From positions 145,848-209,847 of the IMG/VR virus record IMGVR_UViG_3300034073_003542: a DNA stretch of 64,000 nucleotides. One strand, 5' to 3'. The notes beneath the pieces were generated by a model. That model was not told the origin of the DNA, made no database searches, and saw nothing but the letters and a program-made list of their open reading frames with translations. Both the position numbers and the translations under genes were made by a program. Source of the stretch: a virus. Below are positions 1-64,000 of the stretch, piece after piece. Within the stretch, counting starts at the first letter, position 1; each line of letters begins with the position of its first letter.

Positions 1-132
1 ATCCCCCTCAACATTAATCATACATACAGACGCATCAATAGTATTATTGCGACAATATTGTGCGATTTCTTCTACAGAAAGATTCTTTAGTGTGTCTTTT
101 ACGTTGAATGAATTAAATGAGTCTGGTGACAT
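1..132 (-). CDS. Partial gene, 3' end outside window; possible SPOUT/TrmH-like protein
   Basis: An open frame starts at an ATG at 132 and runs off the left edge, giving about 44 N-terminal residues (MSPDSFNSFNVKDTLKNLS, then a stretch ending INVEGD). The hydrophobic strand followed by GD is loosely like the start of the catalytic domain in SPOUT RNA methyltransferases of phages, but the SAM-binding knot is not in view. The function is a guess; the reading frame is sound. Confidence 0.45.
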   Translation of the reverse strand, partial: MSPDSFNSFNVKDTLKNLSVEEIAQYCRNNTIDASVCMINVEGD

Positions 133-134
133 GA

Positions 135-341
135 TTATGTATTGAGGTTTTCTAATATTTTTAGTTGCGATTTAATATTTTCTATTTCTTCTTCTGTCTT
201 TTTTATTTCTCTATATATTAGTTTATGTTCCTCGATTGTCTTGATAAAATCTGTATGAGAATAATCTCGTAACTCGATCAATTTATTTTCTAGATGTACG
301 AGTTCATCCTTTTTCTTTTGAATTATTTGTTGCGGACTCAT
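135..341 (-). CDS. Small coiled-coil protein
   Basis: 68 residues from the ATG at 341, which has a good ribosome site (GGAGG, 7-base spacer). Heptad-like Leu/Ile spacing with many Lys and Glu over nearly the whole length suggests one long coiled coil. It overlaps the end of the upstream gene by 38 bases, so the two are probably translationally coupled. No family recognised. Confidence 0.65.
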   Translation of the reverse strand: MSPQQIIQKKKDELVHLENKLIELRDYSHTDFIKTIEEHKLIYREIKKTEEEIENIKSQLKILENLNT

Positions 342-669
342 TATTGGGCCTCCAAAAGACCATTTCGTTTTTCTCATCATCCCACGCACACTCAAGCTCA
401 CCTTTTGCTGCCAAGCTTATTTGTGCTGAATTATGAATCCAAAGCACAGCTTCTTCAAATAGTTTTTGGTTTGTGTTCTCGTCAATTACTGGATTATCGT
501 TCACAAAATTAAGGGCATTACTATGGACTAGCTTTTTGACTTGATCAAGAGTTATATACTTATCAAGATCATCCATATAGTAATCTTCTGTAATAGCTTT
601 TGCTGCTTCTGTTCTAATGCGATTGCAATAACCAACAATGTCTGTAATTATGAATGATTTGTTTGACAT
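304..669 (-). CDS. Hypothetical protein, 121 aa
   Basis: Acidic, mainly helical 121-residue protein with no signal peptide or membrane segment. Its ATG overlaps the stop of the upstream zinc-ribbon gene by one base (TAATG), so both belong to one operon read from the promoter at 1.15 kb. No family recognised. Confidence 0.7.
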   Translation of the reverse strand: MSNKSFIITDIVGYCNRIRTEAAKAITEDYYMDDLDKYITLDQVKKLVHSNALNFVNDNPVIDENTNQKLFEEAVLWIHNSAQISLAAKGELECAWDDEKNEMVFWRPNNESATNNSKEKG

Positions 670-1109
670 TATACAACTTCCTTAGTAACGGTTTCAACTG
701 GCTCACGACGCTTGAGTTTGAGAATCTTGTGCGGAACCTTAGTTACACCAGTCTCCTTATTATAGTATTCTGGCCCCATATAGATATGGGCGATTCCGCC
801 ACTCTTATCAATGCCCCACGCTAAAATTCCTTTATCGTCAATCGATTCAACAGAAAACTTGCCACGATAACCCATAGGAATGAGTTCACCTTCTTTTAGA
901 TAATACGGGCCTTGGGCTACCTTGATTTTATCGCCTTTCTGTAAAGATCGCCAATCAAAGTTCTTGATACCTTTATGAGTACGCTTTTCTTGGGCGGATA
1001 CGGTTGTATCTTTCTTACTAATAAAGACATGGTTACAGTTTGAACACACATAAGTTCTCGGCCCTGTTTCACCCAAACAATCCGGGCAGACCTTTTTGCC
1101 TCTCGCCAT
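669..1109 (-). CDS. Zinc-ribbon protein, unknown function
   Basis: 146 residues. The N-terminus has a CPDC and a CSNC pair about 12 residues apart (residues 8-26), a rubredoxin-like zinc ribbon. The rest is beta-rich with many Gly and Lys, possibly an SH3-like fold. It has its own promoter 37 bases upstream and a GGAG ribosome site. Small zinc-ribbon proteins in phages are often nucleic-acid binding, but no role is shown here. Confidence 0.7.
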   Translation of the reverse strand: MARGKKVCPDCLGETGPRTYVCSNCNHVFISKKDTTVSAQEKRTHKGIKNFDWRSLQKGDKIKVAQGPYYLKEGELIPMGYRGKFSVESIDDKGILAWGIDKSGGIAHIYMGPEYYNKETGVTKVPHKILKLKRREPVETVTKEVV

Positions 1110-1135
1110 GAAAATTCTCCAAAGTGTTATCGTTC

Positions 1136-1390
1136 TTATGCTGCTAGTATACCAGAAGAAGCTGGTGTGTCAACAGACTTAGGTAAACCGTCTACGATAG
1201 TCAAGTTTCCTGCTGAATAATGACAAAAATAACTTTGGGCAATTTTTCTCTTCATCAAACCTTCTTGCTCAATTTCAATATAGACATTAATACGATAACG
1301 ATTATCCCATAGATTAATAACCTTAGTCATATAGTGATGCTTAGGTTTTTTAACTTGCTTGTATAGAAGAGATTCAATTTCTAGACTCAT
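1136..1390 (-). CDS. Hypothetical protein, 84 aa
   Basis: 84 residues, no signal or membrane helix. Its last codons overlap the promoter of the following zinc-ribbon gene, so regulatory and coding sequence share the same bases. No family recognised. Confidence 0.6.
   Translation of the reverse strand: MSLEIESLLYKQVKKPKHHYMTKVINLWDNRYRINVYIEIEQEGLMKRKIAQSYFCHYSAGNLTIVDGLPKSVDTPASSGILAA
1146..1173 (-). promoter_or_regulatory. Sigma-70-type promoter
   Basis: Reverse strand reads TTGACA, 16 bp, TATACT, with TGG just before the -10. It faces the zinc-ribbon gene starting at 1109 and lies inside the end of the preceding gene. Confidence 0.8.
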
Positions 1391-1404
1391 GTTATACTCC
1401 GTTT

Positions 1405-1593
1405 CTATTCAAAAATTGTATCAGAATTGATAGTTAGAACAGTTTTGTCTCCAAGCCGAAATATATCTACACCTTTTTCTTCGCCCGTGTTGGCGTCGTG
1501 TAAGACTATTTCTTCTTGCCAATTAAATTCGCCCATTTTCTCCATATCATGAGCTTGATCGTACAGATAATTATAGAGGTCTAACCAGTTCAA
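1405..1593 (-). CDS. Hypothetical protein, 62 aa (TTG start)
   Basis: 62 residues, acidic, with a conserved-looking core of Trp and Asp. The best start is TTG at 1593 because a strong GGAG site lies six bases before it; the first internal ATG would lose 17 residues and has no ribosome site. Unknown function. Confidence 0.6.
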   Translation of the reverse strand: MNWLDLYNYLYDQAHDMEKMGEFNWQEEIVLHDANTGEEKGVDIFRLGDKTVLTINSDTIFE

Positions 1594-1608
1594 AATATTC
1601 TCCTTTAT

Positions 1609-1926
1609 TTAGTCTATTCTAATCATACTGCCTTTTAACCAACCGGACGTAACTGCTCCAGTAATAATTTGTCCAGATGGTGATTTTGCTCGGAAACCTG
1701 TAGAAAACGTATCTTCTTTTCCTGCCATAAATGGTCGCCAACCCGTAATTTCTATTTCGCTATATCCTTGCGATTCTAGAACCCGTGTTGCATCATCTGG
1801 TCTAATTAGTCCTTGTGGTAGTGCTATAGAAAAAAGTGTTACAAGTAAGATCACTCCAACTGATACAGCAATAATTTTTAGAACACCAGACATCATAGCT
1901 TTATTTTCATAATAAGCTCTGTTCAA
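1609..1926 (-). CDS. Membrane-anchored small protein (TTG start)
   Basis: 105 residues. A single membrane helix (about residues 14-36) is followed by a soluble domain with the pattern A-x-R-V-L-E-x-Q-G-Y-x-x-I-x-I-T-G and a later TGFRAKSP. Similar domains occur in many bacteria and phages as uncharacterised lipoproteins or membrane proteins. The TTG start overlaps the upstream stop (TTGA) and is preceded by GGAG. The domain probably faces the periplasm. Confidence 0.7.
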   Translation of the reverse strand: MNRAYYENKAMMSGVLKIIAVSVGVILLVTLFSIALPQGLIRPDDATRVLESQGYSEIEITGWRPFMAGKEDTFSTGFRAKSPSGQIITGAVTSGWLKGSMIRID

Positions 1927-2168
1927 AATACTTTCTCCTTATTCATATGACACTCTAAGCAATGTTGACAATGTTTACATATTGTGATTTCGACATTATT
2001 ATATTCCTCAAAATTACTACATATTTCAGGAATATTATCTGGATCAAACCAATCATCAATATCACAAATACATCCAGTAGGAATATATGACTCATCCATT
2101 AGAATAAGTTCAGATTTTGAAACTCTTTCCATACAATGAGGACAAACATGATATTGCTTTGGTGTCAT
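1923..2168 (-). CDS. Cysteine-rich zinc-binding protein, likely leaderless
   Basis: 81 residues with VCPHC near the N-terminus and a C-terminal cluster CKHCQHCLECH, a likely double zinc-binding fold. The -10 box of a promoter ends six bases before the ATG and no ribosome site is visible, so its own transcript would begin at or next to the start codon. It can also be made from the upstream operon. Function unknown. Confidence 0.65.
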   Translation of the reverse strand: MTPKQYHVCPHCMERVSKSELILMDESYIPTGCICDIDDWFDPDNIPEICSNFEEYNNVEITICKHCQHCLECHMNKEKVF

Positions 2169-2350
2169 TTTTGTATTGTACCAGCGATCTTGGTTTTGTC
2201 AAGTCGAGCAGGGTCGTTTGGCTGAAACTCCACATCTATTTCTGGTTGAGGTAATGTTGGAGCTATTGTCACATCTTCCTCATTAACATCAGCAACAGAG
2301 AATAATCTAATACGTTTTGGTTCTGGTTTGTTTAGTTTTTCATCCATCAT
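2165..2350 (-). CDS. Hypothetical protein, 61 aa
   Basis: Short, Pro- and acidic-rich, probably disordered. Starts at tandem ATGs (2350 and 2347) after AGAGGAG. Its last part overlaps the promoter of the next gene. No family recognised. Confidence 0.55.
   Translation of the reverse strand: MMDEKLNKPEPKRIRLFSVADVNEEDVTIAPTLPQPEIDVEFQPNDPARLDKTKIAGTIQK
2175..2202 (-). promoter_or_regulatory. Sigma-70-type promoter, leaderless geometry
   Basis: TTGACA, 16 bp, TACAAT on the reverse strand, with TGG before the -10. Exactly six bases separate the -10 from the ATG at 2168. Confidence 0.75.
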
Positions 2351-2531
2351 TAATCTCCTCTATACTATAAACCTTAACGATATTATATATAAGCCCGCAA
2401 GTTCCCTCAAAAGCTAATTGTGCCTCTTTTTCTGTATTTGCATTAATTACGTCATTATAAAGAATTGTTTGTTTATATGGATCGGCCTTCTTATAAACTT
2501 GTGCTGTTACATTAAACTGTTTCGACTGCAT
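2340..2531 (-). CDS. Hypothetical protein, 63 aa
   Basis: Start chosen at the ATG at 2531 because GGAGA lies 8-10 bases before it; an in-frame ATG at 2546 has no site. Contains a repeated pattern of alternating hydrophobic residues around YKKADPYKQTILYND. Overlaps the end of the UV endonuclease gene, so coupled to it. No family recognised. Confidence 0.55.
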   Translation of the reverse strand: MQSKQFNVTAQVYKKADPYKQTILYNDVINANTEKEAQLAFEGTCGLIYNIVKVYSIEEINDG

Positions 2532-3450
2532 TATATTTTTCTCCATAATCTTTTAGGAATTGAGATATAGCCACGTTTTTTTGCTTGAACTCATAGTCTA
2601 TGGTTGCTGGTAACAAAAATAGCTCTTCGTGAAGCTCATAAACATAATCTGAATGAGCTTTGTCTGTAGGAGATGCTTTGCCATTACTAAAGTGCATAAC
2701 TGGCGTAATATCTCGCCATGTTTCATAACACATTACCATAGCAGTCTCAGGATCAATACCAACATTATTTAGTCGATGATGGTGAGAATCGTATGTTATG
2801 GGAATTTGTGTAGCAGGATGGAAAATCTCTACTAATTCTTGTACATTCCAACAATTAGGTTTGTCGTCAATTTCGATAGTAATGCGCGATTTACAATTAT
2901 CGTGCAATTGGTCAAAAGATTTGAGAAATCGCCCAATAATTTCTTCGTGGGAGCCTTGCTTGTTATTGATATGAAAGTTAATGGGCGAATTATGATTAGT
3001 TGGAAGTCCGATGCGGTCGAAAAACCAACTATAGAAATTTAGTTCTTGAATAGAGTTCTTGACGGCATTTTCATTAGTAGATGCTAATACCACATAAGGA
3101 CTCGGGTGGTTTGAAATTCTAACACTAGATTGCTCGATTGTTGATTTGATATTAGTAAATTCATTATCAATATCGTTATAATTAGGCAAATCTTCTAGCT
3201 TAACATTAGCTTCGTCCATTGTGATAAGGGGAAACAGAGAAGAAGAACAACGATAATCCCAACCTAATTGATCGCACGTTTGAATAATTTTGGTAGTTAC
3301 TTTGAGATTATTAAGAATTCGCCCACCTAATATTGCTAGGGCATCTTGTCTAGGTAAAGCTGAAAATCTAGAAAATGTCATTGTCTGGAACTCGTATCCA
3401 GATTTCTTTTTATCTGCCAAATAAATACAGCATAGAGAAGGTTTGTTCAT
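2512..3450 (-). CDS. uvsE: UV damage endonuclease (UvdE/UvsE family)
   Basis: 312 residues, normal length for the family. UvdE is a TIM-barrel, metal-dependent endonuclease that nicks DNA 5' of UV photoproducts and starts alternative excision repair. Family signatures are visible: the N-terminal R-F and N-L-x-x-L region, SSLFPL (about residues 91-96), RISNHPSPYVVL, NFHINNKQG, an I-E-I-D-D segment and YDSHHHRLN, which carries metal-binding histidines. The promoter -10 ends six bases upstream of the ATG with no ribosome site, predicting a leaderless mRNA. Phage-encoded UvdE would protect the genome from sunlight, in line with a surface-water habitat. Confidence 0.9.
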   Translation of the reverse strand: MNKPSLCCIYLADKKKSGYEFQTMTFSRFSALPRQDALAILGGRILNNLKVTTKIIQTCDQLGWDYRCSSSLFPLITMDEANVKLEDLPNYNDIDNEFTNIKSTIEQSSVRISNHPSPYVVLASTNENAVKNSIQELNFYSWFFDRIGLPTNHNSPINFHINNKQGSHEEIIGRFLKSFDQLHDNCKSRITIEIDDKPNCWNVQELVEIFHPATQIPITYDSHHHRLNNVGIDPETAMVMCYETWRDITPVMHFSNGKASPTDKAHSDYVYELHEELFLLPATIDYEFKQKNVAISQFLKDYGEKYNAVETV

Positions 3451-3456
3451 AACCCT

Positions 3457-3484
3457 ATTATACCCTAGTCCGTGGATTTGTCAA
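3457..3484 (-). promoter_or_regulatory. Sigma-70-type promoter for uvsE, leaderless geometry
   Basis: TTGACA, 16 bp, TATAAT, then six bases and the uvsE ATG. Confidence 0.8.
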
Positions 3485-4098
3485 GCTTCGGTTGCGTCTT
3501 GATATTCTGTGAGTAAGGCTTGTCTCATTTGTGGATTAATATTTATTGGATCAAAATAATAATTAACATCTTCAACAAATCTATCTGGCATCACTTCCAT
3601 GATTTTGGGTGTATAGATTGTATTTTTAGATTTTAGTCTTAGTTCTTTGGCGATATGGTACGACCACAAATAAGCATTTACCGCCCTAATATATTTTGGG
3701 CGATCAAAATCTTCGATTCCAAGTTGTTCAGCTAAATTAAGAACCCTTGATTCGCAATCATGTTCAAATCGGATTATTGTTTCGAGACTTTTTTGGAGTT
3801 GTTCTTCGCTGTATTCTTTATCTAAGTGCATGATCCAAGTAAATAAAAGATCATAGTCTGGTGTTTGTTCTTCCCACCCCTCTTTATTCTCTCGCCATTG
3901 TAGGTAATGACAATATTCATGAATAAAAATTTCGAAGCTTAATTTGTGTTTCATAGCGACAACAAGCTCCATTTTATCTCCAGCTTCAAACCATCCTCCA
4001 TATCCTCCTGCCAGTTGTTCTTTGTTGTGAAGAAAAACAGAGATATTGTCTCCAAGAAGTTCTTGGATAGCTTTTGCTAAGAATTCAGATTTGGTCAT
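3481..4098 (-). CDS. Putative zinc metallopeptidase-like protein
   Basis: 205 residues. The motif IHEYCHYLQW (about residues 58-67) fits the HExxH zinc signature of gluzincin-type peptidases, and acidic residues further along could supply the third ligand. No signal peptide, so cytoplasmic. Overall similarity is to uncharacterised phage proteins with a single metallopeptidase motif. Substrate unknown; a non-peptidase role is possible. Confidence 0.6.
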   Translation of the reverse strand: MTKSEFLAKAIQELLGDNISVFLHNKEQLAGGYGGWFEAGDKMELVVAMKHKLSFEIFIHEYCHYLQWRENKEGWEEQTPDYDLLFTWIMHLDKEYSEEQLQKSLETIIRFEHDCESRVLNLAEQLGIEDFDRPKYIRAVNAYLWSYHIAKELRLKSKNTIYTPKIMEVMPDRFVEDVNYYFDPININPQMRQALLTEYQDATEA

Positions 4099-4465
4099 TT
4101 TCGCTTGTTCCTTGTGCTAACCCACATAAATACGCTAGTTTCATCAATTCTTTTGGAGAAGTATTAGCTAGATCTATCTTGTTTTGAATAAATGGTTTAT
4201 TGAACCACTTTTCGAATTTCCACTCTCTTACTTTATCGTGCGTTATACAATATTTGTAGTTTAGTAGAAATACTCCAGAATGATATTCATTCGTTATTGT
4301 CACATGAAAATTAATATCATTATCAGTATTGATAATTTTACTAACATAACCTAAATGTACATAATTTCTCTCTGGAGTATGATGATCTAGAGGCATCATA
4401 TCCCACTCTTCTCCAACATATAAAGAATCTCCCGGTTGTACTTTTTGTGCTTCTTCTAGTGTCAT
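4085..4465 (-). CDS. Hypothetical protein, 126 aa
   Basis: Start taken at the ATG at 4465, which overlaps the thyX stop by one base (TAATG) and follows an AGGAG; a GTG at 4477 sits too close to that site. The N-terminal third (A-x-x-V-Q-P-G-D-x-L-Y-V) looks like a small beta barrel. Function unknown. Confidence 0.6.
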   Translation of the reverse strand: MTLEEAQKVQPGDSLYVGEEWDMMPLDHHTPERNYVHLGYVSKIINTDNDINFHVTITNEYHSGVFLLNYKYCITHDKVREWKFEKWFNKPFIQNKIDLANTSPKELMKLAYLCGLAQGTSENDQI

Positions 4466-5124
4466 TAGATAATCCACTCCTGTTCTAGTCCGCCCAAAGC
4501 TTCACTCACTATCGGTAATTGTTCGCAGAATATCTTCTTACATCCTTTTGCTATCTCTTGATGTTCTTTTTGAGTGCCGTTCTTTTCTCTTAAAGCTATA
4601 TAGGTAATCCATGAACGAATTGTTCCATTGGCATATAGTCGCGTTGGAGTACAAAGAGGTAATACATTTCTAGCACACTCTTTAGCAACTCCGTCTTGTA
4701 ACATACCTTCATAAATAGCTTGAGATTTAGCTATATTTTCTCTTAGCTTCATATTCCACTTAAAAACAATTTCTTGATCTAAGTCATTAGTGCTGTTTTG
4801 TCTATTTTTTGTGTCTTGTTTACGAAGCTCAAATAGTGGAATTTCTTCTGCTAACAATTTTGTATTCGAATATCTTTGAGAAAATTCCTGAAATGAAAAA
4901 CTTCTATGTCTCAATATTTGTGCAGCAATAGCTCTAGTGGTATTCAGCTCTAGTATTAGGTTAGCCATTTCAAATATAGACCAGTGTTTCTTCTTTATGC
5001 AATATCTAATAAGTTTTGCTATATCGTCTGAATCTTGATTTTCTGGATTTGATACTCTCGCACAATAAGCTATTAAACTCTCTGCTTCTGGAGTTATTGC
5101 TACTAATTTTACTTTATCTGACAT
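4465..5124 (-). CDS. thyX: FAD-dependent thymidylate synthase ThyX
   Basis: 219 residues from the ATG at 5124 (GGAG eight bases before). ThyX methylates dUMP to dTMP using methylene-tetrahydrofolate, NADPH and FAD. The diagnostic motif RHRSFSFQEFSQRYS (about residues 72-86) matches RHRxxSxxxxSxR of the family, and ARNVLP and an RSW near the C-terminus are also typical. Together with thymidine kinase at 18 kb it supplies dTMP for phage replication independently of host ThyA. The frame is open further upstream, but that part lies inside the preceding gene and lacks a ribosome site. Confidence 0.93.
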   Translation of the reverse strand: MSDKVKLVAITPEAESLIAYCARVSNPENQDSDDIAKLIRYCIKKKHWSIFEMANLILELNTTRAIAAQILRHRSFSFQEFSQRYSNTKLLAEEIPLFELRKQDTKNRQNSTNDLDQEIVFKWNMKLRENIAKSQAIYEGMLQDGVAKECARNVLPLCTPTRLYANGTIRSWITYIALREKNGTQKEHQEIAKGCKKIFCEQLPIVSEALGGLEQEWII

Positions 5125-5125
5125 A

Positions 5126-5548
5126 TTATTTTTCTCCATATTGTTTATTTGTGTAAGATATATCAAATTCATCAATACTACACATTTCTTCGTCCCAATT
5201 TCCATTACGCAAACCTAATCCTAGAAATGATTCTCCATCTCCATACAACATTGATCCACTTTTCCATGTTTTATCAAAATACTCTTGAGTTATCCTTATT
5301 GGTTTGTCTCTATTTATGTATGCTGTGGCATCAAATACTTCGGTTCCTTTGTCAAACCATTCTCCTTTAGATATAAATACCATATATTTTTTGGATGGTT
5401 TCCAAAACTTTGTGATTTGATTCCAAATTGGTCTAAATATATATGCACCAATAACGCTTGCCGCCCCACTAATCAAACCGTTAGTTACTGGAACTAAAAT
5501 TGGGGCGCAAGTATATTGGATTTCTTTTTCTTCTGATTTATCGGTCAT
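5126..5548 (-). CDS. Membrane-associated hypothetical protein
   Basis: 140 residues from the ATG at 5548, which overlaps the upstream stop by 11 bases. One hydrophobic helix near residues 20-40 (GLISGAASVIGAYIF) is followed by a soluble domain rich in aromatic residues and Gly. No family recognised. Confidence 0.6.
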   Translation of the reverse strand: MTDKSEEKEIQYTCAPILVPVTNGLISGAASVIGAYIFRPIWNQITKFWKPSKKYMVFISKGEWFDKGTEVFDATAYINRDKPIRITQEYFDKTWKSGSMLYGDGESFLGLGLRNGNWDEEMCSIDEFDISYTNKQYGEK

Positions 5549-5732
5549 CTTTTTCCCATCCATCACAATGCCCCCATTTGTCAATTAGTAATCTTTCTGG
5601 TAAGCCTTCTGGTGGTGGTTCTCTACCGCACCACATTTCGTCATGAAATGAATCATACTGACGGTATTTACAGTACATACATGGTTGTTCTGCATTTGGT
5701 TCAGAATACCATAAAAAATTATTTTCAGTCAT
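5538..5732 (-). CDS. Small cysteine-containing protein, 64 aa
   Basis: Contains PCMYCKYR, WCGR and WGHCDGW, four cysteines with aromatic flanks that resemble a small zinc or iron-sulphur site. Overlaps the next gene by 11 bases. Unknown function. Confidence 0.6.
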   Translation of the reverse strand: MTENNFLWYSEPNAEQPCMYCKYRQYDSFHDEMWCGREPPPEGLPERLLIDKWGHCDGWEKDDR

Positions 5733-5734
5733 TA

Positions 5735-6004
5735 TTAATATATTCCGTTGTCATAATCTATTTCGCCCTTATCTATTCGTTCTTTATATTCTTTTTGGTA
5801 TTGAACCCACTTATAGTCTGTCATATGATTATACATTTGTAAATAAGCCTCACGAAGATTAGTGTGGCTATCAGTAACAAGAGGATCAGTCCCAGGCTTT
5901 GTCCATCTATAAATACTTGGCTCAGTATCTTTTCCTTTAATCTTTTCAAAAGAGTACCCAAATTTTTGACACCAGTTTTTAACTTCTTTTTGTGTAAGTG
6001 GCAT
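5735..6004 (-). CDS. Hypothetical protein, 89 aa
   Basis: Mixed alpha/beta protein with no targeting signal. Its ATG follows the upstream stop by two bases. A WTKPGTDPLVTDSHTNLREA stretch looks folded and conserved, but no family was recognised. Confidence 0.6.
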   Translation of the reverse strand: MPLTQKEVKNWCQKFGYSFEKIKGKDTEPSIYRWTKPGTDPLVTDSHTNLREAYLQMYNHMTDYKWVQYQKEYKERIDKGEIDYDNGIY

Positions 6005-6006
6005 AA

Positions 6007-6603
6007 TTATTTGTTTAGTTTATCTTTCTTATATACTTTTAATATATCAACTACATACGACCTAAATTGAATCCAACCCTCTCCAGTATAAGGATAATAT
6101 GATTCTATTCCACTAAGATAACTAATCGCAACATCTATATTTTTATGAACTATTCGCCCAAAAACAAAATTAATTAACGAATTTACTGGTGGATTTCCCC
6201 CAAAATCTTTAACGGTATCTATACCAAGATAAGATTCTGCTAAACATCGCCCACAGCTATTATAGTGATACTCACAATCTCCGCAATGAGGATTTTGTAG
6301 GTCTTCGATTAGATCTTTTATCTCTTCTTCGTTATATTCTATCTTATCAAATTTTTTCCATAAATTATCGATATTGTCTATTAGATATTTATTGGGCGAT
6401 TTACGAATGCGCGAATAGTTTTCTTCTATCCATTCATTTTCGTGTTGAGTTGTTCTAGTGGTGGCTTGATCGACATTATATTGGATATCAAAAAGATTGT
6501 TACATAATTTGTCTAATTTCACCCTATAAAACAATAGCTTCTTTTCTGTGTCGTTTAGAAAAACTTTTGTTTCAAGAGGATTTTGGGCGTATTGTATAAT
6601 CAT
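6007..6603 (-). CDS. Hypothetical protein with CxxC pair, 198 aa
   Basis: Mostly helical with a CGDCEYHYNSCGRC cluster near residue 110, a possible zinc knuckle. Begins after the metallophosphoesterase gene in the same operon. No family recognised. Confidence 0.65.
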   Translation of the reverse strand: MIIQYAQNPLETKVFLNDTEKKLLFYRVKLDKLCNNLFDIQYNVDQATTRTTQHENEWIEENYSRIRKSPNKYLIDNIDNLWKKFDKIEYNEEEIKDLIEDLQNPHCGDCEYHYNSCGRCLAESYLGIDTVKDFGGNPPVNSLINFVFGRIVHKNIDVAISYLSGIESYYPYTGEGWIQFRSYVVDILKVYKKDKLNK

Positions 6604-6609
6604 ACTGTT

Positions 6610-7179
6610 TTAGACACTCATTTCGCCCGTTCTTGTTTCCATCACAGCTTTAATTTCATCGAAACTCCACGGCTCACCAAAGATTTTACCATAGTTTACA
6701 CAATTGTCAACTCCAACATCTAGAGTTTTTCTTTTAAGGATTCTATCTTCCCTATCTAGATTTCCATGAACATGACCAAAAAGATGCCAACTTCCATGAA
6801 AACTCTTTGCCCAGCTACGCATTGGGTAGTGCATCATAAATATCCATTGTCCTCGATGATTAATCTCTATATACTTATCAACTAGTTTTACTTTGCCGTA
6901 AGTCTTTTGTAGTTCATAAAGATCTTTTGCTCGGTCATGGTTCCCAATTGAAATATAGATATTATTACAGTTAAGAGTCTTAAGGTAATCTCTAACTGGA
7001 CTTCCTCTATAGCTCACATCGCCCAAAAGGTAGAGATGATCATTTTGTTTGACTACTTTATTTATTTGATCAGTCATGAATTGATTCATATCGTGTATAT
7101 TGTCAAATCCACGATTACAATGTCTATTGATATTTCCGTGGCCCCAATGCTGATCCGAACTTATATATATATCGCCCAT
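6610..7179 (-). CDS. Calcineurin-like metallophosphoesterase
   Basis: 189 residues. All family blocks are present: SSDQHWGHGN (D-x-H), LLGDVSY (GD), SIGNHDR (GNHD), MMHYP (H) and LFGHVHGN (GHxH). These bind two metals and hydrolyse phosphomono- or diesters. It belongs to the short phage and bacterial group related to YfcE. Possible substrates are cyclic nucleotides, nucleic-acid ends or protein phosphates; none can be chosen from sequence. It overlaps the following upstream gene by one base. Confidence 0.85.
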   Translation of the reverse strand: MGDIYISSDQHWGHGNINRHCNRGFDNIHDMNQFMTDQINKVVKQNDHLYLLGDVSYRGSPVRDYLKTLNCNNIYISIGNHDRAKDLYELQKTYGKVKLVDKYIEINHRGQWIFMMHYPMRSWAKSFHGSWHLFGHVHGNLDREDRILKRKTLDVGVDNCVNYGKIFGEPWSFDEIKAVMETRTGEMSV

Positions 7180-7421
7180 TATCTTGCCCTCGGAGGCATA
7201 TCTCCTGTTCTTTGAATTTTATCAAGACGATCTTCTACTATATCAAGCCTATCTCTCATTTTTAGAAGTTGTTCAGTATCCTTACAGCTTTCTTTGGTAA
7301 AATAAAGCACATGCTCTACAAAACAATTAGTTTCATATTTATTGAGTTCTGCACGAACAATAGCTACTATAGAAAGCAATATAGCGCCAACAGAAACAAT
7401 CCATACGGAATAAGACTTCAT
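7179..7421 (-). CDS. Small single-pass membrane protein, 80 aa
   Basis: N-terminal membrane helix (residues 6-24) followed by a short acidic and coiled region ending in basic residues. Orientation and partner unknown. It lies between a metallophosphoesterase and a small gene headed by a structured RNA. Confidence 0.65.
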   Translation of the reverse strand: MKSYSVWIVSVGAILLSIVAIVRAELNKYETNCFVEHVLYFTKESCKDTEQLLKMRDRLDIVEDRLDKIQRTGDMPPRAR

Positions 7422-7435
7422 AATATATTTCTCCT

Positions 7436-7627
7436 TTATTTATCTGTTCTAATATTTTTTACGCTATCTACTAATTCATCATTGATATAAACATCTATAT
7501 AACAATCGCAGTTTGTGCCTTCTTCATACGTTTCTACATCAATTCCGCTCTGTAGTCTAGCATTATATTTATTTAAGAGCGACTTTAATTCTTGATAAAA
7601 CGGTCCTGTTTTTTCATCAATCCACAT
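7436..7627 (-). CDS. Hypothetical protein, 63 aa
   Basis: Contains two cysteines in GTNCDCYIDVYINDELVDS. It is the first gene after the structured RNA at 7641-7840, so any read-through of that RNA's terminator would express it. The ribosome site GAGG lies six to seven bases before the ATG. Confidence 0.6.
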   Translation of the reverse strand: MWIDEKTGPFYQELKSLLNKYNARLQSGIDVETYEEGTNCDCYIDVYINDELVDSVKNIRTDK

Positions 7628-7640
7628 AATATACCTCGAT

Positions 7641-7840
7641 TAAAAATATTGATGGACGTTTTGCGTGAGCTTTTCAGGCTCCACCAGAAGTGCCTGCTAG
7701 TTGTTGTAGCGTTACACACCCAAGTATACCCCTGATTAACAACCGTATACTTGCTCTATCTCTGTCGCAATTAGTCTCCCGAAGGTCAGAATACGTCTGA
7801 TCATGGCGGAATCTGCCGCCCCATCCCGTCCATCAATACA
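7641..7840 (-). ncRNA. Discrete structured RNA, about 195-200 nt, unassigned
   Basis: Transcription from the promoter at 7846-7873 should begin near 7839. The RNA then starts with a strand (7827-7838) that pairs perfectly over 12 bp with 7647-7658, and a run of five U follows that 3' strand. Ends paired to each other plus a U-run gives a self-contained RNA with a built-in intrinsic terminator. Inside are further hairpins: GGCGG/CCGCC, TCAGA/TCTGA, a CC-TTCG-GG tetraloop, an 8-bp AAGTATAC/GTATACTT stem and CAGGC/GCCTG. No long reading frame is present. The size and paired ends recall 6S RNA, but the interior is multibranched and does not fit it. It is not recognisable RNase P, tmRNA or SRP RNA. 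Confidence 0.6.
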
Positions 7841-7845
7841 TACTT

Positions 7846-7873
7846 ATTATAGCACAGGGATGGGGTTTGTCAA
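7846..7873 (-). promoter_or_regulatory. Sigma-70-type promoter for structured RNA
   Basis: TTGACA, 16 bp, TATAAT with TGC before the -10; near-consensus, so probably strong. Confidence 0.85.
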
Positions 7874-7893
7874 GTGAGCAGATTGACACAATT

Positions 7894-8226
7894 TTAGTAT
7901 CTCCATCCAGTTGTTTCACCAAAAGCATTATAAGAATTATCTCTATAAAGAGCTATTGACACTTTACCTTTTTCTCTCGCCTTATTCATTTCTCGCTCTA
8001 CTATTTTTCTGTATTTTGGTTGAAGTCTATATTGATCTGAAATATTATCGAAATAACACTCAACAAATTGGGCTAAAACTTCCGGTGGCCCCTGAATCCT
8101 CACCATAAATCCTTCTTCATCTAATTCAATATGAAGTTGATCTAATTTATCAAATTCACCTACAACCCAATCGTCCGCAGCGAGTAGTATACCACAACTC
8201 AAAATAAGTGTCAATAAGGCGCGCAT
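7894..8226 (-). CDS. Secreted hypothetical protein
   Basis: 110 residues with an N-terminal signal peptide (MRALLTLILSCGILLAA, cleavage likely after Ala17). The mature part is acidic, then helical and basic. No lipobox at the cleavage site. Probably periplasmic; function unknown. Confidence 0.65.
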   Translation of the reverse strand: MRALLTLILSCGILLAADDWVVGEFDKLDQLHIELDEEGFMVRIQGPPEVLAQFVECYFDNISDQYRLQPKYRKIVEREMNKAREKGKVSIALYRDNSYNAFGETTGWRY

Positions 8227-8523
8227 TTATCTTTTTGTTTTGTAGTTTTTAAGTTTCTTTCCATTCAATTTCGTGCTATCTAATTTTGATTCTAATTGAT
8301 CTAATTCTTTAAGGGCTTCACCCAATTGTTTGTGAAGTTTTCTAATTTCTTTTACTCTGAGTTTGTGAGTGGCATCTTCTTGCCAAATATTGTAAATGTT
8401 GGACTTTACTTCTAGTTCGCCAGAACCATCCTCAAAAATATTCCCCTTAATCTGCTTACCCTCAAAATCAACCCTATAAGCAATCTTATCAGAAGGTGGC
8501 TCTGATATATAGACCTTAATCAT
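8227..8523 (-). CDS. Hypothetical protein with C-terminal coiled coil
   Basis: 98 residues: a beta-rich first half and a Leu/Lys/Glu heptad region from about residue 58. It directly abuts the genes on either side in one operon. No family recognised. Confidence 0.6.
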   Translation of the reverse strand: MIKVYISEPPSDKIAYRVDFEGKQIKGNIFEDGSGELEVKSNIYNIWQEDATHKLRVKEIRKLHKQLGEALKELDQLESKLDSTKLNGKKLKNYKTKR

Positions 8524-8775
8524 TTATTTCTCCTTATCATATATTTCCTGTAACTTCTTTCCAAATTCTCCAAGAACAATAAGTTCTCCCAGCGTATCTG
8601 TAATATAATCATGAACCTCGTCATAAATTATATCTATAAATTCTTGTCTAAGTTTAGGTTGTGCGTTGAATAGGTCTAATACTTTTTTCTTATCTTGTCT
8701 CCATAGAAGATGTTCTACTAATTCAGATATAAGGAAATGAAACTTGAACTCAAATCCGTCTGTTTTTTTATTCAT
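8524..8775 (-). CDS. Hypothetical protein, 83 aa
   Basis: Start set at the ATG at 8775, giving an 8-base overlap with the upstream gene, the usual junction here. Acidic helical protein, no motifs recognised. Confidence 0.6.
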   Translation of the reverse strand: MNKKTDGFEFKFHFLISELVEHLLWRQDKKKVLDLFNAQPKLRQEFIDIIYDEVHDYITDTLGELIVLGEFGKKLQEIYDKEK

Positions 8776-9112
8776 TTTTATCCTTCTTAAACCCATCATT
8801 TATCATTAGTGGTCCCGTATGAAACACAGACAGCTTTTCATTATATAGAGGTAAATGAACTCCTACAACCCTATTTGTCTCTTGACATCTAAGTAAACAA
8901 ATATCTGCCCCTTCACCCTTAATCCACTCTCCATAATGAGAAACAGTTGGATCAACTATTAATTCTACGGAATGACCATCCATATCGACATAAATAGACA
9001 TTGATGGCTCATAGTTCTTAGCTTCTTCAATCAGTTTTGACATCATATAATTAAATCTGTCTACGTCATATTTTTGTCTCTCTTTAAAATCTTCATCATT
9101 TTGATCGGTCAT
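8768..9112 (-). CDS. Hypothetical protein, 114 aa
   Basis: Soluble alpha/beta protein with a VDMDGHSVELIVDP stretch and a CLLRCQ pair. No family recognised. It overlaps the lipoprotein gene upstream by 17 bases. Confidence 0.6.
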   Translation of the reverse strand: MTDQNDEDFKERQKYDVDRFNYMMSKLIEEAKNYEPSMSIYVDMDGHSVELIVDPTVSHYGEWIKGEGADICLLRCQETNRVVGVHLPLYNEKLSVFHTGPLMINDGFKKDKNE

Positions 9113-9317
9113 TTTCTGGTTCCTTCTCTATTGTTAGAACATTAAGTGGGCCAGACAAATACCAGAATCCTCCCGATCCTTTTGTAGCAAGCCATTCTTT
9201 GCCCTCAATTACAACGATAGTATATTTTATATCACTGTTTGGGTTATGTACTTTAGTAATACCTCTTTCACAACCACAAAATATCAATAATAGCATCAAT
9301 ATTAGAGAATATTTCAT
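9096..9317 (-). CDS. Predicted small lipoprotein
   Basis: 73 residues with a type II signal peptide: a hydrophobic run ending IFCGC, with Cys as the lipidated residue. The mature part has a small beta-rich domain. Likely anchored in the host envelope. Confidence 0.7.
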   Translation of the reverse strand: MKYSLILMLLLIFCGCERGITKVHNPNSDIKYTIVVIEGKEWLATKGSGGFWYLSGPLNVLTIEKEPENDRSK

Positions 9318-9478
9318 TTTTCGTCCTTCTTTTTCTTTTTCTTCTTTTCGCTTCCTTGTTTTAGTTCTGCATACTTCTTGACGTTTTTCTCAAGACGTTT
9401 TATATATTCTTCTTGTTCTTCGGCTTTTTTACAAACTTTTTTAATTCGCTTTTTTGTCCAGTAGTCCCAAAATCCCAT
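9314..9478 (-). CDS. Small lysine-rich coiled protein, 54 aa
   Basis: ATG at 9478; the stop overlaps the lipoprotein ATG (ATGA). Starts MGFWDYWTKKRIKK, then a charged helix and a poly-Lys tail. The aromatic N-terminus with a basic helix suggests peripheral membrane or nucleic-acid contact. Confidence 0.55.
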   Translation of the reverse strand: MGFWDYWTKKRIKKVCKKAEEQEEYIKRLEKNVKKYAELKQGSEKKKKKKKDEK

Positions 9479-9479
9479 G

Positions 9480-9499
9480 TCTCAAAATGGCGACAGCCT
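9480..9499 (+). repeat. Copy of dispersed TCTCAAACGGCGACGGCCT repeat (variant)
   Basis: Reads TCTCAAAATGGCGACAGCCT and overlaps the last codons of the HD-domain gene. Other copies are at 40099, 40144 and 61263. Confidence 0.55.
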
Positions 9500-10042
9500 A
9501 TCCTCCTTGGTATTATCTGATAGTAATTTTAGATTTTCATATTTAGTAATAATTTCAGAAAGCTCATTAACTAAATCTGGATCTGAATTTCGTAAAGCTC
9601 CTAGTAACAGTTTTGTTTCTTCAAAATATAATTTTGCAAATGATTCATTCCAAGGAATATCGAGACAGTTATCAATACGATCTATAAGTTTGATTGAGCG
9701 ACATTCTCGCGGAATTAAAGCTAGATGTTCTCTGTCCATCCTTTTTCTTTGTTCTCTATTATATTCTGGATGTTTTTTGGATACATTTGTCAAGCACGAA
9801 ACGTAATGACCTACTGTGCTTCCAAAAATATAATCTATTTCATTTTGAGTAACTCCACAATCTTCTATAACGTCATGTAAATATGCCGCACACACAAGTT
9901 CCTCTGTGCTATAGTAAAGCATCATGGTCTTGGAGGCAACCCTCATTGGATGAAAGATATATGGATCGCCCGAATATTTACGAGTTTGATTTTTATGGGC
10001 TTCTCTAGCAAAATGGGCGGCTTGAATTATTCGGTTTTGCAT
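9482..10042 (-). CDS. HD-domain phosphohydrolase, SpoT/MESH1-like
   Basis: 186 residues. The N-terminal half matches the hydrolase domain of RelA/SpoT proteins and small MESH-type enzymes: an early H-x-x-Q-x-R-K-Y-x-G-x-P-Y region, FHPMRVA with the metal-binding His, and YLHDVIEDCG, the HD-x-x-E-D signature, with IKLIDRIDN further on. This family removes pyrophosphate from ppGpp; some members hydrolyse NADPH or other nucleotides. There is no synthetase or TGS domain. A likely role is lowering the host stringent alarmone during infection, but substrate identity is inferred from family only. Confidence 0.8.
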   Translation of the reverse strand: MQNRIIQAAHFAREAHKNQTRKYSGDPYIFHPMRVASKTMMLYYSTEELVCAAYLHDVIEDCGVTQNEIDYIFGSTVGHYVSCLTNVSKKHPEYNREQRKRMDREHLALIPRECRSIKLIDRIDNCLDIPWNESFAKLYFEETKLLLGALRNSDPDLVNELSEIITKYENLKLLSDNTKEDRLSPF

Positions 10043-10215
10043 TTTTTAAGTTCCTGTTCTAGTTTTACGATATACTCTTGAAATTTTGCTAGTTTTGATC
10101 GGGTTTCTTCTAGTCTTTTCCATATTGATTGTACGCGAATATCTTCGTGATTTTGGGCAAATTCACGCATTTCTGTAATGCCAAATTTCATGTTTAAGTA
10201 TGATCTTGTTTCCAT
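10027..10215 (-). CDS. Small coiled-coil protein, 62 aa
   Basis: Heptad Leu/Lys/Glu pattern over the last 35 residues. The start could be 10215 or the internal ATG at 10191; neither has a clear ribosome site. Overlaps the HD gene start by 16 bases. Confidence 0.5.
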   Translation of the reverse strand: METRSYLNMKFGITEMREFAQNHEDIRVQSIWKRLEETRSKLAKFQEYIVKLEQELKKCKTE

Positions 10216-10463
10216 TTTTTAATTGCTGTTACAGCCTCCAACAAATAATACATACGTTCATCATCATCAAACATTCCATCTCCATTTGGTGCTGCACTAT
10301 AAATAGTTTCGCCACCACAATGAGGAACATCTACTGTAAAACGCCCATGTCTGAGTCGTAAATATCCAACCAGTTTTCCTCGACCATCAAACGCATCGTA
10401 TTGTTCAGGACAAGCAAAGCAAGTTAGTATAAGTTTTAGTCCGTCAATAATTATTTCGTTCAT
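10194..10463 (-). CDS. Conserved-type hypothetical protein, 89 aa
   Basis: Begins MNEIIIDGLKLILTCFACPEQYDAF and contains a GYLRLRHGRF segment, a pattern seen in uncharacterised phage and bacterial proteins. Soluble, compact beta-rich fold expected. Function unknown. Confidence 0.65.
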   Translation of the reverse strand: MNEIIIDGLKLILTCFACPEQYDAFDGRGKLVGYLRLRHGRFTVDVPHCGGETIYSAAPNGDGMFDDDERMYYLLEAVTAIKKWKQDHT

Positions 10464-10624
10464 ATTTTTACTTTTCTAATACAAAGTATGTTATCAATAT
10501 CAATATCGTTGAATATATCTGAATTACATTCTATAATATCAATAACTTCTCTAATACTATCGGCATATAATTCTTGAACTTTTATTGTTGTTCCATAGTA
10601 ATATAATATTTCAAATAATATCAT
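10460..10624 (-). CDS. Hypothetical protein, 54 aa
   Basis: Start at 10624 overlaps the pth2 stop (ATGA). Acidic, rich in Ile; no motif recognised. Confidence 0.55.
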   Translation of the reverse strand: MILFEILYYYGTTIKVQELYADSIREVIDIIECNSDIFNDIDIDNILCIRKVKI

Positions 10625-11016
10625 AACAACTTTAGATGTCCGCACAATTTATCTAATTCCTCAGAAAGATACGGCCCAAAAGCCGCACAAGTATTTGTGG
10701 GAACTCCATGAAATTCTGTAGCTCCATTATCTGTAATTAGGTGTGTTTCAATTCCTAACTCTTTTCCCTTTTCTACAAGTGCTAGTAATTCTTCTTCGGA
10801 GTCTACTGAGACACAAATTTTGGTGAAACTATTTTCGAGCCAGTGTTTTTCAACTTCTGTTAGAAGAGTAGTATATTCATACAAAAGTCCACACTCTAAA
10901 GCTTGTTGCATACGTCTAGTTATAAAAGACATTGAGGCGTGAGAAACTTGTGCTGCGATTTTTCCTTTGCGCATATTGAGCTTTTTATTTACGACAATAA
11001 CTTGTTTAGTGTTCAT
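10621..11016 (-). CDS. pth2: Peptidyl-tRNA hydrolase 2 (Pth2/PTRHD family)
   Basis: 131 residues, full length for the family. Pth2 releases peptide from prematurely dissociated peptidyl-tRNA. Family features are visible: an N-terminal QVIVVNKKLNMRKGK strand-turn, AAQVSHAS (the catalytic-site G/A-K-x-A-A-Q-x-x-H-A block), then a C-terminal T-x-T-C-A-A-F-G-P motif. Pth2 is mostly archaeal and eukaryotic but occurs in phages. Here it fits the tRNA-rich gene content: rescuing tRNAs keeps translation running late in infection. Confidence 0.85.
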   Translation of the reverse strand: MNTKQVIVVNKKLNMRKGKIAAQVSHASMSFITRRMQQALECGLLYEYTTLLTEVEKHWLENSFTKICVSVDSEEELLALVEKGKELGIETHLITDNGATEFHGVPTNTCAAFGPYLSEELDKLCGHLKLL

Positions 11017-11225
11017 TTAATCAATCCGTTAAGTTCTCTAAGATGTTCACACGTTAATTTCCATTCTTCCCCATTTTGGGGAGGATATCTTTCTTTCAAA
11101 TACGCAATATATCTATCCCATGCCGCTTCTATCTTTGTTAAAATATCGGCAGCTTCGTCAATCTCTCCGTCATGACAATAATCATAGTTCATTAATCTAC
11201 TAACTAGATTTTTGGTCTTTGACAT
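11013..11225 (-). CDS. Hypothetical protein, 70 aa
   Basis: Start at 11225 after GGAGAGAGGT. Soluble helical protein with a YIAYLKERYPP motif. Overlaps the pth2 start (ATGA). Confidence 0.6.
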   Translation of the reverse strand: MSKTKNLVSRLMNYDYCHDGEIDEAADILTKIEAAWDRYIAYLKERYPPQNGEEWKLTCEHLRELNGLIK

Positions 11226-11227
11226 GA

Positions 11228-11548
11228 CTATACCTCTCTCCAATACTTTACAACCTTTTCGGCCTGCTGAACTTCAACAAAACCCAAATAGTTATCAAAG
11301 CGTGTAGTTTCATAGGAAGAATACCAACCATCCAATTTGAAGTATTTGGTTTCTCCATTCTTTTTTGCTGAAAAAATTACCCAATAATCTGATCCTTCAT
11401 AAGAAGTAGAACTTGCTTCAATAAAATCAAGGGTAAATCCGTGGATAATTGCGGATCGCTTATTTCCGTTATCAATAAGTGTCTTAAATCTAAGAAAATC
11501 GTTATGATTTTGCTTACCGCTAAGTGCTGCTTTTAGCTCATTGATCAT
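11228..11548 (-). CDS. Hypothetical protein, tandem paralogue A
   Basis: 106 residues, clearly related to the gene at 11548-11856: both share YWV-(I/V)-F-S-A, KYFKL-(D/E)-GWY-(S/A)-SYE and a C-terminal YW-(R/K)-(E/D)-V. A recent tandem duplication. The ATG at 11548 overlaps the paralogue's stop by one base and has GGAAGG upstream. Function unknown. Confidence 0.7.
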   Translation of the reverse strand: MINELKAALSGKQNHNDFLRFKTLIDNGNKRSAIIHGFTLDFIEASSTSYEGSDYWVIFSAKKNGETKYFKLDGWYSSYETTRFDNYLGFVEVQQAEKVVKYWREV

Positions 11549-11856
11549 TATACATCCTTCCAATAGTCAATCATTTTTTGAGCCTTTTCTACTTCATTAA
11601 ACGCAAAATAATCATCGAAAGTTGAACCTTCATAAGAAGCATACCAACCTTCTAGCTTAAAGTATCGTGTTTGACCATCCTTAGTGGCTGAAAATACTAC
11701 CCAATATTCAGATCCCATATCTTCGCCGCCATATCCGTCCTCATGCTTGAGAGTAAAATCACCGAAAGTCTCTTCGCCGTAACCATCATTGATAAAATCT
11801 TGAAAATTATCGTAGTTTTCATCCTTTTCGAGCGTATTTTTCAATTCTTCCAACAT
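11548..11856 (-). CDS. Hypothetical protein, tandem paralogue B
   Basis: 102 residues. Start at 11856 follows a perfect AGGAGG. Same fold as its neighbour, with an acidic Gly-rich insertion around residue 40. A promoter inside the preceding gene (11991-12018) can drive it separately. Confidence 0.7.
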   Translation of the reverse strand: MLEELKNTLEKDENYDNFQDFINDGYGEETFGDFTLKHEDGYGGEDMGSEYWVVFSATKDGQTRYFKLEGWYASYEGSTFDDYFAFNEVEKAQKMIDYWKDV

Positions 11857-12721
11857 TATAAGCCTCCTTAAAATCTTTGACAAAATCTTTCTGTGTAGTA
11901 CGAATTTCCCACCAATTATCTATTGCAAAATCTCTAAACCATCCACTCGTGAGCGTGGTACAAATTTTCTCTTGCGCTGCGCTGAACGCTATTCTACCAG
12001 GCATTTGTGGTTTGTCAAGCACTAGCTTTGGAATAATAAATCTTTCCAGAGCAATAACATACGCTTCTTCTTGCACACATCGTATTTTATCTTCATGAGA
12101 TAATTCATCCCACAAATCTCGTTCGCACTTAGCGAGTTCTGGATTTCTCTTGAGTCGTTCATAAATCGGTTCCGCATAATAAGCAACTATACGATGAAGA
12201 GAATCATGGTCGAATACTTTGTCTACAAAATCATCAAAAAACTCTTCATTAGTTTTATTAAGAGAAGGAACACGATCTTTGAATTGTTCTTTGGTAAGCT
12301 TAATTCGCTCTTTTAGAATAGGATGATCCAATGAAGTAATATCACTCCCCAAAAGCTCCTTAATTTTTTGTAGTTCAGAGATATGTCTCATGAATTTGAT
12401 AGGACGCCAAACATGACTTCTTTTTTGAATATAGAGTTCTTGAGGAGTACAGACTACAAATCTAAAAATCTCCTTATCGTCAACTTTGTAAGAAGCTTCT
12501 GTGTTAGAATCGCCCACAAATTTATTATTGTTTAGAGAATCTCTATTGATAAACTCAATATTGTTATCGTATGAGACAGCAGACTTCCCCTCAAAACTTA
12601 GACCGATTTTATTTAAGTCGGCTTCTGAGGCAATAAAGTCCCAATCTGAACTATTGGAGTTAGATTCATACGAAGTGCCTTGCCAGTATCTCAAAGCTCT
12701 TGAACCAGTTAATAGAATCAT
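11819..12721 (-). CDS. Nucleotidyltransferase-fold protein
   Basis: 300 residues. The start MILLTGSRALRYW followed by SSDWDFIA is the G-S-x(n)-D-x-D signature of the DNA polymerase beta-like nucleotidyltransferase superfamily. The remainder is helical, as in phage and bacterial standalone nucleotidyltransferases. Possible activities include adding a nucleotide to RNA, protein or a small molecule; the substrate cannot be told. Not a CCA-adding enzyme by motif content. Confidence 0.7.
   Translation of the reverse strand: MILLTGSRALRYWQGTSYESNSNSSDWDFIASEADLNKIGLSFEGKSAVSYDNNIEFINRDSLNNNKFVGDSNTEASYKVDDKEIFRFVVCTPQELYIQKRSHVWRPIKFMRHISELQKIKELLGSDITSLDHPILKERIKLTKEQFKDRVPSLNKTNEEFFDDFVDKVFDHDSLHRIVAYYAEPIYERLKRNPELAKCERDLWDELSHEDKIRCVQEEAYVIALERFIIPKLVLDKPQMPGRIAFSAAQEKICTTLTSGWFRDFAIDNWWEIRTTQKDFVKDFKEAYNVGRIEKYARKG
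11991..12018 (-). promoter_or_regulatory. Internal sigma-70-type promoter
   Basis: TTGACA, 16 bp, TAGAAT with TGG before the -10, inside the nucleotidyltransferase gene; faces the tandem paralogues. Confidence 0.65.
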
Positions 12722-12960
12722 TATGCTCCACCCCCAATAGCTTCTGCTCGTCCAGCTTCAATCCTGTGTTTTCTTAACTTTCCCCAATTAGTAATGGGCC
12801 ATTTCCGTCTTTTTTGTACAGCGGCTTTTGCTTCTGTAAGATTATAGGCAATCGCAAAAGCTAATCCGCCCGACCAATCCGGCTCAAAACCGTGCCATAC
12901 ATACAATTTCAGTTTTGGTTTCTTTTCCATAAGAAAATTTGGCCGGTGTGGACACATTGG
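12721..12960 (-). CDS. Conserved-type phage hypothetical protein, 79 aa
   Basis: The core KLKLYVWHGFEPDWSGG followed by A-I-A-x-N-L-x-E-A matches a common small phage protein family of unknown function (K-L-Y-V-W-x-x-V pattern). Start uncertain: ATG at 12960 has a GGAGGGGG upstream; ATG at 12930 would begin directly before the conserved core. Confidence 0.65.
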   Translation of the reverse strand, partial: PMCPHRPNFLMEKKPKLKLYVWHGFEPDWSGGLAFAIAYNLTEAKAAVQKRRKWPITNWGKLRKHRIEAGRAEAIGGGA

Positions 12961-12993
12961 GGCATCACCCCCTCCCGCCACTCCGTTTAACAA

Positions 12994-13110
12994 TCGGGTG
13001 AAATTATACCGTGTAGTGATGTTCTTAGGTATTCACTTAACCCCTGCTCCCGCTTCCCACTACGGTCTGCTCCTGCCAATATCTCCTGTTTGTTTTGATT
13101 CTTGTCGATA
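12994..13110 (-). other. Long leader with inverted repeat upstream of 12.7 kb gene
   Basis: About 150 nt between the promoter at 13116 and the gene. Arms at 13008-13018 and 13058-13066 (ACCG..TAGTG type) can pair over nine bases with a 2-base bulge. Purine-rich, no reading frame. Could be a cis-regulatory leader. Confidence 0.35.
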
Positions 13111-13115
13111 CACCT

Positions 13116-13143
13116 ATTATAGCATAGAAGTCGATACTGTCAA
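13116..13143 (-). promoter_or_regulatory. Sigma-70-type promoter
   Basis: TTGACA, 16 bp, TATAAT with TGC before the -10; faces the long leader and the gene at 12.7 kb. Confidence 0.8.
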
Positions 13144-13146
13144 GCC

Positions 13147-13353
13147 TCAGACGATCCCAAAATGCCGCATGATCTTTTCAACTATTGCATAAATTGCGTA
13201 TGGAGGAAAAAATATAGCAAGTAATTTCCACCAACCTTGGGCAACAACCATTCCTGCAAAATACATAAACATTAACCAAACAGACGCCATATTTAAGGTT
13301 GGATATTTTTTAGCCTGCTTTTTTTTCTTTTTGGAGATTGGGGCGGGATTCAT
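13147..13353 (-). CDS. Small membrane protein, 68 aa
   Basis: Basic N-terminus (poly-Lys) followed by two hydrophobic segments (about residues 22-42 and 45-60), which predicts a two-helix hairpin with cytoplasmic ends. Unknown function. Confidence 0.6.
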   Translation of the reverse strand: MNPAPISKKKKKQAKKYPTLNMASVWLMFMYFAGMVVAQGWWKLLAIFFPPYAIYAIVEKIMRHFGIV

Positions 13354-13636
13354 CGGATACTCCTTTTTCGGTAGGATTATATAGGGTCTTAATTTTAATC
13401 ATGAAGAATGTTCCGCAAAATGCTCCTGATGCTAATGGAATTAAATAGTAAACATTCTCCGAATAAGATATTACACCATAAGCAAGTAAAGAATAAATAA
13501 CGCTTGTTGTTACTGCTCCCCTTAAAGCTTTGCCTTCATTGACGCATATTATATAGTATGAATAAAGAGCATCTATAATAAAATAACATATGAAGATTTG
13601 TAGGGCTGTTATATATGAGAAGTCTGTACTATTCAT
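13310..13636 (-). CDS. Polytopic membrane protein, 108 aa
   Basis: Three hydrophobic segments and a charged C-terminal tail. Overlaps the next gene by 44 bases in another frame. Unknown function; possibly an envelope-modifying partner of its neighbour. Confidence 0.6.
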   Translation of the reverse strand: MNSTDFSYITALQIFICYFIIDALYSYYIICVNEGKALRGAVTTSVIYSLLAYGVISYSENVYYLIPLASGAFCGTFFMIKIKTLYNPTEKGVSDESRPNLQKEKKAG

Positions 13637-13666
13637 GTTCGACCTTGGTACTTTAGATTAGACATA

Positions 13667-13951
13667 TCAATCTGATATATCAAATATTTTCCGCCCAATA
13701 GCTCTTATTTCTTCTATGCTAATATCTTCAACAGTAGTCCAACTAACTTGGGGCAATTTTCTCCAGCCAGGAGGTTGCCAGATGCGATAAACCTGAAATA
13801 GTATTCCCCCTATTGCTCTAATTTCACCCTTTTTTAAGCCCTTTTCACTGCTTGTTAGAATTGCCCCAAATCCTCCCACCCATTCATATTCGATATGGTC
13901 AATAATAGCCGTAAAATGAGACGCTCTAAATCTTGCTTTTGTTAAGTCCAC
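13667..13951 (-). CDS. Hypothetical protein, 94 aa (GTG start)
   Basis: GTG start at 13951 is supported by GGGGG nine bases upstream and a 10-base overlap with the preceding gene. Gly-rich beta protein with two IRAIG repeats (about residues 42 and 85). No family recognised. Confidence 0.6.
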   Translation of the reverse strand: MDLTKARFRASHFTAIIDHIEYEWVGGFGAILTSSEKGLKKGEIRAIGGILFQVYRIWQPPGWRKLPQVSWTTVEDISIEEIRAIGRKIFDISD

Positions 13952-14649
13952 ATTGACCCCCTTAATTCTATGAGTTTGATTAATTTTTCTGTATCTTCTT
14001 TTTCGTATTGTTCTTCTAATTCTTCCGCTTGTTTGTATCTTTGTTTTTTGTCTAAGTAGTGAGATATTGGATTTTTGTTTTCTTTTTCTTCGTAGAAGTC
14101 CATCGGATCTTTTCTATTAGGGCGATGGATTGTCCACCATTCATAAAGTTCTCGAAATTGTTTCGCTGCTTCTATTTGGTGATCGGGACAAGGATATTCT
14201 TCATTCACACTGTTTTCGGCCCAAGCGACATATCTATAAAATCCTTCCTTACCTTTTTCGTTCTTTTTTCCAGATCGCCCACCTATTTCGCCCTCACAAA
14301 ATTCATAACAGAAAGCATCAAACAAACAATGTAAGATACGAGTATCCATGTCGTACCATTCACCACGAGGAAGTTTACTTACAAGAGCGTGTGTATGATT
14401 AACGAAACGATTTCTATATTCGCACTGGATACTCCACCATAAATCACCTGGGAAGTATACAATATTTTGTAGTGTATCTAGGAATTCTTCAGCAAACCAA
14501 TATCTCCAAGAATGTTTGGCTTTTAATTCTTTTCTCCAATTATCCCATCCTTCAAAAGAAAGATAGTGTGGTTTTTTCTCACCTCTGATCCAGTTCGCAA
14601 ATTTAGAACATGACCAGTAATTGATTCGTGTGCGTTTTCTTAGCATCAT
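13942..14649 (-). CDS. Tryptophan-rich hypothetical phage protein, 235 aa
   Basis: Unusually rich in Trp and charged residues (WRYWFAEEFLD, GDLWWSIQCEYRNR), soluble, with no signal. The pattern resembles uncharacterised proteins in other large phages. It starts 16 bases after the intrinsic terminator in its leader, so expression probably depends on read-through. Confidence 0.65.
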   Translation of the reverse strand: MMLRKRTRINYWSCSKFANWIRGEKKPHYLSFEGWDNWRKELKAKHSWRYWFAEEFLDTLQNIVYFPGDLWWSIQCEYRNRFVNHTHALVSKLPRGEWYDMDTRILHCLFDAFCYEFCEGEIGGRSGKKNEKGKEGFYRYVAWAENSVNEEYPCPDHQIEAAKQFRELYEWWTIHRPNRKDPMDFYEEKENKNPISHYLDKKQRYKQAEELEEQYEKEDTEKLIKLIELRGSMWT

Positions 14650-14664
14650 ACAATTCGTGTTTAT

Positions 14665-14702
14665 AAAAAAAGATAGCGTTTAGTCTTACAAAAGCAGCTA
14701 TC
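14665..14702 (-). terminator. Intrinsic terminator in gene leader (attenuator-like)
   Basis: Six-base perfect stem GATAGC/GCTATC (14697-14702 with 14672-14677), 19-nt loop and seven U. It sits between a promoter and the gene it faces. Confidence 0.65.
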
Positions 14703-14778
14703 AGTAAATCTACGGTTTTGCCTCGGACTTTTATATCCTATCGGGATACCCGCGACCCGAAACTTGTGTTTGGCAATA
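14665..14778 (-). ncRNA. Short leader RNA or sRNA ending at intrinsic terminator
   Basis: Transcription from 14784-14811 should give an RNA of about 112 nt ending at the terminator. It contains further complementary blocks (TTGCC/GGCAA and CGGG/CCCG) and no reading frame. Either a free small RNA or a riboswitch-like attenuator for the 13.9 kb gene. No known riboswitch consensus recognised. Confidence 0.45.
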
Positions 14779-14783
14779 TTACT

Positions 14784-14811
14784 ATCATAGCACAACAAAC
14801 CAGTTTGTCAA
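14784..14811 (-). promoter_or_regulatory. Sigma-70-type promoter
   Basis: TTGACA, 16 bp, TATGAT with TGC before the -10. Confidence 0.75.
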
Positions 14812-14847
14812 GCTCAAATCCACAGATTGCCACAATCACAATTTGGG

Positions 14848-15663
14848 TTACTTGTTTACTTTAATTAAATTTTTAACTTTGTTATATTTTCTTTTTAATC
14901 CAATATCTAAACGATCTTGATATAAATAGTTAGCTATTTTAACTACAGCATCCAAACTAGAAACACGTATTCTTGAATCTTTATGTCCTTTTTTTGATAT
15001 ATTTTTTTGAATTTTGTATTTTTTGATTTTGATCTTATTAAATAAAGATACTATACTGGACCAATCTTGCTCGTATGTAGAACCAAGAATAAACTGTTTT
15101 GCTTTATTTGTAATATAAAAACATCCGTCTCCATCAAAATATCCTCTATAAAATAGATAGTGCTTATTTTTAGGTATCAGTTTTAATAATTTATTTGGAG
15201 GAGTATAGTTTTTTTTGTTAAAGTCAAAAGATATTAATTTAGAAACAAGGGCTATATCATTAATTGCAAGTGTAATATTTTTTTGTCTTTTAACTCCTTT
15301 TTTATCCACCCTCTCTTTTCTAATAAATAAACTCCACTTTCCTACTTTAGTAAAACAGTTTTTTAGGATCTTATAGTCAGTAAATAAAATTTGACACTGT
15401 AAACTACAATATTTATGATTTTTTGATGATTTATAAAGGAATCCATCAGCCCATAAAAACCCTAAAATATAAATTTCTTCATCTGTTAAGTCTTTAAAAG
15501 ATTTATTGTACCAATCTGTTTTTCTAGGAGCATATCTTCTAATATCATATTTAGAAAGTTGACCATAAACGTGATTGGTTGTACATCCTAATTTTTTAGC
15601 TATTAGAGAAGCGGGATTATTTTCTTTAATAAATAATCTATATAATAATTTCTTTGCTATCAT
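14848..15663 (-). CDS. LAGLIDADG homing endonuclease, free-standing
   Basis: 271 residues with two LAGLIDADG-type helices: YILGFLWADGF (about residue 65) and YRGYFDGDGCF (about residue 165), each ending in the catalytic Asp. A short N-terminal helix-turn-helix-like region precedes them. Monomeric two-motif enzymes cut long asymmetric sites and spread their own gene. It overlaps the end of the metallophosphoesterase gene by 26 bases; no intron or intein boundary is visible. Codon use is even more AT-rich than neighbours. Confidence 0.85.
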   Translation of the reverse strand: MIAKKLLYRLFIKENNPASLIAKKLGCTTNHVYGQLSKYDIRRYAPRKTDWYNKSFKDLTDEEIYILGFLWADGFLYKSSKNHKYCSLQCQILFTDYKILKNCFTKVGKWSLFIRKERVDKKGVKRQKNITLAINDIALVSKLISFDFNKKNYTPPNKLLKLIPKNKHYLFYRGYFDGDGCFYITNKAKQFILGSTYEQDWSSIVSLFNKIKIKKYKIQKNISKKGHKDSRIRVSSLDAVVKIANYLYQDRLDIGLKRKYNKVKNLIKVNK

Positions 15664-16303
15664 GATTGTATTTTAGTCTATAAATTTCTAGCTCATTTAG
15701 GCATTTAAAAAAGGTATTGTTGTAATAAATTTCTTTTGAGATATGGTAATGACAGAAAAACCAAGCTTTAGGAGCATGAATATTCCATACTTCTTCTAGT
15801 CCCCAACCAGTTCTATTATTAAATAGTGGAGCGTTTGGAGGTATAAGTTGTGGTGTCAAAAACCTTGGACAATCATGTGTTAGAACAATATCTGGTTTAA
15901 TTTGTTTATATAGTTTAAAACATTCTTCCCATTTATCTATAGTCATTTCCTCTGTCTCAAACCAGTCCAAATTAGGAGTTCTATACATCCTATCAATAGA
16001 ATACGCTCCTCCTATTTGGAAAAATTTAACACCATTTAATTCTTCATAACTAAAATAATCTTGGTAATAATGAGGAGTAAGATGTATTAAGTCGTGCCGA
16101 CAATGATTGCCTCTAATGATGCGCACTTTATCACTATCAACATTCTTTAGAGTATCTCTTGGGTCACACATACAAAAATCGCCCAACTGAACTATAAATT
16201 TATTGCGATCCTTCTCTCTTACTATTTCGTGAAACAAACGTAGCTTCTGATGAACGTCTCCACAAAGTAAAATTTCACCAAATTGTTGTTTTTTTATAGT
16301 CAT
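15638..16303 (-). CDS. Metallophosphoesterase
   Basis: 221 residues with LLCGDVHQK, QLGDFC, RGNHCRHD, LTHDCPR and CHYHIS, the ordered metal-binding blocks of the calcineurin-like superfamily, in slightly divergent form (GNHC instead of GNHD). The group that resembles this includes phage and bacterial phosphodiesterases of unknown substrate. Different subfamily from the enzyme at 6.6 kb. Confidence 0.8.
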   Translation of the reverse strand: MTIKKQQFGEILLCGDVHQKLRLFHEIVREKDRNKFIVQLGDFCMCDPRDTLKNVDSDKVRIIRGNHCRHDLIHLTPHYYQDYFSYEELNGVKFFQIGGAYSIDRMYRTPNLDWFETEEMTIDKWEECFKLYKQIKPDIVLTHDCPRFLTPQLIPPNAPLFNNRTGWGLEEVWNIHAPKAWFFCHYHISKEIYYNNTFFKCLNELEIYRLKYNHDSKEIII

Positions 16304-16317
16304 TTTATTGCCTTAAA

Positions 16318-16539
16318 TTATGCTTTATCTTGTCTGTCTTGATAGTCTCTTCCTTCTCTAAATCCAATACAATATGCGTTTTTAATCCAAAAATGAATCA
16401 TATCCCATTGTTTATCTTTATCTTCATTGCGTGGAACCATGATATCATTGTATATTCGCTCACCACGAATACTAAATCCTTCAATGTCTTGATACCAATT
16501 TTTGAAATGTTCTTCTGTGTCGATATCTTCTTTAGACAC
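16318..16539 (-). CDS. Hypothetical protein, 73 aa (GTG start)
   Basis: GTG at 16539 overlaps the upstream stop by eight bases and follows GAGAAGAGG; upstream in-frame codons lack a site. Acidic soluble protein, ends with a charged helix. No family recognised. Confidence 0.55.
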   Translation of the reverse strand: MSKEDIDTEEHFKNWYQDIEGFSIRGERIYNDIMVPRNEDKDKQWDMIHFWIKNAYCIGFREGRDYQDRQDKA

Positions 16540-16759
16540 TTTCTTGCCTCTTCTCCAATTCGTCCTGTACAATCAATGCCATAACATAATGTGCAGTAAA
16601 TGGCACTTCTCTACCCTCAAGCAAATAACCTCCAATAAAATCATAAAACCGCCCAGGATTCTTCTGAAATTCCTCATAAACAGAAGGATATTCCCATGCC
16701 AAATATCGCCCAACAGAAATCATATAATCATCAATTTGATGTCGCAGTTTCTTAGACAT
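16532..16759 (-). CDS. Hypothetical protein, 75 aa
   Basis: Soluble, aromatic-rich small protein with YEEFQKNPGRFYDFIGGYL. No family recognised. The promoter at 16.8 kb faces away from it; it lies between two operons and probably has an unmarked start signal nearby. Confidence 0.6.
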   Translation of the reverse strand: MSKKLRHQIDDYMISVGRYLAWEYPSVYEEFQKNPGRFYDFIGGYLLEGREVPFTAHYVMALIVQDELEKRQESV

Positions 16760-16804
16760 TATATTGCTCCAAAGTTGTGTTTGTTTCTCAACTACTGTGT
16801 ATCG

Positions 16805-16832
16805 AGTATACCATACATCTAACCTTTGTCAA
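16805..16832 (-). promoter_or_regulatory. Sigma-70-type promoter
   Basis: TTGACA, 16 bp, TATACT with TGG before the -10; faces the gene starting at 16759. Confidence 0.8.
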
Positions 16833-17077
16833 GCGTCACTTATGGGAATAGATTTGATCTTTTTTATTTTATTTTGTTTGTCTTCGTTTATAAGTTCAGC
16901 TATTTTTGCTCTCGCCATTTTTTCAAGAGGGTATTTTTCAATTTCTTTATAATATCCAACGACAGCACTTGCATATGTCTCTTTATAATACCAACTAAAA
17001 ATAAACCAATGTTTCTTTATCTGAAACCAAGATTCTCCAGTACCGTCTTCAAATTGTACGATAGAATATCGAGTCAT
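16829..17077 (-). CDS. Hypothetical protein, 82 aa
   Basis: Soluble protein with a beta-rich first half (SWFQIKKHWFIFSWYY) and a Lys-rich helical tail. The -35 of the following promoter overlaps its stop. Start overlaps the upstream stop (ATGA). Confidence 0.6.
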   Translation of the reverse strand: MTRYSIVQFEDGTGESWFQIKKHWFIFSWYYKETYASAVVGYYKEIEKYPLEKMARAKIAELINEDKQNKIKKIKSIPISDA

Positions 17078-17301
17078 TCATAGCCTCCAGACTTATATTG
17101 ATTTGTTTTGAATCTTGATTCTTTCTTTTTCTTGGTTTTATGTCTATATCCACAAACTTTACATATTTCTCCATCCCCTATAATATTCCGATCACAACCA
17201 CAGCACCAACTTTCTCCTAATTTTGCTATACGGCTTTTTTGTCTATTAGACAGAATTTCTTCTTCGTTATAGTCTAAATCGAAATCTTTTGAGCTTGACA
17301 T
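17074..17301 (-). CDS. Zinc-ribbon protein, likely leaderless
   Basis: 75 residues with CCGCDRNIIGDGEICKVCGY, a four-cysteine zinc ribbon, then a Lys-rich tail. The -10 of its promoter ends six bases before the ATG, so the mRNA is probably leaderless. Confidence 0.65.
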   Translation of the reverse strand: MSSSKDFDLDYNEEEILSNRQKSRIAKLGESWCCGCDRNIIGDGEICKVCGYRHKTKKKKESRFKTNQYKSGGYE

Positions 17302-17307
17302 ACTTAT

Positions 17308-17336
17308 ATTTTATCACACAGTCTGAGATTTGTCAA
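17308..17336 (-). promoter_or_regulatory. Sigma-70-type promoter, leaderless geometry
   Basis: TTGACA, 17 bp, TAAAAT, then six bases and ATG. Confidence 0.7.
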
Positions 17337-17714
17337 CTAAAGCTCTATATTGGGTGGAGAAATTTCTACTCGCCATCCATTTGGAATATGTTCTTTATTG
17401 CTTCCTAATCCTTTTGGATAAGTTTTTAAGAAAGATACTCCTTCGTCTGCTTCTACTTCTGGTATATTTCTACTTTGAACTTGATATGTTCTATAAACTT
17501 CTCCATCTGGTTTAACTAAGGCTATATTATATGTTAGAATAGGTTTTGCTTTTTCTGCTTGGATACCTAAATATACTATAGTAGGAGTACCTATAAACAG
17601 TAATACAAACACAAAATGTAATAGAACTGCTAAAAATCTATCCAATAAAAAATCAATATCAAACCAACGCATAAATCTTTCCCATCTTTTTTGTCTAAGG
17701 TATTCTCGTATCAT
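17337..17714 (-). CDS. Single-pass membrane protein with MIxxY N-terminus
   Basis: 125 residues. Begins MIREYLRQKRWERF, a basic amphipathic start shared with several other small genes here (27.5, 38.1 and 46.3 kb). A membrane helix follows (about residues 26-50) and then a beta-rich domain that would face the periplasm. Overlaps tdk by four bases. Confidence 0.65.
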   Translation of the reverse strand: MIREYLRQKRWERFMRWFDIDFLLDRFLAVLLHFVFVLLFIGTPTIVYLGIQAEKAKPILTYNIALVKPDGEVYRTYQVQSRNIPEVEADEGVSFLKTYPKGLGSNKEHIPNGWRVEISPPNIEL

Positions 17715-18271
17715 TTAAAAGCTAACTCCCAATGACTTGCACAAACAGGCAAATATTTTTCTTCGCATCCTAATTCCACAGAATTACCTTCGATGGTAGG
17801 AATCCCATCTATCATTTTCAGATTGAATACAGCCTTTTGTCTACAATAAAAACACGTAGTCTTAATTTCATCAATAACATCAGCTATAGATAATAATAAA
17901 GCAGAAGCAGGAAATGGTTCTTTTCTAAAATCAGTTCTTAAACCATAACAAATAATAGGTGGACTACCTGTATATGTAGCTCTCCTCATACATTTAATGA
18001 TTTCGGTTGATAAAAATTGTACTTCATCAACTAAAATAATATCAGCATCTTCATGCCAGCCAAACATAGTTTGGTCTTGTTGAATAATAAAATCCGCCTC
18101 GGTTTCTAATCCGGCTCTAGATTTTACCGTTCTTTCTCCAAAACGAGTATCAATAGCTGGCTTAACTACATCTACTTTCTTACCTTGTTGACGATAAGAA
18201 TGAGCGGTTGCTAATAAATCAAGCGTTTTGGCACTTCCTACAACCCCATACTTAAAATAGAGTTTAGCCAT
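17711..18271 (-). CDS. tdk: Thymidine kinase
   Basis: 186 residues, the size of bacterial and phage type II thymidine kinases. It phosphorylates thymidine to dTMP with ATP. P-loop YGVVGSAKT (about residues 8-16), Walker B VDEVQFL, a flexible lasso region and a zinc site (one CFYC pair plus later cysteines) are in the expected order. Works with ThyX in dTMP supply. A homing endonuclease gene abuts its start. Confidence 0.9.
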   Translation of the reverse strand: MAKLYFKYGVVGSAKTLDLLATAHSYRQQGKKVDVVKPAIDTRFGERTVKSRAGLETEADFIIQQDQTMFGWHEDADIILVDEVQFLSTEIIKCMRRATYTGSPPIICYGLRTDFRKEPFPASALLLSIADVIDEIKTTCFYCRQKAVFNLKMIDGIPTIEGNSVELGCEEKYLPVCASHWELAFK

Positions 18272-19140
18272 TATTTATATTCCTTATAACATTTATTGTT
18301 AGCTATTGAATTAATTATTCCATGACTGATATTATAGTCCTTAGCTATATGTCTATGTGTTTCTTTTCCTTTAGATAGTCTTTTTCTTATTTCTTTAACT
18401 TGTGTAAGATTTAATTTTCTTTGACTTAATAAATATTGTTCATATTTTATTCTTTGTTTTATTATCTTATCAAAATTTTTCTTTTTTCTTTTTAGGAATA
18501 TTGTTGCGTCCTTATACATAAAATCCATTAGTTTTTTAATTTCTTTGTACCCATATAATCTAATATCGCAAGTATAAGTGTTTTGTTTGGTTTTTTTATA
18601 TTTTACCATAAAAGAAGATATATTTAATTTTCTTTTAAAGAACCTTAATAAATATTCACTAAAGTCACTATTAGAAATAATCATAAAGGTATATTTATTT
18701 TGATTTTTACTCTTCGTAACAGATATACCTCCATCACCATCAAAATATCCTCTTATAAAGTGATGAATTAAATTTTTAGGTATGTGTCTGTATGGAAATT
18801 TTAAGGTATAACTTTTTTGATTATCTAATCCCTTATTAATTAAGTGATTAGTAAAAATTTCTCCGTATATTTTGATATATTTATATTTACTTTGTTTATT
18901 TTTGTTGTTTGGAGTATAATGTTTCGAATCTCCTATTTTCCCAGAATATTTTGTGTACTTTTTAAAGTAACGCAATATCTCTATATCTCTAGCCTGTAAT
19001 TCAATTTGAACGTACTTATTACTTTTCTTAGTAGAGATATGACCATCTGCACATATAAATCCAAATAAATACGCTTTATCTTCTGTATCTATGACTTTAA
19101 AATAATCGTGATCTTTATTATGTATATGTTTATTATTCAT
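18271..19140 (-). CDS. LAGLIDADG homing endonuclease, free-standing
   Basis: 289 residues with YLFGFICADGH (about residue 24) and FIRGYFDGDGG (about residue 130). A C-terminal extension ends in a helix-turn-helix-like NISHGIINSIANNK, probably for DNA binding. Inserted between the RNA ligase and thymidine kinase genes with an 8-base overlap to the former, so it likely targets a site in one of them in related phages. Confidence 0.85.
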   Translation of the reverse strand: MNNKHIHNKDHDYFKVIDTEDKAYLFGFICADGHISTKKSNKYVQIELQARDIEILRYFKKYTKYSGKIGDSKHYTPNNKNKQSKYKYIKIYGEIFTNHLINKGLDNQKSYTLKFPYRHIPKNLIHHFIRGYFDGDGGISVTKSKNQNKYTFMIISNSDFSEYLLRFFKRKLNISSFMVKYKKTKQNTYTCDIRLYGYKEIKKLMDFMYKDATIFLKRKKKNFDKIIKQRIKYEQYLLSQRKLNLTQVKEIRKRLSKGKETHRHIAKDYNISHGIINSIANNKCYKEYK

Positions 19141-20158
19141 TTTCTTTTAGCAGAAAGTTATTGTTGATGACTTTAAAACTTATATCTGAATCTTTACTTC
19201 TAACAACTATCCCCTCTGCTTGTTGTTGTGGAGAAGCGTTTGGAAAGAAGTCTTTATATTTTATGTCGGATAAAGTAAATAGCTCATTAATTGTATATTT
19301 AAAATTATCTCCTTGTTCGATAATTGGAACAAATTTAAGTTCTATTCTCTTTATAATATCTAACGCATCGTCAATTGGTAGCTTTTTATTTGTTTCAATA
19401 TCTACAACGTTGAATATATAGATGTCTGGTTCTGTTACCTTCATCTTATTTCCTTGTATATTTCCAATTACCTCTCCCTGAATAGCTACTTTAAATCCAT
19501 CTTGATGTAATTTTCTAAGCTTATTTTCTATGTCATACTTCTCGCTTAGTTTCCAGAACATATGGTCGGGTTTTTCTTTGTATGAATAATTTCGCCCACA
19601 AACATGATAATCTCCCGCTGCATCAATTAAAAATGTGGATGATGTACCATCCAGCTTTAATGATATATAGTATGGGCGACCCCAAAGAGCCTCGATAAAA
19701 CGATACTTGTCGTTATTCTGAACTCTTTCTTCGTCTGTCTTAGAAATAGGCCAACTAAATCCGCCCTTAACATCTCCTTGAATAGCTGTTGGTACTGGTG
19801 GTTCATATTTTTCTATTCCTAGAAACTCTGTAACATCAGCACCTTCAACCGCTAAACCTATTTCTGGGAATTTATCTATAGGCATAGCAACGCCTTGGGA
19901 TAAGACTTTTTTTAATTTTATGCTCTTGAGTCTATACTTGTTGATACCATCACGCCAGCAGGATTTTTTAAGAAATTCGTAGCGAGGCTCGTCTGGCAAT
20001 AGGCTGTCTATCTCAAAAAACAAACAGAGGTCGTCTACATTAAATTCATCTTTCTTGACAACGCATTGCCAATCAAGAATCTTAGCAAGAACAATCTGAT
20101 CTGCCACCTCAATAGGAAGAATTTCTTTGATTTTTTGTATTGATGCTAGCTGACGCAT
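19133..20158 (-). CDS. RNA ligase, Rnl5/DraRnl-like
   Basis: 341 residues. The adenylyl-accepting lysine lies in SLKLDGTS (about residue 168). Other nucleotidyltransferase motifs follow: CGRNY, GEVIG, EGIVVRS and FKVINN. An N-terminal domain of about 110 residues precedes the catalytic core, as in DraRnl-type ligases, which seal 3'-OH/5'-phosphate nicks, including in RNA paired to DNA or RNA. With RtcB it gives the phage two chemically different RNA sealing routes, useful for repairing tRNAs cut by host anticodon nucleases. Confidence 0.85.
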   Translation of the reverse strand: MRQLASIQKIKEILPIEVADQIVLAKILDWQCVVKKDEFNVDDLCLFFEIDSLLPDEPRYEFLKKSCWRDGINKYRLKSIKLKKVLSQGVAMPIDKFPEIGLAVEGADVTEFLGIEKYEPPVPTAIQGDVKGGFSWPISKTDEERVQNNDKYRFIEALWGRPYYISLKLDGTSSTFLIDAAGDYHVCGRNYSYKEKPDHMFWKLSEKYDIENKLRKLHQDGFKVAIQGEVIGNIQGNKMKVTEPDIYIFNVVDIETNKKLPIDDALDIIKRIELKFVPIIEQGDNFKYTINELFTLSDIKYKDFFPNASPQQQAEGIVVRSKDSDISFKVINNNFLLKENE

Positions 20159-20159
20159 T

Positions 20160-20345
20160 TTATTTCTTTCTTGTAAAATCCACCCAAAGCTCTTTTCCGA
20201 CAGTAATTAGTAGAGCTAATGTAGTGAATAGATGAACTATTATAGCAAAAGCTATTCTGTTTTTGTTTTCTAGAGTTTGTGGGATAGCTAAAAGAATTTG
20301 TCCAACGATATAGTTTATCAACAACAAATACGTTAGATATGACAT
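20160..20345 (-). CDS. Small two-helix membrane protein, 61 aa
   Basis: Two hydrophobic segments separated by a short polar turn, with a basic C-terminal end. Unknown function. Confidence 0.6.
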   Translation of the reverse strand: MSYLTYLLLINYIVGQILLAIPQTLENKNRIAFAIIVHLFTTLALLITVGKELWVDFTRKK

Positions 20346-20347
20346 TA

Positions 20348-20656
20348 TTAAACTTCTACCTTATCTATAAAATCGCCCAATTCTCTCTTAAAAGCATTCC
20401 CAATATTCCTATTATAGTTGATAAGACGGATGTTCGCCCCAAAAAATTCTTCCCCCTGTTCCTTTAAAATCCGCCCAAGGCAATTCTCAATCCAAGATTT
20501 AGATACAGAATCAACATCCTTAAAATCAAGCTCAATATGCAATTCTGTGTCAATTTCTTCCATCATAGACAGATAAAGCTCTTTACTCTGCTTAACGGAT
20601 TTCAAAGTTTTTCCCTGTATTTCTTCCAATGGATAGTAAATTACTGGACCCTTCAT
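20348..20656 (-). CDS. STAS-like domain protein (DUF4325-like)
   Basis: 102 residues. The stretch IELDFKDVDSVSKSWIENCL and the following helix-strand order resemble DUF4325/STAS-like proteins, single alpha/beta domains often used as switches or found beside ATPases and toxin-like systems. No partner kinase-like ATPase is seen nearby. Assignment moderate. Confidence 0.55.
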   Translation of the reverse strand: MKGPVIYYPLEEIQGKTLKSVKQSKELYLSMMEEIDTELHIELDFKDVDSVSKSWIENCLGRILKEQGEEFFGANIRLINYNRNIGNAFKRELGDFIDKVEV

Positions 20657-20865
20657 TTTAGCTCCTGTTCTGCTTTGTTATATATAGGCTGGATTAATAC
20701 CCATACTCCGTTCTCGTCTGATTTAACTTGTATATTATTTTTAGTATTTTGTAGTATTGCTAGTTTTTGACATTCGTATGAATATCCACACCAAATAGCA
20801 AATAAGATAACAGCAAATATCCCACTAATAATTACTGTTAGACAAATATTATCATAATCTCTCAT
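20653..20865 (-). CDS. Single-pass membrane protein, 70 aa
   Basis: N-terminal membrane helix (about residues 7-29) and a short soluble tail. Overlaps both neighbours by four bases. Confidence 0.6.
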   Translation of the reverse strand: MRDYDNICLTVIISGIFAVILFAIWCGYSYECQKLAILQNTKNNIQVKSDENGVWVLIQPIYNKAEQELK

Positions 20866-21122
20866 CTTCGATTAACCTTTCTTGCTGGATCGCGTATAGG
20901 AGTTTTTGCAATTTGTGGATTAGGAAGTTCTGTTGTAAATTTTGTAAAATGCCATTGATTAATAGGATTATGATATTCTCCCCATCCTTGTTTATCGTAT
21001 AAGTCTTGTATCTTTTCGTCAATTTCTTTTGATAGTTCTTTATATGATTTTGATGGAAGTATCCAGCTAAAAATTGAACACATTCCTTCTCCAATACTTT
21101 GAAATCCCTTCATTATAGACAT
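20862..21122 (-). CDS. Hypothetical protein, 86 aa
   Basis: Amphipathic N-terminal region followed by a charged helix and a Pro/Arg-rich tail. Chosen over another open frame in the same place because it makes four-base (ATGA) overlap with the next gene and abuts the previous one. Confidence 0.6.
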   Translation of the reverse strand: MSIMKGFQSIGEGMCSIFSWILPSKSYKELSKEIDEKIQDLYDKQGWGEYHNPINQWHFTKFTTELPNPQIAKTPIRDPARKVNRR

Positions 21123-21352
21123 TATGATACTTCCTTCTCTGTTACATTAGTAAGTTTGGTTAAATAAACCTCAAAGATGTTAATATGGGAGTATTTAAAA
21201 ATATGATTATCTAAAAGTTCAATTATAACACCTTCTCCTATACAATCTTTAGCAGATGAGAATTTTCCGCAAACTCTTGCTTTGCCCTCATAAATACATG
21301 GATGATTAACTTGTACAATATCTCCAAACTGTAGATTCAATAAACTATCCAT
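21122..21352 (-). CDS. Hypothetical protein, 76 aa
   Basis: Start at 21352 after GAGGAG. Beta-rich, with FGDIVQVNHPCIYEGKARVCG suggesting a KOW/SH3-like barrel, and two cysteines. Unknown function. Confidence 0.6.
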   Translation of the reverse strand: MDSLLNLQFGDIVQVNHPCIYEGKARVCGKFSSAKDCIGEGVIIELLDNHIFKYSHINIFEVYLTKLTNVTEKEVS

Positions 21353-21388
21353 CAAACACTTCTCCTCATACACAGGGTCTTTGTCTCG

Positions 21389-21416
21389 ATTGTACCATAA
21401 TCTTTGTGTTTGTCAA
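21389..21416 (-). promoter_or_regulatory. Sigma-70-type promoter
   Basis: TTGACA, 16 bp, TACAAT with TGG before the -10; faces the gene starting at 21352. Confidence 0.75.
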
Positions 21417-21418
21417 GC

Positions 21419-22120
21419 TTAGTCGAAAACGCCCCCAAAAACTATTTTTCTAAATCCTCTTTCATCAAATGTATTTAAGTCCTCAAGATTTCTCTTAGCA
21501 AATAGACCATCCTCTTTGTCGATTTGTTCGCTCAATTCTTTTCGATATTGATTAATGTCGAAATCGCAATAATCTATAACGGTACATACAATTGACTGAG
21601 GTTTCTTTTCTTTCATTAGAACCATAATAACAGTCATTCTCTTAACTACTTTTCCTTCTTCGTATTCGCTTTCTTCTGTTTCTTTTATGATTTGTATATC
21701 GGAATTGTTATCATAATACGCTTGAGGAAAATGGCTATAATAATCTTTTCTAGGTTTACCATCTAGTATCGGATCATCTGTTTTTACTCCTACATCTATC
21801 CACGGTTCTATAATATGTTCTTTATTTGCTGAACACCCTCCACCTCCAATAGAAATTACTTCTCTATCTGCTTTGATATTAACCCACGCTTCTTTTACTG
21901 GCATTATAGTTGTGCGACCCCATATATGACCTATTTCGCACTCTCCTGTCACATTTTGTGTACGATATACTTGTCCTATATGTTTGCCTCCAACTTTAAT
22001 TTGACCGTAGGCTACATCTATATATCCAATTAGATATCCAAATAACAAAACTCCGACTGTTATTGTTAATATGAATAATAGAGTTTGCCAACGAGTTAAT
22101 TCTTTTGGTTGTTTGATCAT
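21419..22120 (-). CDS. Membrane-anchored protein, 233 aa
   Basis: One membrane helix near the N-terminus (about residues 13-35) followed by a beta-rich exported domain with cysteines in a GGGCSAN turn. No known domain recognised. Likely sits in the inner membrane with the large domain outside. Confidence 0.65.
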   Translation of the reverse strand: MIKQPKELTRWQTLLFILTITVGVLLFGYLIGYIDVAYGQIKVGGKHIGQVYRTQNVTGECEIGHIWGRTTIMPVKEAWVNIKADREVISIGGGGCSANKEHIIEPWIDVGVKTDDPILDGKPRKDYYSHFPQAYYDNNSDIQIIKETEESEYEEGKVVKRMTVIMVLMKEKKPQSIVCTVIDYCDFDINQYRKELSEQIDKEDGLFAKRNLEDLNTFDERGFRKIVFGGVFD

Positions 22121-22125
22121 GATTT

Positions 22126-22227
22126 TTATAGTTTGTTAATTGTTCCTATAATATGTAAATACATGATAACAAAAGGAAGTAGTATAAAAACTATTTGACC
22201 TATTATATCTAATATTTTGTAGATCAT
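22126..22227 (-). CDS. Membrane micro-protein, 33 aa
   Basis: ATG at 22227; almost entirely one hydrophobic helix with charged ends. Directly upstream of the membrane protein gene. Short, so coding status is tentative. Confidence 0.45.
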   Translation of the reverse strand: MIYKILDIIGQIVFILLPFVIMYLHIIGTINKL

Positions 22228-22235
22228 TTCTTTTC

Positions 22236-22263
22236 TTGACAAGTCTTAATTTGGTTTTATAAT
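22236..22263 (+). promoter_or_regulatory. Sigma-70-type promoter for HNH gene
   Basis: TTGACA, 16 bp, TATAAT on the plus strand, about 120 bases before the HNH endonuclease ATG. Confidence 0.8.
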
Positions 22264-22309
22264 AAGGTGCCGCGATGTATGAGCAGATACTTCACGAATA
22301 CTACCATAT

Positions 22310-22338
22310 ATTCTACCAGACACCCAGGGTTTTGTCAA
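22310..22338 (-). promoter_or_regulatory. Sigma-70-type promoter
   Basis: TTGACA, 17 bp, TAGAAT with TGG before the -10; faces left toward the membrane protein genes and overlaps the 5' leader of the plus-strand HNH transcript. Confidence 0.65.
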
Positions 22339-22383
22339 CTGCTCTTGACATTATCTTGGGTTGTTTGTTTTTGGGATGTTAGG

Positions 22384-23229
22384 ATGAAAAAAACAAAGAA
22401 ATGTAAACAGTGTGGAAAAAGAAAATCTATAGACAAATACTATAAACACAAGACTTGTAAAGATGGATATAGAGATATTTGTAAGATATGTATTAATAAA
22501 TTATCTAAAGAATATGTAGAGAAAAATAAAGAAAAAATTGCCCAACGACAAAAAAAATATAGAGAAAAAAATAAAGAAAAGCTTTCTCAACAAAGAAAAG
22601 ACTATAGAGAGAAAAATAAAGAAAAGGTCAAAAAACAAAAACAGGCCAACTATTTAAAACACAAAAATAAGACATTACAAAAAAGTAAAGAATATAAAGA
22701 AAAACTTAAAAAAGAAAATCCAGAAAAATTAAAATTATGGCGAAAAAATTATTGTATTAGACATAAAAATAAATTAAAAGAATATAAGCGAAACTATCAC
22801 CAAAAAAACAAAGTAAAAATAAGAAATATAAGGAATAAATATAGAAAATATAAATACGATTCAGATATTGGATATAGAATGCAAGAGAATATTAGGAGTA
22901 GAATGAGATATCTCTTGAAAGGATATTATAAAAGTAAAGCCACACTAGAATTATTAGGATGTTCGGACGATCAACTTAAAAAACATCTAGAAAAACAATT
23001 TGAGCCAAGTATGACTTGGGATAATTACGGATATTATGGGTGGCATATTGACCATATCAGACCATGTTCTAGTTTTGATTTATCTGATCTAGAACAACAA
23101 AAACAGTGCTTTCATTATACGAATTTACAGCCATTATGGGCAAAAGACAATTATATTAAAGGTAATAAGATACCTATTTCTTCCAGTGATGATCTTCATG
23201 GCCTGCCATTAAACACCCATACGGAATAA
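22384..23229 (+). CDS. HNH endonuclease with long charged linker
   Basis: 281 residues from the ATG at 22384. An N-terminal zinc finger (CKQCGKRK and CKICINK) leads to a very long Lys/Glu/Asn-rich helical region with a repeated (R/Q)EKNKEK unit, then an HNH nuclease core: WHIDHIRPCSSFDL followed by NLQPLWAKDN. This architecture is common in free-standing phage homing endonucleases. It is on the opposite strand and runs convergently into the 3' end of rtcB with a 56-base overlap, so it is likely a mobile insertion. Confidence 0.85.
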   Translation: MKKTKKCKQCGKRKSIDKYYKHKTCKDGYRDICKICINKLSKEYVEKNKEKIAQRQKKYREKNKEKLSQQRKDYREKNKEKVKKQKQANYLKHKNKTLQKSKEYKEKLKKENPEKLKLWRKNYCIRHKNKLKEYKRNYHQKNKVKIRNIRNKYRKYKYDSDIGYRMQENIRSRMRYLLKGYYKSKATLELLGCSDDQLKKHLEKQFEPSMTWDNYGYYGWHIDHIRPCSSFDLSDLEQQKQCFHYTNLQPLWAKDNYIKGNKIPISSSDDLHGLPLNTHTE

Positions 23230-24550
23230 TTTCATCCACTATATTTCCAAGATTAAATTTTTGGATTTGGTTCTTTACTTTTTCAGCATTTTTATAAGCA
23301 GATGGAAGTTCTGTTATATCCATTTTTCCTGTGTAGAATCTTACATCTAGACCCCTAGTATCTTCATCAAACAATTCATATCCTGTTTTGTTTTGTAGAG
23401 ATATTTTAGTGTATTCAGTTCTACTCATTTCGCGGCCAGCACCATGACTTGTAAAACCTAAATTAGTTTCGGTTTCTTCTCCATTAACAATAAGAATACC
23501 ATCTCTCATATTAAGAGGTATTAATCTTAGACCATTAGTTGAGTCAGGAACAAATTCATTTAATAATGGTGTTGCTCCTTTGGCATGGATGTAAGTATTA
23601 TCTTTTTTAAACACAAAATTATGTTCATTCCAATAATTGTCATGTATATTTACATTAATTTTACTAGCAATTTCCGTATGAATAAGCGTATGATTTAGCT
23701 TTGTCCATTCTCTAACTACTTGTAAAGCGTTCCAATATGTAACACCTTCTTCTGTGTCCATTGGAATCCAGCCTAAATTATCATTAACGTTTGGAGCTAT
23801 TTCTTTACGAAACTTCTCAGCTATGTCATTTCCCTTCTTGAATAATAAAGCTCCGAAAGAGCGACTGCCATGATGAGTAACTAATACTGTTTCTCCAGAG
23901 CTTTTTAAGTAGCCTACAAATAGGAAATGGTTGCCGTTTCCTTGAGTTCTTAAATCTTTTTGGGCTTTATCTAGACTTTTTTCTCCAGATAAATATAGAT
24001 TGTTAAGAATATCGTTCTTTAAAGGTTCTGGTATAATATCTTTTGGATTTTGTCTTCCACCAGCACCAAAATGTGTTATTTTTTCTGCTTTATCTAGGAC
24101 AATTTTTGGATCTATTTTTCCTAGATTAGAAAACATAACTGAACAACATACGTCGGCACTGTGAAATTTTGGGTGGATTGCATTTAAAGTTTGTATGACT
24201 CCACCCACAGGAATATCAAACTCGCCCGTAGGGCAAGCGTCAGGCATCACAGCAGCATTTATAGCGGTTGGAGCCACCAAAATATTGTGCATAGCCCGCG
24301 TGACCGAAAACATATTGTTAACTTCGGCCTCATTTTTTGGGTCGATTTCTATATTGCAATGAAAATTGATTGGTTCATCCCTTGGTTCCATTGTTTTTGG
24401 TGGAAGAGGAACAAAACGTGTCTGAATTTCGTTATACAGATTTTCTTCGCTGTACTTGTCTCGATTTTGATTTGCCCACTCAATAGCTGACTTAAACCAT
24501 TTCCCAGGGGTAAAACCCATACTGATTAAAGATTGACCAGTAATTGACAT
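23174..24550 (-). CDS. rtcB: RNA-splicing ligase RtcB
   Basis: 458 residues, near full length. RtcB joins 2',3'-cyclic phosphate (or 3'-phosphate) RNA ends to 5'-OH ends using GTP and Mn2+. Motifs seen: DACPTGEFDIPVGGV, the metal-binding SADVCCS, the GNGNHF and THHGSRSFG blocks, and HGAGREMSR with the His that carries GMP. Tandem ATGs at 24553 and 24550 follow GTGAGG. RtcB ends are those left by anticodon nucleases and toxin RNases, so with the 28 tRNA genes a tRNA-repair role is likely. Its own promoter lies 50 bases upstream. Confidence 0.92.
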   Translation of the reverse strand: MSITGQSLISMGFTPGKWFKSAIEWANQNRDKYSEENLYNEIQTRFVPLPPKTMEPRDEPINFHCNIEIDPKNEAEVNNMFSVTRAMHNILVAPTAINAAVMPDACPTGEFDIPVGGVIQTLNAIHPKFHSADVCCSVMFSNLGKIDPKIVLDKAEKITHFGAGGRQNPKDIIPEPLKNDILNNLYLSGEKSLDKAQKDLRTQGNGNHFLFVGYLKSSGETVLVTHHGSRSFGALLFKKGNDIAEKFRKEIAPNVNDNLGWIPMDTEEGVTYWNALQVVREWTKLNHTLIHTEIASKINVNIHDNYWNEHNFVFKKDNTYIHAKGATPLLNEFVPDSTNGLRLIPLNMRDGILIVNGEETETNLGFTSHGAGREMSRTEYTKISLQNKTGYELFDEDTRGLDVRFYTGKMDITELPSAYKNAEKVKNQIQKFNLGNIVDEIIPYGCLMAGHEDHHWKK

Positions 24551-24599
24551 CATACACCTCACTTAAACACAACCGAGCCAGGATTCGACACGATATCCT

Positions 24600-24627
24600 A
24601 TTATATCGGAATGGATGTGTCTGTCAA
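24600..24627 (-). promoter_or_regulatory. Sigma-70-type promoter for rtcB
   Basis: TTGACA, 16 bp, TATAAT. Confidence 0.8.
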
Positions 24628-24845
24628 TCTACGAGTTTTTTCTCGGTGATTATTACTCGTATGGGTGCTGGCCTATATTGTATAACAGTTGGTACTTCAA
24701 ACATACCTGGCCTATATGCGTTCATATCGTAAACTTCAACTTCTCCAGTTTCAGTATTACAATAAGTGCAGTAATTTATAGGAACACCTTCTGCATCAAA
24801 CAATATAGTTGGTTGACCAACCGTATTTTCAAGTGTTAGAATCAT
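24624..24845 (-). CDS. Hypothetical protein, 73 aa, C-terminal ITEKKL motif
   Basis: Beta-rich with NYCTYCNTETGEVEV, a CxxC pair. Ends IITEKKLVD, a short motif shared with the C-termini of many small genes at 36-51 kb. Overlaps the preceding gene by 17 bases. Function unknown. Confidence 0.6.
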   Translation of the reverse strand: MILTLENTVGQPTILFDAEGVPINYCTYCNTETGEVEVYDMNAYRPGMFEVPTVIQYRPAPIRVIITEKKLVD

Positions 24846-25770
24846 GATTATTTTCTAAATATGATTCCATAATCTTAGAAAACTCTTCTGGTTCTTCCTT
24901 AAATAGCCACATTAGCCAATCGGGCAATCTTTGGTCTTTTGGTTTATGTCGTAGCATACGACGCCACAATTCTGCTCCAATTTGGATCAAACGAGGTTCA
25001 TCCTCTACCCTATCTGCAAATGAATAAATCGTGGCGAGTTCTTCTTCATCAAAACATTCTAGGGAATGGAATGAAATTACTTCAAGAACCCCCTTAGCAA
25101 TCTCCTGGCATAAAACAGGGAATGTCAAAGCATGAGCCGATACTTTTGGTTGATCTTCTTCGTATTCTACTTTTTCGCTACCAACAGCAGGAATAATTCC
25201 CATCATGCTCATCATTGCAGAATAATCTGTTACATAATAAGAAAGAAGCGACTCTAAGGTAAGATGAGAATATATAGTAGGTAAATCCTTATTAAGCTCT
25301 TTTAGTTCCTCACTAACCAAATGGTGCATACTGATATAAATATGCGTGGATGCACCTTGAAGGATTGCATTTATCAAAATTCGTTTGTGAATTTCGTCTT
25401 TTATATACTGAGGAAGTTCTTCATAAGACTTAGTTGGCTCAGGAGTATTATTCAATTCTACTTGAGCGTTTTCATTAAGCTGTGCTTCGATATTGATTTC
25501 ATCTAAATCAAACTCAAGACATTCGCTCACAGCTTTTTTGGCTAATTCTTGTAACGCTTGAGTGTGCGGGCGTTCTGCTCTTGGTAATTTGTCTCTCAAC
25601 CCTCCTCCACCAAGATAATCTAGTTTTTGGTATCTCTCTACTAGATATTCGTATCCATCACAAAACAAATCTTTTCCAAAAAATACCATATGAGGATTGT
25701 AACAATATACATGATCCTTATGGGATTTTAACTGACTCCAGAAATTTAGCAGACTATTGTTCATCGTCAT
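24829..25770 (-). CDS. Hypothetical phage protein, 313 aa
   Basis: Soluble, helical, 313 residues (an ATG at 25764 is an alternative start). Contains ASTHIYISMHHL and many Glu/Leu helices. No recognised domain. One of the longest unassigned proteins in the window, with its own promoter 37 bases upstream. Confidence 0.65.
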   Translation of the reverse strand: MTMNNSLLNFWSQLKSHKDHVYCYNPHMVFFGKDLFCDGYEYLVERYQKLDYLGGGGLRDKLPRAERPHTQALQELAKKAVSECLEFDLDEINIEAQLNENAQVELNNTPEPTKSYEELPQYIKDEIHKRILINAILQGASTHIYISMHHLVSEELKELNKDLPTIYSHLTLESLLSYYVTDYSAMMSMMGIIPAVGSEKVEYEEDQPKVSAHALTFPVLCQEIAKGVLEVISFHSLECFDEEELATIYSFADRVEDEPRLIQIGAELWRRMLRHKPKDQRLPDWLMWLFKEEPEEFSKIMESYLENNHDSNT

Positions 25771-25804
25771 ACACTTCGTACAGTTTGGATTAGTGATTTG
25801 AGTA

Positions 25805-26314
25805 TCATTCTACTACAGCTTCTTCTTTTGTCAATGCTTGTGCGTTAGCATGAGGATATTCTAGCTGAAACTTTCTATAGTATTTCTTTAGTTCATAATC
25901 ATCAGAACTATCTTTAGCTACATTCTGTTTAGCCCAATATTCTTCGGCATCCATCCATCTTTCCTTCAAAACGTCACACACATAACAATACATAGTTTTA
26001 GGATCAGTCATTATGATTGGTTCTGCTTCCGGCCAACGTCCCCCAATAATGAATGTCGCATATACAGCCAAGTTGTATGGCTTAGTATTATTGTAAAGAA
26101 TAGTTTGTTCGGCTTCTTCCCATCTTGATTCAATATAAAAGATAGAATAAGCAAGTAGAAGATCGGCTCGGCCAGATGCTAAAATCTTTTTGCGTAATTC
26201 TGGAGAGTCTTGCGTAGAATAATATTCGAGACACTTCAAAAATTCTTTGTGTGTAGCTTCTTTAATAGCGAGATCAATGTCAGTAAACTTTGGTACGTAT
26301 TTCTCAAACATCAT
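25805..26314 (-). CDS. Protein with RWxEAE helical repeats
   Basis: 169 residues with three spaced repeats around SRWEEAEQTI, GRWPEAEPII and ERWMDAEEYW, each followed by a short helical segment. Such RW-x-EAE repeats form alpha-alpha hairpin arrays in large phage proteins of unknown role and look like protein-interaction scaffolds. Its 3' end overlaps the promoter of the next gene. Confidence 0.7.
   Translation of the reverse strand: MMFEKYVPKFTDIDLAIKEATHKEFLKCLEYYSTQDSPELRKKILASGRADLLLAYSIFYIESRWEEAEQTILYNNTKPYNLAVYATFIIGGRWPEAEPIIMTDPKTMYCYVCDVLKERWMDAEEYWAKQNVAKDSSDDYELKKYYRKFQLEYPHANAQALTKEEAVVE
25807..25834 (-). promoter_or_regulatory. Sigma-70-type promoter
   Basis: TTGACA, 16 bp, TAGAAT; overlaps the end of the preceding gene and faces the 25.7 kb gene. 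Confidence 0.65.
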
Positions 26315-26329
26315 ACACCTTTCTTTTGC

Positions 26330-26348
26330 GATACTTTTCTAAAGTATC
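26330..26348. repeat. Perfect palindrome GATACTTT-TCT-AAAGTATC, copy 1
   Basis: Eight-base arms with a 3-base loop, placed immediately after a stop codon and preceded by TTTTGC. The identical sequence with the same flank recurs at 40125-40143. Could be a transcript 3'-end or processing hairpin; no U-run follows. Confidence 0.6.
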
Positions 26349-26460
26349 AGTTCTTTGGTTCTGGAAGTTTTGCTGGTTGCGGTGGATTAAATGGCGACTC
26401 TGTTTTATCTGGAGATTTAGTAGGAGTAGTTGTAGGTGTTGTTGTTGGAGCAGTTGTCAT
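26347..26460 (-). CDS. Pro/Thr-rich micro-protein, 37 aa
   Basis: ATG at 26460 follows AAGGAAT. Nearly all Thr, Pro and Lys (TTAPTTTPTTTPTKSP), so disordered, like linker or mucin-type segments. Lies between two real genes with matching operon spacing. Confidence 0.5.
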   Translation of the reverse strand: MTTAPTTTPTTTPTKSPDKTESPFNPPQPAKLPEPKN

Positions 26461-26462
26461 TG

Positions 26463-27251
26463 TTATTCCTTAAAAAGAGATTCTAAAATTTCGATCAGTT
26501 CAGCCTTGAGAGTATCAACTGAGCGGTCATCAGTATCCATGAATTGTCCCACACTATTATTCTTAATAGAGAATTGATAGAGAGGCTTACCTTCTTTCCA
26601 AACGGCATAGATATCATCATGAATATAGTATGAGTAGTATGTTCCTACTGGATTTGCCGTACACCACTTAGTATCCTTACCAATAACGCAATACTTTAGG
26701 TGCTGCAATTCCTTTTCTTCTTCTGTTGGATTTGGTTGAAGTTTGGCTACTTTGAAAACCTTATATATTTTATCTTCATAAGCAACATCAATTTTGGTTC
26801 CCTTTGGGAGAGTACCATCGGTCTTCATTTTAATCCACTGATTTTTGCTGGTTTGCTTAATTTCCAGCATAGTTGCTTGCAATTGATCATGTGATAATCC
26901 TAATTGAGTAGGAGTAGCTTCGTTAAGCTTATCGTAGCCCTTTTCTTCATAGAGATGTTTATTTTCTCGGAAAAATTTTGCTGTATCAATAGCAGCTTCA
27001 ATATCTTCGATATAAGCATTGGGTTTAGTAGTAAGATAACCCAAAACATAGTCGATATAATATTGCTGATGCTTTTCGTTAGAGACTTTGCTCTCAATTG
27101 AGCAAATAATATCCTTCTTTAATTTTTCTAGTTGTGGATGAAATTCACGATTTCCTGCGACCATTCCCAAATAAGATTCTTGGGTGAATTCTTCTTTTTT
27201 ACCTTTGAGTCGCTTAATTGTTTCTGCAAACTTTTCTTCAAGATTCATCAT
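26463..27251 (-). CDS. Phage protein with GxxTKWCTA motif
   Basis: 262 residues. The C-terminal half has IGKDTKWCTANP, then YYSYYIHDDIYAVW, LYQFSIKNN and QFMDTDDR. This block order is found in uncharacterised proteins of many large phages. The Trp-Cys-Thr core and following aromatics look like an active or ligand site, but no activity is known to me. N-terminal half helical. Confidence 0.7.
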   Translation of the reverse strand: MMNLEEKFAETIKRLKGKKEEFTQESYLGMVAGNREFHPQLEKLKKDIICSIESKVSNEKHQQYYIDYVLGYLTTKPNAYIEDIEAAIDTAKFFRENKHLYEEKGYDKLNEATPTQLGLSHDQLQATMLEIKQTSKNQWIKMKTDGTLPKGTKIDVAYEDKIYKVFKVAKLQPNPTEEEKELQHLKYCVIGKDTKWCTANPVGTYYSYYIHDDIYAVWKEGKPLYQFSIKNNSVGQFMDTDDRSVDTLKAELIEILESLFKE

Positions 27252-27288
27252 ACACTCCGTTTGAGTTGGCTTCCCGTGCTTTGTCTCA

Positions 27289-27316
27289 ATTGTACCACAA
27301 CCAAACTATCTGTCAA
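27289..27316 (-). promoter_or_regulatory. Sigma-70-type promoter
   Basis: TTGACA, 16 bp, TACAAT with TGG before the -10; 38 bases before the gene at 27251. Confidence 0.75.
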
Positions 27317-27549
27317 TCGCCCAATTCATTTTCTTGAATAGGCCCAAAAACATCAGCAAAAGTAAATCCTTCTAAATGGGTAAATAGTGATGGAATGTTA
27401 TACATAGGTATTTTAATAGTAAATGACAGATCCATTCCGTCTGGTGGATCATTTGTTGTCCAGCTAATATTTGTTACTTGTTGATCTAAAATAAACTTTT
27501 TTAGAGCTATTCGTTTTTTCTTACGGTCCTTAAAATATCTACGAATCAT
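27313..27549 (-). CDS. MIxRYF-family small protein, 78 aa
   Basis: Start at 27549 overlaps the upstream stop (ATGA). Begins MIRRYFKDRKKKR, the basic amphipathic start shared by several genes in the window, followed by a beta-rich part. Function unknown. Confidence 0.6.
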   Translation of the reverse strand: MIRRYFKDRKKKRIALKKFILDQQVTNISWTTNDPPDGMDLSFTIKIPMYNIPSLFTHLEGFTFADVFGPIQENELGD

Positions 27550-27767
27550 TGGAACAAGTTGTGGGCTTTTTGGGTCCAAGCAATACTAAAAGAAAAACAA
27601 TCTCTACTAATTCTTAAATCTATAAGATTCATTTCTATCGCTAGTCCTGCTTTTTTCTGGTTACAAAATTTTGTTAAAAGGTCTTGATGATTTATTTCTG
27701 GAGATTTATATATCTCGCGTAATATTTCTATTACATATTTCTTTTCATTAAAATATTCTTCAATCAT
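27546..27767 (-). CDS. MIxxYF-family small protein, 73 aa
   Basis: Begins MIEEYFNEKKYV and continues as a mixed helix/strand protein with no signal. Adjacent member of the same family as the next gene. Transcription probably comes from the promoter at 28151, across the opposite-strand PEP-CTERM gene. Confidence 0.6.
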   Translation of the reverse strand: MIEEYFNEKKYVIEILREIYKSPEINHQDLLTKFCNQKKAGLAIEMNLIDLRISRDCFSFSIAWTQKAHNLFQ

Positions 27768-27778
27768 ATTATCTCTAT

Positions 27779-27784
27779 TATAAT
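27779..27784 (+). promoter_or_regulatory. Possible -10 box for plus-strand gene
   Basis: TATAAT 30 bases before the plus-strand ATG at 27814; the -35 region (TTCTTC) is poor. Confidence 0.4.
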
Positions 27785-27813
27785 GTGGTGTATTTATAAC
27801 AAAGGAGAAAATT

Positions 27814-28146
27814 ATGTGTGATAATAGTTACCCAATATGTTCTACTATTTTACCTATTCCACCTATAGAGGTGTTTGAAAAAGCTATTGATCCTTCTGAT
27901 CGGCACTTTTTAACCAGTTATCCTCATGCTACATTTTTTAGAGACATTGGTCAATTTAATCACTGGTTTTATGAATACAAAATAGATTCCCTAGAAATTT
28001 ATCAACCTATGATTATGCCACCCTTTGTTATTCCTGTTGTTTTATCTCCGCATCCTGTTCCAGAACCTTCTTTATTTATGGTGGCTCCTATTGTCTTTCT
28101 AAGTATTTTTGGGGGCAGATTTCTACTAAAATCCATACGGATATAA
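27814..28146 (+). CDS. Protein with PEP-CTERM-like C-terminus
   Basis: 110 residues after a strong AAGGAG. The C-terminus VPEPSLFMVAPIVFLSIF then GGRFLLKSIRI has the PEP-CTERM layout: V-P-E-P, one membrane helix, then basic residues. In bacteria such tails are recognised by exosortase and direct surface or matrix anchoring. There is no clear N-terminal signal peptide, which is unusual for the class, so the tail could be a plain tail anchor. Plus-strand gene inside a minus-strand region. Confidence 0.65.
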   Translation: MCDNSYPICSTILPIPPIEVFEKAIDPSDRHFLTSYPHATFFRDIGQFNHWFYEYKIDSLEIYQPMIMPPFVIPVVLSPHPVPEPSLFMVAPIVFLSIFGGRFLLKSIRI

Positions 28147-28150
28147 CCGT

Positions 28151-28178
28151 ATTGTATCAGACCTGGGCGATCTGTCAA
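28151..28178 (-). promoter_or_regulatory. Sigma-70-type promoter reading antisense to 27.8 kb gene
   Basis: TTGACA, 16 bp, TACAAT. The next minus-strand gene starts 380 bases away, so its transcript covers the whole opposite-strand gene. Confidence 0.7.
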
Positions 28179-28867
28179 GTTCTATTCTTTGTCTTATAAT
28201 ATAGAATAAGACCCAATGGTATAATTCCATAGATTAAAATATTTAACGATGGCTCTGGAACTATAACCCAAGATATAGTTGATGCAATATTGCTGCTAAT
28301 ATTTAATCCATTACTTCCTTGTCTTATATCGTTAATAATGAAACTAAATGTATAGTTTGTTCCTCCTAATAGGGGAAATACGATATTGCTATTGTTGTTT
28401 AATGTTTGAGAATCTCCATAGTTATTTTGAACTGTTAGACCATTAATTCCGGTATTACTTCCAGATATTTCTCTTGCGTATGATACCAAAAATTCTCCAT
28501 CATAAATAGGAATAAAAGAATATGACCATACTAAATTATTAGATACTCTAGCTAATGTACCTGACCCGTTTGTATTGCTACTCCAACCATATTCAATATT
28601 GATATTTCCAGTAATTTCGTTTATAATATCTGACTCAAGATTAATATATGACGTAGTTGTTCTAGCTCCAGAAGTTAGTTGAGCAAATGTTGCAATATCT
28701 GTAGGATTTGATAGGGAGGAATTATTGCTAACAAAAGTATTTGATAATTGAGTAACCGATGAAGATATTGTTGAATTAGAAGTCGATCCAGGCAAAAGAA
28801 TAGAAGAATAGCCATATTGAGATAGGGCTAGAAAAATAGACAAAAAAAGAATCGTTGTTTTTAGCAT
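28175..28867 (-). CDS. Secreted PEP-CTERM protein
   Basis: 230 residues. N-terminal signal peptide (MLKTTILFLSIFLALSQ region), then a Ser/Asn/Thr-rich beta domain of about 180 residues, then VPEPSLNILIYGIIPLGLIL and a KTKNR tail. This is the full PEP-CTERM arrangement: exported protein, PEP motif, membrane helix, basic end. It would be processed only in a host with exosortase. A phage-encoded substrate suggests alteration of the host surface or matrix. Low complexity is typical of the class. Confidence 0.8.
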   Translation of the reverse strand: MLKTTILFLSIFLALSQYGYSSILLPGSTSNSTISSSVTQLSNTFVSNNSSLSNPTDIATFAQLTSGARTTTSYINLESDIINEITGNINIEYGWSSNTNGSGTLARVSNNLVWSYSFIPIYDGEFLVSYAREISGSNTGINGLTVQNNYGDSQTLNNNSNIVFPLLGGTNYTFSFIINDIRQGSNGLNISSNIASTISWVIVPEPSLNILIYGIIPLGLILYYKTKNRT

Positions 28868-28909
28868 TTTAGGTAGGATTTTGTTAAAGGTAGGAAGCGT
28901 ATAATTAAC

Positions 28910-29104
28910 TTATACACCAATTTGTTTATATTCCAGCTTTGGAATCAGTTCATTGGTTTCCGAGGCAATTGTCTCGATTGATATTTTTAAGACTTTGTTA
29001 GTGTTTGGATTTTCTGTGTTAGCTATATTTACGATCTTTTGAATTGCTTCTATAATCTTATTGCCGTCAAGATTTTTATTAAGAGAGAAATAAGTAGTAG
29101 TCAA
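28910..29104 (-). CDS. Hypothetical protein, 64 aa (TTG start)
   Basis: TTG at 29104 overlaps the upstream stop (TTGA) and is preceded by GGAGAAGAGGA. The open frame extends further upstream, but that part is out-of-frame overlap with the preceding gene. Acidic, possible helix-strand fold. Confidence 0.55.
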   Translation of the reverse strand: MTTTYFSLNKNLDGNKIIEAIQKIVNIANTENPNTNKVLKISIETIASETNELIPKLEYKQIGV

Positions 29105-29448
29105 TCCTCTTCTCCTAAATCTCGTAGTCTTTCTCCTGTTTCTGGATGACAATATAGGTTTCCTATATATTCACCATAAATTTTTTCTGATCCAGAAATA
29201 TGTTTTCCCATCCATAATGATCCCTCAATTTCGCCACCTAGTGATCTGATAAATTCCGCAACTTTATCGTAACAGCTTTCACATAAATCGCATGAGTGTG
29301 TTTGACAATCTTTGTTAGATGAAAATCCCCAAGAAGCAAACATTGAACAATATTCAACATTTCCAAATTCGTCTACGCAACTATTTTTGCAGACATTACA
29401 GATAACGTCTGTGACTGTTTCTATTTGTTTTTGTCCGAAGGTTTTCAT
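29101..29448 (-). CDS. Cysteine-rich zinc-binding protein
   Basis: 115 residues. ICNVCKNSC, a later SCDLCESCYDK and aromatic WGFSS between them match a small zinc-binding family found in many bacteria and phages with no known role. Soluble. Confidence 0.7.
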   Translation of the reverse strand: MKTFGQKQIETVTDVICNVCKNSCVDEFGNVEYCSMFASWGFSSNKDCQTHSCDLCESCYDKVAEFIRSLGGEIEGSLWMGKHISGSEKIYGEYIGNLYCHPETGERLRDLGEED

Positions 29449-29504
29449 TTGCCCTTTGTTCTAATTGCTATGAACAAATCTAGTAGTTTCGATAAAAATT
29501 TCAT
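29445..29504 (-). CDS. Micro-protein, 19 aa
   Basis: MKFLSKLLDLFIAIRTKGK between two ATGA junctions, so start and stop fit the operon exactly, and its last codons carry the AAGGGC site for the next gene. Amphipathic basic helix. May be a coupling leader instead of a functional peptide. Confidence 0.45.
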   Translation of the reverse strand: MKFLSKLLDLFIAIRTKGK

Positions 29505-29569
29505 GGTGAGCTAAATATAACGAATAATAGGAGAGCTATCACGAATGTTATTATTTGGGCTTCTTGCAT
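29501..29569 (-). CDS. Membrane micro-protein, 22 aa
   Basis: MQEAQIITFVIALLLFVIF then SSP; start overlaps the upstream stop (TAATG) and its stop overlaps the next start (ATGA). A single membrane helix. Confidence 0.5.
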   Translation of the reverse strand: MQEAQIITFVIALLLFVIFSSP

Positions 29570-29907
29570 TATTTTGTCTCGGGCGGTTTATATCCGCATG
29601 TCCAGTTTTCTACTCCTGCATCAATTAAAGATTGTGTTTCTTTGTCTTTTTCTGAGATAGTATAACCCTTAGTTTCTTTAGAAGTTCTGACAAATTCTTC
29701 ATCCCATGATCCAACGGGACCATCACCAATCAAAGATTTCCATTCATCTATTTTTTTTTGTGAAAGAGGCGGGACATAATGAAATCTCTTATCTTTTAGT
29801 TCTAATTCCGTTAGAGTTTCCAATAGCTTTTTTTCTATAGTTGGCTCTACTTTTTCAAAAGATTCCATATATCCTTTTAGCCAATAACAGAAATTTTCCG
29901 GCGTCAT
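29569..29907 (-). CDS. Conserved-type phage hypothetical, 112 aa
   Basis: Begins MTPENFCYWLKGYMES, an N-terminal pattern seen in a widespread small phage family of unknown function. Soluble, with GDGPVGSWDEE further on. Directly downstream of tRNA-Cys. Confidence 0.7.
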   Translation of the reverse strand: MTPENFCYWLKGYMESFEKVEPTIEKKLLETLTELELKDKRFHYVPPLSQKKIDEWKSLIGDGPVGSWDEEFVRTSKETKGYTISEKDKETQSLIDAGVENWTCGYKPPETK

Positions 29908-29936
29908 CTAATATGTCCTTTTATAAAGTAAAAATA

Positions 29937-30008
29937 AGACCGCAGTTGGAATCGAACCAACAAATGCTGTTTTGCAGACAGCCACCAACGCCAATTGATT
30001 TTGCGGCC
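29937..30008 (-). tRNA. tRNA-Cys (GCA)
   Basis: Cloverleaf on the reverse strand: acceptor GGCCGCA/TGCGGTC, anticodon arm GCTGT-CTGCAAA-ACAGC, T arm GTTGG-TTCGATT-CCAAC. Isolated from the main array, with its own promoter 27 bases upstream. Confidence 0.9.
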
Positions 30009-30034
30009 AGACCGGCGAACGTCCTAGCAATTCT

Positions 30035-30062
30035 ATATTACACCAATTTGCCGGTTTGTCAA
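30035..30062 (-). promoter_or_regulatory. Sigma-70-type promoter for tRNA-Cys
   Basis: TTGACA, 16 bp, TAATAT. Confidence 0.7.
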
Positions 30063-30066
30063 TGGT

Positions 30067-30714
30067 TTAATTTTGACCTCCCATTGCACTAAGTTCTTCT
30101 GGAGTATAAGAGCAATTAACTTCTGCTCCCCTACTTTTAGCCGTTCTCATTCTCTTGACGTTAGAAGCCGCAGAACTAAATGCTGCAAAAGAATTTGCCG
30201 CCGCATAATTTGCCACTCCAAGAGCATTAATTCCCATAGAAGTAGCATTAGAGAAAGCGTCTTGATTAGCTCCAAGGAATGTAAATTTCCAACTATAAAC
30301 ATTAGTCTGATGTTCAATCATTTGTTTAATTTGGTCTAATTTAAATTCATGGCTAGAATTTTCTCCTCCATCAGTAACTATAACAAAAGTTACCAATCCT
30401 GGGCGGTCTTTTTCTTCCATATTACTTAATCTTGCACCAGCTTCATTAATAGAACGTCCTACTGCATCTAGAAGTGCCGTCATTCCGCGAGGAACAAGAT
30501 TATATTCTTTTACATTTTGAATAGATTCACCCTTATATACAAAATTATATTCATTATCAAACTCTACAAGAGTAAGCAAACATTCTCCAGGTTCCTTTTT
30601 TTGTTCAGAAATAAAGTGGTTGATACCGTTTTGTGCTTCTATTTTTGTAGCCTCCATTGAACCACTTCTGTCAACAATTAATGTTACGTCTGTTAAATCG
30701 TTTCTCATTTTCAT
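30067..30714 (-). CDS. VWA-domain protein
   Basis: 215 residues (start 30714 or 30708). One von Willebrand A domain: VTLIVDRSGSM with the D-x-S-x-S metal site, a conserved Thr in GMTALLDAVG, and FVIVTDGGENSS. Soluble phage VWA proteins of this length are common but of unknown role; they usually bind partners through the metal site. The Ala/Ser-rich C-terminal region follows the domain. Confidence 0.85.
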   Translation of the reverse strand: MKMRNDLTDVTLIVDRSGSMEATKIEAQNGINHFISEQKKEPGECLLTLVEFDNEYNFVYKGESIQNVKEYNLVPRGMTALLDAVGRSINEAGARLSNMEEKDRPGLVTFVIVTDGGENSSHEFKLDQIKQMIEHQTNVYSWKFTFLGANQDAFSNATSMGINALGVANYAAANSFAAFSSAASNVKRMRTAKSRGAEVNCSYTPEELSAMGGQN

Positions 30715-30725
30715 ACTCCTTTTGT

Positions 30726-31001
30726 TTAATATCTAATTGCTAGATTGTTAATTCTTTTTTCTGTTTCTTCTAGTTTCGCTTCTATCTTCTTAAGTTTTTT
30801 AAGTACGGCTTCCAATACTTCATCTTCACCTATAGGATAATTTTCATCCTCGTATATTTCGATTGCGTCTATTATATCGTAAAATAGATCATTACCACTA
30901 TCCTCTGATGTAAGAGTTGTGTCATCCATATATCTCATACATAAATCAATAAAAGATGTTGCTCTTTCCAAATCTTCATCGTTTTCAATTACAAATTTCA
31001 T
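30726..31001 (-). CDS. Acidic helical protein, 91 aa
   Basis: Start at 31001 (or 31004) after GAGGAGGT. Strongly acidic, ending in a coiled coil. The long upstream frame extension lies inside the neighbouring gene and is not used. Confidence 0.6.
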   Translation of the reverse strand: MKFVIENDEDLERATSFIDLCMRYMDDTTLTSEDSGNDLFYDIIDAIEIYEDENYPIGEDEVLEAVLKKLKKIEAKLEETEKRINNLAIRY

Positions 31002-31207
31002 CATACCTCCTCGTCTGGCTCGTGCGATAAATATAAAGCTGCTGATATTTGACGAATAGCATTGCGTTCGTTTTCTGTCATAGCATACCAAGGGGCGTCT
31101 AATATGTCGCGCAAATCATCTGCTTCTGGATGGTCGCCTTTTCCTGCCACTATTAATTTATGTAACTCTATACATCCATAGAGTGACTTGAGAAAGTTTT
31201 CGCTCAT
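31001..31207 (-). CDS. Hypothetical protein, planctomycete-like, 68 aa
   Basis: The stretch HPEADDLRDILDAPWYAMTE followed by RNAIRQISAALYL strongly recalls a small protein family frequent in Planctomycetes (D-x-P-W-Y-x-L/M-x-x-x-E-x-x-x-I/V-R). Function unknown. A useful host clue. Confidence 0.65.
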   Translation of the reverse strand: MSENFLKSLYGCIELHKLIVAGKGDHPEADDLRDILDAPWYAMTENERNAIRQISAALYLSHEPDEEV

Positions 31208-31455
31208 ATTTTAAAGTCCTTGAAATCATCCCAAGCGGCAAACCCACACAAATATCTTCTACTACATTCCCAATCTAAAGTCCACAAACAAGTTCCCACA
31301 GCACCCCAATGGTCGCTTAATCTAATTACTCCGTTTTCTAAATGCCAGTAAGAAGAACCAGAAAAAGACCAATAATCTGGATTAGTTCTTGGCGTTTTAC
31401 ACGATTGATAATTTGCCCATGTTCTAAAAAAGAAGTTTGTTTTGTCGTACCCCAT
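31204..31455 (-). CDS. Hypothetical protein, 83 aa, likely leaderless
   Basis: Aromatic-rich small protein (YWSFSGSSYWHLENGV). ATG at 31455 lies six bases after the -10, with no ribosome site. Unknown function. Confidence 0.6.
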   Translation of the reverse strand: MGYDKTNFFFRTWANYQSCKTPRTNPDYWSFSGSSYWHLENGVIRLSDHWGAVGTCLWTLDWECSRRYLCGFAAWDDFKDFKI

Positions 31456-31461
31456 CAATAT

Positions 31462-31489
31462 ATTATAGGTTTGGTTTGGTGTTTGTCAA
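31462..31489 (-). promoter_or_regulatory. Sigma-70-type promoter, leaderless geometry
   Basis: TTGACA, 16 bp, TATAAT, six bases, ATG. Confidence 0.75.
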
Positions 31490-31915
31490 GTAGTTCCATA
31501 GACAATTTGGTGTAATTTGATCCGTCTTGGATTGGATTAAATTTTCCATTATCAAAGATCGCCCGCAAATTTCCGAACAAAACCATTTTGATCTTGTATT
31601 TGTTTGTTTTTTGATGGAAAATCTGCTTCCAGCAATTATTGCTCCAAACCAATCATAGGGTTTTCCGACTTGAGATTCGCACCAGACATACATCCTAAAT
31701 TCTTGTGAGTCTGAAACTTCAATTGTTGTATAATCCCAATGTTCAGGATTGGGCATAATTTTTTTGAATCTTACTCCTCCATCTCTTGTTGATGAAGAAA
31801 ACCATTCGCCAGTTTTGAAAATTAGTTCAACATGAGAATATTTACCTCCTGTAGCCCACGCTATCAATTTATCTTGATAGTCTCCATATTTAGCTAGATA
31901 AAAAGCTAACTGCAT
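31463..31915 (-). CDS. YiiX-like papain-fold (NlpC/P60 superfamily) protein
   Basis: 150 residues. GGKYSHVELIF holds the catalytic-type His, SSSTRDGGVRFK follows, and GKPYDWFGAI with WFCSEICG supplies the Cys in the permuted order typical of YiiX/C92-like proteins. Members hydrolyse amide or ester bonds in cell wall or lipids, or are toxins/antitoxins; phage copies are common. No signal peptide. Substrate unknown. Confidence 0.75.
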   Translation of the reverse strand: MQLAFYLAKYGDYQDKLIAWATGGKYSHVELIFKTGEWFSSSTRDGGVRFKKIMPNPEHWDYTTIEVSDSQEFRMYVWCESQVGKPYDWFGAIIAGSRFSIKKQTNTRSKWFCSEICGRSLIMENLIQSKTDQITPNCLWNYLTNTKPNL

Positions 31916-32427
31916 ATAATTTCCTCTAATTCCTTAAGCTCCTTTTGTTCAGCTATATAGGTTTTTCCATAACCTAGTGACCCTAATCTTTTGGGTGTTA
32001 GCAATTCTCCTGCCCTCATAAATCCCTTAAATGTATAGCTTGGAAAAACTCCCACCATTAAAGCAAATAAGTCTATATGACGAGATTTCCACGGCACAGC
32101 CAAAAGTTTACCTGTAGCATATTTGGTAGTTTTTACATCAACTGATTTTCCACACGGTAATAGGGCATCGCCCTTATCTTCTTGAGAAGTTCTAGTATAA
32201 ATAGAAAAGTCTAGAAAAACATTGAATAGTTTACAGAAAGCCCACTCTGCTCCAATTCCTTCTATATCGGTTTCTTCGTTTGATTGATTGCCTATTTTAG
32301 AGTTTTTAATTTCTTCTAATCTATTGTTGTCATATCTCATTTTAGCTAGAAGTAGACATATATCTTGTTCTATTTTAGAGAGATAAACTTTGGAATTAAT
32401 AGGAACTCGCATTGACATAACTATCAT
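31906..32427 (-). CDS. PD-(D/E)XK-like nuclease
   Basis: 173 residues. GAEWAFCKLFN (conserved Glu), then KGDALLPCG and SVDVKTTKY give the E...D...DxK pattern of the PD-(D/E)XK superfamily. Phage members act as exo- or endonucleases. A basic C-terminal tail follows. Ends overlap both neighbours. Activity inferred from motif only. Confidence 0.65.
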   Translation of the reverse strand: MIVMSMRVPINSKVYLSKIEQDICLLLAKMRYDNNRLEEIKNSKIGNQSNEETDIEGIGAEWAFCKLFNVFLDFSIYTRTSQEDKGDALLPCGKSVDVKTTKYATGKLLAVPWKSRHIDLFALMVGVFPSYTFKGFMRAGELLTPKRLGSLGYGKTYIAEQKELKELEEIICS

Positions 32428-32858
32428 CCGTTTAAGTGATTAATGACTTTCTCTGCAATCCTAGCTGTTAATCCTTCATCCATATATGTTTGAAAATAAC
32501 TATCCTCTCGGCTAACACCAGCATAAATATCATCATCCAAAATAGCATATTTATTAACTGGTAAACAAGCTTTTTCTTCAAGCCATAAACCTATTTCATG
32601 TCCTCTATGTCCACCAAAAGTTTGTGGTGTAACATCATATATTTCCATTCCGTGAGATAGTAATACAGCTTTTACCATATCAAAATCTTCTTTACGGATT
32701 CTCCATGTGCTACTTAATACTATTTTTGCGTCAGTAGCATAAACTATTGCTTTCAATAAGGAGACTCTATCCGCATCTATATAATGGATTCCATATTGGG
32801 AAAGACCTTCCCAGGTATTCAAAACTCCGTCAATATCGAGCATCAGTACCTTCATCAT
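32424..32858 (-). CDS. HAD-superfamily phosphatase domain
   Basis: 144 residues. MLDIDGVLNTW carries the DxDG nucleophile, IVLSSTWR the Ser/Thr motif, and YAILDDD the metal-binding acidic motif. The RGHEIGLWL segment is typical of the HAD domain described in 'Swiss Army Knife' RNA-repair proteins. A 5'- or 3'-phosphatase acting on RNA ends would match the two ligases, but small-molecule phosphatase activity is equally possible. Confidence 0.75.
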   Translation of the reverse strand: MMKVLMLDIDGVLNTWEGLSQYGIHYIDADRVSLLKAIVYATDAKIVLSSTWRIRKEDFDMVKAVLLSHGMEIYDVTPQTFGGHRGHEIGLWLEEKACLPVNKYAILDDDIYAGVSREDSYFQTYMDEGLTARIAEKVINHLNG

Positions 32859-32890
32859 TCACTTCCTTAGTTTTTTTAGTATATCTATGT

Positions 32891-32918
32891 ATTATAGCAT
32901 ACTGATGGAGTCTGTCAA
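32891..32918 (-). promoter_or_regulatory. Sigma-70-type promoter
   Basis: TTGACA, 16 bp, TATAAT with TGC before the -10. Confidence 0.8.
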
Positions 32919-33193
32919 TAGTGATAAATATTTCCTGGCATCCTTGGCTCACAAGGATATGTACTTGGTGGTTGTTGTAGTGGATAATATGTGGGCGTCA
33001 ATTTTTGATTTTGTGTTGTAAATAGCATTAAATTAGTTTCTAGAATATTAATTCTTCCTATTAGGTCTTTAGTTACTAATTCTAGGTTTAGCAGGGAGGA
33101 TAAGATAACATCTAATTTTTGGTCAGTTGTTGGTGGTTTGATAGCTTTCTTTTTGGGCGATTTTGTTTTAGTTTGTTTTGTTTTCTTTTTCAT
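32915..33193 (-). CDS. Lys-rich protein with coiled coil and Pro-rich tail
   Basis: 92 residues: basic N-terminus, a 35-residue amphipathic helix with a VILSSLLNLELVTKDLIGR core, then YYPLQQPPSTYPCEPR. Could be a small structural or adaptor protein. The downstream promoter overlaps its stop. Confidence 0.6.
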   Translation of the reverse strand: MKKKTKQTKTKSPKKKAIKPPTTDQKLDVILSSLLNLELVTKDLIGRINILETNLMLFTTQNQKLTPTYYPLQQPPSTYPCEPRMPGNIYHY

Positions 33194-33386
33194 TAGACCA
33201 CTCTCGTTTAGTTAATTGACTAATTAAATCCATTAAAAGTACTGGAACTATAAAAATTGCTCCAATAAAAAATACTGAAAACCAATATAGTCTTTCATAT
33301 CCTTCTTCAATCATTCCTTCTCTATTCCAAGATAGAAAAATAATAATTGTTGTATAGACTAATAAATAATTTAATAGTTTTGTCAT
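33168..33386 (-). CDS. Two-helix membrane protein, 72 aa
   Basis: Two hydrophobic segments and a charged C-terminus. First of a run of small membrane-protein genes up to 33.84 kb. Confidence 0.6.
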   Translation of the reverse strand: MTKLLNYLLVYTTIIIFLSWNREGMIEEGYERLYWFSVFFIGAIFIVPVLLMDLISQLTKREWSNEKENKTN

Positions 33387-33391
33387 ATTAT

Positions 33392-33469
33392 TTATAGATA
33401 AATTCCTATCATATATCCAACTATATAAGCAAAAAAAGCTATCATAGCCAGTGTCATGAATTCTTTCAT
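33392..33469 (-). CDS. Membrane micro-protein, 25 aa
   Basis: MKEFMTLAMIAFFAYIVG then YMIGIYL. Start overlaps the upstream stop (ATGA). Single helix. Confidence 0.5.
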   Translation of the reverse strand: MKEFMTLAMIAFFAYIVGYMIGIYL

Positions 33470-33684
33470 CTCATTATATTCCTAACAAACATCCCAAACC
33501 CAATTAAAACGTGTAGCACGAATACATACCATAAAACAGGAAATAAAAACGCTCCACAAAATAATCCGGCAAAAAGTACCTGAAATGTTAGATTAAAAAA
33601 ACTGGCTGTTTTATCTGTAATTTTCATTATAGATAGAAACGGATTAAAATATATCATTAATAGAGTTGAGATTAACGATATCAT
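33466..33684 (-). CDS. Two-helix membrane protein, 72 aa
   Basis: Hydrophobic throughout with two predicted helices; begins one base inside the upstream stop (TAATG). Confidence 0.6.
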   Translation of the reverse strand: MISLISTLLMIYFNPFLSIMKITDKTASFFNLTFQVLFAGLFCGAFLFPVLWYVFVLHVLIGFGMFVRNIMR

Positions 33685-33842
33685 TATTTTGGCTCAAATT
33701 TAAGAGATAAAATTAGTAATGTTGGAACCCATATACCAATAAAAATTCCTGTTTCATGATTAATAGAGTACCATGCAGATATACTTGTAGCTATACTAAC
33801 AAGTCCACACACAAAACATATATCGCTAAGAAGTTTATTCAT
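33684..33842 (-). CDS. Two-helix membrane protein, 52 aa
   Basis: ATG at 33842; two membrane segments around a short NHETG loop. Part of the membrane mini-cluster. Confidence 0.55.
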   Translation of the reverse strand: MNKLLSDICFVCGLVSIATSISAWYSINHETGIFIGIWVPTLLILSLKFEPK

Positions 33843-33844
33843 TA

Positions 33845-34696
33845 TTATATTGTAACCTTTTGTTTAGATGAAATAGTGTAACTTTTAATAATATCTTGAA
33901 ATCGCCAAAAATCTTTAAAACAGCACAAAAATCCAGACGCATGAGTAAAATGAGAGTAAGGATTTGGTTGAATCTTGATGTTGTCAGTATTGATTGAGAT
34001 TAAACGATATCCTGAATCTTCTCTACTATCTTGAGTTAAAATTAAAGAAATGTCAAGTTTCTTCATTTTACAGAAATATTGCGTAGGTAGCTTATCAAAA
34101 TCGTTACGGTTAACACCAACGCATCCTGTTACATCTAATATATTGTGTCCGCTAACTTCACCAAGAACATAGCCGTCCTCGATTATATCAATTAGATTTT
34201 TCTGTTCTTCTATTGTACGACAGATATTTTCTCCGATCTTAGCCATCAAAATTAAGATTGGGCCATTAACTCTACAATCTTGAAATTCGCTGAATATTTC
34301 AAGTACACCCTCAACAATGGGTGATCTTGTCATCTTAACAGACTCAATATCAGTTTTGATTAACTTAGCTGCGGCAGTAGGACCGAATGAATCACAAACT
34401 TCAATAAATCTTAGCTCTGGCATGAAATCTCTAAATTCAATATCTCCATAAAAATATTCCAGAATTTGTGTAAAAGAACAAATTTCTTGCTTGAATTGGT
34501 GATGGTCAAAATTCTTTAAGTTAGGATTAAACTGTAGACCTTGATCTATTACCCAAATATTAGGATCGCCCAAATCTTCTTGGGTGAAATCACGCCGATA
34601 GATTTCACATTGAGGTAATTTATAGAGAAGCACACAAGCCGCCAAAAAATCGTCGGAATGAGCCGAATACTTGTGAACTATAACTTTTTCAATCAT
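33845..34696 (-). CDS. DHH/MYG1-like metal-dependent hydrolase
   Basis: 283 residues. HKYSAHSDDFLAACVLL resembles the H-x-x-x-x-D-D/E-x-x-A-x-x-x-L start of MYG1/UPF0160 proteins, VIDQG and NFDHHQF give the DHH-type metal sites. Family members are 3'-5' RNA exonucleases or phosphoesterases. The C-terminal part (GLxHxxGF-like: SHFTHASGFLCC) matches the DHHA1-like closing block. Probably a nucleic-acid or oligonucleotide phosphoesterase. Confidence 0.7.
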   Translation of the reverse strand: MIEKVIVHKYSAHSDDFLAACVLLYKLPQCEIYRRDFTQEDLGDPNIWVIDQGLQFNPNLKNFDHHQFKQEICSFTQILEYFYGDIEFRDFMPELRFIEVCDSFGPTAAAKLIKTDIESVKMTRSPIVEGVLEIFSEFQDCRVNGPILILMAKIGENICRTIEEQKNLIDIIEDGYVLGEVSGHNILDVTGCVGVNRNDFDKLPTQYFCKMKKLDISLILTQDSREDSGYRLISINTDNIKIQPNPYSHFTHASGFLCCFKDFWRFQDIIKSYTISSKQKVTI

Positions 34697-35117
34697 TTGA
34701 TCCCAATAAAACTAATGCCTGCTCAACAAAGTCTTTCGTTTCTTGTTCATGCCACGAGTATTGTAAATCCCAATCCCTGTCTCTGATAAAAGCATGAAGT
34801 TCTTCCTTAGAATCATACCATAATATAGAATTAAAAAGAGATTCTCGTAACTCTTCAATTTCCTTGAATGATTCACACGCTTGTAAAGCATCACAACCCG
34901 AACAACTTCCCCATCCAAAAATCAACATACCATAACGGTTTCCGTCACGCAAAATTAAACGAGAATCACCCTGATAATCACTATCATCAACCTGTAAAAG
35001 TGTTTCAAAACCCATAGAGTTAATTAAAGCCCCATAATCTCCTGGGCCATAAAATCGCCCATATTTCTCTTCATCCTCTGCTAAACAAGGATAAACTTCT
35101 CTAATAGGTTGCATCAT
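34689..35117 (-). CDS. Conserved-type hypothetical, 142 aa
   Basis: The block DYQGDSRLILRDG-x-x-YG-x-L-x-FGWGSCSGCDALQAC is characteristic of a small family seen in phages and actinobacteria. Two close cysteines (CSGCDALQAC) might bind metal. Function unknown. Confidence 0.7.
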   Translation of the reverse strand: MMQPIREVYPCLAEDEEKYGRFYGPGDYGALINSMGFETLLQVDDSDYQGDSRLILRDGNRYGMLIFGWGSCSGCDALQACESFKEIEELRESLFNSILWYDSKEELHAFIRDRDWDLQYSWHEQETKDFVEQALVLLGSND

Positions 35118-35326
35118 TCACTCCATTTTTCCTCAATGTAAAACATTGTCTCTTCTGCTTTCATTGTGTCGTAAAAACAATCAATATCTGTCTCGTATGT
35201 AATTTCGTCATACAGTTTTCTATCAACCGTATGTAGAGTATCCATAAGAGCTTGCCCAAATCTTAGGTCAGGATTATTGCAATACTTTTCGTCAACAAGC
35301 TCCATAAAATCAGAAAATTTACTCAT
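35114..35326 (-). CDS. Conserved-type hypothetical, 70 aa
   Basis: RFGQALMDTLHTVDRKLYDE and the acidic Asp-Cys-Phe-Tyr-Asp segment match a common phage mini-protein family of unknown role. Overlaps its neighbour by four bases. Confidence 0.65.
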   Translation of the reverse strand: MSKFSDFMELVDEKYCNNPDLRFGQALMDTLHTVDRKLYDEITYETDIDCFYDTMKAEETMFYIEEKWSE

Positions 35327-35743
35327 TCAATCGCCCTTATTATCCATCCTGCACCAGTATTCAAATGAACTAACTGGTGGTGATATATGTGTCGTTCTTT
35401 CATGGTCATTTTTTGTCATATACATAATATTAGGCGGAAGTTTACCGGGTGGCGAAACCCAAGGTTTGTTATCTTCTGGATCAGGAATATACGGCCATGT
35501 TTTCTTTTTAGGATATTCTGGGAGAGGAATAGCTGGAGGAATAATCTTGATTGGTTCACTATTAGCTAATATAAATCTTCCATTACTTTCAATGGTTGCA
35601 TGAATCTCAACAGATTGTATCGGACTATCAACGAGTTGCTCTAGTTCTGCTAAATCTCTAGCTACATAGAATGATGTATGATTTACTTTATATACATATT
35701 GAATAGTAACAGATACTTCTTTATTTACTTGTTTTCTAGCCAT
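35327..35743 (-). CDS. Pro-rich hypothetical protein, 138 aa
   Basis: N-terminal beta-rich half, then a Pro/Lys-rich stretch (PPAIPLPEYPKKKTWPYIPD). No signal. Unknown; could be an adaptor with a disordered linker. Confidence 0.6.
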   Translation of the reverse strand: MARKQVNKEVSVTIQYVYKVNHTSFYVARDLAELEQLVDSPIQSVEIHATIESNGRFILANSEPIKIIPPAIPLPEYPKKKTWPYIPDPEDNKPWVSPPGKLPPNIMYMTKNDHERTTHISPPVSSFEYWCRMDNKGD

Positions 35744-35760
35744 TGCTTGCCTTTCTTTCT

Positions 35761-35788
35761 ATTATACGGGAGTTCCTGTGTTTGTCAA
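35761..35788 (-). promoter_or_regulatory. Sigma-70-type promoter
   Basis: TTGACA, 16 bp, TATAAT; faces the gene at 35743. Confidence 0.75.
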
Positions 35789-36178
35789 CTACCTAGTTAA
35801 GTTCATGCACTCTTTTTGGGCGGATTTATAATATCTGGGGTTTTCTGTTTTGAGATATGTTATATATAGATCGAATATTCCTTTTGTTACTTGTTTGTAT
35901 GTATTTGTCGATCCACAAATCCTGTCAACAAAACTCTTTTTATCAGTATTGATTGTATAAAGAGGAAATGGATCGTGTGGTTTCTTGCCATCAAATCTGA
36001 TATAATATTTAGTGTTAGTTGGATTAACTTCTCTAACATCTCTATTTAATCCTGCAACCAATTCTTTAGCGAATACTTTATCGTCATCCTTATTTCGTAG
36101 AGAATTTTCATATTCATCTTCCAATTCTTGATATTGTAGAGTAGTATAGAATTTATTTTGTTTTGGTACTTTACTCAT
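35789..36178 (-). CDS. Hypothetical protein, 129 aa
   Basis: Basic soluble protein, helical, with KKPHDPFPLYTINTDKKSF. Overlaps the upstream membrane gene by eight bases (ATGAGTAA). Confidence 0.6.
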   Translation of the reverse strand: MSKVPKQNKFYTTLQYQELEDEYENSLRNKDDDKVFAKELVAGLNRDVREVNPTNTKYYIRFDGKKPHDPFPLYTINTDKKSFVDRICGSTNTYKQVTKGIFDLYITYLKTENPRYYKSAQKECMNLTR

Positions 36179-36344
36179 TTGCCTTAATTTCTTCTTGAGT
36201 GGAAGTGGTTCGATCTTGAGTGATTGGGTGATACAAACTCACCACATATTTCGTTGAGAACACACCAAAGACCGTTAAAAATAGGGCCACTAATAAAGTT
36301 CTTGTGAAACTTTCAGTATAATCAACATCATGTTCGCTGCTCAT
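36171..36344 (-). CDS. Single-pass membrane protein, 57 aa
   Basis: ATG at 36344. Helix LLVALFLTVFGVF near residues 17-30, charged tail. Leader of about 27 nt from the promoter at 36378. Confidence 0.55.
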   Translation of the reverse strand: MSSEHDVDYTESFTRTLLVALFLTVFGVFSTKYVVSLYHPITQDRTTSTQEEIKANE

Positions 36345-36377
36345 ATTTTCATCCTATAAGTAAAGGTATTCTGTCTT

Positions 36378-36405
36378 ATTATAACAGAAGTAGAGAGATT
36401 GTCAA
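36378..36405 (-). promoter_or_regulatory. Sigma-70-type promoter
   Basis: TTGACA, 16 bp, TATAAT with TG one base further upstream; overlaps the last codon of the preceding gene. Confidence 0.75.
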
Positions 36406-36569
36406 CCTTCCTTGATAGTTTTTTCTGTTATTTTCCCCGTTTTTTCTAGTCTCTCTTGTTCTTCATACTCCATTAATCCAACTACAAGTAAAGATATTTT
36501 ATCAGCTATTGTTTGTCTTTCTTCTTCCGTCCAACTATCAAAAAAATGATCTATACTATCTTCAGCCAT
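36402..36569 (-). CDS. Small acidic protein with GKITEKTI tail, 55 aa
   Basis: ATG at 36569. Ends ERLEKTGKITEKTIKEG, nearly the same tail as the next gene (EKGEKITKKII) and as genes at 46.6 and 47.2 kb. Helical and acidic before that. Probably a diverged duplicate of its neighbour. Confidence 0.55.
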   Translation of the reverse strand: MAEDSIDHFFDSWTEEERQTIADKISLLVVGLMEYEEQERLEKTGKITEKTIKEG

Positions 36570-36733
36570 TGTAATTCAGTTTCTATGATTTTCTTTGTTA
36601 TTTTTTCGCCTTTTTCTAATTGAGTTAATTCTGTTTGGTCAACAATTCGTCTCATAAATTTAGTCCAATAGTCCATAACATTAGTGGTGTTTTCTTGATT
36701 GCTTGGAAATTTGTCGAAATATTCTTCGTTCAT
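36551..36733 (-). CDS. Small acidic protein with EKITKKII motif, 60 aa
   Basis: Paralogue of the gene at 36402: both have a D-x-W/F-x(n)-E/T-x-L-E-K-x-(G/E)-KIT-(E/K)-K pattern. Start overlaps the previous gene (ATGA). Function unknown. Confidence 0.55.
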   Translation of the reverse strand: MNEEYFDKFPSNQENTTNVMDYWTKFMRRIVDQTELTQLEKGEKITKKIIETELQWLKIV

Positions 36734-36924
36734 TGTATTGTTTTTCTTGTCTGATATCCTTCTTGATATCCTTCTGGACTAAAACTGTGAGATATACATT
36801 CAGGAACAAATTGCCAATCCCTACTAACGTATTTTACATATAGCCCAGTATTATTGTCAATATATCCTCCATCTACAATTACTGTAACTTTATCTGGCGA
36901 CGATTTTTCTGGTTTCAAAGCCAT
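36730..36924 (-). CDS. GYxxGYxTRK-tail protein, member 1
   Basis: 64 residues, ending PEGYQEGYQTRKTIQ. The ATG at 36924 lies inside the tail codons of the upstream member, in another frame (35-base overlap). Beta-rich body with VIVDGGYIDNNTGLYVKY. No known family. Confidence 0.6.
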   Translation of the reverse strand: MALKPEKSSPDKVTVIVDGGYIDNNTGLYVKYVSRDWQFVPECISHSFSPEGYQEGYQTRKTIQ

Positions 36925-37168
36925 GTTGATATCCTTCTTCGTAAATATTATGTGGATCTCTATATTCTATACTTCTAGTTGTTCCATCTAAGTATGTGAT
37001 ATCAATATTGTGTGTCATTCTACCAGCAATATCAGCAATGTTTGGAGCAAATCCATCCCATATTTGGTCTATTTCTCTTGTACTAGAAATAGTTAGACCT
37101 GAAATATTTACAGCTTCTTCTCTTGATATACCAAATGACGCTAATATTGATATGGTTGCTTCATCCAT
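36890..37168 (-). CDS. GYxxGFxTRK-tail protein, member 2
   Basis: 92 residues, ending EEGYQHGFETRKIVAR. The body is unlike member 1 (ISILASFGISREEAVNISG then a beta-rich part). The tail bases encode the next gene's MALKPEK start in a shifted frame. Confidence 0.6.
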   Translation of the reverse strand: MDEATISILASFGISREEAVNISGLTISSTREIDQIWDGFAPNIADIAGRMTHNIDITYLDGTTRSIEYRDPHNIYEEGYQHGFETRKIVAR

Positions 37169-37171
37169 TGA

Positions 37172-37402
37172 TTATTCTTGTATAATAAGTCTTGTCTGGT
37201 ATCCTTTTCGATATCCCATTTTATATCTGTCAAGAAAAACATTTTCAAAACAACCAGAACCCATAAAAGCAAAATCGCCCAATAAATATTCAAAATTAAC
37301 AACTCCAGATGAAAAAGGTAGAGGTTCTTCTATTTGCATCTCTGGTATCCCTGGTATTGTTACGCTTTCAGGTTGCAATAATTTTTCTTGTTTCATAGCC
37401 AT
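37172..37402 (-). CDS. GYxxGYxTR-tail protein, member 3
   Basis: 76 residues starting MAMKQEKLLQPE and ending YKMGYRKGYQTRLIIQE. Start lies within the tail of member 4. Its own tail is followed, not overlapped, by the next gene, so the motif here is kept without an embedded start codon. Confidence 0.6.
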   Translation of the reverse strand: MAMKQEKLLQPESVTIPGIPEMQIEEPLPFSSGVVNFEYLLGDFAFMGSGCFENVFLDRYKMGYRKGYQTRLIIQE

Positions 37403-37535
37403 GAGTATATCCTGCTTCTAATTTTTGTAGAGAACCAAATAGAAAATCCATTAATCGTTTAGTATATGGCTTCTCTTCGTTAGCTTCACAGTAACGATAT
37501 ATTGATTCAATATTGTAAGATTTTTCTTGTTTCAT
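37368..37535 (-). CDS. GYxxGYxTRK-tail protein, member 4
   Basis: 55 residues from the ATG at 37535, starting MKQEKSYNIES and ending EAGYTHGYETRKIIAT. The frame is open upstream, but the chosen ATG has GAGGAAGG before it and matches the start of member 3. Confidence 0.6.
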   Translation of the reverse strand: MKQEKSYNIESIYRYCEANEEKPYTKRLMDFLFGSLQKLEAGYTHGYETRKIIAT

Positions 37536-37698
37536 AACCTTCCTCGTAACCTTCTGGATTACCCAATTCATAATTAATGAATTGAAGACTTCTTCTATCC
37601 ATAATAATTGGACCCATTGTTTGGTAAGCAAAAAAGGGCATTCTATAACGATCTTCGTTTTCTGGTATTTCTGGTTTGACTAATCCTCCTGTTGCCAT
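37507..37698 (-). CDS. GYxxGYxTRK-tail protein, member 5
   Basis: 63 residues, ending PEGYEEGYETRKILQY; the GAGGAAGG ribosome site and ATG of member 4 are both within these tail codons. First gene of the chain. Confidence 0.6.
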   Translation of the reverse strand: MATGGLVKPEIPENEDRYRMPFFAYQTMGPIIMDRRSLQFINYELGNPEGYEEGYETRKILQY

Positions 37699-37700
37699 TA

Positions 37701-37880
37701 TTATTCACTCTCGATCTTTTTTAGTGTTTCTTTTCCTGGGATATATCCTTCCCAATCAGTCATGTCATCCAAAATTATAGTAGCGGCTGATCTTTCAAAA
37801 GCCAACTCCAGTTCTCTGAACAAAATAGCTGTAAGGTCTATATGACACGCCCAAAAATTGTCGATTTCATCAGGCATCAT
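37701..37880 (-). CDS. Hypothetical protein, 59 aa
   Basis: Tandem ATGs at 37880 and 37877 after GGGGCGGAA. Helical acidic protein with HIDLTAILFRELELAFERSA. Two bases separate it from the next chain member. Confidence 0.55.
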   Translation of the reverse strand: MMPDEIDNFWACHIDLTAILFRELELAFERSAATIILDDMTDWEGYIPGKETLKKIESE

Positions 37881-38142
37881 TTCCGCCCCAAAACTCTTTT
37901 AACACTATCTTTAAGTTTATATTATTTTTTCTGTTATATATACGAGCCATTAATCTTTTATCAGATGGATCAGACGGCCTCCAAAATTCAACAACATTAT
38001 CATTAGGAAATCTATAACTATGTGGTGGATCATATTGTCGTATATAAGATATTTCTCTACTATATCTTTCATAAACATAATATAGTTGCTCTTTAGCTTC
38101 ATCAAGTAATTGTTTTCTGTTTTCGAAATATTGTTTGATCAT
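37870..38142 (-). CDS. MIxxYF-family protein, 90 aa
   Basis: Begins MIKQYFENRKQLLDEAKEQL, sharing the amphipathic start of the family. Then an aromatic, Arg-rich part. No known domain. Confidence 0.6.
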   Translation of the reverse strand: MIKQYFENRKQLLDEAKEQLYYVYERYSREISYIRQYDPPHSYRFPNDNVVEFWRPSDPSDKRLMARIYNRKNNINLKIVLKEFWGGNDA

Positions 38143-38306
38143 ATATTATTTATAGCAACGATTGTTGAAGCTATTTCTATAATTAGAAAAGATATCAATA
38201 AAGCCATTGATCCTAATATAAAACCCGTTGCACTTATAATAATAGTCTGTAAGGCTATATAACCATATTTTTCTCTTCGTTTTCGTTTAAAGTATTGTCG
38301 AATCAT
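38139..38306 (-). CDS. MIxxYF-family membrane protein, 55 aa
   Basis: ATG at 38306, MIRQYFKRKRREKYGY then two hydrophobic segments. Start overlaps the previous stop by one base and its own stop overlaps the next start (ATGA). Confidence 0.6.
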   Translation of the reverse strand: MIRQYFKRKRREKYGYIALQTIIISATGFILGSMALLISFLIIEIASTIVAINNI

Positions 38307-38770
38307 TATACGGTAGCACCAATTATTTCTATCAAAGTAGTTTGTTTTGATTCTATTTCAGATAGGTCTTTCTCTATAAGATCAAGAATGTTTGATTTGA
38401 AATAGACTTCTTGTAGATGAGCATAAAGAGTTCCGTGATATTCTGACTCAAAACCTGACTCACACATAAGAGGAGAGGTTGAATATGGATCTTTTTCCCA
38501 TACATAAAGATATCCTCTTCTGTCATATTCGCCCAATCTAAGAAGATTTGAATATTTTCCCAGTTCTTTATATCCATATTTTATTACTGCTACATATAAA
38601 TCTTCTATAAAGGTTAGTTTTTCTATTATATTATTGAGAATCTTAAAACCAAAATGTCTTTTAATAGCTCCGTATTCTGGTAATTTTAACTCACTAATAG
38701 TAGTATAGATTTGATTTATTCTATTTCTTATTGAATCAATCTGTGAAGATTTAGTTTCTAGTTGTAACAT
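38306..38770 (-). CDS. FKxNILDLIE-tail family protein, 154 aa
   Basis: Helical N-terminus, aromatic middle, and a C-terminal VYFKSNILDLIEKDLSEIE shared with four other genes (38.75, 39.05, 45.7 and 46.8 kb). A dispersed paralogous family of unknown function. Confidence 0.65.
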   Translation of the reverse strand: MLQLETKSSQIDSIRNRINQIYTTISELKLPEYGAIKRHFGFKILNNIIEKLTFIEDLYVAVIKYGYKELGKYSNLLRLGEYDRRGYLYVWEKDPYSTSPLMCESGFESEYHGTLYAHLQEVYFKSNILDLIEKDLSEIESKQTTLIEIIGATV

Positions 38771-39056
38771 ATAGCTGGACTTCTTGTTTGATTTGTTTTA
38801 GGTCTTGATTCAAAAGATCAATAAGATTATCTTTAAAAGAGCATATAATATCTCCATTTGGATCTATTCTTAGAACCTCAAGATATTTTTTGTATTCATG
38901 ATATACACTCTCATGTACAGGAAATGTATTAAGCATAGAATAATTTATACTATTATTAATCATATCTAACTTTCTTTCAAAGAAGTATCTCTTAATAAGA
39001 CTCATATCTTTGATTAGATATTTAAGTTCGGTGATCTTATCGTATATTGCTATCAT
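38751..39056 (-). CDS. FKxNILDLIE-tail family protein, 101 aa
   Basis: Same architecture as its neighbours with a diverged tail (SFKDNLIDLLNQDLKQI). Overlaps both neighbours. Confidence 0.6.
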   Translation of the reverse strand: MIAIYDKITELKYLIKDMSLIKRYFFERKLDMINNSINYSMLNTFPVHESVYHEYKKYLEVLRIDPNGDIICSFKDNLIDLLNQDLKQIKQEVQLYVTTRN

Positions 39057-39478
39057 ATCATTTTATCTAGTTCTTTCTCGATAAGGTCTAATACATTTGG
39101 CTTAAAGTACATATCTGGAAGTAACGATTGACCAAATTGATTGCAATAATGTCCTATGTCAATATATTTATCTGATATAATCATATTAAATGTTTCGTAT
39201 GTATCGTAATTATATATTACGAAACTAAGTTCTGTAGTTACGCCACATTCTTCATAAGAACAATATTGAGATATAGTAGTACAATATCTATTAAGATTTT
39301 CTTCTCCATACATATCAAAAAGAGTTAATACGGATTTAAACTCATTTAGTTTATCAAATACACTTCTTCTTTTTATTGTCTCGAAATGTTTTTTAATCAT
39401 TCCAAGCTTAGAATAATCACCACCAACAAGAGAATTTCTAGTTTGATGAATTTTATGGAGAAGCTCTTTGATAGTCAT
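39053..39478 (-). CDS. FKxNILDLIE-tail family protein, 141 aa
   Basis: Start at 39478 (MTIKELLHKIHQTR) since the longer frame overlaps the upstream gene and lacks a site. Tail MYFKPNVLDLIEKELDKM. Family function unknown. Confidence 0.6.
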   Translation of the reverse strand: MTIKELLHKIHQTRNSLVGGDYSKLGMIKKHFETIKRRSVFDKLNEFKSVLTLFDMYGEENLNRYCTTISQYCSYEECGVTTELSFVIYNYDTYETFNMIISDKYIDIGHYCNQFGQSLLPDMYFKPNVLDLIEKELDKMI

Positions 39479-39680
39479 ACATTTTCTTTCTCTTGATTCT
39501 GTTAGATATAATCTGTTTGGTTTGATCTTTATTGATAACCCCAATATAATTCAAACCCAATAAATAAGACAAATCTTCTGGATCAATACCGCACTGATCT
39601 ACTTTGACTCGCTCTTTTTTGCAGATTCCTAGAAAATCATTTAGAAAAAATCCCGAGACAAATTGATTAAAAGTTTTCAT
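39453..39680 (-). CDS. Hypothetical protein, 75 aa
   Basis: Helical protein; the last half (YLLGLNYIGVINKDQTKQII) looks like a small three-helix domain of the GatB/YqeY tail type, only weakly. Starts one base inside the upstream stop. Confidence 0.5.
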   Translation of the reverse strand: MKTFNQFVSGFFLNDFLGICKKERVKVDQCGIDPEDLSYLLGLNYIGVINKDQTKQIISNRIKRKKMYDYQRASP

Positions 39681-39895
39681 CAGACACCTTCTTTTTTCCC
39701 TGAAACTAAAGTTAGCGGGCCTTTAGAAATCCATACAAAGTCATCAAAACTATAAGGAAAGATTTCATTATGTCTGTATATTTGTACGTGTTTTCCTGGT
39801 TCTCCAGGCATCATATCTCTAACCAGAATTATCTCTGATCCAGCACACGAATGTCTTTTTGCCCAATAATATCCAGGCTTTCTAGTTTTAGTCAT
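39680..39895 (-). CDS. KPGYYWAK-domain protein, 71 aa
   Basis: Start at 39895 gives an 8-base overlap. The KPGYYWAK motif and following strand occur also in the gene at 40.2 kb, so these two share a small beta domain common in phages. Unknown function. Confidence 0.6.
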   Translation of the reverse strand: MTKTRKPGYYWAKRHSCAGSEIILVRDMMPGEPGKHVQIYRHNEIFPYSFDDFVWISKGPLTLVSGKKEGV

Positions 39896-40097
39896 TATTA
39901 TTGCCTTCCACAATAATTAAGTTTCTATCGCTCCCAAAATCGTAATCGTCATTATCGGCCAGAATCTCTATCTGTTTGATTCTCCAATCCAACTCATTCG
40001 TATAGTAATCAGCTATAGCATTTAGACTTGGGCCGACTACCCAATCAGTTGTTTCTTGTTTAGTTGCGGTTGCGTGAGTAATTTTACAAAGTATCAT
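39888..40097 (-). CDS. Hypothetical protein, 69 aa
   Basis: Acidic soluble protein with YTNELDWRIKQIEILADNDD. Starts directly after the repeat cluster at 40.1 kb. No family recognised. Confidence 0.55.
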   Translation of the reverse strand: MILCKITHATATKQETTDWVVGPSLNAIADYYTNELDWRIKQIEILADNDDYDFGSDRNLIIVEGNNND

Positions 40098-40098
40098 A

Positions 40099-40162
40099 TC
40101 TCAATTGGCGATGGCCTTTTTTGCGATACTTTTCTAAAGTATCTCTCAAACGGCGACGGCCT
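40099..40162. repeat. Composite repeat: two GGCGA(C/T)GGCC units flanking a palindrome
   Basis: TCTCAATTGGCGATGGCCT at 40099-40117, the palindrome GATACTTT-TCT-AAAGTATC at 40125-40143, and TCTCAAACGGCGACGGCCT at 40144-40162. The first repeat also occurs at 9480 and 61263, the palindrome at 26330. Lies in a 72-base gap between genes. Confidence 0.65.
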
Positions 40163-40169
40163 GCTGCTC

Positions 40170-40520
40170 CTATTTTAGTTTCTCTATTACTTGTTCTGGA
40201 GAAAATCCTTCGCTTAAAACATCAACGATTTCAAAACTATATCTTTGATGTGATCCTGGTGCAATAAACATATTGTCATTTTGACATTGTATGATATCTT
40301 TTGCTTTACTGGCTCGAAATTCTACGACATAATACTTCCCAGGAATCAATTTAGGCTTAGGTTCTGGAATTGGGTTTGAATCAATCCAATCAATTTCTGA
40401 AAGATAAAATCCAACACCGCAATGAAAATACCAAGTACCATCAAATCTAATAATTACATTAGTTTTATCTCCCCTGAATCTCGCCCAATAATATCCCGGT
40501 TTACGTTCCTCTTTGCTCAC
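40170..40520 (-). CDS. KPGYYWAR-domain protein (GTG start), 116 aa
   Basis: GTG at 40520 overlaps the upstream stop (GTGA) after GGAGGTG. Begins with the same RKPGYYWAR unit as the 39.7 kb gene, then a second beta domain with LIPGKYYVVEF. Unknown function. Confidence 0.65.
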   Translation of the reverse strand: MSKEERKPGYYWARFRGDKTNVIIRFDGTWYFHCGVGFYLSEIDWIDSNPIPEPKPKLIPGKYYVVEFRASKAKDIIQCQNDNMFIAPGSHQRYSFEIVDVLSEGFSPEQVIEKLK

Positions 40521-40855
40521 AAAGCACCTCCAAAAAGTCTCTTACGATTTCTGTTTCGCTCAACCATCCCCTTAATATCTTTTAGATTCCACTTATTAGC
40601 CCACTGAAAATGCCACGCATCACCAAGGGGAAGATGAATCAAAGTTAAAGGCTTAGACTTAAATACCATATATTGAGCGTATCCATCTGCCACTCCCTCG
40701 CGGACTATTTCTCCGCAAAGATCGCCAGAACCATTTGCGAGACACCATTCTCGCATCTTATCAAGCCATGCTTCTTCACGTTGCTTCCAATTTTCGATTG
40801 GAAAAAGGTCGGGCGTTTCTCTTAGTTCTTGCGGCGGCGAATAAATCTGAGCCAT
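40517..40855 (-). CDS. Conserved-type phage hypothetical, 112 aa
   Basis: MVFKSKPLTLIHLPLGDAWHF is the recognisable core of a phage protein family without known role. Helical N-terminus. Confidence 0.65.
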   Translation of the reverse strand: MAQIYSPPQELRETPDLFPIENWKQREEAWLDKMREWCLANGSGDLCGEIVREGVADGYAQYMVFKSKPLTLIHLPLGDAWHFQWANKWNLKDIKGMVERNRNRKRLFGGAL

Positions 40856-40882
40856 TATTTTCTCCTGTGTTTCTTGAACGAT

Positions 40883-41224
40883 TCAGTTTTCTACAACAAC
40901 TTCTTTTGTATTGTTCAATATTCTCAGAAATTTATTACCATCAGTATGAGGATCACAACAAACCATAGTAAAATCTTCTCCTCTATAAACCCATTTTGGT
41001 AGGAATCGTTGTGTATAAATGCTATCACTATAGTAATCGCCTGTTTCGTTTACTAATTCTTCTTTGGTTTTAGCGTAATGTAATTCTCCTCCTCGACCCT
41101 CTCCGTCCAATCTCCAATACATTTCGCGGCAATCATCCAAAGGAATAACTACCCAATCTTCTACATATCCAAAATACTCGTAAATTTTTTGTTGAATTTC
41201 AAAGTATTGATCTAACAGCTTCAT
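40883..41224 (-). CDS. Conserved-type hypothetical, 113 aa
   Basis: Mixed alpha/beta protein with DWVVIPLDDCREMYWRLDG and MVCCDPHTDGNKFLRI, patterns seen in bacterial and phage orphan proteins. Leader of 22 nt with GGAG. Confidence 0.65.
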   Translation of the reverse strand: MKLLDQYFEIQQKIYEYFGYVEDWVVIPLDDCREMYWRLDGEGRGGELHYAKTKEELVNETGDYYSDSIYTQRFLPKWVYRGEDFTMVCCDPHTDGNKFLRILNNTKEVVVEN

Positions 41225-41246
41225 AGTTGTCTCCGTTGTTCCCTCT

Positions 41247-41274
41247 ATCGTACCACACCTTATTGGTTTGTCAA
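41247..41274 (-). promoter_or_regulatory. Sigma-70-type promoter
   Basis: TTGACA, 16 bp, TACGAT with TGG before the -10. Confidence 0.7.
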
Positions 41275-41544
41275 ACGCTCACGAAAATCAAGTAATTTAT
41301 CTAAATGTTTTTGTTCTATATCTGTTCTTTTTCTTTGCCATTTTATTCTATTATCCAAATCTTCTTGAGTTGCTAAACGGATATATTTGCATGGTCGTAA
41401 TCCATAGTACCAATCTTTTGATCCAAACCAACCCTCTGCATAAACGGGATCATGTTCTGCCTCAGAAATACATACAACATTACCAGTATAATCATGCAAA
41501 GAAGCAATTATATCTCCCTTTTTCCAGTTTGGTTCATTTGTCAT
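41260..41544 (-). CDS. Hypothetical protein, 94 aa
   Basis: Beta-rich start (KKGDIIASLHDYTGNVVCI) suggests a small barrel; charged helical end. Its stop overlaps the -35 of the following promoter. Confidence 0.6.
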   Translation of the reverse strand: MTNEPNWKKGDIIASLHDYTGNVVCISEAEHDPVYAEGWFGSKDWYYGLRPCKYIRLATQEDLDNRIKWQRKRTDIEQKHLDKLLDFRERLTNQ

Positions 41545-41896
41545 TTAAAATATCTCCTCGTAATTTACCACGATTCCAACTAATAGGTGAATCTTTCTCC
41601 ATTTTATCCCAATTAGCATAAATTTCTCGTACCTTCTTCATAGCCTCTTCTTTGGCTAGTTCGGCGTGTAGTAATTCCATACGAGCATAATACATAGCTT
41701 TATGTCTACCTTGTTTGAGAAAAAGAGGTTCTGTTTCTCTTGTTGGAATAGATACTTCTTCATCTTCAAGATCGTATTCCCAAGAAATTAAGTTCATATG
41801 CGACATAATAGCCATAAAACTTTCTTGTGGCAACCCTTGAATTTGATCCACAATTTTTTGTTCCGCTTCGTTTAGTTTTGGTAAAGGTGCTGTCAT
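41534..41896 (-). CDS. Hypothetical helical protein, 120 aa
   Basis: Helix-rich acidic protein with LNEAEQKIVDQIQGLPQESF, overlapping the glycosylase-like gene by one base. No known domain. Confidence 0.6.
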   Translation of the reverse strand: MTAPLPKLNEAEQKIVDQIQGLPQESFMAIMSHMNLISWEYDLEDEEVSIPTRETEPLFLKQGRHKAMYYARMELLHAELAKEEAMKKVREIYANWDKMEKDSPISWNRGKLRGDILNDK

Positions 41897-42600
41897 TAAA
41901 TTGCCTCCTCAAATACGTATGACCAATAACGACTATCGGGTTTGTCTTGAATACCATCCCAATAGATCGACCTTGCTATATAGGACGGAACCTTTAGTCG
42001 CCCACAATTTACTTGCCAATGCCGTTCTAGTTTTTTGTAAAGTTGCAATCCTGTGCCAGTTTTATACTTCAAATCTTCCGCTCCATACAATCTTAAGATA
42101 TGAACATCTGAACAAAGAACTCGACACTCATTTGGATGAATCATTTCAAGACTAAAACTAACTTTAGCTTGAGCAATTCCCTTAATCTTACTAACAATAG
42201 CATCACGCTTTTTTACATGATATCTTTTTGTGGTAAAATAGAAATCTTTGGGATTCGCCCAAAACTTCTGACTAAAATCCCAGATATATTCGGTGCGGTT
42301 ATTATGAAGTCCCACTCCAGAATTTTTGAGCTTTTCCCTCAGAAGTTCCTTGTCATCAATCCATTCGTTAAAATCGCGCATAGCCATATATCCACGCACA
42401 TTTCCTTGCCATGAAGTATGTACGCTAGCGAAACTAAAAAGATACCGTCGAAAAATATCGTCATTGGAAGTTGGACGAACCGACTCCCAATATTGGACAT
42501 AATCTTTTACCTTTTCCATTGGAAAGGCTTTGAAAAATGCGTCGGCTTTCTTTGTGTCAATAATTGGCTGAGTGAGACAAGTTGTGTTAGAGACTATCAC
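41896..42600 (-). CDS. Possible HhH-type DNA glycosylase-like protein (GTG start)
   Basis: 234 residues. The centre (KIKGIAQAKVSFSLEMI, then CRVLCSDVHILRLYG) resembles the helix-hairpin-helix and catalytic Asp region of HhH-GPD glycosylases (G-x-A-x-x-K ... D-x-H-x-x-R). N- and C-terminal parts are not typical. If correct it would remove damaged bases, adding to UvdE. GTG start at 42600 follows AAAGGA. Confidence 0.5.
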   Translation of the reverse strand: MIVSNTTCLTQPIIDTKKADAFFKAFPMEKVKDYVQYWESVRPTSNDDIFRRYLFSFASVHTSWQGNVRGYMAMRDFNEWIDDKELLREKLKNSGVGLHNNRTEYIWDFSQKFWANPKDFYFTTKRYHVKKRDAIVSKIKGIAQAKVSFSLEMIHPNECRVLCSDVHILRLYGAEDLKYKTGTGLQLYKKLERHWQVNCGRLKVPSYIARSIYWDGIQDKPDSRYWSYVFEEAI

Positions 42601-42636
42601 TTAAAATCCTTTCGTTTCAGTCGGTGTTATGTCTCT

Positions 42637-42664
42637 AGTATACCAGACTATACTGGACTGTCAA
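42637..42664 (-). promoter_or_regulatory. Sigma-70-type promoter
   Basis: TTGACA, minus one mismatch at most, 16 bp, TATACT with TGG before the -10. Confidence 0.75.
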
Positions 42665-42912
42665 CTACAGCTATATGTTACTTCACCATTCTTATAGAAT
42701 GTAGCAGGATTGAAAAACACACAATAATCCTCTGCAACAAATTCATGTTGGTCAATCATTTCTTCGTATGGTTCAACTCCATATTCAGAAACCAATTTAC
42801 AAAACAATTCAATAGCTGAATCTTCTGACTCACACACAAAAGAATTAGTAGTTATAGGATTATAACCAACTGCTTCGGTAACGATCCATAGATTCGGCAA
42901 CTGACTTGACAT
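42661..42912 (-). CDS. Hypothetical protein, 83 aa
   Basis: Start at 42912 overlaps the upstream stop by one base. Acidic; CESEDSAIELFCKLV suggests a ferredoxin-like alpha/beta fold seen in small phage proteins. Confidence 0.6.
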   Translation of the reverse strand: MSSQLPNLWIVTEAVGYNPITTNSFVCESEDSAIELFCKLVSEYGVEPYEEMIDQHEFVAEDYCVFFNPATFYKNGEVTYSCS

Positions 42913-43304
42913 TATACAGACTCCCAAGTGGTAATGGTTTTAGTAATAGGTTTAACTTCACAAATATTAGAAAATTCAAGTCTGAAAAATCTATCAGCAA
43001 CCTTATAGATAACAAATTCGGGATCATCTATAGACTCATAAGGCAAACCAATAGAATACCATGTTTCTGCATAGGTTCTGTTTGAATCTTTTTGGTCTTG
43101 ATAAAGTCTGATAATATCAGAAGAGGACAGAATATTAAGCATACCGTTACACTTAATATCTTCGATAAATTCTCGCCAAGTCATCTGGTCAAGCGAGGCT
43201 TTGATGTGTTGGCGGATCAAATCATACCTAGCACTTCTATATTTTTTATCTCCAATCCAATCCATCACTGTGTCAAGATATTTTTCTTTTAGTTCTTCAA
43301 ACAT
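42912..43304 (-). CDS. Hypothetical protein, 130 aa
   Basis: Soluble helical protein with no known motif; a WREFIEDIKCNGML segment looks folded. Unknown function. Confidence 0.6.
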   Translation of the reverse strand: MFEELKEKYLDTVMDWIGDKKYRSARYDLIRQHIKASLDQMTWREFIEDIKCNGMLNILSSSDIIRLYQDQKDSNRTYAETWYSIGLPYESIDDPEFVIYKVADRFFRLEFSNICEVKPITKTITTWESV

Positions 43305-43321
43305 ATTTATATTCCTTATTT

Positions 43322-43540
43322 TTAACTATTTAGTAGGTCTGTATATTGGTCAATTTTATCGGATAGGTTTTCGTTAGATGTATCTTCCAAATCTTCATAA
43401 ACATAACTAGAAACCATATCTCTTATCTCTTCTATATCCATAGAATCAATTATGTTCTGTAGTTCCTCAAAACCAGAAACATAGAGCCTATTGACTAGAT
43501 TATCTATAGCATCATGTCTATTTCTAAGATTTATTTTCAT
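43322..43540 (-). CDS. Small acidic phage protein, 72 aa
   Basis: Resembles the 53.07 kb gene: a short helix, a IDSMDIEEIRDMV segment, an acidic linker and a final helix. This family of small acidic proteins is common in large phages; role unknown. Confidence 0.6.
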   Translation of the reverse strand: MKINLRNRHDAIDNLVNRLYVSGFEELQNIIDSMDIEEIRDMVSSYVYEDLEDTSNENLSDKIDQYTDLLNS

Positions 43541-43543
43541 CTT

Positions 43544-43654
43544 TTATCCAAAAATCCAAGGTCCAACAAAAAACCACCCGAATATAAATCCAATAGCAGC
43601 ACTAATAGTAAAGATAACTTCGCTAGTGTCAACAGGTTCTATGTCGTTTTTCAT
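43544..43654 (-). CDS. Membrane micro-protein, 36 aa
   Basis: ATG at 43654 overlaps the upstream stop (ATGA). One membrane helix with aromatic end (GWFFVGPWIFG). Confidence 0.5.
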   Translation of the reverse strand: MKNDIEPVDTSEVIFTISAAIGFIFGWFFVGPWIFG

Positions 43655-43860
43655 TCGACATTTTCCGTAGAGCAAAGATTGAATGTCAGACTATCTGGAA
43701 CCTCAAAAACAGTGGCGGGCTTTCCCTTGCCCGTAAGAGAAGTCTTAACTTTTCCTACTTCTGTTACCAGACCCATATGGAGAGCCAGCTTTAGCAGATT
43801 GGAAACCAGTAGGTAATCCATCTTGAGCTTTTGGGCGAGTTGTTTAGTTGTGACTTGCAT
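43651..43860 (-). CDS. Winged-helix-like DNA-binding protein, 69 aa
   Basis: TTKQLAQKLKMDYLLVSNLL followed by a short helix and a basic wing (GKVKTSLTGKGKPATV) fits a compact winged helix-turn-helix. The first gene after a strong promoter, so it is a candidate regulator of the downstream genes. Confidence 0.65.
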   Translation of the reverse strand: MQVTTKQLAQKLKMDYLLVSNLLKLALHMGLVTEVGKVKTSLTGKGKPATVFEVPDSLTFNLCSTENVE

Positions 43861-43908
43861 CAGACACTTCTCCTTTATTGTGTTGTTCTTGTCTTGCCTA
43901 TGGATGGT

Positions 43909-43936
43909 ATTGTACTATAGGTGTAGCATTTGTCAA
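43909..43936 (-). promoter_or_regulatory. Sigma-70-type promoter
   Basis: TTGACA, 16 bp, TACAAT; faces the winged-helix gene. Confidence 0.75.
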
Positions 43937-44142
43937 CTAAGGTCTTTTCTTTCCCACAAAATAACTTCTTTTGAATCTCCGACAAAAAAGATAAACATAG
44001 GTATCAATAAAAGAGGACCGAGAACAAGACCACAAAGAAGCCCAATTATAATACCCTGTATTGTTATTTTACTTTGCATCTGTGTCTGAAAAAGTACAAG
44101 CAAAATAAAACCAATAGTATACCAAATTAAAAACGGTATCAT
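43933..44142 (-). CDS. Two-helix membrane protein, 69 aa
   Basis: Start at 44142 overlaps the pseudopilin stop (ATGA). Two long hydrophobic segments. Its pairing with a pseudopilin could mean assembly or envelope placement, but this is speculative. Confidence 0.6.
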
Positions 44143-44408
44143 TCTTGTTCGACCTTTCTGGTTAGGCACGGACAATCTGGATGGTGAGTTAAAGATTCTC
44201 TATAAGCTATCCATTTATGGTTTTCATAATTTATTACCTTGATAGTATATCCGTGAACATATTGCTCGTTTTCAACTTGTGTAGGATTAGATTGTTTGGC
44301 TTTAACCCCTTCCCGTGCTTGATTAATAGCTGGAATCAATAGAGCGGCTAATGTTCCAATAATCGCTATAACTACTAAGAGTTCGACAAGAGTAAAAGCT
44401 TTTCTCAT
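44139..44408 (-). CDS. Type IV pilin-like pseudopilin (GspG/DUF1559-type N-terminus)
   Basis: 89 residues. Starts [18 protein letters not shown] then [15 protein letters not shown], an almost perfect class III signal: short basic leader, cut before Phe, Glu at mature position 5 and a hydrophobic helix. The -1 residue is Ala instead of the usual Gly. The LVVIAIIG-x-L-x-A-L-L-x-P-A-x-x-x-A-R-E form is typical of pseudopilins in Planctomycetes and Verrucomicrobia. The globular part is only about 55 residues, smaller than usual. The frame also has a TTG at 44417. It may join or block the host pilus or secretion machine. Confidence 0.85.
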
Positions 44409-44409
44409 T

Positions 44410-44673
44410 TTATTCAATAGGTGTAATAACTAGATCACCAGTAATACGAACCAATTTCTTAGTCTCAGAATCCATGAAAAAGTATCCATCACTTTCTCTC
44501 TCACTCAAAACTTTACCAGTAGAAATCCATTCGTGAACCTTTTGACCTCCCGACCAAAACTCCACACGATGTTTCGCTCCATAAGCATCAAACTGAGAAC
44601 GATAAGCGTCGGTACATCCAGCTCCAACAAAAAGAATCAAGCATAGTACAAAGTATCTCATGTGTTTCTTCAT
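44410..44673 (-). CDS. Predicted phage lipoprotein, 87 aa
   Basis: Signal with lipobox (LFVGAGC, Cys20), then a compact domain with [19 protein letters not shown] and [17 protein letters not shown], a pattern found in lipoproteins of other phages and in host-like proteins. Directly upstream of the pseudopilin, so both envelope proteins are made together. Confidence 0.75.
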
Positions 44674-44710
44674 AATCTTTTTTCCTGTAGATTCCTATTC
44701 CAATACAAGC

Positions 44711-44738
44711 ATAGTACCAAAGTTGTTCGGTTTGTCAA
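44711..44738 (-). promoter_or_regulatory. Sigma-70-type promoter for lipoprotein-pseudopilin operon
   Basis: TTGACA, 16 bp, TACTAT with TGG before the -10. Confidence 0.7.
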
Positions 44739-44744
44739 GCTGTC

Positions 44745-45062
44745 TCAATATACTATTTGTTTAAGTTCGTCTATAATAGCTTCGGCGTCTTTTCTAAATA
44801 GTTCTATTGCTGGTTTTGTACCATAACTACTTTCTTGATAAAATACAGTAAATGTATTCTTATCTTTTTCCATTGGACTAAAAACTAACTGATTCCAGTT
44901 CTGAGTGTTTGTGTTAAAAATATATCCACTCAATCCACTATTGTCATCAGTATATCCTCTACTAATTTCAATCTTGAGCTTTGTACCAATATCGTCTACT
45001 ATCAAAGAATAGTCCCATCTTTGACCGCTACGATTATAGAGTTTTTCAGAAATAGTTTTCAC
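44745..45062 (-). CDS. Hypothetical protein (GTG start), 105 aa
   Basis: GTG at 45062 overlaps the upstream stop (GTGA). Beta-rich, DYSLIVDDIGTKLKIEI; possibly a C2-like or lipocalin-like small domain. Unknown. Confidence 0.55.
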   Translation of the reverse strand: MKTISEKLYNRSGQRWDYSLIVDDIGTKLKIEISRGYTDDNSGLSGYIFNTNTQNWNQLVFSPMEKDKNTFTVFYQESSYGTKPAIELFRKDAEAIIDELKQIVY

Positions 45063-45259
45063 AGAATGACAACCTCTTTTCCTAGTGTTATATTTCCTTC
45101 ATCACTTCCCCAATGAACTTTTCTTCGACCTCCATTATGGTAAACCCAAGGCCAATCAGAATCTCGGGCAATCTTTTTGGCTTCTTCTATATCGGGTCCA
45201 GAATAAAGTTCAATACCATTATTATCATATACTACATAAGGATCATTATTATGAGACAT
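45059..45259 (-). CDS. Hypothetical protein, 66 aa
   Basis: Start at 45259 after AAAGGA. Beta-alpha fold with YVVYDNNGIELYSG-x-D-I-E-E-A, resembling small phage proteins that carry a single alpha/beta domain. Unknown role. Confidence 0.6.
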   Translation of the reverse strand: MSHNNDPYVVYDNNGIELYSGPDIEEAKKIARDSDWPWVYHNGGRRKVHWGSDEGNITLGKEVVIL

Positions 45260-45437
45260 ATTCAGTCCTTTCTTCAAGATATTCACTCAATTCTTGAATA
45301 TAGTCAAAATCGCCCCCAAAATCCTCTTTAGTAGCAATATAACTATTAATTAGGTCGCCCATATACATTCGTTCTCTTGCTAATGCTTTGATAATTAACT
45401 CAAGGTCTTTGTGAGTCAAACTAACTGTGTAATCCAT
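45249..45437 (-). CDS. Hypothetical helical protein, 62 aa
   Basis: Two helices with TLxxxELxLIIKALARE pattern, typical of small phage proteins. Overlaps both neighbours. Confidence 0.6.
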   Translation of the reverse strand: MDYTVSLTHKDLELIIKALARERMYMGDLINSYIATKEDFGGDFDYIQELSEYLEERTEYVS

Positions 45438-45604
45438 TATGGCCTCCCTCTTTTATCAATCCATCCCATTTGGGCAGAATCAAAAGACTCCTCTGATTCT
45501 TCTGATTGGACTTGAGCATTTGCTTCTGCTTCGGCACAATCTGCATAGCACTTATCCCATGCTTCACATTCACTCATTAATTGAGCCATTTCTTCATCGG
45601 TCAT
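45437..45604 (-). CDS. Small acidic protein, 55 aa
   Basis: Start at 45604 (MTDEEMAQL). Rich in Glu, Ser and Ala; probably disordered. An in-frame GTG at 45625 is a less likely start. Confidence 0.5.
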   Translation of the reverse strand: MTDEEMAQLMSECEAWDKCYADCAEAEANAQVQSEESEESFDSAQMGWIDKRGRP

Positions 45605-45663
45605 ATTGTCTCTGTATCGTATCACCTCAATATATGCTCCAAGTAATGTTCGTTACAAGACCA

Positions 45664-45691
45664 AGTATACCACAAAGAGTAGAAGTGTCAA
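45664..45691 (-). promoter_or_regulatory. Sigma-70-type promoter
   Basis: TTGACA, 16 bp, TATACT with TGG before the -10. Confidence 0.75.
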
Positions 45692-46137
45692 GCAAGCGAC
45701 TGTTCAATTTCGGCCAATTCTTCTTCAATAATGTCTAAGATATTTTTCTTGAATTTGAGTCTGGGCGATTTTCTAAACCAAGTATATGAAACATCTACAT
45801 ATTTTCGACTATCATCTAACTCCATATCAAGACACACATAAAAAGAACCAAAAAGAATAAATTCTATCCGTTTAATAGTATTATTTACTATAATAGATGA
45901 AATATGTCTGTCAGCCTTCATTTTCCTGAACTTATATTGGGTAAATAGGTCAAGTGCTATAGCAGTTCGGTGAATTTTATCTTTATTATTGTCGTATAAT
46001 TTTTGTCTTAAGTACTTAGATATTACCCCTGTTGATTTTTGTGGAAGATTTAGTCTAGGCCAATTCAAAACTTGAATATCTATATGGAGCCGCCTAATTC
46101 TTTCAGAGATTGATTCGATTCGTTTTTGTTGTGTCAT
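45688..46137 (-). CDS. FKxNILDLIE-tail family protein, 149 aa
   Basis: Shares the tail LKFKKNILDIIEEELAEIE with the 38-39 kb genes. Basic N-terminal half with STGVISKYLRQKLYD. Two clusters of this family, 7 kb apart, show dispersed duplication. Confidence 0.6.
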   Translation of the reverse strand: MTQQKRIESISERIRRLHIDIQVLNWPRLNLPQKSTGVISKYLRQKLYDNNKDKIHRTAIALDLFTQYKFRKMKADRHISSIIVNNTIKRIEFILFGSFYVCLDMELDDSRKYVDVSYTWFRKSPRLKFKKNILDIIEEELAEIEQSLA

Positions 46138-46142
46138 TTAGA

Positions 46143-46376
46143 TTAGCTCCCAAATTCTTCAATTAGATCAGTTAGACGACAATCAGTAATGATAAAACCA
46201 GTTATTCCATCAAATAAAGCACAATAAGTCCAATCAACAAATCTATAAAATTCTATATCGTAAAATCTCAATATTCTTCCATATTCTAAATTATCTACTC
46301 CTTCTTTATGAGACAAATAAAACTTATAGATTTGCTCTCGATCATTTTTGCGTTTTTCTAAATAGTTTTTGATCAT
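46143..46376 (-). CDS. MIxxYL-family protein, 77 aa
   Basis: Begins MIKNYLEKRKNDREQIYKFY and ends LTDLIEEFGS. A decayed copy of that end (DDLIKEFGQ) lies at 47117-47158. Function unknown. Confidence 0.6.
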   Translation of the reverse strand: MIKNYLEKRKNDREQIYKFYLSHKEGVDNLEYGRILRFYDIEFYRFVDWTYCALFDGITGFIITDCRLTDLIEEFGS

Positions 46377-46636
46377 TATATAATCTCTTTTTTAATTCTG
46401 GGAATAAATATTTGCTCACAATAATATAGACTCAAAGCCTCCTCTATTTCTTCGATAGATTCATAAAAAGCTAGTTCTTTATGAAATTGAGTACAAAGAT
46501 TTCCGGTTTTTTCCAAATAATAAACACCCATCATACAAGTATATCCATATTTATGTGTGTCTTTATAAGAATAGTCATCAAGATTCGATACAACAGCAGA
46601 CATAATATCGAAATCTCTGAAAAATATTAAAATCAT
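46376..46636 (-). CDS. RDF-type tandem family protein, 86 aa
   Basis: Shares FRDFDI near the start, a middle Tyr-Gly motif, SIEEIEEALSLYY and a KKEII tail with four genes at 48.6-49.7 kb. Member of an expanded paralogous family of unknown function. Confidence 0.6.
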   Translation of the reverse strand: MILIFFRDFDIMSAVVSNLDDYSYKDTHKYGYTCMMGVYYLEKTGNLCTQFHKELAFYESIEEIEEALSLYYCEQIFIPRIKKEII

Positions 46637-46836
46637 TTTATTTCTTTATTTGTTATTTTGCCGTCATTAAGTAATTCAAGTCCATCGCCGGGAACCATAT
46701 CAATCCACTTATATCTTTCATCGATTATTTTATATACATTAATCCCATAATATTTCTTTTCTATCTCATAAATTACGTCATAGCTAGTATGCTTCAAATG
46801 AACTTTTTGTCCGATTTGAAAATTAGTTTGTGTCAT
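46633..46836 (-). CDS. FQIGQKV-DGKITNK family protein A
   Basis: 67 residues from the ATG at 46836. Shares FQIGQKV, YKI/YHI, GD-(G/D)-L-x-LL and DGKITNK with the 47.15 kb gene. Probably a small beta-barrel. Tail motif matches those at 36.4-36.7 kb. Confidence 0.6.
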   Translation of the reverse strand: MTQTNFQIGQKVHLKHTSYDVIYEIEKKYYGINVYKIIDERYKWIDMVPGDGLELLNDGKITNKEIK

Positions 46837-47116
46837 TTTCGCCCAACTTTCTTTCCAGTTCGCCCAATTTCTCTTCAAGAATATCTAAAAAGTTTTCTGC
46901 ATAATAGTGTGGCATTTTGCAATACTCATAGAAATCCAACATTAGATCACAATAACAAAGATAAAAACTCTCATTAAGGTTTATCTTTAAACATTTCCTA
47001 ATTATTCCCTTTATATTTGGTACTTGTTCTATTTGGTTGTCTATCGACCTTTTAATTTTTCTTAATCTTTCTTGTACCCTAAGTGTTTGTTTGGCGGCAG
47101 GATTAAGTTGTGTCAT
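46823..47116 (-). CDS. FxxNxLDILE-tail family protein, 97 aa
   Basis: Diverged family member with tail YAENFLDILEEKLGELE. Basic N-terminal helix with ERLRKIKRSID. Unknown function. Confidence 0.6.
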   Translation of the reverse strand: MTQLNPAAKQTLRVQERLRKIKRSIDNQIEQVPNIKGIIRKCLKINLNESFYLCYCDLMLDFYEYCKMPHYYAENFLDILEEKLGELERKLGENDTN

Positions 47117-47158
47117 TTAATTTGCCCAAATTCTTTTATCAGATCATCAATACAGATT
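47117..47158 (-). pseudogene. Remnant of a MIxxYL-family gene end
   Basis: An out-of-frame stretch just after the 47.15 kb gene encodes CIDDLIKEFGQIK and a stop, resembling the LTDLIEEFGS end of the 46.14 kb gene. The rest of that ancestral gene is missing, which suggests duplication followed by deletion. Confidence 0.45.
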
Positions 47159-47374
47159 ATCTTCTTCTATAATTTTATTTGTTATTTTTCCATCATAAAG
47201 TAACACAAGATCATCACCAGAAATCTTACTATAAAAGAAAAACGAATCATATACATTCTGAACTATATGATATGTACCATCACCATGATCTTCCCCTATA
47301 ACGTATTCTATCAAAAAATGTGGCGAGTTAATTTTAACTTTCTGTCCTATTTGGAACTTTTGATTTTCGCCCAT
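47147..47374 (-). CDS. FQIGQKV-DGKITNK family protein B
   Basis: 75 residues, paralogue of the 46.63 kb gene with an extended tail after DGKITNKII. Begins about 170 nt downstream of its promoter. Confidence 0.6.
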   Translation of the reverse strand: MGENQKFQIGQKVKINSPHFLIEYVIGEDHGDGTYHIVQNVYDSFFFYSKISGDDLVLLYDGKITNKIIEEDNLY

Positions 47375-47540
47375 AATACTCGCTTTTCCTGCTCAATTCC
47401 TATTTTGTCTAAATTAGGTAAGTAATTAGTCCTTTTGTGGGTTCTATTCCATGCCAAATAGGTCTAATTGGGTTTCTTGTGGGGAATTCACCATAATTTA
47501 TATATTGGTCTTAGATCGAGAGTATGGGCCTATTAGGGCT

Positions 47541-47568
47541 ATTGTATGACCAATTTTTGGTCTGTCAA
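47541..47568 (-). promoter_or_regulatory. Sigma-70-type promoter
   Basis: TTGACA, 16 bp, TACAAT. The 160-nt leader contains a 16-codon frame starting MVNSPQETQ without a ribosome site. Confidence 0.7.
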
Positions 47569-47591
47569 GAGGGAGTATTTCCTTCCATTAA

Positions 47592-47699
47592 TTATTTCAA
47601 AACAAGACAAAAACAACATAAATATAGTATAATACCCACCATAAACATACCTAGTATACCTATACCAAGATAACCTTTTAAAGTTAGAAGAAATGTCAT
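47592..47699 (-). CDS. Membrane micro-protein, 35 aa
   Basis: ATG at 47699. A single hydrophobic helix with cysteines in its C-terminal part (ILYLCCFCLVLK). A TATAAT-like box lies just before the ATG. Tentative. Confidence 0.45.
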   Translation of the reverse strand: MTFLLTLKGYLGIGILGMFMVGIILYLCCFCLVLK

Positions 47700-47719
47700 T
47701 TATTATAAGTAAGAAAACC

Positions 47720-48070
47720 CTCTATTTCCTCCTCGGCAAAATATACTAAAAAAAATCTGTCAATATTGATTTGAAAAACATTGTTTTCACGGCAAAAATG
47801 CATGTTTTTGATGCAGATAGGAATTTTAATAGGGAAAATCACGGCATTTTCATACATTTCTAATTAAAAACATACAATTTCTCGGCAATTTTGATGCTTT
47901 TTGAATCAAAAGTCACAAAGATTCAAAGGTTCTTGGGCGAAATTAGACGAAATTTTCATCAAAAAATAATCGTTCAAATTCCCCGAAAGTAAGTGCGAAG
48001 TGTATGGTATATTCCTCAGTGAAAAAGTGTATTAACTCTCGGGAAAAATGAGTTTTTTGAAAAATGACAC
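47720..48070. other. AT-rich gene-free region with imperfect repeats
   Basis: No reading frame on either strand. Degenerate (C/T)(A/T)CGGCAAAAATG-like units occur at about 47731, 47790, 47841, 47881 and 48037, separated by AT-rich DNA. Iteron-like spacing next to a promoter and a large structured RNA makes it a candidate replication origin or regulatory locus. Confidence 0.35.
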
Positions 48071-48098
48071 TTGCCAAAAACTGGGCCTCTCTTATAAT
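48071..48098 (+). promoter_or_regulatory. Sigma-70-type promoter for large structured RNA
   Basis: TTGCCA, 16 bp, TATAAT on the plus strand; no plus-strand gene follows for 1.7 kb. Confidence 0.6.
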
Positions 48099-48104
48099 GA
48101 TTTA

Positions 48105-48617
48105 TAGGCTCTGACTGCCACAAGGTCTAAGATGAACCTAAAGATGGGCCGCGATCTGCCATCAACAAATCCATCCAGCCTCTTTTTGGCGAACAATTTG
48201 TCACTTTAGTAATTGGTCTGTTGGCGGTGAAAACCCGCAATGATTTGTAACGATGTTGTCTACTGCCCTGGTTACAAACATAGAAAATGTCAGCAGAACA
48301 GATAGGGATTAGTTGGTCATCTGTGTAAAAGACCATCAGTAAAGCTCAGTCGCTCACTCTCAAGAGAAGTCGCTTGATCTTAATACTTTCTTCCTAATTT
48401 TGGAAGGGAGTATTCTAGAACGCTAGCTCTAAGAGAAATCATCGTGTGAAGAAAAGGTTTTGAGAAGAATGGGGCGAAAAGGTAATTGGGAGATGAAGAG
48501 TAGTGCAGGCTGAAGATTTCCTGAATAGTAAGGAAATCAGAAGCCAAACGGAACTTAGGAAGAGTAAGAATAGAAACTAATAGAATCTAGTATAGAGAAG
48601 AATTTAGGAAACTCATG
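48105..48617 (+). ncRNA. Candidate large structured non-coding RNA, about 500 nt
   Basis: About 510 bases without a convincing gene, with higher GC than its flanks. Perfect hairpins include TTTGTAAC/GTTACAAA (48.24-48.28 kb), GCGG-TGAAAAC-CCGC, CTTCC/GGAAG and GATTTCC/GGAAATC, and two mutually exclusive hairpins near 48.30 kb (CAGAT/ATCTG and TGGTC/GACCA). A plus-strand promoter starts just before it. Size and phage setting recall large ornate RNAs such as ROOL and GOLLD, but I see no decisive consensus. Minus-strand transcription cannot be excluded. Confidence 0.4.
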
Positions 48618-48947
48618 TTATGTAATAAGTTTCTTCTCAGTGACGCCCAGGTGAACGGGCGAATCTTGGGATAGGTTATAGAAAATCCTAAGAGCTTTTT
48701 TTAGAGTCGCCAAATCTTCAAATAATCCTACGTCTGGGTCTATAAATTTCCCATCAGCATTATTAGAATTTATTGCTAATTTGAGCTTGCCACTTGGTCT
48801 TAAATAAAAGAGCGAGTCTTCTGTAGTTGTACAAAAAACATACTTAAATTCTTTTTCTGTATGGATAAGTTTTCCGTTTGTACCAAAAATATATGGATAT
48901 ACGGAAATATAAAATTCCCGAAAATACATAGTAGTTCCGTCAAACAT
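48618..48947 (-). CDS. RDF-type tandem family protein, 109 aa
   Basis: Last and most diverged member of the tandem array: FREFYISVYPYIFG, then LRPSGKLKLA, KALRIFYN and tail LGVTEKKLIT. Overlaps its neighbour by eight bases. Confidence 0.6.
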   Translation of the reverse strand: MFDGTTMYFREFYISVYPYIFGTNGKLIHTEKEFKYVFCTTTEDSLFYLRPSGKLKLAINSNNADGKFIDPDVGLFEDLATLKKALRIFYNLSQDSPVHLGVTEKKLIT

Positions 48948-49200
48948 AAATTTCTTTTTTAGTAATAGGTATATCTAGCACCACATTACTCTTATAAAAT
49001 AAAGAGAGGGCCGCTTCTATTTCAAAAAATTCATGAAAGGTATGTGTCGCTGCATCAATAATAATTCTAGGATTAGTTACTTCTCCCGCTTTACTTAAAT
49101 AACCCATTTCACACCAACAAAAATAATATTCATTAGTGGTCTCTCCCTCAGAATTATATGGGCCTGTGTATATCTCAAAATCTTTATATCTCCCAATCAT
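48940..49200 (-). CDS. RDF-type tandem family protein, 86 aa
   Basis: YKDFEIYTG, YYFCWCEMGYLSKAGE, FFEIEAALSLFYKS and tail IPITKKEIYV. The array arose by repeated duplication. Function unknown. Confidence 0.65.
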   Translation of the reverse strand: MIGRYKDFEIYTGPYNSEGETTNEYYFCWCEMGYLSKAGEVTNPRIIIDAATHTFHEFFEIEAALSLFYKSNVVLDIPITKKEIYV

Positions 49201-49439
49201 ATTAACTCCTTTTTGGTTCTTTGTATATGGGTGGGCGATCCATAATATTTAGCCAAAGTCTCTTCTACTGCTTCAATAGAAGGAAAATATGTTCTAATAC
49301 CTATTATAAGTTTTCCTTCCTCATCTAGATAAGTGTTAGATTGATTTGTTGTCGCCCAGTATAATGTGACACTATTTGTTTTTCCTAAATTGAATATTGA
49401 TACTCCCACCCAAAAGTCTTTATATCGTAATATGTTCAT
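49197..49439 (-). CDS. RDF-type tandem family protein, 80 aa
   Basis: YKDFWVGVS, LYWATTNQS, YLDEEGKLIIG, SIEAVEETLAKYYGS and tail QRTKKELI. The tail codons AAA AAG GAG also form the ribosome site of the next gene, which may partly explain the shared ending. Confidence 0.65.
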   Translation of the reverse strand: MNILRYKDFWVGVSIFNLGKTNSVTLYWATTNQSNTYLDEEGKLIIGIRTYFPSIEAVEETLAKYYGSPTHIQRTKKELI

Positions 49440-49720
49440 ACTAATTCTTTGTGGGTTCTAGGAATATCTAATTTGATGGGCGAATTATAATAAAGAGAAA
49501 GAGCTGACTCTACTTCTTCCAGAGAATAGAACCTATGTATCTCTGCATTAAATGCGGTATCTAGTGACCCTTCCTTAGATAAGTGCTTGTAAAAATAAGT
49601 AGAAGGAGTTCCATAAAAATAAATAGTTGCCCAGTATAAAGTTCTAAAATCATTAATAGAGTCAATAGGAGGTCTACCAGAAGTTATTTCAAAATCTCTA
49701 AATTGAACTCTTATAAACAT
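49436..49720 (-). CDS. RDF-type tandem family protein, first in array
   Basis: Start taken at the ATG at 49720, eight bases after the -10; the longer frame would begin inside the promoter. FRDFEITSG, LYWATIYFYG, SLEEVESALSLYYNS and tail IPRTHKELV define the family. Confidence 0.65.
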   Translation of the reverse strand: MFIRVQFRDFEITSGRPPIDSINDFRTLYWATIYFYGTPSTYFYKHLSKEGSLDTAFNAEIHRFYSLEEVESALSLYYNSPIKLDIPRTHKELV

Positions 49721-49728
49721 ATCCATCC

Positions 49729-49757
49729 ATTCTACCATAAACCCAATGGGTTGTCAA
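49729..49757 (-). promoter_or_regulatory. Sigma-70-type promoter of tandem family operon
   Basis: TTGACA-like, 17 bp, TAGAAT with TGG before the -10; close to the ATG at 49720, so leader very short or absent. Confidence 0.65.
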
Positions 49758-49759
49758 AC

Positions 49760-49812
49760 TCGCTGACTATCGCGCATGTTCCGAACTTATTAGTTTAGGA
49801 GGAACACGCCCA
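49760..49812 (+). repeat. Divergent copy of GCTGACTA element
   Basis: CGCTGACTATC, then TTCCGAAC and a GTTCC/GGAAC inverted repeat. Related to elements at 51594, 51894, 52157, 54867 and 62009, but the central hairpin differs. Confidence 0.45.
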
Positions 49813-49872
49813 CCCGTCTTTTTGGTGTACTATATTAGTGAATCAATATCTACCAATTAGGAGCACCCCCTT

Positions 49873-50202
49873 ATGGCCTTCAACTCTGCACCATCTGGTT
49901 ATTTTCCAAATATTAATGTAGGAGAAGTTGTAGGAGGAGTAACAGGTGTCTTTATTCCTTGGTCAGACTTAGAAGCTTTTGATACTTCTACTTCTGGAGA
50001 TATACGCCAATTAGCTTATGCTTTTAATCAAGGAATGTATAATGGATATTCTGGTTTAGCAACGGCAGATAAGCCTGACGAAATGACAATCAGACTCGCT
50101 AAAACTTTTCCAACTCCTGCTACTATTCGTCATACTTATACTAACATCTTCAATCTTGATTTTAATGCCGAACTAGTAATGACTCCGGAACCAACAGGCT
50201 AA
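49873..50202 (+). CDS. Phage hypothetical protein, 109 aa
   Basis: First gene of the plus-strand island, after AGGAG. Gly/Ser-rich N-terminus, then IPWSDLEAFDTSTSGDIRQL and ADKPDEMTIRLAKTF, a block seen in small phage proteins beside structural or nuclease genes. Function unknown; ends near-neutral with PEP TG. Confidence 0.65.
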   Translation: MAFNSAPSGYFPNINVGEVVGGVTGVFIPWSDLEAFDTSTSGDIRQLAYAFNQGMYNGYSGLATADKPDEMTIRLAKTFPTPATIRHTYTNIFNLDFNAELVMTPEPTG

Positions 50203-50203
50203 A

Positions 50204-50416
50204 ATGGATGAAAAAATTAAAAAACATATTCTAGAAATAGAACATAACATTTCTCAGATTCATAAGTTGTCTGAGTGTGTAGCTAATGTTTTAAATAATG
50301 AATGTGCCTTAATTAAGAATAATAATCCATTAGAAGATACAGAAAGTAAATGTAATTGTATTAAGCAGAACATTGCTAATGTTGAACAACTACTAGATGA
50401 AACAAAAAATACATGA
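50204..50416 (+). CDS. Small coiled-coil protein, 70 aa
   Basis: Heptad pattern with three cysteines (SECVANVL and CNCIKQ). Possibly a small helical bundle. Overlaps the HNH gene by four bases. Confidence 0.6.
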   Translation: MDEKIKKHILEIEHNISQIHKLSECVANVLNNECALIKNNNPLEDTESKCNCIKQNIANVEQLLDETKNT

Positions 50417-50745
50417 AACTATTTGGATTTAATTGGGGACTTACCAAAAAATCGTCAGAAGAACTTTTTGGCGGACGCGACCCTCAATGGGATGGGGTTC
50501 GTAAGCAACATCTTAAAAAAGAAAATTTGTGCCAAGCTTGTTTGACTAAAGATAATTTAGAAGTACATCATATAATTCCTTTTCATTTAAGGCCAGACTT
50601 AGAACTAGATCCAGCAAATCTAATAACTTTGTGTGCTCAAAAATGTCATTTGTTATTTGGCCATCTAATGAATTATAAATCCTATAATAGTAATGTTATT
50701 GAAGACTGTAAAAAGATGCAAGAAAATATCAAAAATCGCCCTTGA
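50413..50745 (+). CDS. HNH endonuclease, terminase-associated type
   Basis: 110 residues. LCQACLTKDNLEVHHIIP, then LELDPANLITLC and KCHLLFGH form the CxxC-H-H-N-CxxCH zinc and catalytic sites of the short HNH family that often lies beside phage terminase genes or acts as a mobile nicking enzyme. No terminase is seen here. Confidence 0.8.
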   Translation: MKLFGFNWGLTKKSSEELFGGRDPQWDGVRKQHLKKENLCQACLTKDNLEVHHIIPFHLRPDLELDPANLITLCAQKCHLLFGHLMNYKSYNSNVIEDCKKMQENIKNRP

Positions 50746-50769
50746 CACACGTTTTTCTTATGGTACAAT
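50742..50769 (+). promoter_or_regulatory. Sigma-70-type promoter, leaderless geometry
   Basis: TTGACA, 16 bp, TACAAT with TGG before the -10, six bases, then the ATG at 50776. Confidence 0.8.
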
Positions 50770-50775
50770 GGGTGG

Positions 50776-50955
50776 ATGGAACAAGAATGGGCGGTTGTTA
50801 ATAAAGATAGCAATTCCGTTTTTCTAGATCGCTCATTTCCAACACAAGAAAAAGCTCAAGAAGCTATACTACTATATTCAGTATATTTTGTTATTCCTGA
50901 TGTTAAAATTATTCCAAATAATGAAGTTAAGATTACTTTAAAAACATTGTCATGA
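50776..50955 (+). CDS. Small protein, 59 aa, likely leaderless
   Basis: ATG exactly six bases after the -10. Begins MEQEWAVVNKDSNSVFLD, alpha/beta. Stop overlaps the next start (ATGA). Unknown. Confidence 0.6.
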   Translation: MEQEWAVVNKDSNSVFLDRSFPTQEKAQEAILLYSVYFVIPDVKIIPNNEVKITLKTLS

Positions 50956-51140
50956 AAGAAGCGATTCCTATAAGTGTCTATTATTGCGCAGATAGAGACA
51001 TTTTTTGCTGGAAATTTATTCATTCCATAGGAAAGCCAGCATTTTATCCTTACCCAAAATATACAGACTTTCATAAGAAATGGATTGGGCGAAAAGAAGA
51101 ATTTCCTCCCCTACAAATAACAGAAAAAACATTAATATGA
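50952..51140 (+). CDS. WIGRKxEFP family protein A, 62 aa
   Basis: Aromatic-rich protein with KKWIGRKEEFPPLQITEKTLI at its end (quoted in parts: KKWIGRKEEF and ITEKTLI). Paralogue of the next gene and carrier of the ITEK tail motif. Confidence 0.6.
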   Translation: MKEAIPISVYYCADRDIFCWKFIHSIGKPAFYPYPKYTDFHKKWIGRKEEFPPLQITEKTLI

Positions 51141-51316
51141 TAGAAGGTATTCCACCCGATACTTATTGGGATGATGAACTAGATCTATTTTATCATATTT
51201 TTGAATTCTATGGACTACCCGCCAAATCATTTGAAAATATATATTTCACCCAAAAATGGATTGGACGAAAAGATGAATTTCCCAAACTGCCAAAAACTGA
51301 GAAAACTATAGTATGA
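51137..51316 (+). CDS. WIGRKxEFP family protein B, 59 aa
   Basis: ATG at 51137 overlaps the previous stop (ATGA). Shares FYxxxFxxGxPA, KWIGRKDEFP and a KTEKTIV tail with protein A, so a tandem duplicate. Unknown function. Confidence 0.6.
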   Translation: MIEGIPPDTYWDDELDLFYHIFEFYGLPAKSFENIYFTQKWIGRKDEFPKLPKTEKTIV

Positions 51317-51528
51317 CACTAATACAATATTCAGAGTGGTTGTTTTTGGGCGGATTATTTTTATGTGTGTGGCCCATTATATATCTTTTAATCTTCAAAA
51401 AATTATCAGAAGACTTAATGATCGCCTCTTTCATACTAGGAGCAATCATAGCAAACATAGGATTCTGGGTTTCCTTAGTGAAATGGATTGTATGGTTAGC
51501 TATTATTTCTATTGAAAATCGCCCATAG
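51313..51528 (+). CDS. Two-helix membrane protein, 71 aa
   Basis: Two to three hydrophobic segments; start overlaps the previous stop (ATGA). Last gene before the next plus-strand promoter. Confidence 0.6.
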   Translation: MTLIQYSEWLFLGGLFLCVWPIIYLLIFKKLSEDLMIASFILGAIIANIGFWVSLVKWIVWLAIISIENRP

Positions 51529-51553
51529 AACTCTTTTCTGCGTAACCAACCCC

Positions 51554-51581
51554 TTGACAGGCCGGATTTTTTAGATATAAT
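51554..51581 (+). promoter_or_regulatory. Sigma-70-type promoter
   Basis: TTGACA, 16 bp, TATAAT on the plus strand; a 25-codon frame starts four bases after the -10. Confidence 0.8.
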
Positions 51582-51584
51582 AGG

Positions 51585-51662
51585 ATGACAGCTAAGAGTC
51601 CTAAACATTTGGCTGACTATGAGCAACTAAAGCAAATCCGAAGGATCGGCTGGAACATCTGA
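51585..51662 (+). CDS. Possible 25-aa leader peptide within repeat element
   Basis: MTAKSPKHLADYEQLKQ continuing IRRIGWNI, directly after a promoter. Most other copies of the same element are interrupted by stops or shifts, so this may be chance coding of a conserved nucleic-acid element. Confidence 0.3.
   Translation: MTAKSPKHLADYEQLKQIRRIGWNI
51594..51656 (+). repeat. GGCTGACTA...AATCCGAAGGAT element, copy 2
   Basis: AGAGTCCT, GGCTGACTATGAGCAACT and a hairpin ATCC-GAA-GGAT. It forms the 5' leader of the transcript for the gene at 51677. Confidence 0.6.
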
Positions 51663-51676
51663 CTATAGGAATTTTT

Positions 51677-51895
51677 ATGAAGAAAAATCATGACGAATTA
51701 GAAGTTTATCCAATAGGCACTCAAGTTCTTATGTCAACAATGGAAGGTACTATTATTGGTATTCAAATCAGACATAACAATTATGTCTTGTATGAAGTTA
51801 GTTATTTTGATAAGGGCGAAAAGAAAACTCAGTGGTTAGAATCTCTGGAGATTAATCCTGAAGTTAAAGATAAGAAAAAGATAGGATTCCTATAA
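51677..51895 (+). CDS. Small beta-barrel protein, 72 aa
   Basis: YPIGTQVLMSTMEGTIIGI then IRHNNYVLYEVSYFDKGE and W-L-E are the pattern of small SH3/KOW-like proteins found in planctomycetes and phages. Flanked by copies of the GCTGACTA element. Confidence 0.65.
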   Translation: MKKNHDELEVYPIGTQVLMSTMEGTIIGIQIRHNNYVLYEVSYFDKGEKKTQWLESLEINPEVKDKKKIGFL

Positions 51896-51955
51896 GAGTC
51901 CTCAATAACTCGCTGACTACGAGCAACTGGGGCAAATCCGAAGGATAGGGAGAAA
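51894..51955 (+). repeat. GCTGACTA...AATCCGAAGGAT element, copy 3
   Basis: AGAGTCCTCAA, CGCTGACTACGAGCAACT, ATCC-GAA-GGAT. Between the genes at 51677 and 51962, so it also serves as the second gene's leader. Confidence 0.6.
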
Positions 51956-51961
51956 CAAATT

Positions 51962-52150
51962 ATGCAACTTCGTTGGTTACAAAATATTCTTCAATATTCT
52001 ACAATAGAAGTTGACGATAAGAATAATAGTAGAGAAGTCTGGCATGCGGTTCCCAGAGTAGAAGGGGACCAAATAGAAGTTGCTAGAAAAGTTATGCAGG
52101 AAGATAAGGAAGTACTTGATAAACTAGCCAAGAATTATTTGGGCGACTAA
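51962..52150 (+). CDS. Hypothetical protein, 62 aa
   Basis: Begins MQLRWLQNILQYSTIEV, has WHAVPRVEGD; soluble. Similar small proteins occur in phages. Unknown function. Confidence 0.6.
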   Translation: MQLRWLQNILQYSTIEVDDKNNSREVWHAVPRVEGDQIEVARKVMQEDKEVLDKLAKNYLGD

Positions 52151-52156
52151 TCAAGT

Positions 52157-52232
52157 GATCCTCAAATCTCGCTGACTATCATATTTTGGCTGACTACCGC
52201 CAACATTCCGAATCCGAAGGATTGGCTCAGAC
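52157..52232 (+). repeat. GCTGACTA...AATCCGAAGGATT element, copy 4 (double)
   Basis: Two GCTGACTA units (52170 and 52190 region) before TTCCGAATCC-GAA-GGATT. Sits at the convergent end between plus- and minus-strand genes. Confidence 0.6.
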
Positions 52233-52239
52233 ACGCCCA

Positions 52240-52449
52240 TTATTGTCTGGCGCTGTCAAATATTTCCATCTTTTCGATAGTCTTAATGGGAATATAAACA
52301 ACAGAACCACCATCAATAACCATAATCAAATTAGGATTCTGACATCCTTCTGAGGGCGAGTCATAAATTTTTCGCCCACCGCCTTTTGTTACAATAAGAA
52401 CTTTTGGGTCTTTCATCTTTGAAACCAAATCAACAGCACTAATCAACAT
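52240..52449 (-). CDS. Hypothetical protein, 69 aa
   Basis: Alpha/beta with SKMKDPKVLIVTKGGGRKIYD and a C-terminal VVYIPIKTIEKMEIF strand. Unknown. Confidence 0.6.
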   Translation of the reverse strand: MLISAVDLVSKMKDPKVLIVTKGGGRKIYDSPSEGCQNPNLIMVIDGGSVVYIPIKTIEKMEIFDSARQ

Positions 52450-52458
52450 TTTAGCTCC

Positions 52459-52641
52459 TTATACTATATACTTGCGGCGAACTTTAAGAGAACAGATATT
52501 CTCTTTATAAATTTGGTCAAACAATTCTGTGTCTACCATTTCTGCGTCTAGAGATTCAAACATCCACTTAGGAATTTCAATATGGTGAAACTCCCATGTG
52601 TTGTTGTGGAATAGAACATAAACCTCGGCCATATATCGCAT
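52459..52641 (-). CDS. Hypothetical protein, 60 aa
   Basis: Beta-rich start (AEVYVLFHNNTWEFHHIEI) resembling small phage proteins. One-base overlap with the upstream gene. Confidence 0.55.
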   Translation of the reverse strand: MRYMAEVYVLFHNNTWEFHHIEIPKWMFESLDAEMVDTELFDQIYKENICSLKVRRKYIV

Positions 52642-52817
52642 TATCTTAACCTATAAATTCCGTGATTTTCTTCAAATTCTTTCATATGATCAACAACAAT
52701 TTGACAAGCCATATCTTTTACATCTTCAAGATATTCTACTTCACCAAATTGTGACTCAAGTAAAACAATTAAGTCTTCCTGAATCTGTTCACTAATTTCT
52801 CTAATACTTTTACTCAT
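52641..52817 (-). CDS. Small acidic helical protein, 58 aa
   Basis: Start at 52817 gives the 8-base ATGAGTAA overlap. Helical, LIVLLESQFGEVEYLEDV. Unknown. Confidence 0.55.
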   Translation of the reverse strand: MSKSIREISEQIQEDLIVLLESQFGEVEYLEDVKDMACQIVVDHMKEFEENHGIYRLR

Positions 52818-53076
52818 CATCTTCTTCCTTTTCATAAAGATTACTCTCTAATGATTCCGCCCAATCTCTAACATTAGAATCGCGTATAAAATCAATAAGG
52901 GCATCACACGCCGCCGAGTTGTCTGACAGAAATACTTCGACCAGACTTCCAAAACGAAACCCATGAGGCTTATAGCCGAGAGCTTCAATGATTCTTTCCA
53001 AGTTTTTAAGGCCGCTATCGCCCTCAAAATTATGAATCTTTTCTTGATCCATAAACTCTTCAAGAAGTTCATTCAT
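52810..53076 (-). CDS. Hypothetical acidic protein, 88 aa
   Basis: Start at 53076 overlaps the upstream gene by eight bases. Helical with GLKNLERIIEALGYKPHGF and VEVFLSDNSAACDALIDFI; resembles small conserved phage proteins. Unknown role. Confidence 0.6.
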   Translation of the reverse strand: MNELLEEFMDQEKIHNFEGDSGLKNLERIIEALGYKPHGFRFGSLVEVFLSDNSAACDALIDFIRDSNVRDWAESLESNLYEKEEDDE

Positions 53077-53272
53077 CATCTTCTTCTACTCCAAGTATTT
53101 CTGGATAATACTCTAAAATCTCTGTTTCAAGTTGTTTGTGCGTATATTCATCTTTATCTTTACTTAAATAATCATAAGCTAATGAAGCTAGAGTATCTAT
53201 ATCCATACCATCAATCATCTGTTGGATATATTCATCTTGAATCTTATCACGATTTTCTGCGTTTATCAACAT
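53069..53272 (-). CDS. Small acidic phage protein, 67 aa
   Basis: EYIQQMIDGMDIDTLASLAYD followed by YTHKQLETEILEYYPEIL is a widespread small phage protein pattern, related to the gene at 43.3 kb. Function unknown. Confidence 0.65.
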   Translation of the reverse strand: MLINAENRDKIQDEYIQQMIDGMDIDTLASLAYDYLSKDKDEYTHKQLETEILEYYPEILGVEEDDE

Positions 53273-53302
53273 TTTTTGCTCCGTGTGTACTGTACGAATC
53301 CT

Positions 53303-53330
53303 ATTCTACCACCCTACTAAGGATTGTCAA
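53303..53330 (-). promoter_or_regulatory. Sigma-70-type promoter
   Basis: TTGACA, 16 bp, TAGAAT with TGG before the -10; overlaps the end of the preceding gene. Confidence 0.7.
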
Positions 53331-53517
53331 TAGTGGGCTTATTAGTATCGAAATATTGACAATTCACTAATTGGGTATGACAATAGTATCTATCGTATTC
53401 TATTCTAGACATATGTTCAATAGAATCATTAATAATAGAATCCCACTGCCAATCTTTTGGATTAGTATAAGTGTCATCAAATTCGATATTGAGCGTAACT
53501 ACACAGATTTTTTTCAA
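53317..53517 (-). CDS. Hypothetical protein, 66 aa (TTG start)
   Basis: TTG at 53517 with GGGAG seven bases upstream. Mixed fold, CVVTLNIEFDDTY. Unknown function. Confidence 0.55.
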   Translation of the reverse strand: MKKICVVTLNIEFDDTYTNPKDWQWDSIINDSIEHMSRIEYDRYYCHTQLVNCQYFDTNKPTIDNP

Positions 53518-53529
53518 GTCACAACTCCC

Positions 53530-53595
53530 TTACTTTCCTACGCAACATTGACAATATCCACAAATCACACATAGACCAAAAATCAAGTATACCAT
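53530..53595 (-). CDS. Cys-rich hydrophobic micro-protein, 21 aa
   Basis: MVYLIFGLCVICGYCQCC then VGK, after AAAGGAGG. A near copy (MVYCIFTLCVVCGLCGCCR) is at 62.2 kb. The start codon lies inside a promoter, so it must be transcribed from the one further upstream. Likely a membrane peptide. Confidence 0.5.
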   Translation of the reverse strand: MVYLIFGLCVICGYCQCCVGK

Positions 53596-53613
53596 AGACG
53601 CCTCCTTTGTCAA
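53586..53613 (-). promoter_or_regulatory. Sigma-70-type promoter overlapping micro-ORF start
   Basis: TTGACA, 16 bp, TATACT; the spacer contains AGGAGG and the ATG of the 21-aa frame. Confidence 0.7.
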
Positions 53614-53639
53614 GTAATGTAACAGGGCCAGAAGCCACC

Positions 53640-53668
53640 ATTGTACCACAGACGCCTGCTAGTCGCAA
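53640..53668 (-). promoter_or_regulatory. Weaker upstream promoter
   Basis: TTGCGA, 17 bp, TACAAT with TGG before the -10. Its GGCGTCTGTGGTA core recurs at 54.68 kb. Confidence 0.45.
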
Positions 53669-53687
53669 GTCGTTGGCATTACTAGAC

Positions 53688-53942
53688 TTAGGTTAGGTCA
53701 TTCTTCTTGGAGGTTTGATGAAACTGCCCCTCATTCCTTTCAAACTGGACAACTTCTCTATAAGTAGGCACAGTTAGCTGTCCAAAATAAAGATCGCAGT
53801 CCCTCAATACTACTTCACCATTTCTTTTTAACAGAAAATTAGTTACATTATCAAGCGAGTACGGGTCTAATGCTCCTTCGTGAAGGGCAATTACCTCATA
53901 ATGAATAGTGTCGAATTGATATTGGGCGATTACAGTTTGCAT
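53688..53942 (-). CDS. Hypothetical protein, 84 aa
   Basis: Beta-alpha protein, IHYEVIALHEGALDPYS and VVLRDCDLYFGQ. Unknown; no signal. Confidence 0.6.
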   Translation of the reverse strand: MQTVIAQYQFDTIHYEVIALHEGALDPYSLDNVTNFLLKRNGEVVLRDCDLYFGQLTVPTYREVVQFERNEGQFHQTSKKNDLT

Positions 53943-53959
53943 TATGTCCCTTTCAAAAA

Positions 53960-54193
53960 TTATAGAGAATACTCACAAAAAGATTTTAATGTATTATTAT
54001 ACACAGGAGAATGATAAACTCCAACACTCAACCCCCTTTGTTGATAAAAGACTCCCTTACGAAAGTCTATGGGGCCAATTTCGTGATCTATTTTTTGTAT
54101 AAAATCATTAGCATAATCTTCAGCCGCCCAATAATCAATAAATGACTTACAGTCTTCCACAGAATTGTCTCTTACTACAACAAAGGTATACAT
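53960..54193 (-). CDS. Hypothetical protein, 77 aa
   Basis: FVVVRDNSVEDCKSFIDYWAA suggests a small alpha/beta fold. Ribosome site is AGGAG formed by the end of the preceding micro-gene. Unknown. Confidence 0.6.
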   Translation of the reverse strand: MYTFVVVRDNSVEDCKSFIDYWAAEDYANDFIQKIDHEIGPIDFRKGVFYQQRGLSVGVYHSPVYNNTLKSFCEYSL

Positions 54194-54203
54194 TATATTT
54201 CTC

Positions 54204-54269
54204 CTAAATAGTAATTAACCAAAGCCAAGCTACACAAACACCAAAAATAAGCGATATATCAGTTATCAT
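54204..54269 (-). CDS. Membrane micro-protein, 21 aa
   Basis: ATG at 54269 after GGAGAAAATAA, overlapping the upstream stop by 11 bases. MITDISLIFGVCVAWLWL then ITI; one helix. Its TAG plus following bases make the next AGGAG. Confidence 0.5.
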   Translation of the reverse strand: MITDISLIFGVCVAWLWLITI

Positions 54270-54429
54270 TTATTTTCTCCATTAGTTTATCAAATTTTAT
54301 CTGACACTCTTCCATAGTTCCTTCCCATATAAAATGACCACCACAAAAAAACTCAATAGCCCCATCACACTCCTCATAAGAATCACACTGGAGAACTGGT
54401 CCCATTTCATTCATTATGGTGAATTTCAT
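54259..54429 (-). CDS. Hypothetical protein, 56 aa
   Basis: Start at 54429 follows GGAGAAAAAA; an ATG at 54495 in the same frame is possible but has no site. CDSYEECDGAIEFFCGGHF gives three cysteines in a small fold. Unknown. Confidence 0.55.
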   Translation of the reverse strand: MKFTIMNEMGPVLQCDSYEECDGAIEFFCGGHFIWEGTMEECQIKFDKLMEKINDN

Positions 54430-54538
54430 TTTTTTCTCCGTAGAGGGTTGGTTTTCTGGTTTTTCGCCCAAAACAATACTATTTTCTTTCTGCATAACCA
54501 AAGAGTCCCAAGGGGACGCAGACTATCCCAGACTATTC

Positions 54539-54566
54539 ACTATACCACACAAAACCAAAAAGTCAA
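54539..54566 (-). promoter_or_regulatory. Sigma-70-type promoter
   Basis: TTGACT, 16 bp, TATAGT with TGG before the -10. Confidence 0.6.
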
Positions 54567-54675
54567 GGGGTCAGCCTAACCTTACTTTTCGTACAGTTTT
54601 AGAATTAGAGGATTTTATAATAGATATTCTACAATTATTTTTTCTAATCCTCATATTATAGCACCTCTGCCTACT

Positions 54676-54704
54676 ATTATACCACAGACGCCCACCCGCC
54701 ACAA
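54676..54704 (-). promoter_or_regulatory. Weak promoter in gene-free region
   Basis: TTGTGG, 17 bp, TATAAT with TGG before the -10. Faces left into a region with no clear gene until 54.5 kb. Confidence 0.4.
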
Positions 54705-54786
54705 GTCTAGCATTATCAAGGGGTTACATCGAATCATTAGTCGCAATTTGGAAGGGGTCGAAACTAGTGATTGATTAGTAGGCAAT

Positions 54787-54849
54787 ATGTCATTTTGGCA
54801 GGGGGTTGCCATTTTGGCAGACGCGGTACAAAAGCTGCCATTTTGGCAT
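54787..54849. repeat. Palindrome locus 1 (CTGCCATTTTGGCAG type, three copies)
   Basis: Copies at 54787-54801 (variant), 54806-54820 and 54835-54849; the last two are 29 bp apart start to start. Located in the 620-base gene-free stretch between 54.5 and 55.1 kb. Confidence 0.75.
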
Positions 54850-54866
54850 ACAGACTCAAATCCTCT

Positions 54867-54925
54867 AAGAGTCTTCAACTGGCTGACTGTGCCATATCTG
54901 CCGAATCTGAAAGATTGGGCTGGAC
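54867..54925 (+). repeat. GGCTGACT...AATCTGAAAGATT element, copy 5
   Basis: The hairpin reads AATCT-GAA-AGATT where others read AATCC-GAA-GGATT: a paired change that keeps base pairing. Flanked by palindrome loci 1 and 2. Confidence 0.6.
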
Positions 54926-54951
54926 AAAACTGTAATGTATGCTATGTGAGA

Positions 54952-54987
54952 CGTTAAGTATGGTTAGTGTCTCATATAGATAACATT
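54952..54987. repeat. Inverted repeat TATGTGAGAC/GTCTCATATA
   Basis: Ten-base arms with one G-T pair, 16-base loop, next to palindrome locus 2. Could be a 3'-end hairpin or protein site. Confidence 0.45.
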
Positions 54988-55054
54988 ATGCCATTTTGGC
55001 AGGAGGCGTCCCCGGCCTGCCATTTTGGCAGTCGCCAAGCTGCCATTTTGGCAC
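54988..55054. repeat. Palindrome locus 2 (three copies)
   Basis: Copies at 54988, 55017 (perfect) and 55040; first pair 29 bp apart. About 70 bases after the stop of the DUF932 gene. Confidence 0.75.
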
Positions 55055-55125
55055 CCAGGAATGAAAAGGGGGCCGCCAGCCTATGCCAGCAGCCCCCAAT
55101 TTAAACCAGGCGATTTTATTCGATC

Positions 55126-56076
55126 CTAGAGAGCGTTCGCAAACTCCAGAGCCGAAGTAAAGGCGTCCGAATTATCGTTCGCACCTTGACCGAACCAGAG
55201 CGAGTCGATCCGGTTGTCGGCGTTGCGACCCTTGGCATAGTTCAGGTATTCATTGACACCATTATATGCCGCCCACCAAGTTCCCTTGACACCGGGGAGC
55301 GACTGACGCGGACCTTCGATCCGGGTCATAATATCAGCGATGATATTCTTGGTACGAGTCGAGATGTCCTCGATAGGAGTTTTCTCAACACCCAAAACCA
55401 CCTTGACATAAGCATCGATGTCTCTTGCACTGAAATTCTTGGACGCAAGAAAGCGATACTGTTCAGCGGTCGCTTCAAACTGGACATTGATATTATCCAT
55501 AATGTCACGTACCTTTTCCAGATTGACTTTCTGCGAACGAGTATGTCGGATGCGAATAAGCTGAGAGCCAGAATCCTTGCTATGAGCCATAGCCATAGTG
55601 TTCGCACACACAACTCGGATGGGAGTATATCCCACGCGAATAGCGGTCGTACCATTGTGACTATTGGAAAGCAGGATGAACTTGCAGACAGTATCATCGC
55701 CAACAATTTCGGAGCAATCGCGGTTCAGTTGGGCAAGAACCCAAACCTTTTCGCCGTTATGGAGCGATCCGGCGGTATGCAGATTGCACTCGCCAGCATC
55801 CAGAAACGGCTGGAACCAATCGAAAGCGTCTTTATTCTGAAGTGGCACATAACGTGGGCCGACTACAGAGAAAATACGCCCATCGCTCACGCGATAGGTA
55901 GCCTTTTCCGGCAGAGCTTCGCCGTCAACAGTCTGAATAGCCTTCAGACCAACTTCCCAATTCAATCCCGACGCATCAATAGCGTCAGCAATAGTAATCT
56001 TGTCATCGACCTTATTGCCAAGACCATGCCAAGGGGTTTCACCAGCGAACATCATCGTTTCAACAGCAGCACTCAT
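55126..56076 (-). CDS. DUF932 / phage-plasmid TIGR03299-like protein
   Basis: 316 residues from the ATG at 56076 (GAGGAAACGAAG before it; the open frame extends to 56115). ETPWHGLGNKV near the start, GRIFSVVGPRYVPLQN, LSNSHNGTTAIRVGYTPIRVVCANT and a LW-F-G-x-G end match DUF932 proteins, common on phages and plasmids and often highly expressed. Function unknown, perhaps DNA-associated. Markedly GC-richer than its neighbours, with different codon choice. Confidence 0.85.
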   Translation of the reverse strand: MSAAVETMMFAGETPWHGLGNKVDDKITIADAIDASGLNWEVGLKAIQTVDGEALPEKATYRVSDGRIFSVVGPRYVPLQNKDAFDWFQPFLDAGECNLHTAGSLHNGEKVWVLAQLNRDCSEIVGDDTVCKFILLSNSHNGTTAIRVGYTPIRVVCANTMAMAHSKDSGSQLIRIRHTRSQKVNLEKVRDIMDNINVQFEATAEQYRFLASKNFSARDIDAYVKVVLGVEKTPIEDISTRTKNIIADIMTRIEGPRQSLPGVKGTWWAAYNGVNEYLNYAKGRNADNRIDSLWFGQGANDNSDAFTSALEFANAL

Positions 56077-56117
56077 CTTCGTTTCCTCTTCTTGTGGGTT
56101 ATCGTTCCGTTTCATGG

Positions 56118-56145
56118 ATTATACCAGAGCATTCGGGGGTGTCAA
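56118..56145 (-). promoter_or_regulatory. Sigma-70-type promoter for DUF932 gene
   Basis: TTGACA, 16 bp, TATAAT with TGG before the -10. Confidence 0.8.
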
Positions 56146-56211
56146 GGGTCTGGTTTGCGGAAAAATAAAGTTTTCGAGTCACTACTTTTGGCATGGGAGT
56201 TGCTGGGGCGT

Positions 56212-56255
56212 CTGCCATTTTGGCAGGCCCGGTAGGTGATCTGCCATTTTGGCAG
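56212..56255. repeat. Palindrome locus 3, tandem pair
   Basis: Two perfect CTGCCATTTTGGCAG copies at 56212 and 56241. They begin one base after the stop of the 56.26 kb gene and lie 67 bases upstream of the next promoter. Confidence 0.8.
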
Positions 56256-56615
56256 TCACGCAACGGCTTCTTTTTCCAGTTCCTTAGAAAGCCTCTGAGG
56301 TTTATTCATCCAAGGTTGTGGAGCGATATTTATAAACCAATCTTGGATAGATGGAATAAATCCACAATCTTCTTGAACGTGCTGTTCTCCCACCCATCGA
56401 GTTGGGATTACCTTACCAGTAGAAAGAGTAATGGTATTACCAAATACTCTGGCACATTCATAGATACCCTGAGAATGATGTCGCAAAGCACGATGGCGAA
56501 AGTCACCAAACATTTCTTTAGAGGCATCAAACCATTCATGAATATCCATATAGTCAGCAACTTCTCCACCCCACTTCTTTACGGATGAAAGAGAATGATG
56601 ATAAGGATTAGACAT
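56256..56615 (-). CDS. Conserved-type phage/plasmid hypothetical, 119 aa
   Basis: HHSQGIYECARVFGNTITLS then IPTRWVGEQHVQEDCGFIPS is the recognisable core of a small family (DUF6915-like) near DUF932 genes on phages and plasmids. Overlaps the upstream gene by one base. Confidence 0.65.
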   Translation of the reverse strand: MSNPYHHSLSSVKKWGGEVADYMDIHEWFDASKEMFGDFRHRALRHHSQGIYECARVFGNTITLSTGKVIPTRWVGEQHVQEDCGFIPSIQDWFINIAPQPWMNKPQRLSKELEKEAVA

Positions 56616-56950
56616 TAGAGAATCTCCTCAAAATCGTTCCAAACTTCTTCACTTTCTTGACCAGACATAACCGCTGTCTCTTTTTCTACATCATACTCAA
56701 CAGTTCCATTTACATAAAACTCACCAGCAAAAGAGTAATATCTGTCATAAACAGGTTTAGAAAGTTGATCTGCAAGTTCTCCGTCGATACCTTCTCCGCC
56801 CCAAGCTGGCAACGTTCCAATAGGAAAACCCGTCTCTGATAGGAGTTGAATATTTTCAACACCACCTTCGTCTCCACCACCACTAAACTGAACTACTACC
56901 TTAGCAGCACCACGCTTACGAAGTTCTGCGAATATCTCTTTGCGATCCAT
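56615..56950 (-). CDS. Conserved-type hypothetical (DUF6878-like), 111 aa
   Basis: Start at 56950 after GGAGAAAAGA. MDRKEIFAELRKRGAAKVVV, SGGGDEGGVENI and YDRYYSFAGEFYVNGTVEYD resemble a family seen with DUF932. Acidic; function unknown. The longer frame upstream lies across the promoter. Confidence 0.7.
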   Translation of the reverse strand: MDRKEIFAELRKRGAAKVVVQFSGGGDEGGVENIQLLSETGFPIGTLPAWGGEGIDGELADQLSKPVYDRYYSFAGEFYVNGTVEYDVEKETAVMSGQESEEVWNDFEEIL

Positions 56951-56984
56951 TTCTTTTCTCCGGGTTATCGTTTCCTGTTCACTG

Positions 56985-57012
56985 ATTATAGCATAGGTGC
57001 AGTGGCTGTCAA
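56985..57012 (-). promoter_or_regulatory. Sigma-70-type promoter
   Basis: TTGACA, 16 bp, TATAAT with TGC before the -10. Confidence 0.8.
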
Positions 57013-57033
57013 CAGTTTTTTCGCTGGCTATCG

Positions 57034-57450
57034 TCATAATTTCGAATCTGGTAGATTGAGTGGAACATAATCGTTGGAGATAGAATATTCAAAAGCTTTT
57101 ATCTGATCTAGATTATCAATACTCAGAATAAGCTTTCCAGTTTTTCTAATTTGATTTTCTTGCCACTTTACATTAGCAGTAGCATTCTTGCTCATTCTCC
57201 AACCAGGCCATTGATGATCATTATATCTATTGAGAATAACAATCAGAGAATTTACATCGCCCCTAACATGGGCGTATTGAGCGAATGGAAATCCACCAGT
57301 TTTTTGGAATTTAAAAGTACTAGCTTTTGGTCCCTGAATTGTATTGATATTGATTTTTAATCTAGCGTCATTAATATGAACACTAGAAGCAATACATATA
57401 GACGAGAAGTGTATCGAGAAGAGAATGAAGAGAGTTAAGATGGGTTTCAT
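57034..57450 (-). CDS. Secreted hypothetical protein, 138 aa
   Basis: Signal peptide MKPILTLFILFSIHFSSICIAS, then a beta-rich domain with aromatic and Arg residues (HQWPGWRMSKN). Probably periplasmic. It is the last element after the tRNA array. Unknown function. Confidence 0.65.
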   Translation of the reverse strand: MKPILTLFILFSIHFSSICIASSVHINDARLKININTIQGPKASTFKFQKTGGFPFAQYAHVRGDVNSLIVILNRYNDHQWPGWRMSKNATANVKWQENQIRKTGKLILSIDNLDQIKAFEYSISNDYVPLNLPDSKL

Positions 57451-57453
57451 AAG

Positions 57454-57527
57454 TAGCTGCGGTGAGGGTCGAACTCACACTGTTCGGATTTTAAGTCCGA
57501 TTTCTCTGCCTGTTGGAATACGCAGCC
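57454..57527 (-). tRNA. tRNA-Leu (TAA), short variable region
   Basis: Acceptor GGCTGCG/CGCAGCT, anticodon arm TCGGA-CTTAAAA-TCCGA, T arm GTGAG-TTCGACC-CTCAC, discriminator A. The variable region is only ACAGT, not the long arm normal for bacterial leucine tRNAs. Confidence 0.85.
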
Positions 57528-57531
57528 ATAA

Positions 57532-57606
57532 TACCGGGAACTGGATTTGAACCAGCACTGTTATGCTTCTAAGGCATATGTCTCCTGCCAATTGGACTAC
57601 CCCGGC
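57532..57606 (-). tRNA. tRNA-Leu (TAG), short variable region
   Basis: Acceptor GCCGGGG/TCCCGGT with two G-T pairs, anticodon arm TATGC-CTTAGAA-GCATA, D arm GTCCAATTGGCAGGAGAC. Class I body again, discriminator A. Confidence 0.85.
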
Positions 57607-57614
57607 GTGTCAAG

Positions 57615-57688
57615 TAGGAAGTATTGGAGTCGAACCAATCTTTTGAGTACCTTATAAGAGTACGTGCCACTACCGGCGGCAACTTCCC
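57615..57688 (-). tRNA. tRNA-Ile (TAT)
   Basis: Anticodon arm GTACT-CTTATAA-GGTAC; acceptor GGGAAGT/ACTTCCT; reads AUA, a codon common in AT-rich phage genes and poorly served by many hosts. Confidence 0.85.
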
Positions 57689-57697
57689 ATGTTTTTT

Positions 57698-57726
57698 ATT
57701 ATACACCGACGCTGGAGAAAAGTCAA
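57698..57726 (-). promoter_or_regulatory. Promoter within tRNA array
   Basis: TTGACT, 17 bp, TATAAT on the reverse strand; faces tRNA-Ile, Leu, Leu. Confidence 0.65.
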
Positions 57727-57727
57727 G

Positions 57728-57800
57728 TAGACCGGGTGAGAGTCGAACTCACGATAGGCGGATTAAAAGTCCGCTACTTTAGCCGCTAAGTTACCGATCC
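57728..57800 (-). tRNA. tRNA-Lys (TTT)
   Basis: Anticodon arm GCGGA-CTTTTAA-TCCGC, T arm GTGAG-TTCGACT-CTCAC. Confidence 0.9.
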
Positions 57801-57811
57801 ATGTTCAGTCA

Positions 57812-57839
57812 AGTATACCATACCCTTCTCTGTTGTCAA
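57812..57839 (-). promoter_or_regulatory. Promoter within tRNA array
   Basis: TTGACA, 16 bp, TATACT with TGG before the -10; faces tRNA-Lys(TTT). Confidence 0.75.
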
Positions 57840-57855
57840 CCCCTCAATTTTGTGT

Positions 57856-57899
57856 CTGCCATTTTGGCAGCCTCGCTACTCCGCCTGTCAAATTGGCAG
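57856..57899. repeat. Palindrome locus 4, tandem pair
   Basis: CTGCCATTTTGGCAG at 57856 and CTGTCAAATTGGCAG at 57885, spacing 29. Between two tRNA-Lys genes and upstream of a promoter. Confidence 0.75.
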
Positions 57900-57908
57900 T
57901 GTCTGAAG

Positions 57909-57979
57909 TGAGTGATGAAAGAATCGAACTTTCGTCGAGATGTTAAGAGCATCCTATAATACCATTATACTAATCACCC
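57909..57979 (-). tRNA. tRNA-Lys (CTT)
   Basis: Anticodon arm GGATG-CTCTTAA-CATCT, acceptor GGGTGAT/ATCACTC. Confidence 0.85.
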
Positions 57980-57983
57980 GAAA

Positions 57984-58068
57984 TGCAGAGTTGGGGAGTC
58001 GAACCCTATCCTTCCGTCCAGTTCATTAAGGAACGAGCTTAGAACGCACGTACTGGCTGCAACCCTGC
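57984..58068 (-). tRNA. tRNA-like, anticodon uncertain (perhaps Arg TCT)
   Basis: 85 bases with a good acceptor (GCAGGGT/ACTCTGC) and a T loop TTCGACT. The middle does not fold cleanly: GTTCTAA in a mismatched stem would give TCT (Arg), while a CTTAATG loop would give TAA. The length suggests a class II body or a decaying gene. Confidence 0.5.
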
Positions 58069-58078
58069 GTGTCGATAC

Positions 58079-58106
58079 ATTATACATTACCGAATCGAAC
58101 TGTCAA
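58079..58106 (-). promoter_or_regulatory. Promoter within tRNA array
   Basis: TTGACA, 16 bp, TATAAT just upstream of the tRNA-like gene and just after tRNA-Ser(GGA). Confidence 0.75.
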
Positions 58107-58107
58107 G

Positions 58108-58197
58108 CGAAGGACAAGAGGATTGAACTCTCACCGGGTTTTTAATCCGGCCTACTTTTCCAAAGTAGTGCAGCAAACCAATATCTGCCTATCCTTC
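58108..58197 (-). tRNA. tRNA-Ser (GGA), class II
   Basis: Anticodon arm CTACT-TTGGAAA-AGTAG, long variable arm GCCGG..CCGGT, discriminator G. Confidence 0.88.
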
Positions 58198-58212
58198 ATA
58201 GAACCAAACAAG

Positions 58213-58298
58213 CGGAGGCGAAAGGAATCGAACCTTCGAGGGTTTTTTAGGCCCCAGCTATTTTCAAGATAGTGTCCTCGACCTACCGGACCACCTCC
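58213..58298 (-). tRNA. tRNA-Ser (TGA), class II
   Basis: Anticodon loop CTTGAAA, acceptor GGAGGTG/CGCCTCC, long variable arm, discriminator G. Confidence 0.88.
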
Positions 58299-58311
58299 AT
58301 ATATTATCAAG

Positions 58312-58396
58312 CGGAAGTAGCAGGGTTCGAACCTGCAAGCCTTTTTAGGGGCCAACTCTTTAGCAAAGAGCTTCCTCACCAACTCGGATTACTTCC
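58312..58396 (-). tRNA. tRNA-Ser (GCT), class II
   Basis: Anticodon loop TTGCTAA, acceptor GGAAGTA/TACTTCC, long variable arm, discriminator G. Third serine tRNA in a row, probably by duplication. Confidence 0.88.
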
Positions 58397-58401
58397 ATTA
58401 G

Positions 58402-58483
58402 CACTAGAAGTAGGACTCGAACCTACAGTGTCTTTCGACGGGAGATTAACAGTCTCCTGCGTTTACCATTCCGCCACTCTAGT
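58402..58483 (-). tRNA. tRNA with Asn anticodon (GTT) on class II body
   Basis: Anticodon arm GGAGA-CTGTTAA-TCTCC reads AAC/AAU. The body is class II: D arm GCGGAATGGTAAACGC and a 14-base variable region folding as GTC-GAAA-GAC, with discriminator G. It follows three serine tRNAs and probably derives from one, so charging with Ser is as likely as with Asn. Confidence 0.75.
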
Positions 58484-58497
58484 ATGATTATCGTCAG

Positions 58498-58570
58498 GGT
58501 GGCTAATGGGAGTCGAACCCATATCACTTGATTCACAGTCAAGCCGCTTCACCAGTTAGCGTATAACCAC
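58498..58570 (-). tRNA. tRNA-His (GTG)
   Basis: Anticodon arm CTTGA-CTGTGAA-TCAAG, acceptor GTGGTTA/TAGCCAC, discriminator C. The base before position 1 is T, so the extra G-1 of bacterial tRNA-His is not encoded. Confidence 0.88.
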
Positions 58571-58572
58571 AG

Positions 58573-58643
58573 TTCCGGGGCTACGATTCGAACGTAGAAT
58601 AAATGGTCCAAAGCCATTTGTGATACCATTTCACTACCCCGGA
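58573..58643 (-). tRNA. tRNA-Gln (TTG)
   Basis: Anticodon arm AATGG-CTTTGGA-CCATT, acceptor TCCGGGG/CCCCGGA. Confidence 0.88.
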
Positions 58644-58646
58644 ATG

Positions 58647-58862
58647 TTAAGCGTCTCTATGCGATCCGCTTAGTTTTTTACTTTCTCTCAAATACTCAGC
58701 AATCTCTATGAGCTTCTTTCCAAGTTCTTCAATGTTGTCTGCTTCTTTTTTAGTAAGCCACGAAGCAACGTGCATGAAAAGATAATTCTCTTTACCTTTG
58801 GTTCTCACTCCAGCAACCCCGACAGACGGGTTATTAAACTCTTGTGGAAAGTTTCTCATCAT
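58647..58862 (-). CDS. Hypothetical protein inside tRNA array, 71 aa
   Basis: Small soluble protein beginning with tandem ATGs; SVGVAGVRTKGKENYLFMHV then a charged helix. Own promoter seven bases upstream, so transcribed with the tRNAs that follow. Unknown role. Confidence 0.6.
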   Translation of the reverse strand: MMRNFPQEFNNPSVGVAGVRTKGKENYLFMHVASWLTKKEADNIEELGKKLIEIAEYLRESKKLSGSHRDA

Positions 58863-58868
58863 GCACCT

Positions 58869-58897
58869 AGTTTAGCATAACTTCAAGAAGTTGTCAA
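58869..58897 (-). promoter_or_regulatory. Promoter within tRNA array
   Basis: TTGACA, 17 bp, TAAACT; faces the 71-aa gene. Confidence 0.55.
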
Positions 58898-58898
58898 G

Positions 58899-58971
58899 TG
58901 GAGCAAGTCAGAGTCGAACTGACATGGCGAGATTTTCAGTCTCGTGCCGTGACCGCGTAGGCTATTGCTCC
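58899..58971 (-). tRNA. tRNA-Phe (GAA)
   Basis: Anticodon arm CGAGA-CTGAAAA-TCTCG, acceptor GGAGCAA/TTGCTCC. Confidence 0.9.
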
Positions 58972-58982
58972 ATAATTATCAG

Positions 58983-59056
58983 TCCTCAATGTAGGCATCG
59001 AACCCACTACCTTCTCGGTGTAAACGAGACGCTCTAGCCGAATGAGCTAATTGAGG
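58983..59056 (-). tRNA. tRNA-Val (TAC)
   Basis: Anticodon arm TCTCG-TTTACAC-CGAGA, acceptor CCTCAAT/ATTGAGG. Confidence 0.88.
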
Positions 59057-59061
59057 ATATA

Positions 59062-59133
59062 TCTAGAATGTCGAAATCGAATCGCTCTTGCTTGCCCCAA
59101 ACAAGCCGTGCAAACCATTACACTTCATTCTAG
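59062..59133 (-). tRNA. tRNA-Pro (TGG)
   Basis: Anticodon arm GCTTG-TTTGGGG-CAAGC, acceptor CTAGAAT/ATTCTAG. The T stem is weak (about three good pairs). Confidence 0.8.
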
Positions 59134-59153
59134 TTATTTAACAGTCTTGAACA

Positions 59154-59225
59154 AGTTGATGATAGGAGTTGAACCTACAACTAACTTCATACCAAGAAGC
59201 TACTCTACCATTGAGTTACATCAAC
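59154..59225 (-). tRNA. tRNA-Thr (GGT)
   Basis: Anticodon arm GCTTC-TTGGTAT-GAAGT, acceptor GTTGATG/CATCAAC. Confidence 0.88.
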
Positions 59226-59228
59226 ATA

Positions 59229-59299
59229 AGCCAATACGAGGAATCGAACCCCGGTGTTCTCATTACAAGTGAGACGTAATTCCACTATACGATACTGGC
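59229..59299 (-). tRNA. tRNA-Thr (TGT)
   Basis: Anticodon arm TCTCA-CTTGTAA-TGAGA, acceptor GCCAGTA/TATTGGC. Confidence 0.88.
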
Positions 59300-59305
59300 A
59301 AATTA

Positions 59306-59379
59306 TGCGTCTATCCAGATTCGAACTGGAACATTCAGTTTGGAAGACTGACAGGCTAGCCGTTGAACCTCATAGACGC
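59306..59379 (-). tRNA. tRNA-Gly (TCC)
   Basis: Anticodon arm TCAGT-CTTCCAA-ACTGA, acceptor GCGTCTA/TAGACGC. Confidence 0.9.
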
Positions 59380-59385
59380 GTTTAG

Positions 59386-59457
59386 TGACCCTACTGAGAA
59401 TCGAACTCAGATTGCTAGATTGAAAGTCTAGATTCCTAACCATTAGAAGATAGGGCC
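59386..59457 (-). tRNA. tRNA-Glu (TTC)
   Basis: Anticodon arm CTAGA-CTTTCAA-TCTAG, acceptor GGCCCTA/TAGGGTC. Confidence 0.9.
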
Positions 59458-59467
59458 ATATCATTTC

Positions 59468-59495
59468 ATTATACCAACTCTTTTCATTCTGTCAA
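59468..59495 (-). promoter_or_regulatory. Promoter within tRNA array
   Basis: TTGACA, 16 bp, TATAAT; lies between tRNA-Ala and tRNA-Glu. Confidence 0.75.
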
Positions 59496-59496
59496 G

Positions 59497-59567
59497 TGGA
59501 CCGTAAGAGAATCGAACTCTTATTTGAAGCTTGCAAAGCTACCGTTCTCCCGTTGAACTAACAGCCC
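59497..59567 (-). tRNA. tRNA-Ala (TGC)
   Basis: Anticodon loop TTTGCAA with one mismatch in the stem; acceptor GGGCTGT/ACGGTCC. It lacks the G3-U70 pair in the usual position: position 3 is G opposite T, which does give the G-U identity pair. Confidence 0.82.
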
Positions 59568-59574
59568 ATATCTA

Positions 59575-59648
59575 TCCGCTAGGAAAGAGTCGAACTTTCG
59601 TCTCGAACTTATCAGGTTCGCATTCTAAAACCGTTGAAATACTAGCGG
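59575..59648 (-). tRNA. tRNA-Ile (GAT)
   Basis: Anticodon arm CGAAC-CTGATAA-GTTCG, acceptor CCGCTAG/CTAGCGG. Confidence 0.88.
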
Positions 59649-59654
59649 TCAAAA

Positions 59655-59742
59655 GTCCCCCGTAGAAGAATTGAACTACCCGGCAGCCACCTATTAATTT
59701 AATGCCCCGTGTTTTACAGACACAGAATAGGAGTACGAGGGA
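59655..59742 (-). tRNA. tRNA-Tyr (GTA), class II
   Basis: Anticodon loop CTGTAAA, acceptor TCCCTCG/CGGGGGA, long variable region as usual for bacterial tRNA-Tyr. The T stem is imperfect. Confidence 0.75.
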
Positions 59743-59763
59743 AATTATCATCATACATATCAG

Positions 59764-59836
59764 CGATTCTACCGGGAATCGAACCCGGATTTCCAGATGG
59801 ACAGTCTAGCGTCGTGAACCGTTGGACCATAGAACC
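59764..59836 (-). tRNA. tRNA-Asp (GTC)
   Basis: Anticodon arm CTAGA-CTGTCCA-TCTGG, T arm CCGGG-TTCGATT-CCCGG, acceptor GGTTCTA/TAGAATC. Confidence 0.88.
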
Positions 59837-59842
59837 GTTAAG

Positions 59843-59914
59843 TGGGTCGTGAATGATTTGCACATTCGTCTCTGGTTTCGTAGACCAGTATACTATCTAC
59901 TATACTAACAACCC
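59843..59914 (-). tRNA. tRNA-Arg (ACG)
   Basis: Anticodon arm CTGGT-CTACGAA-ACCAG, acceptor GGGTTGT/ACGACCC. Confidence 0.88.
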
Positions 59915-59920
59915 ATATTA

Positions 59921-60003
59921 TGTCGGCGGCGGGATTTGAACCACTTTAATGCGATTTCAAGTTTATGAGACTTGCGAGGACGACCAGACTCCTCTACGCC
60001 GAA
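59921..60003 (-). tRNA. Atypical tRNA-Met-like (CAT)
   Basis: Anticodon arm CAAGT-CTCATAA-ACTTG and D stem GAGG/CCTC are clear. Acceptor TTCGGCG/CGCCGAC has an unpaired first position, as in initiator tRNAs, with discriminator A. The T stem has only about two pairs and the variable region is long. Either a diverged initiator or a decaying gene. Confidence 0.55.
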
Positions 60004-60004
60004 A

Positions 60005-60075
60005 TGCCTCTTGCTTGAATTGAACAAGCGTCAACTTCGTATGAAAAAGTTAGATTACCACTATCCTAAAGAGGC
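60005..60075 (-). tRNA. tRNA-Met (CAT)
   Basis: Anticodon loop TTCATAC in stem ACTTT/GAAGT, acceptor GCCTCTT/AAGAGGC, T arm GCTTG-TTCAATT-CAAGC. Elongator type; an Ile-reading modified C34 cannot be excluded. Confidence 0.82.
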
Positions 60076-60080
60076 GAAAG

Positions 60081-60151
60081 CATACTCACAAGGATTCGAG
60101 CCTTGACCAACTGTTTTGGAGACAGTGATGCTACCGTTACACCATGAGTAT
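60081..60151 (-). tRNA. tRNA-Trp (CCA)
   Basis: Anticodon arm ACTGT-CTCCAAA-ACAGT, acceptor ATACTCA/TGAGTAT, T arm CAAGG-CTCGAAT-CCTTG. First tRNA of the array. Confidence 0.88.
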
Positions 60152-60164
60152 GTGTTTTTTATGA

Positions 60165-60260
60165 AACCCGAATTGTCAAAGAGCGAAACTATTTGTACTC
60201 TCTGATATTCCCCAAGAGAAGGCTCAAGGGGTTCTCACCCCGAGCACAAAGGGGCAAGAA
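60165..60260 (-). other. Array leader with four alternating C4/G4 blocks
   Basis: Reading leftward: CCCC (60251-60254), GGGG (60238-60241), CCCC (60228-60231), GGGG (60210-60213). Any neighbouring pair can form a hairpin, and the outer pairing excludes the inner, as in attenuators. Lies between a short peptide gene and the first tRNA. Confidence 0.45.
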
Positions 60261-60365
60261 TTAGCCTTCGCAGGCTGGATTTTGGCGATATCCAAAGCCT
60301 GAATGACTACGGACGTTCCACGATGTTTTCGTGGTATCAATCGTGTTGTAGTTAATTCTGGACAT
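60261..60365 (-). CDS. Short peptide gene before tRNA array, 34 aa
   Basis: MSRINYNTIDTTKTSWNVR, continuing SHSGFGYRQNPACEG. Start at 60365 has AAGGG about 13 bases before it. The open frame extends upstream, but the promoter lies inside it, so only the later ATGs can be used. May act as a leader peptide for the C4/G4 attenuator-like region. Confidence 0.45.
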   Translation of the reverse strand: MSRINYNTIDTTKTSWNVRSHSGFGYRQNPACEG

Positions 60366-60408
60366 TTGAAATTCGTTACCCTTAATGTTGTTTTTCCTGA
60401 CCTCTACC

Positions 60409-60437
60409 ATTATAGCCGACCCGACACCCGTTGTCAA
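60409..60437 (-). promoter_or_regulatory. Sigma-70-type promoter, likely start of tRNA-array transcript
   Basis: TTGACA, 17 bp, TATAAT with GC before the -10. Confidence 0.75.
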
Positions 60438-60487
60438 GTGGTCCGTTTCTTTCCTTACACCATTATTATAAAAGTCGTCTAATATTT

Positions 60488-60531
60488 CTGCCATTATGGC
60501 AGTCTCGCTACCCGCCCTGCCATTTTGGCAG
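60488..60531. repeat. Palindrome locus 5, tandem pair
   Basis: CTGCCATTATGGCAG at 60488 and CTGCCATTTTGGCAG at 60517, spacing 29. Between a terminator (60.55 kb) and the promoter for the tRNA array. Confidence 0.8.
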
Positions 60532-60547
60532 TTTAGAAAAGTCTACG

Positions 60548-60578
60548 AAAAAACCCGCAGGATTCAAAGTCCCACGGG
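60548..60578 (-). terminator. Intrinsic terminator
   Basis: Stem CCCGTGGGA / TCCTGCGGG (nine pairs with G-T), 7-base loop, six U. Ends the transcript coming from 60.6-61.1 kb. Confidence 0.8.
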
Positions 60579-60589
60579 CTTCTCGCCTC

Positions 60590-60634
60590 AATAGCGGTAA
60601 TGAGTCTCTATTTTATACTAAGCTAACCGCTATT
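60590..60634 (-). promoter_or_regulatory. Inverted repeat AATAGCGGT/ACCGCTATT around a TATAAA box
   Basis: Perfect nine-base arms at 60590-60598 and 60626-60634 with TATAAAAT between them. Possible operator over a promoter for a short RNA ending at the terminator, or a stem in the upstream gene's 3' region. Confidence 0.4.
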
Positions 60635-60782
60635 CCGCAGTCGGTCAAGACGTAAGATTGTTGACTAGACTAGCTTAGGCAAAGTTGCGCATCCTTTGCA
60701 TTTTCTACGCAAGACGGAATGGATACCGTCCTGCCGCTTTGGGCCTAAAGTCTGTTTATTCTCGCCCAAACGAGCCGCTGAT

Positions 60783-61073
60783 TCACTCAGCCGCAGCTTC
60801 CGCAGGAGCTTCAAGGTTCGGAGCCTTGACCTTCTTCGGATTGGCCGAATCGCCAGCCTGCTCCGCAGTCTCACCCGTCACACGAGCACGCCACACCTTG
60901 TAGCCCTGCTCCGTAAACGTCTTGACTGCACCAGCCTTGACGCCAATGTTCTCAACCGAATCACCAAACCGCTCGTCCAGAAAATCCGCAATCGCCTGAG
61001 CAACCGCTTCACGATCAACGCTACCAGCGGCAGCAACCAGACTCACATCAAACGCACACTTTTCACGCACCAT
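60783..61073 (-). CDS. GC-rich small protein, 96 aa
   Basis: DREAVAQAIADFLDERFGD, then VWRARVTGETAEQAG and an Ala/Pro-rich tail. Distinctly GC-richer than neighbours, with Ala and GCC/GAC-type codons. Soluble, probably an abundant small alpha/beta protein. Function unknown. Confidence 0.7.
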   Translation of the reverse strand: MVREKCAFDVSLVAAAGSVDREAVAQAIADFLDERFGDSVENIGVKAGAVKTFTEQGYKVWRARVTGETAEQAGDSANPKKVKAPNLEAPAEAAAE

Positions 61074-61123
61074 TGCTATTTACTCCAAAAGACTATCGTT
61101 TCCAATCACTCACTACTACAACC

Positions 61124-61151
61124 ATTATAGCAGCGTTTTACCACTTGTCAA
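61124..61151 (-). promoter_or_regulatory. Sigma-70-type promoter
   Basis: TTGACA, 16 bp, TATAAT with TGC before the -10; drives the GC-rich gene. Confidence 0.8.
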
Positions 61152-61211
61152 GTCACATGAGCGAGTTTTGTTATTTGTGCTCTCGTCAGCGTCTTGTCTT
61201 GTGATACATGG

Positions 61212-61239
61212 ATTATACCATACACTTCGTGTTAGTCAA
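61212..61239 (-). promoter_or_regulatory. Upstream tandem promoter
   Basis: TTGACT, 16 bp, TATAAT with TGG before the -10, about 90 bases upstream of the first. Confidence 0.65.
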
Positions 61240-61262
61240 GAGGGTAGGTCAAAAATCTTTTG

Positions 61263-61281
61263 TCTCAAACGGCGACGGCCT
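61263..61281 (+). repeat. Copy of TCTCAAACGGCGACGGCCT repeat
   Basis: Identical to the copy at 40144-40162; followed by TTTTTGGCA and a palindrome locus. Confidence 0.6.
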
Positions 61282-61313
61282 TTTTGGCACAGCGTTTGCT
61301 GTCGCGGTGTATG

Positions 61314-61357
61314 CTGCCATTTTGGCAGGCCTGGTAGCGAAGCTGCCATTTTGGCAG
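61314..61357. repeat. Palindrome locus 6, tandem pair
   Basis: Two perfect copies at 61314 and 61343. Ends two bases before the stop of the 61.36 kb gene. Confidence 0.8.
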
Positions 61358-61358
61358 C

Positions 61359-61571
61359 CTAGTAATCTATTGATTCTGGATCAAAGTTTTCAATAATACT
61401 AGCTATATTATTTAGTGTCTCTGTTGCGTTTTCGCCACAAAAAGATTCGTCACCACATCGATCCCAGGTACGTTCTACTTCTGTATTGCGAATCATGTCA
61501 GCTAATACAGCACGGTCTTCCACAGCTATCTTACTGAGTACTTCTTCTTGTTCTATTGTTAATCTTATCAT
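61359..61571 (-). CDS. Acidic hypothetical protein, 70 aa
   Basis: Helical, RLTIEQEEVLSKIAVEDRA and GDESFCGENATETLNNIAS; no known domain. Confidence 0.65.
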   Translation of the reverse strand: MIRLTIEQEEVLSKIAVEDRAVLADMIRNTEVERTWDRCGDESFCGENATETLNNIASIIENFDPESIDY

Positions 61572-61575
61572 GATA

Positions 61576-61749
61576 TTATACCGAGAAATTCATCTCCACA
61601 CACATATCAATAATCTCTTGAGCAGTAATATTGTGCTCTTTGATTGTGTTAGCAATTTCTTCTTGAGTTTTTTGGCTCATAAGAGCCATTCTGTTCCTAA
61701 TCGAAATAATTACTTTGAGAATTGCTTTGTTGCGTTCGCTACACATCAT
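61576..61749 (-). CDS. Hypothetical protein, 57 aa
   Basis: ATG at 61749 overlaps the upstream stop (ATGA). Helical, EEIANTIKEHNITAQEIID; looks like two short helices, perhaps DNA or protein binding. Not recognised. Confidence 0.6.
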   Translation of the reverse strand: MMCSERNKAILKVIISIRNRMALMSQKTQEEIANTIKEHNITAQEIIDMCVEMNFSV

Positions 61750-61973
61750 TTATTTCCGTATACGTATTTGTGGATTCGTTTTGATGCCTGCATATCTCGC
61801 CTTTTGAGTTCACCGTGGCAATACAGGATTTCGTCCGTGTAATAACCCACGTTCTCGCCATCAGGCATTGCAGCAATAACCTCGCGGCAATCTTGGATAG
61901 TGTATTCCAGTTCACTTTCCGACATCTTCTTTACTTTCCGCATATAAGCGGCGTGATCCATAATCTTTTTCAT
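61746..61973 (-). CDS. Conserved-type small protein, 75 aa
   Basis: Start at 61973. MSESELEYTIQDCREVIAAM then ENVGYYTDEILYCHGELKRR match a common phage/plasmid mini-protein pattern (YTI-x-D-C-x-E-A/V-I-x-A-x-P-x-x-x-x-x-G-Y-Y-x-D-E). Helical hairpin; unknown role. Confidence 0.7.
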   Translation of the reverse strand: MKKIMDHAAYMRKVKKMSESELEYTIQDCREVIAAMPDGENVGYYTDEILYCHGELKRRDMQASKRIHKYVYGNK

Positions 61974-61980
61974 ATTGGTA

Positions 61981-62008
61981 TTATACCACAAGGAAATCGT
62001 TTGTCAAG
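61981..62008 (-). promoter_or_regulatory. Sigma-70-type promoter
   Basis: TTGACA, 16 bp, TATAAT with TGG before the -10; eight bases before the ATG at 61973, so again a very short leader. Confidence 0.75.
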
Positions 62009-62075
62009 TGCTCCTTATTTTGGCTGACTACGACCACTAAAACCGAATCCGAAGGATTGGCCGAGACAAGGGGAA
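62009..62075 (+). repeat. GGCTGACTAC...AATCCGAAGGATT element, copy 6
   Basis: TTGGCTGACTACGACC, AATCC-GAA-GGATT, GGCCGAGAC. Next to the -35 of a minus-strand promoter; no plus-strand gene follows. Confidence 0.55.
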
Positions 62076-62171
62076 GCCATAGCCCTTCATCAAAAGATTT
62101 GGAGTCTTTCGAAGGTTGCAATAAGGGCGGGTTTTCTGATTCCCTGTTCTCGACCAAATATTACCTATTCG

Positions 62172-62231
62172 TTATCGACAACACCCACATAGACCGCAAA
62201 CTACGCATAGAGTGAAAATACAATATACCAT
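62172..62231 (-). CDS. Cys-rich hydrophobic micro-protein, 19 aa
   Basis: MVYCIFTLCVVCGLCGCCR after AGGAGAAAAGT, close relative of the 53.53 kb peptide; both start codons lie within a promoter spacer. Confidence 0.45.
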   Translation of the reverse strand: MVYCIFTLCVVCGLCGCCR

Positions 62232-62250
62232 ACTTTTCTCCTAGTGTCAA
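62222..62250 (-). promoter_or_regulatory. Sigma-70-type promoter overlapping micro-ORF
   Basis: TTGACA, 17 bp, TATATT with TGG before the -10. Confidence 0.6.
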
Positions 62251-62265
62251 GTGGCCCAAAACCAC

Positions 62266-62293
62266 ATTATACCAGAAGGGCGGTTGTCCACAA
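62266..62293 (-). promoter_or_regulatory. Weaker upstream promoter
   Basis: TTGTGG, 16 bp, TATAAT with TGG before the -10; could transcribe the 19-aa frame. Confidence 0.45.
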
Positions 62294-62323
62294 GTGTTTG
62301 AGATATCTAGGGTTACGTTGGGT

Positions 62324-62367
62324 CTGCCTTTTTGGCAGCGAGGGCAGAGTGTCTGCCATTTTGGCAG
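62324..62367. repeat. Palindrome locus 7, tandem pair
   Basis: CTGCCTTTTTGGCAG at 62324 and CTGCCATTTTGGCAG at 62353; the second ends one base before the stop codon of the next gene. Confidence 0.8.
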
Positions 62368-62550
62368 TTACACAATTACTTCTACTTTAGATAGAATGTC
62401 TGAGGAAATTTCACTATAACATTCCCTAATAGTTTTACATTCCCCAATTATACTATGATCCCTATCATTCCACCATTGGTAAATCCGCCCAACTTTCTCA
62501 ACGTGGTAGCCGTACTGTTCGGCAAAAATCTGTAGTTTTCGTAATTGCAT
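62368..62550 (-). CDS. Hypothetical protein, 60 aa
   Basis: Start at 62550. LRKLQIFAEQYGYHVEKVG then YQWWNDRDHSIIGECKTIRE: small alpha/beta protein similar in outline to the 5.7 kb gene. Unknown. Confidence 0.6.
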   Translation of the reverse strand: MQLRKLQIFAEQYGYHVEKVGRIYQWWNDRDHSIIGECKTIRECYSEISSDILSKVEVIV

Positions 62551-62551
62551 C

Positions 62552-62719
62552 TTATTGTCCGTGGAAAAGATATAAGCCAAATGAAAAAATCATCACAGAC
62601 ATTATCATATCAAGTGCCGGATATTTAGCCTCTTTAGGACTGATAGTAAATATCAGTAGTTGCCCAACAATCCACCCGATATTCATAGCGACAAGCGAGC
62701 TAATGCTAAATGTAATCAT
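62552..62719 (-). CDS. Two-helix membrane protein, 55 aa
   Basis: ATG at 62719 overlaps the upstream stop (ATGA). Two hydrophobic segments around SPKEAKYPA. Confidence 0.6.
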   Translation of the reverse strand: MITFSISSLVAMNIGWIVGQLLIFTISPKEAKYPALDMIMSVMIFSFGLYLFHGQ

Positions 62720-62880
62720 TTTTCATTCCAGTCGTTGAAACACACAGTACAAATTAAGCAATTCATTCCACAAATCATCGTATTACCAATCAAATATTGA
62801 TAACTAGGACTATTCATAGAAAAAATAGCAATGAGAGAAGTGACAACGAAACACACATATCGAAGCATTTTTGTATTCAT
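62716..62880 (-). CDS. Cys-rich membrane protein, 54 aa
   Basis: ATG at 62880. One membrane helix then MICGMNCLICTVCF near the end, four cysteines in a hydrophobic stretch, reminiscent of the MVY micro-proteins. Confidence 0.55.
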   Translation of the reverse strand: MNTKMLRYVCFVVTSLIAIFSMNSPSYQYLIGNTMICGMNCLICTVCFNDWNEK

Positions 62881-62889
62881 ATTTGTCCT

Positions 62890-63027
62890 TTATACCAATA
62901 GTTTATTGACTAGGCAATTCGCCCCAAACTTCTTTATTGCGTCAGTTTCGGCAGCTTGTTGACAAAACGCCAAAACATAACCGACAAAACGACCTTCCTG
63001 CACAACTCTGTAAGTGATTTCTAGCAT
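62890..63027 (-). CDS. Small protein, 45 aa, likely leaderless
   Basis: ATG at 63027, six bases after the -10, no ribosome site. MLEITYRVVQEGRFVGYVL, then AFCQQAAETDAIKKFG. Unknown. Confidence 0.55.
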   Translation of the reverse strand: MLEITYRVVQEGRFVGYVLAFCQQAAETDAIKKFGANCLVNKLLV

Positions 63028-63033
63028 AATAGG

Positions 63034-63061
63034 ATTATATCATAATGGTTGGAGTTGTCAA
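63034..63061 (-). promoter_or_regulatory. Sigma-70-type promoter, leaderless geometry
   Basis: TTGACA, 16 bp, TATAAT, six bases, ATG. Confidence 0.8.
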
Positions 63062-63066
63062 TAGGC

Positions 63067-63213
63067 TTATTCATCCATTATCCATTTTCCAAGTTTTTGT
63101 GTTTTTCTGCCAAGTCCCTTGCCAAGTCTGTAGCTCGTAGATTGCTGATCTGCTGGCTTAAAGATAATATACCAAATAAAGCCAAACACCAAAATCGCAC
63201 CTAATACTTCCAT
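63067..63213 (-). CDS. Single-pass membrane protein, 48 aa
   Basis: ATG at 63213. N-terminal helix ILVFGFIWYIIF then a basic tail (GKGLGRKTQKLGKW). Overlooked by size but in operon position. Confidence 0.55.
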   Translation of the reverse strand: MEVLGAILVFGFIWYIIFKPADQQSTSYRLGKGLGRKTQKLGKWIMDE

Positions 63214-63259
63214 TATACTAAATCGCCTTTCTTTTTTTTATTTATTATTTATATGTATT

Positions 63260-63538
63260 CTACTCAGAAACGTCACCAAATAACTCATCCCAATCAGACA
63301 CAGAAAATCCTGTTAGTAGTAGCTCTCGTTCGTCTGCTGTTAAATATGGAAAACAGTGCTGTATAGCCTTTTCTCCATTACAAAAATCTACAAAATCTTC
63401 CTTATTGACTACCATAGTGAACGGCACGCCATCCCGACTACTGCCCATGAATGTAACATCCCCAGAATTATCACATTCGTACACATGCACATATTCACTT
63501 AGACCATAGCACTTACGTTTGCAATTAGTGACAAGCAT
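63260..63538 (-). CDS. Conserved-type phage hypothetical, 92 aa
   Basis: CFPYLTADERELLLTGFSVSD and a C-terminal W-D-E-L-F-G are the recognisable end of a small protein family common in phages and plasmids. Beta-rich first half. Function unknown. Confidence 0.7.
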   Translation of the reverse strand: MLVTNCKRKCYGLSEYVHVYECDNSGDVTFMGSSRDGVPFTMVVNKEDFVDFCNGEKAIQHCFPYLTADERELLLTGFSVSDWDELFGDVSE

Positions 63539-63570
63539 CGTAGCACCTCATGTTGTTTAGCAGTAACGGA

Positions 63571-63598
63571 ATTATACCATATGGATACACCATGTCAA
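63571..63598 (-). promoter_or_regulatory. Sigma-70-type promoter
   Basis: TTGACA, 16 bp, TATAAT with TGG before the -10. Confidence 0.8.
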
Positions 63599-63603
63599 GC
63601 TCT

Positions 63604-63647
63604 ATGCCATTTTGGCAGTGCCTCGACCGAAACTGCCAGATTGGCAG
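63604..63647. repeat. Palindrome locus 8, tandem pair
   Basis: ATGCCATTTTGGCAG at 63604 and CTGCCAGATTGGCAG at 63633, spacing 29, between the end of the right-edge gene and the next promoter. Confidence 0.75.
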
Positions 63648-63685
63648 TAAGCCGTAGCTCACCACCGATCTGGAGTCGGATTTTA

Positions 63686-64000
63686 CTATGCGGACGGCAG
63701 CCGCCGCGTGTTGGCTGTACGCTCCGCGTAAACATTCATCAGTTTTCGATCAAGCGTGTGAATCGTAACCAGATGCCTAGTTCGGATGAAGTTGGGATCA
63801 TTGGCACGATATTCGCTATCACGATGAATCCTACCAATAGACTTGTCAGACAGACGACGTACCGAAAGAACCTTTCCTTCGATTACCGTTGGCATAGTCG
63901 CCGTAGGCTGAAGATAAGTGAATCGGTAATACTTGCCGACTTGAGCCTTGACAAGCGTATTGTCGATGCCATAGACGAGACTAAAGACAATATAAGCAAG
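63686..64000 (-). CDS. Partial GC-rich gene, 5' end outside window
   Basis: The frame is open to the right edge; an internal ATG at 63895 is possible but VKAQVGKYYRFTYLQP upstream reads as protein. Contains IEGKVLSVRRLSDKS, then RTRHLVTIHTLDRKLMNVYAE. Third GC-rich gene of the right part. Unknown function. Confidence 0.6.
   Translation of the reverse strand, partial: LAYIVFSLVYGIDNTLVKAQVGKYYRFTYLQPTATMPTVIEGKVLSVRRLSDKSIGRIHRDSEYRANDPNFIRTRHLVTIHTLDRKLMNVYAERTANTRRLPSA

Follow-up and report, generated by a model that had tools for sequence, protein, structure and literature searches.

Paired 15-bp palindromes at a fixed 29-bp phase between small early transcription units of a phage family, candidate sites for a DNA-binding protein

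Tandem U-less ('U-shaped') predicted terminators consist of two hairpins separated by a short gap behind genes, a class that is not known to have a fixed sequence or spacing. In the Cluster A mycobacteriophages (L5, Bxb1), up to ~30 stoperator sites are found per genome, mostly in one orientation relative to transcription; the motif varies between phages, and the bound repressor blocks elongation (PMC6550527). The PeSLs (promoter early stem-loop cassettes) of T4-like phages are ordered as unit end, stem-loop and early promoter and are dense in gene-shuffling regions (PMC4503421). In the REP super-families, one end of the palindrome is marked by GTAG or CGTC (PMC3733652).

The window analysed here, a stretch of 64,000 nucleotides at the right end of a 209,847-bp IMG/VR record, contains a 44-bp element whose anatomy, spacing, spacer constraint, position, clustering and distribution are established below. 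It is composed of two 15-bp palindromes, CTGCCATTTTGGCAG, whose starts are exactly 29 bp apart, with a 14-bp spacer between them. As the genes, tRNAs and strong promoters near the pairs are located on the minus strand, the sequence in gene sense is CTGCCAAAATGGCAG. Like the stoperators, the pairs are numerous dispersed sites near genes, mostly in one orientation (loop AAA in the sense of the promoter in 173 of 257 pairs, TTT in nine), and have phage-specific variants, here in the spacer core, which is more alike within a phage. The stoperator is, however, a single asymmetric 13-bp site for a monomeric repressor rather than a pair of symmetric 15-bp palindromes, and stoperators are spread over a temperate phage genome, whereas the pairs occupy a single early cluster and nearly always lie near a promoter. 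Stoperator phages also carry a repressor gene, while no repressor-type family is among the Pfam families listed for the 177 ORFs of the incomplete record (25 of 42 in the first batch of scans and 15 in the second). With the PeSLs the pairs share a stem-loop followed by a strong sigma-70 promoter between units, but they differ in the fixed palindrome occurring twice at a 29-bp phase, the G/C core centred on a pyrimidine-purine (YR) step, the lack of a U-run in the window and substitutions that mostly break sense-strand pairing. The resemblance to tandem U-less terminators lies in the two hairpins with a short gap behind genes, and that to REP/BIME elements in the paired intergenic palindromes, which are here shorter, at a fixed phase, without a GTAG/CGTC tag and restricted to the phage early region. 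As in lox and attC sites, arms flank a core that varies between phages, but here the arms are palindromes in their own right, and the core does not change orientation between corresponding loci.

Anatomy of the element in the window

The eight pairs and the adjoining features are as follows (window coordinates).

54806..54849, minus strand: pair 1, copies 54806-54820 and 54835-54849; extra copy 54787-54801 at 19 bp
54988..55031, minus strand: pair 2, copies 54988-55002 and 55017-55031; extra copy 55040-55054 at 23 bp
55068..55097, minus strand: intrinsic terminator of the DUF932 unit, 13-bp stem and TTTT, just before pair 2
56118..56145, minus strand: sigma-70 promoter downstream of pair 3, TTGACA-16-TATAAT, 12/12
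56188..56204, plus strand: accessory 17-mer TTGGCATGGGAGTTGCT, GG-N10-GC, sigma-54-like, adjoining pair 3 on the opposite strand
56212..56255, minus strand: pair 3, starts 56212/56241, abutting the stop codon of ORF 56256-56615 (0 bp)
57812..57839, minus strand: sigma-70 promoter downstream of pair 4, 11/12
57856..57899, minus strand: pair 4, starts 57856/57885, 8 bp after the tRNA-Lys(CTT) gene 57908-57979
60409..60437, minus strand: sigma-70 promoter downstream of pair 5, 12/12
60488..60531, minus strand: pair 5, starts 60488/60517, after a non-coding stretch with a terminator-like hairpin (60543-60580)
61212..61239, minus strand: sigma-70 promoter downstream of pair 6, 11/12
61284..61300, plus strand: accessory 17-mer TTGGCACAGCGTTTGCT, GG-N10-GC, sigma-54-like, adjoining pair 6 on the opposite strand
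61314..61357, minus strand: pair 6, starts 61314/61343, 1 bp from the stop codon of ORF 61359-61571
62222..62250, minus strand: sigma-70 promoter downstream of pair 7, 11/12
62324..62367, minus strand: pair 7, starts 62324/62353, abutting the stop codon of ORF 62368-62580 (0 bp)
63571..63598, minus strand: sigma-70 promoter downstream of pair 8, 12/12
63604..63647, minus strand: pair 8, starts 63604/63633, ending 5 bp before the -35 of the next promoter

Matches to CTGCCATTTTGGCAG with up to three mismatches number 31 in the window against 1.07 (sd 1.10) in shuffled sequence, a comparison that an earlier note on this DNA had proposed for the whole phage genome, and the motif counts in the window and in the family contigs rule out a chance origin. 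At the same threshold the whole 209,847-bp record contains exactly eight pairs, and no tandem of the exact motif was found in it besides the window loci. The earlier note had described two copies exactly 29 bp apart at every locus, which is borne out at all eight, two of them having an additional copy at another phase (19 bp before, at 54787, and 23 bp after, at 55040). Its statement that none occur left of 54.7 kb holds for pairs, but a single match with three mismatches is present at 45463. An origin as recent copies of one longer duplicated segment, which that note had named as a possible refutation, is ruled out: the repeat families stop at the 44-62 bp element and the flanks differ. A coding repeat (ATG within the palindrome after an SD-like sequence, with LPKWQ/LPFWQ in frame) was also rejected, since the accessory motif shifts by single bases and since 3-bp indels would be tolerated, yet the spacing is constant at 29 bp.

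Spacing, spacer and distribution in related phages

Related IMG/VR phage contigs (309 kb) contain 434 copies of the palindrome against ~7 expected, with 90% in exact 29-bp pairs. In the family contigs, the 29-bp spacing occurs 196 times and any other spacing between 15 and 130 bp at most five times, while an IMG/VR scan in which spacings of 19-49 bp were allowed returned 291 pairs at 29 bp and 23 others. The variable spacing that would have spoken against the earlier note is thus not seen, and the exact pairing recurs across diverged members of the family, as its proposed search of related phages was to establish. Near-identical contigs of the closest relatives have 24-32 pairs each, approximately one per kb, and in the phages examined the pairs are restricted to one part of the genome, ~9-30 kb in extent. 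When two 44-bp examples were compared with GenBank phages by BLAST, there was no full-length match and just marginal partial ones, and megablast of the region revealed no relatives there. An exact scan of 85k prokaryote genomes gave zero matches and no exact 29-bp pair; in a relaxed scan of the same genomes, the matches listed were scattered over unrelated phyla with no 29-bp excess.

The spacer was described in the earlier note as not conserved, which is incorrect: G and C make up nearly all of its middle, and a YR step occupies the exact dyad. In a set of 257 distinct pairs, the G/C content at positions 4-10 is 90-98%, and a YR step is present at the centre (7-8) in 87% (CG 77%, TA 7%), as opposed to 0.8% and 3% at the adjacent steps. 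The mean best match between cores is 5.37/8 within a phage versus 4.81/8 between phages, and in group A 4.90/8 versus 3.37/8. Core sequences are found in both orientations, and at loci that correspond between related phages the orientation is kept. Taking 10.5 bp per turn, 29 bp amounts to 2.76 turns, so that the two palindromes would not share exactly one face of relaxed DNA.

Position relative to genes and promoters

At almost every junction, the pair follows the end of one unit and precedes the same-strand sigma-70 promoter of the next, and a sense sigma-70-like promoter is located at most 160 bp downstream in 93 of 102 pairs. The related contig G001 has 32 pairs at junctions; its units are small groups of genes, every one with a promoter to itself, and nearly all promoters are on one strand. 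The first promoter of G001 has no pair upstream, suggesting that the pairs mark junctions. The adjacency to stop codons observed in the earlier note is confirmed (0 bp at 56255/56256 and 62367/62368, 1 bp at 61357/61359); exact abutment occurs in 27 of 239 cases and a further 27 stop codons end 12-13 bp upstream, the abutment being partly forced by the lack of a stop codon in CTGCCAAAA. Pair 4 follows a tRNA gene, which indicates that translation is not needed. The arrangement of terminator and pair behind the DUF932 gene is also present at the same gene in the relatives G006, G012 and G005b.

Distances from the pair to the -35 cluster near 3, 14, 24, 35, 44 and 53 bp. Helical phasing of these distances gives p values from below 0.0005 to 0.007 when all are included, and of 0.0015-0.09 without the 20-29 bp cluster or with unique distances only; the phasing is moderate and partly supported, and residual shared ancestry may contribute to it. 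The loop orientation was also considered as an absolute rule and discarded, as the loops in G001 are variously TTT, mixed and AAA with nearly all promoters pointing one way, the orientation being mixed in part of that contig.

Readings of the element and their meaning

The earlier note left the choice between a protein bound as a pair and paired RNA hairpins, on the premise of a fixed spacing with a free spacer. That premise fails as regards the spacer, and of its two options the protein is now the better supported and the hairpins are weakened. In the hairpin reading, two 15-nt hairpins, or one long hairpin of copy 1 with copy 2, at the 3' ends of units would terminate transcription or stop 3' decay, in the manner of PeSLs or tandem U-less terminators. 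This is unlikely, though several observations fit it: the pairs mark junctions and sit close behind stop codons, the flanks extend the copy-1 stem to a degree reached by only 2 of 2000 shuffles, few intrinsic terminators occur elsewhere in the array, and terminator scoring picks out a few of the copy-2 hairpins. The 44-nt RNA also folds stably, the sense RNA better than shuffles (z -2.7 to -3.7). Folding better than shuffled sequence is expected of RNA hairpins, but of any palindrome too. One-sided stem changes on the sense strand, however, give A.C in 118 cases and G.U in 35, with only six compensatory cells, and in a flank-non-redundant set with the outer pair left out A.C outnumbers G.U by 36 to 9; pairing on the transcribed strand is not kept by compensatory or G.U changes, contrary to what would be expected of an RNA hairpin element. 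A hairpin terminator has no obvious use for the YR-centred G/C core or the exact 29-bp phase, the DUF932 unit has a strong intrinsic terminator besides its pair, and the stop-codon abutment is partly forced, as noted above. The earlier statement that no U-run follows is correct for the window, except weakly at 54836-54848, but many relatives have an A/T-rich stretch with T-runs after copy 2. A U-run directly behind the stem, the mark of intrinsic (L-shaped) terminators, is not found at the window pairs apart from that weak instance, the A/T-rich tail being present only in some relatives. A role of the pairs in termination is weakened but retains some probability.

A host-type enhancer, with the palindromes as paired NtrC-family activator sites and the 17-mers as sigma-54 core promoters, is highly improbable. 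The layout of CTGCC-AAAAT-GGCAG is that of NtrC-type sites, and the 17-mer TTTGGCAYRRNATTTGCT fits the -24/-12 consensus; it conforms to TTGGCAC-N5-TTGC with GG-N10-GC, a gap found in 111 17-mers as against nine at gaps of 8, 9, 11 and 12, and often lies 4-6 bp from the pair. Yet 85 of 103 17-mers point against the genes and their start site would fall within the pair, some stand face to face, and the genes are served by sigma-70 promoters; most 17-mers are not oriented to drive the genes beside them. In 16 phage records, neither a sigma-54 nor a Fis-type HTH family scores above cut-off. The 17-mer and the palindrome share TGCCAAA, and the former may be a second operator type; in inverted double form it occurs in only two IMG/VR stretches when the exact pattern is used. 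That the pairs shuffle the small early units, as recombination sites or as cassette boundaries of the lox, attC or PeSL type, is quite improbable. The 44-bp symmetric site with its phage-specific core and the small units with their own promoters would suit this function, and where related phages are compared, 18% of the ends of alignable blocks fall no more than 10 bp from a pair, against 6% at random. This modest excess could, however, arise if alignments stop at conserved pairs or if recombination takes place at operon boundaries in general; most indels end away from the pairs, and the stable core orientation at corresponding loci argues against frequent inversion. REP/BIME-like mobile or topological elements (e.g. 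gyrase sites) at operon ends are the most improbable reading, for although the palindromes are paired, between units and behind stop codons, their flanks and spacer ends vary between copies, which argues against recent transposition products, and no GTAG/CGTC tag is conserved beside them in aligned flanks.

The reading of the 44-bp element as the site of a putative DNA-binding protein, which would separate units and act on the next promoter, is preferred here and given about an even chance. It is favoured over hairpins because the stem changes mostly break sense-RNA pairing and the promoter distances appear moderately helically phased, and it gains support from the fixed spacing across diverged phages and the G/C core with YR at the dyad; that the element acts at the DNA level is partly supported. 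Protein binding, a dimeric state and the blocking or modulation of transcription are inferred. The element would be a double-stranded DNA site with one dimer of a sequence-specific protein per palindrome, and the 29-bp spacing, stiff G/C core and flexible centre would allow two dimers to form one symmetric complex on bent DNA. Such a complex would most likely stop RNA polymerase coming from the upstream unit, as a roadblock or boundary, and, being helically phased, may modulate the next promoter, so that the array of pairs would functionally correspond to stoperator or operator sites. The protein could be encoded by phage or host; among the families listed in the Pfam scans none is of repressor type and there is only a sigma-70 region-4/UPF0122-type HTH, and no DNA-binding family was recognised among the conserved early proteins. 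This missing candidate counts against the reading, as do the extension of the copy-1 stem, the folding of the sense RNA, the weakening of the phasing signal in the reduced sets and the 2.76 turns between the palindromes. More tentatively, in this family of large phages, which has no cultured relatives, the pairs may constitute a DNA boundary code of its own, a two-dimer site of 44 bp at ~30 junctions that would insulate and time cassette-like small early units, with the phage-specific core letting co-resident related phages tell their sites apart.

Phage early regions contain many small genes whose function is unknown and which here form units with their own strong promoter, and how dozens of serial strong promoters avoid mutual interference is a question seldom addressed. 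In this family the signal between the units is explicit, recurs as many as 32 times and has been conserved as members diverged, making it directly testable. The motif is a simple marker for such phages and for the ends of early units in metagenomes, and, if a protein reads the element, a new phage or host regulator would be there to be discovered.

Palindrome pairs in the window and in related phages

The virus record measures 209,847 bp, and the window is its right-hand end. All eight pairs of 15-bp palindromes reported in the earlier note, with copy starts exactly 29 bp apart, are present in it (left-hand copies from 54806, 54988, 56212, 57856, 60488, 61314, 62324 and 63604). At up to three mismatches the window contains 31 palindrome matches, against 1.07 expected, and these eight pairs, every one within this stretch, are all that the record holds. 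An extra copy at a different phase occurs at two loci (54787 and 55040). Genes lie on the minus strand in this stretch, as do strong promoters (TTGACA-16/17-TATAAT) and 24 tRNA genes, and the gene-sense palindrome copy is therefore CTGCCAAAATGGCAG. Pairs 1 and 2 flank ~138 bp (54850-54987) that contain no clear gene or promoter and are possibly a small RNA or a decayed unit.

In 309 kb of family contigs there are 434 palindrome copies, compared to ~7 in Markov shuffles, and 391 of these belong to exact 29-bp pairs; a spacing of 29 was counted 196 times and every other spacing at most five times. The same spacing dominates in IMG/VR contigs when 19-49 bp are permitted (291 cases, with 23 the runner-up spacing). 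An exact 29-bp scan of IMG/VR yielded 85 stretches. Up to 32 pairs occur in a single contig. Early proteins common to these phages share roughly 40-78% identity, indicating that the 29-bp phase has survived strong divergence. In GenBank phages, BLAST with two of the elements as examples gave no full-length match, and eight structural-region proteins had no match in PHROG. Prokaryote genomes yielded 0 matches when scanned exactly, and a relaxed scan gave scattered matches with no 29-bp excess among the matches listed.

Elsewhere in the full record (G000), a 5,102-aa ORF without annotation adjoins the left-end genes (19652-34960, +), with a 5,391-aa one in the relative G005. Also in G000 (L176, 1197-5592 and 11712-13757, -), DNA polymerase III alpha domains are divided between two ORFs and the RecA gene contains a LAGLIDADG/homing endonuclease insert, which appears intein-like.

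Spacer and accessory motif

The 14-bp spacer, described in the earlier note as free, proved to be constrained among 257 distinct pairs. Positions 4-10 are G/C in 90-98%. Exactly at the dyad, positions 7-8 form a pyrimidine-purine step in 87% of pairs (CG 197, TA 18, CA 6, TG 2), as against 0.8% and 3% at the adjoining steps. The core varies by phage (GGCCGCGG in many, GGCCGGCC in the related contig G008, and a form like GGGTAGCG in the group to which the window belongs), being more alike within one phage than across phages. It is found in both orientations, and the orientation is kept at corresponding loci of related phages, giving no sign of frequent inversion.

A 17-mer, TTTGGCAYRRNATTTGCT, adjoins many pairs in relatives and occurs twice in the window:

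56188-56204, + strand, accessory 17-mer (GG-N10-GC)
61284-61300, + strand, accessory 17-mer (GG-N10-GC)

The gap between GG and GC measures 10 in 111 cases, against nine in total for gaps of 8, 9, 11 or 12. The 17-mer is similar to a sigma-54 core promoter; no sigma-54 or Fis-type HTH family was above cut-off in 16 phage records. It is oriented against the genes in 85/103 cases, with several face to face, and shares TGCCAAA with the palindrome; it may represent a second operator.

Position of the pairs among the putative early units

A 34-kb contig (G001), 99.98% identical to the window in the overlap, extends the array and contains 32 pairs, at intervals of roughly 0.2-2.6 kb, interleaved with promoters that almost all share one direction. 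The first promoter of this array has no upstream pair; the pairs thus mark junctions. In a wider set, a sense sigma-70-like promoter lies no more than 160 bp downstream of 93/102 pairs, and many relatives have an A/T-rich tract of ~24 bp, T-rich and also UP-element-like, between pair and -35. We infer that the genes of the array are early genes, given the sigma-70 promoters and the small size of the ORFs. The upstream neighbour is usually a stop codon, with exact abutment in 27/239 cases, partly because no stop can occur within CTGCCAAAA; one window pair follows a tRNA gene. Intrinsic terminators are scarce in the array, the clearest being that of the DUF932 gene, which is present alongside a pair.

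Several further features were observed in these regions. The 24 tRNA genes form a cluster (57453-60151, -) that also includes internal promoters and one of the pairs. A Pistol self-cleaving ribozyme (60703-60775, -; Rfam RF02679, 60.6 bits against a cut-off of 34.5) starts 7 bp past the stop codon of ORF 60783-61073, within a phage early unit. In relatives (e.g. G006 and G005), early sigma-70 promoters often have a spacer with conserved text, TTGACA-agccgata-N7-TAGAAT, which may be a phage-specific feature of the promoters. CCCC-loop-GGGG hairpins without U-runs, another unit-end hairpin type, occur 5' of the array's first pair in the relatives G018, G006 and G012. Two G001 early proteins (14994-15269 and 19601-19891) have a common C-terminal segment, GDxANPKxVKAPNLE, which suggests duplicated units.

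DNA site or RNA hairpin

Both a protein bound as a pair and paired RNA hairpins had been proposed for the element. Two results speak against the DNA reading: the sense RNA forms one long hairpin that is more stable than the folds of shuffled sequence, and the flank lengthens the copy-1 stem beyond chance (reached by 2/2000 shuffles), although not that of copy 2. The pairing conservation expected of RNA hairpins was, however, not found: one-sided stem changes on the sense strand comprise 118 A.C and 35 G.U, with six compensatory cells, and 36 A.C against 9 G.U in a flank-non-redundant set with the outer pair excluded. Conservation of an RNA stem on the transcribed strand would be expected to give the opposite of this A.C excess. 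The excess would be compatible with G.U pairing on the other strand; no good evidence of an antisense transcript was found. Pair-to--35 distances group near 3, 14, 24, 35, 44 and 53 bp, and period tests, varying with the redundancy filter (p from <0.0005 to 0.007 for the complete set of distances, 0.0015-0.07 once the 20-29 bp cluster is removed, and 0.02-0.09 for unique distances), lend moderate support to helical phasing. We consider it rather unlikely that the pair acts as an RNA hairpin instead of a DNA site.

Among known systems, stoperators (PMC6550527) are closest to the array in function and the PeSL cassettes of T4-like phages (PMC4503421) are closest in layout. The 44-bp element lacks the asymmetric single site of stoperators and its pairing is not conserved as in an RNA hairpin, and it is therefore classed as neither.

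No repressor family was present among the Pfam families listed for 177 ORFs of the incomplete record, 25 of 42 in one batch and 15 in another, where the only HTH listed was of the sigma-70 region-4 / UPF0122 type. If the genes are early and read on entry, a host protein would be a reasonable alternative as binder. The most likely mechanism is a complex of two protein dimers on the 44-bp DNA site, whose binding, stoichiometry and effect we infer; in our estimation it has an even chance of being correct. One dimer would bind each palindrome and the complex would form across the 44 bp, blocking elongation from the upstream unit so that the early units are kept separate, and the same complex would act on the promoter of the next unit.
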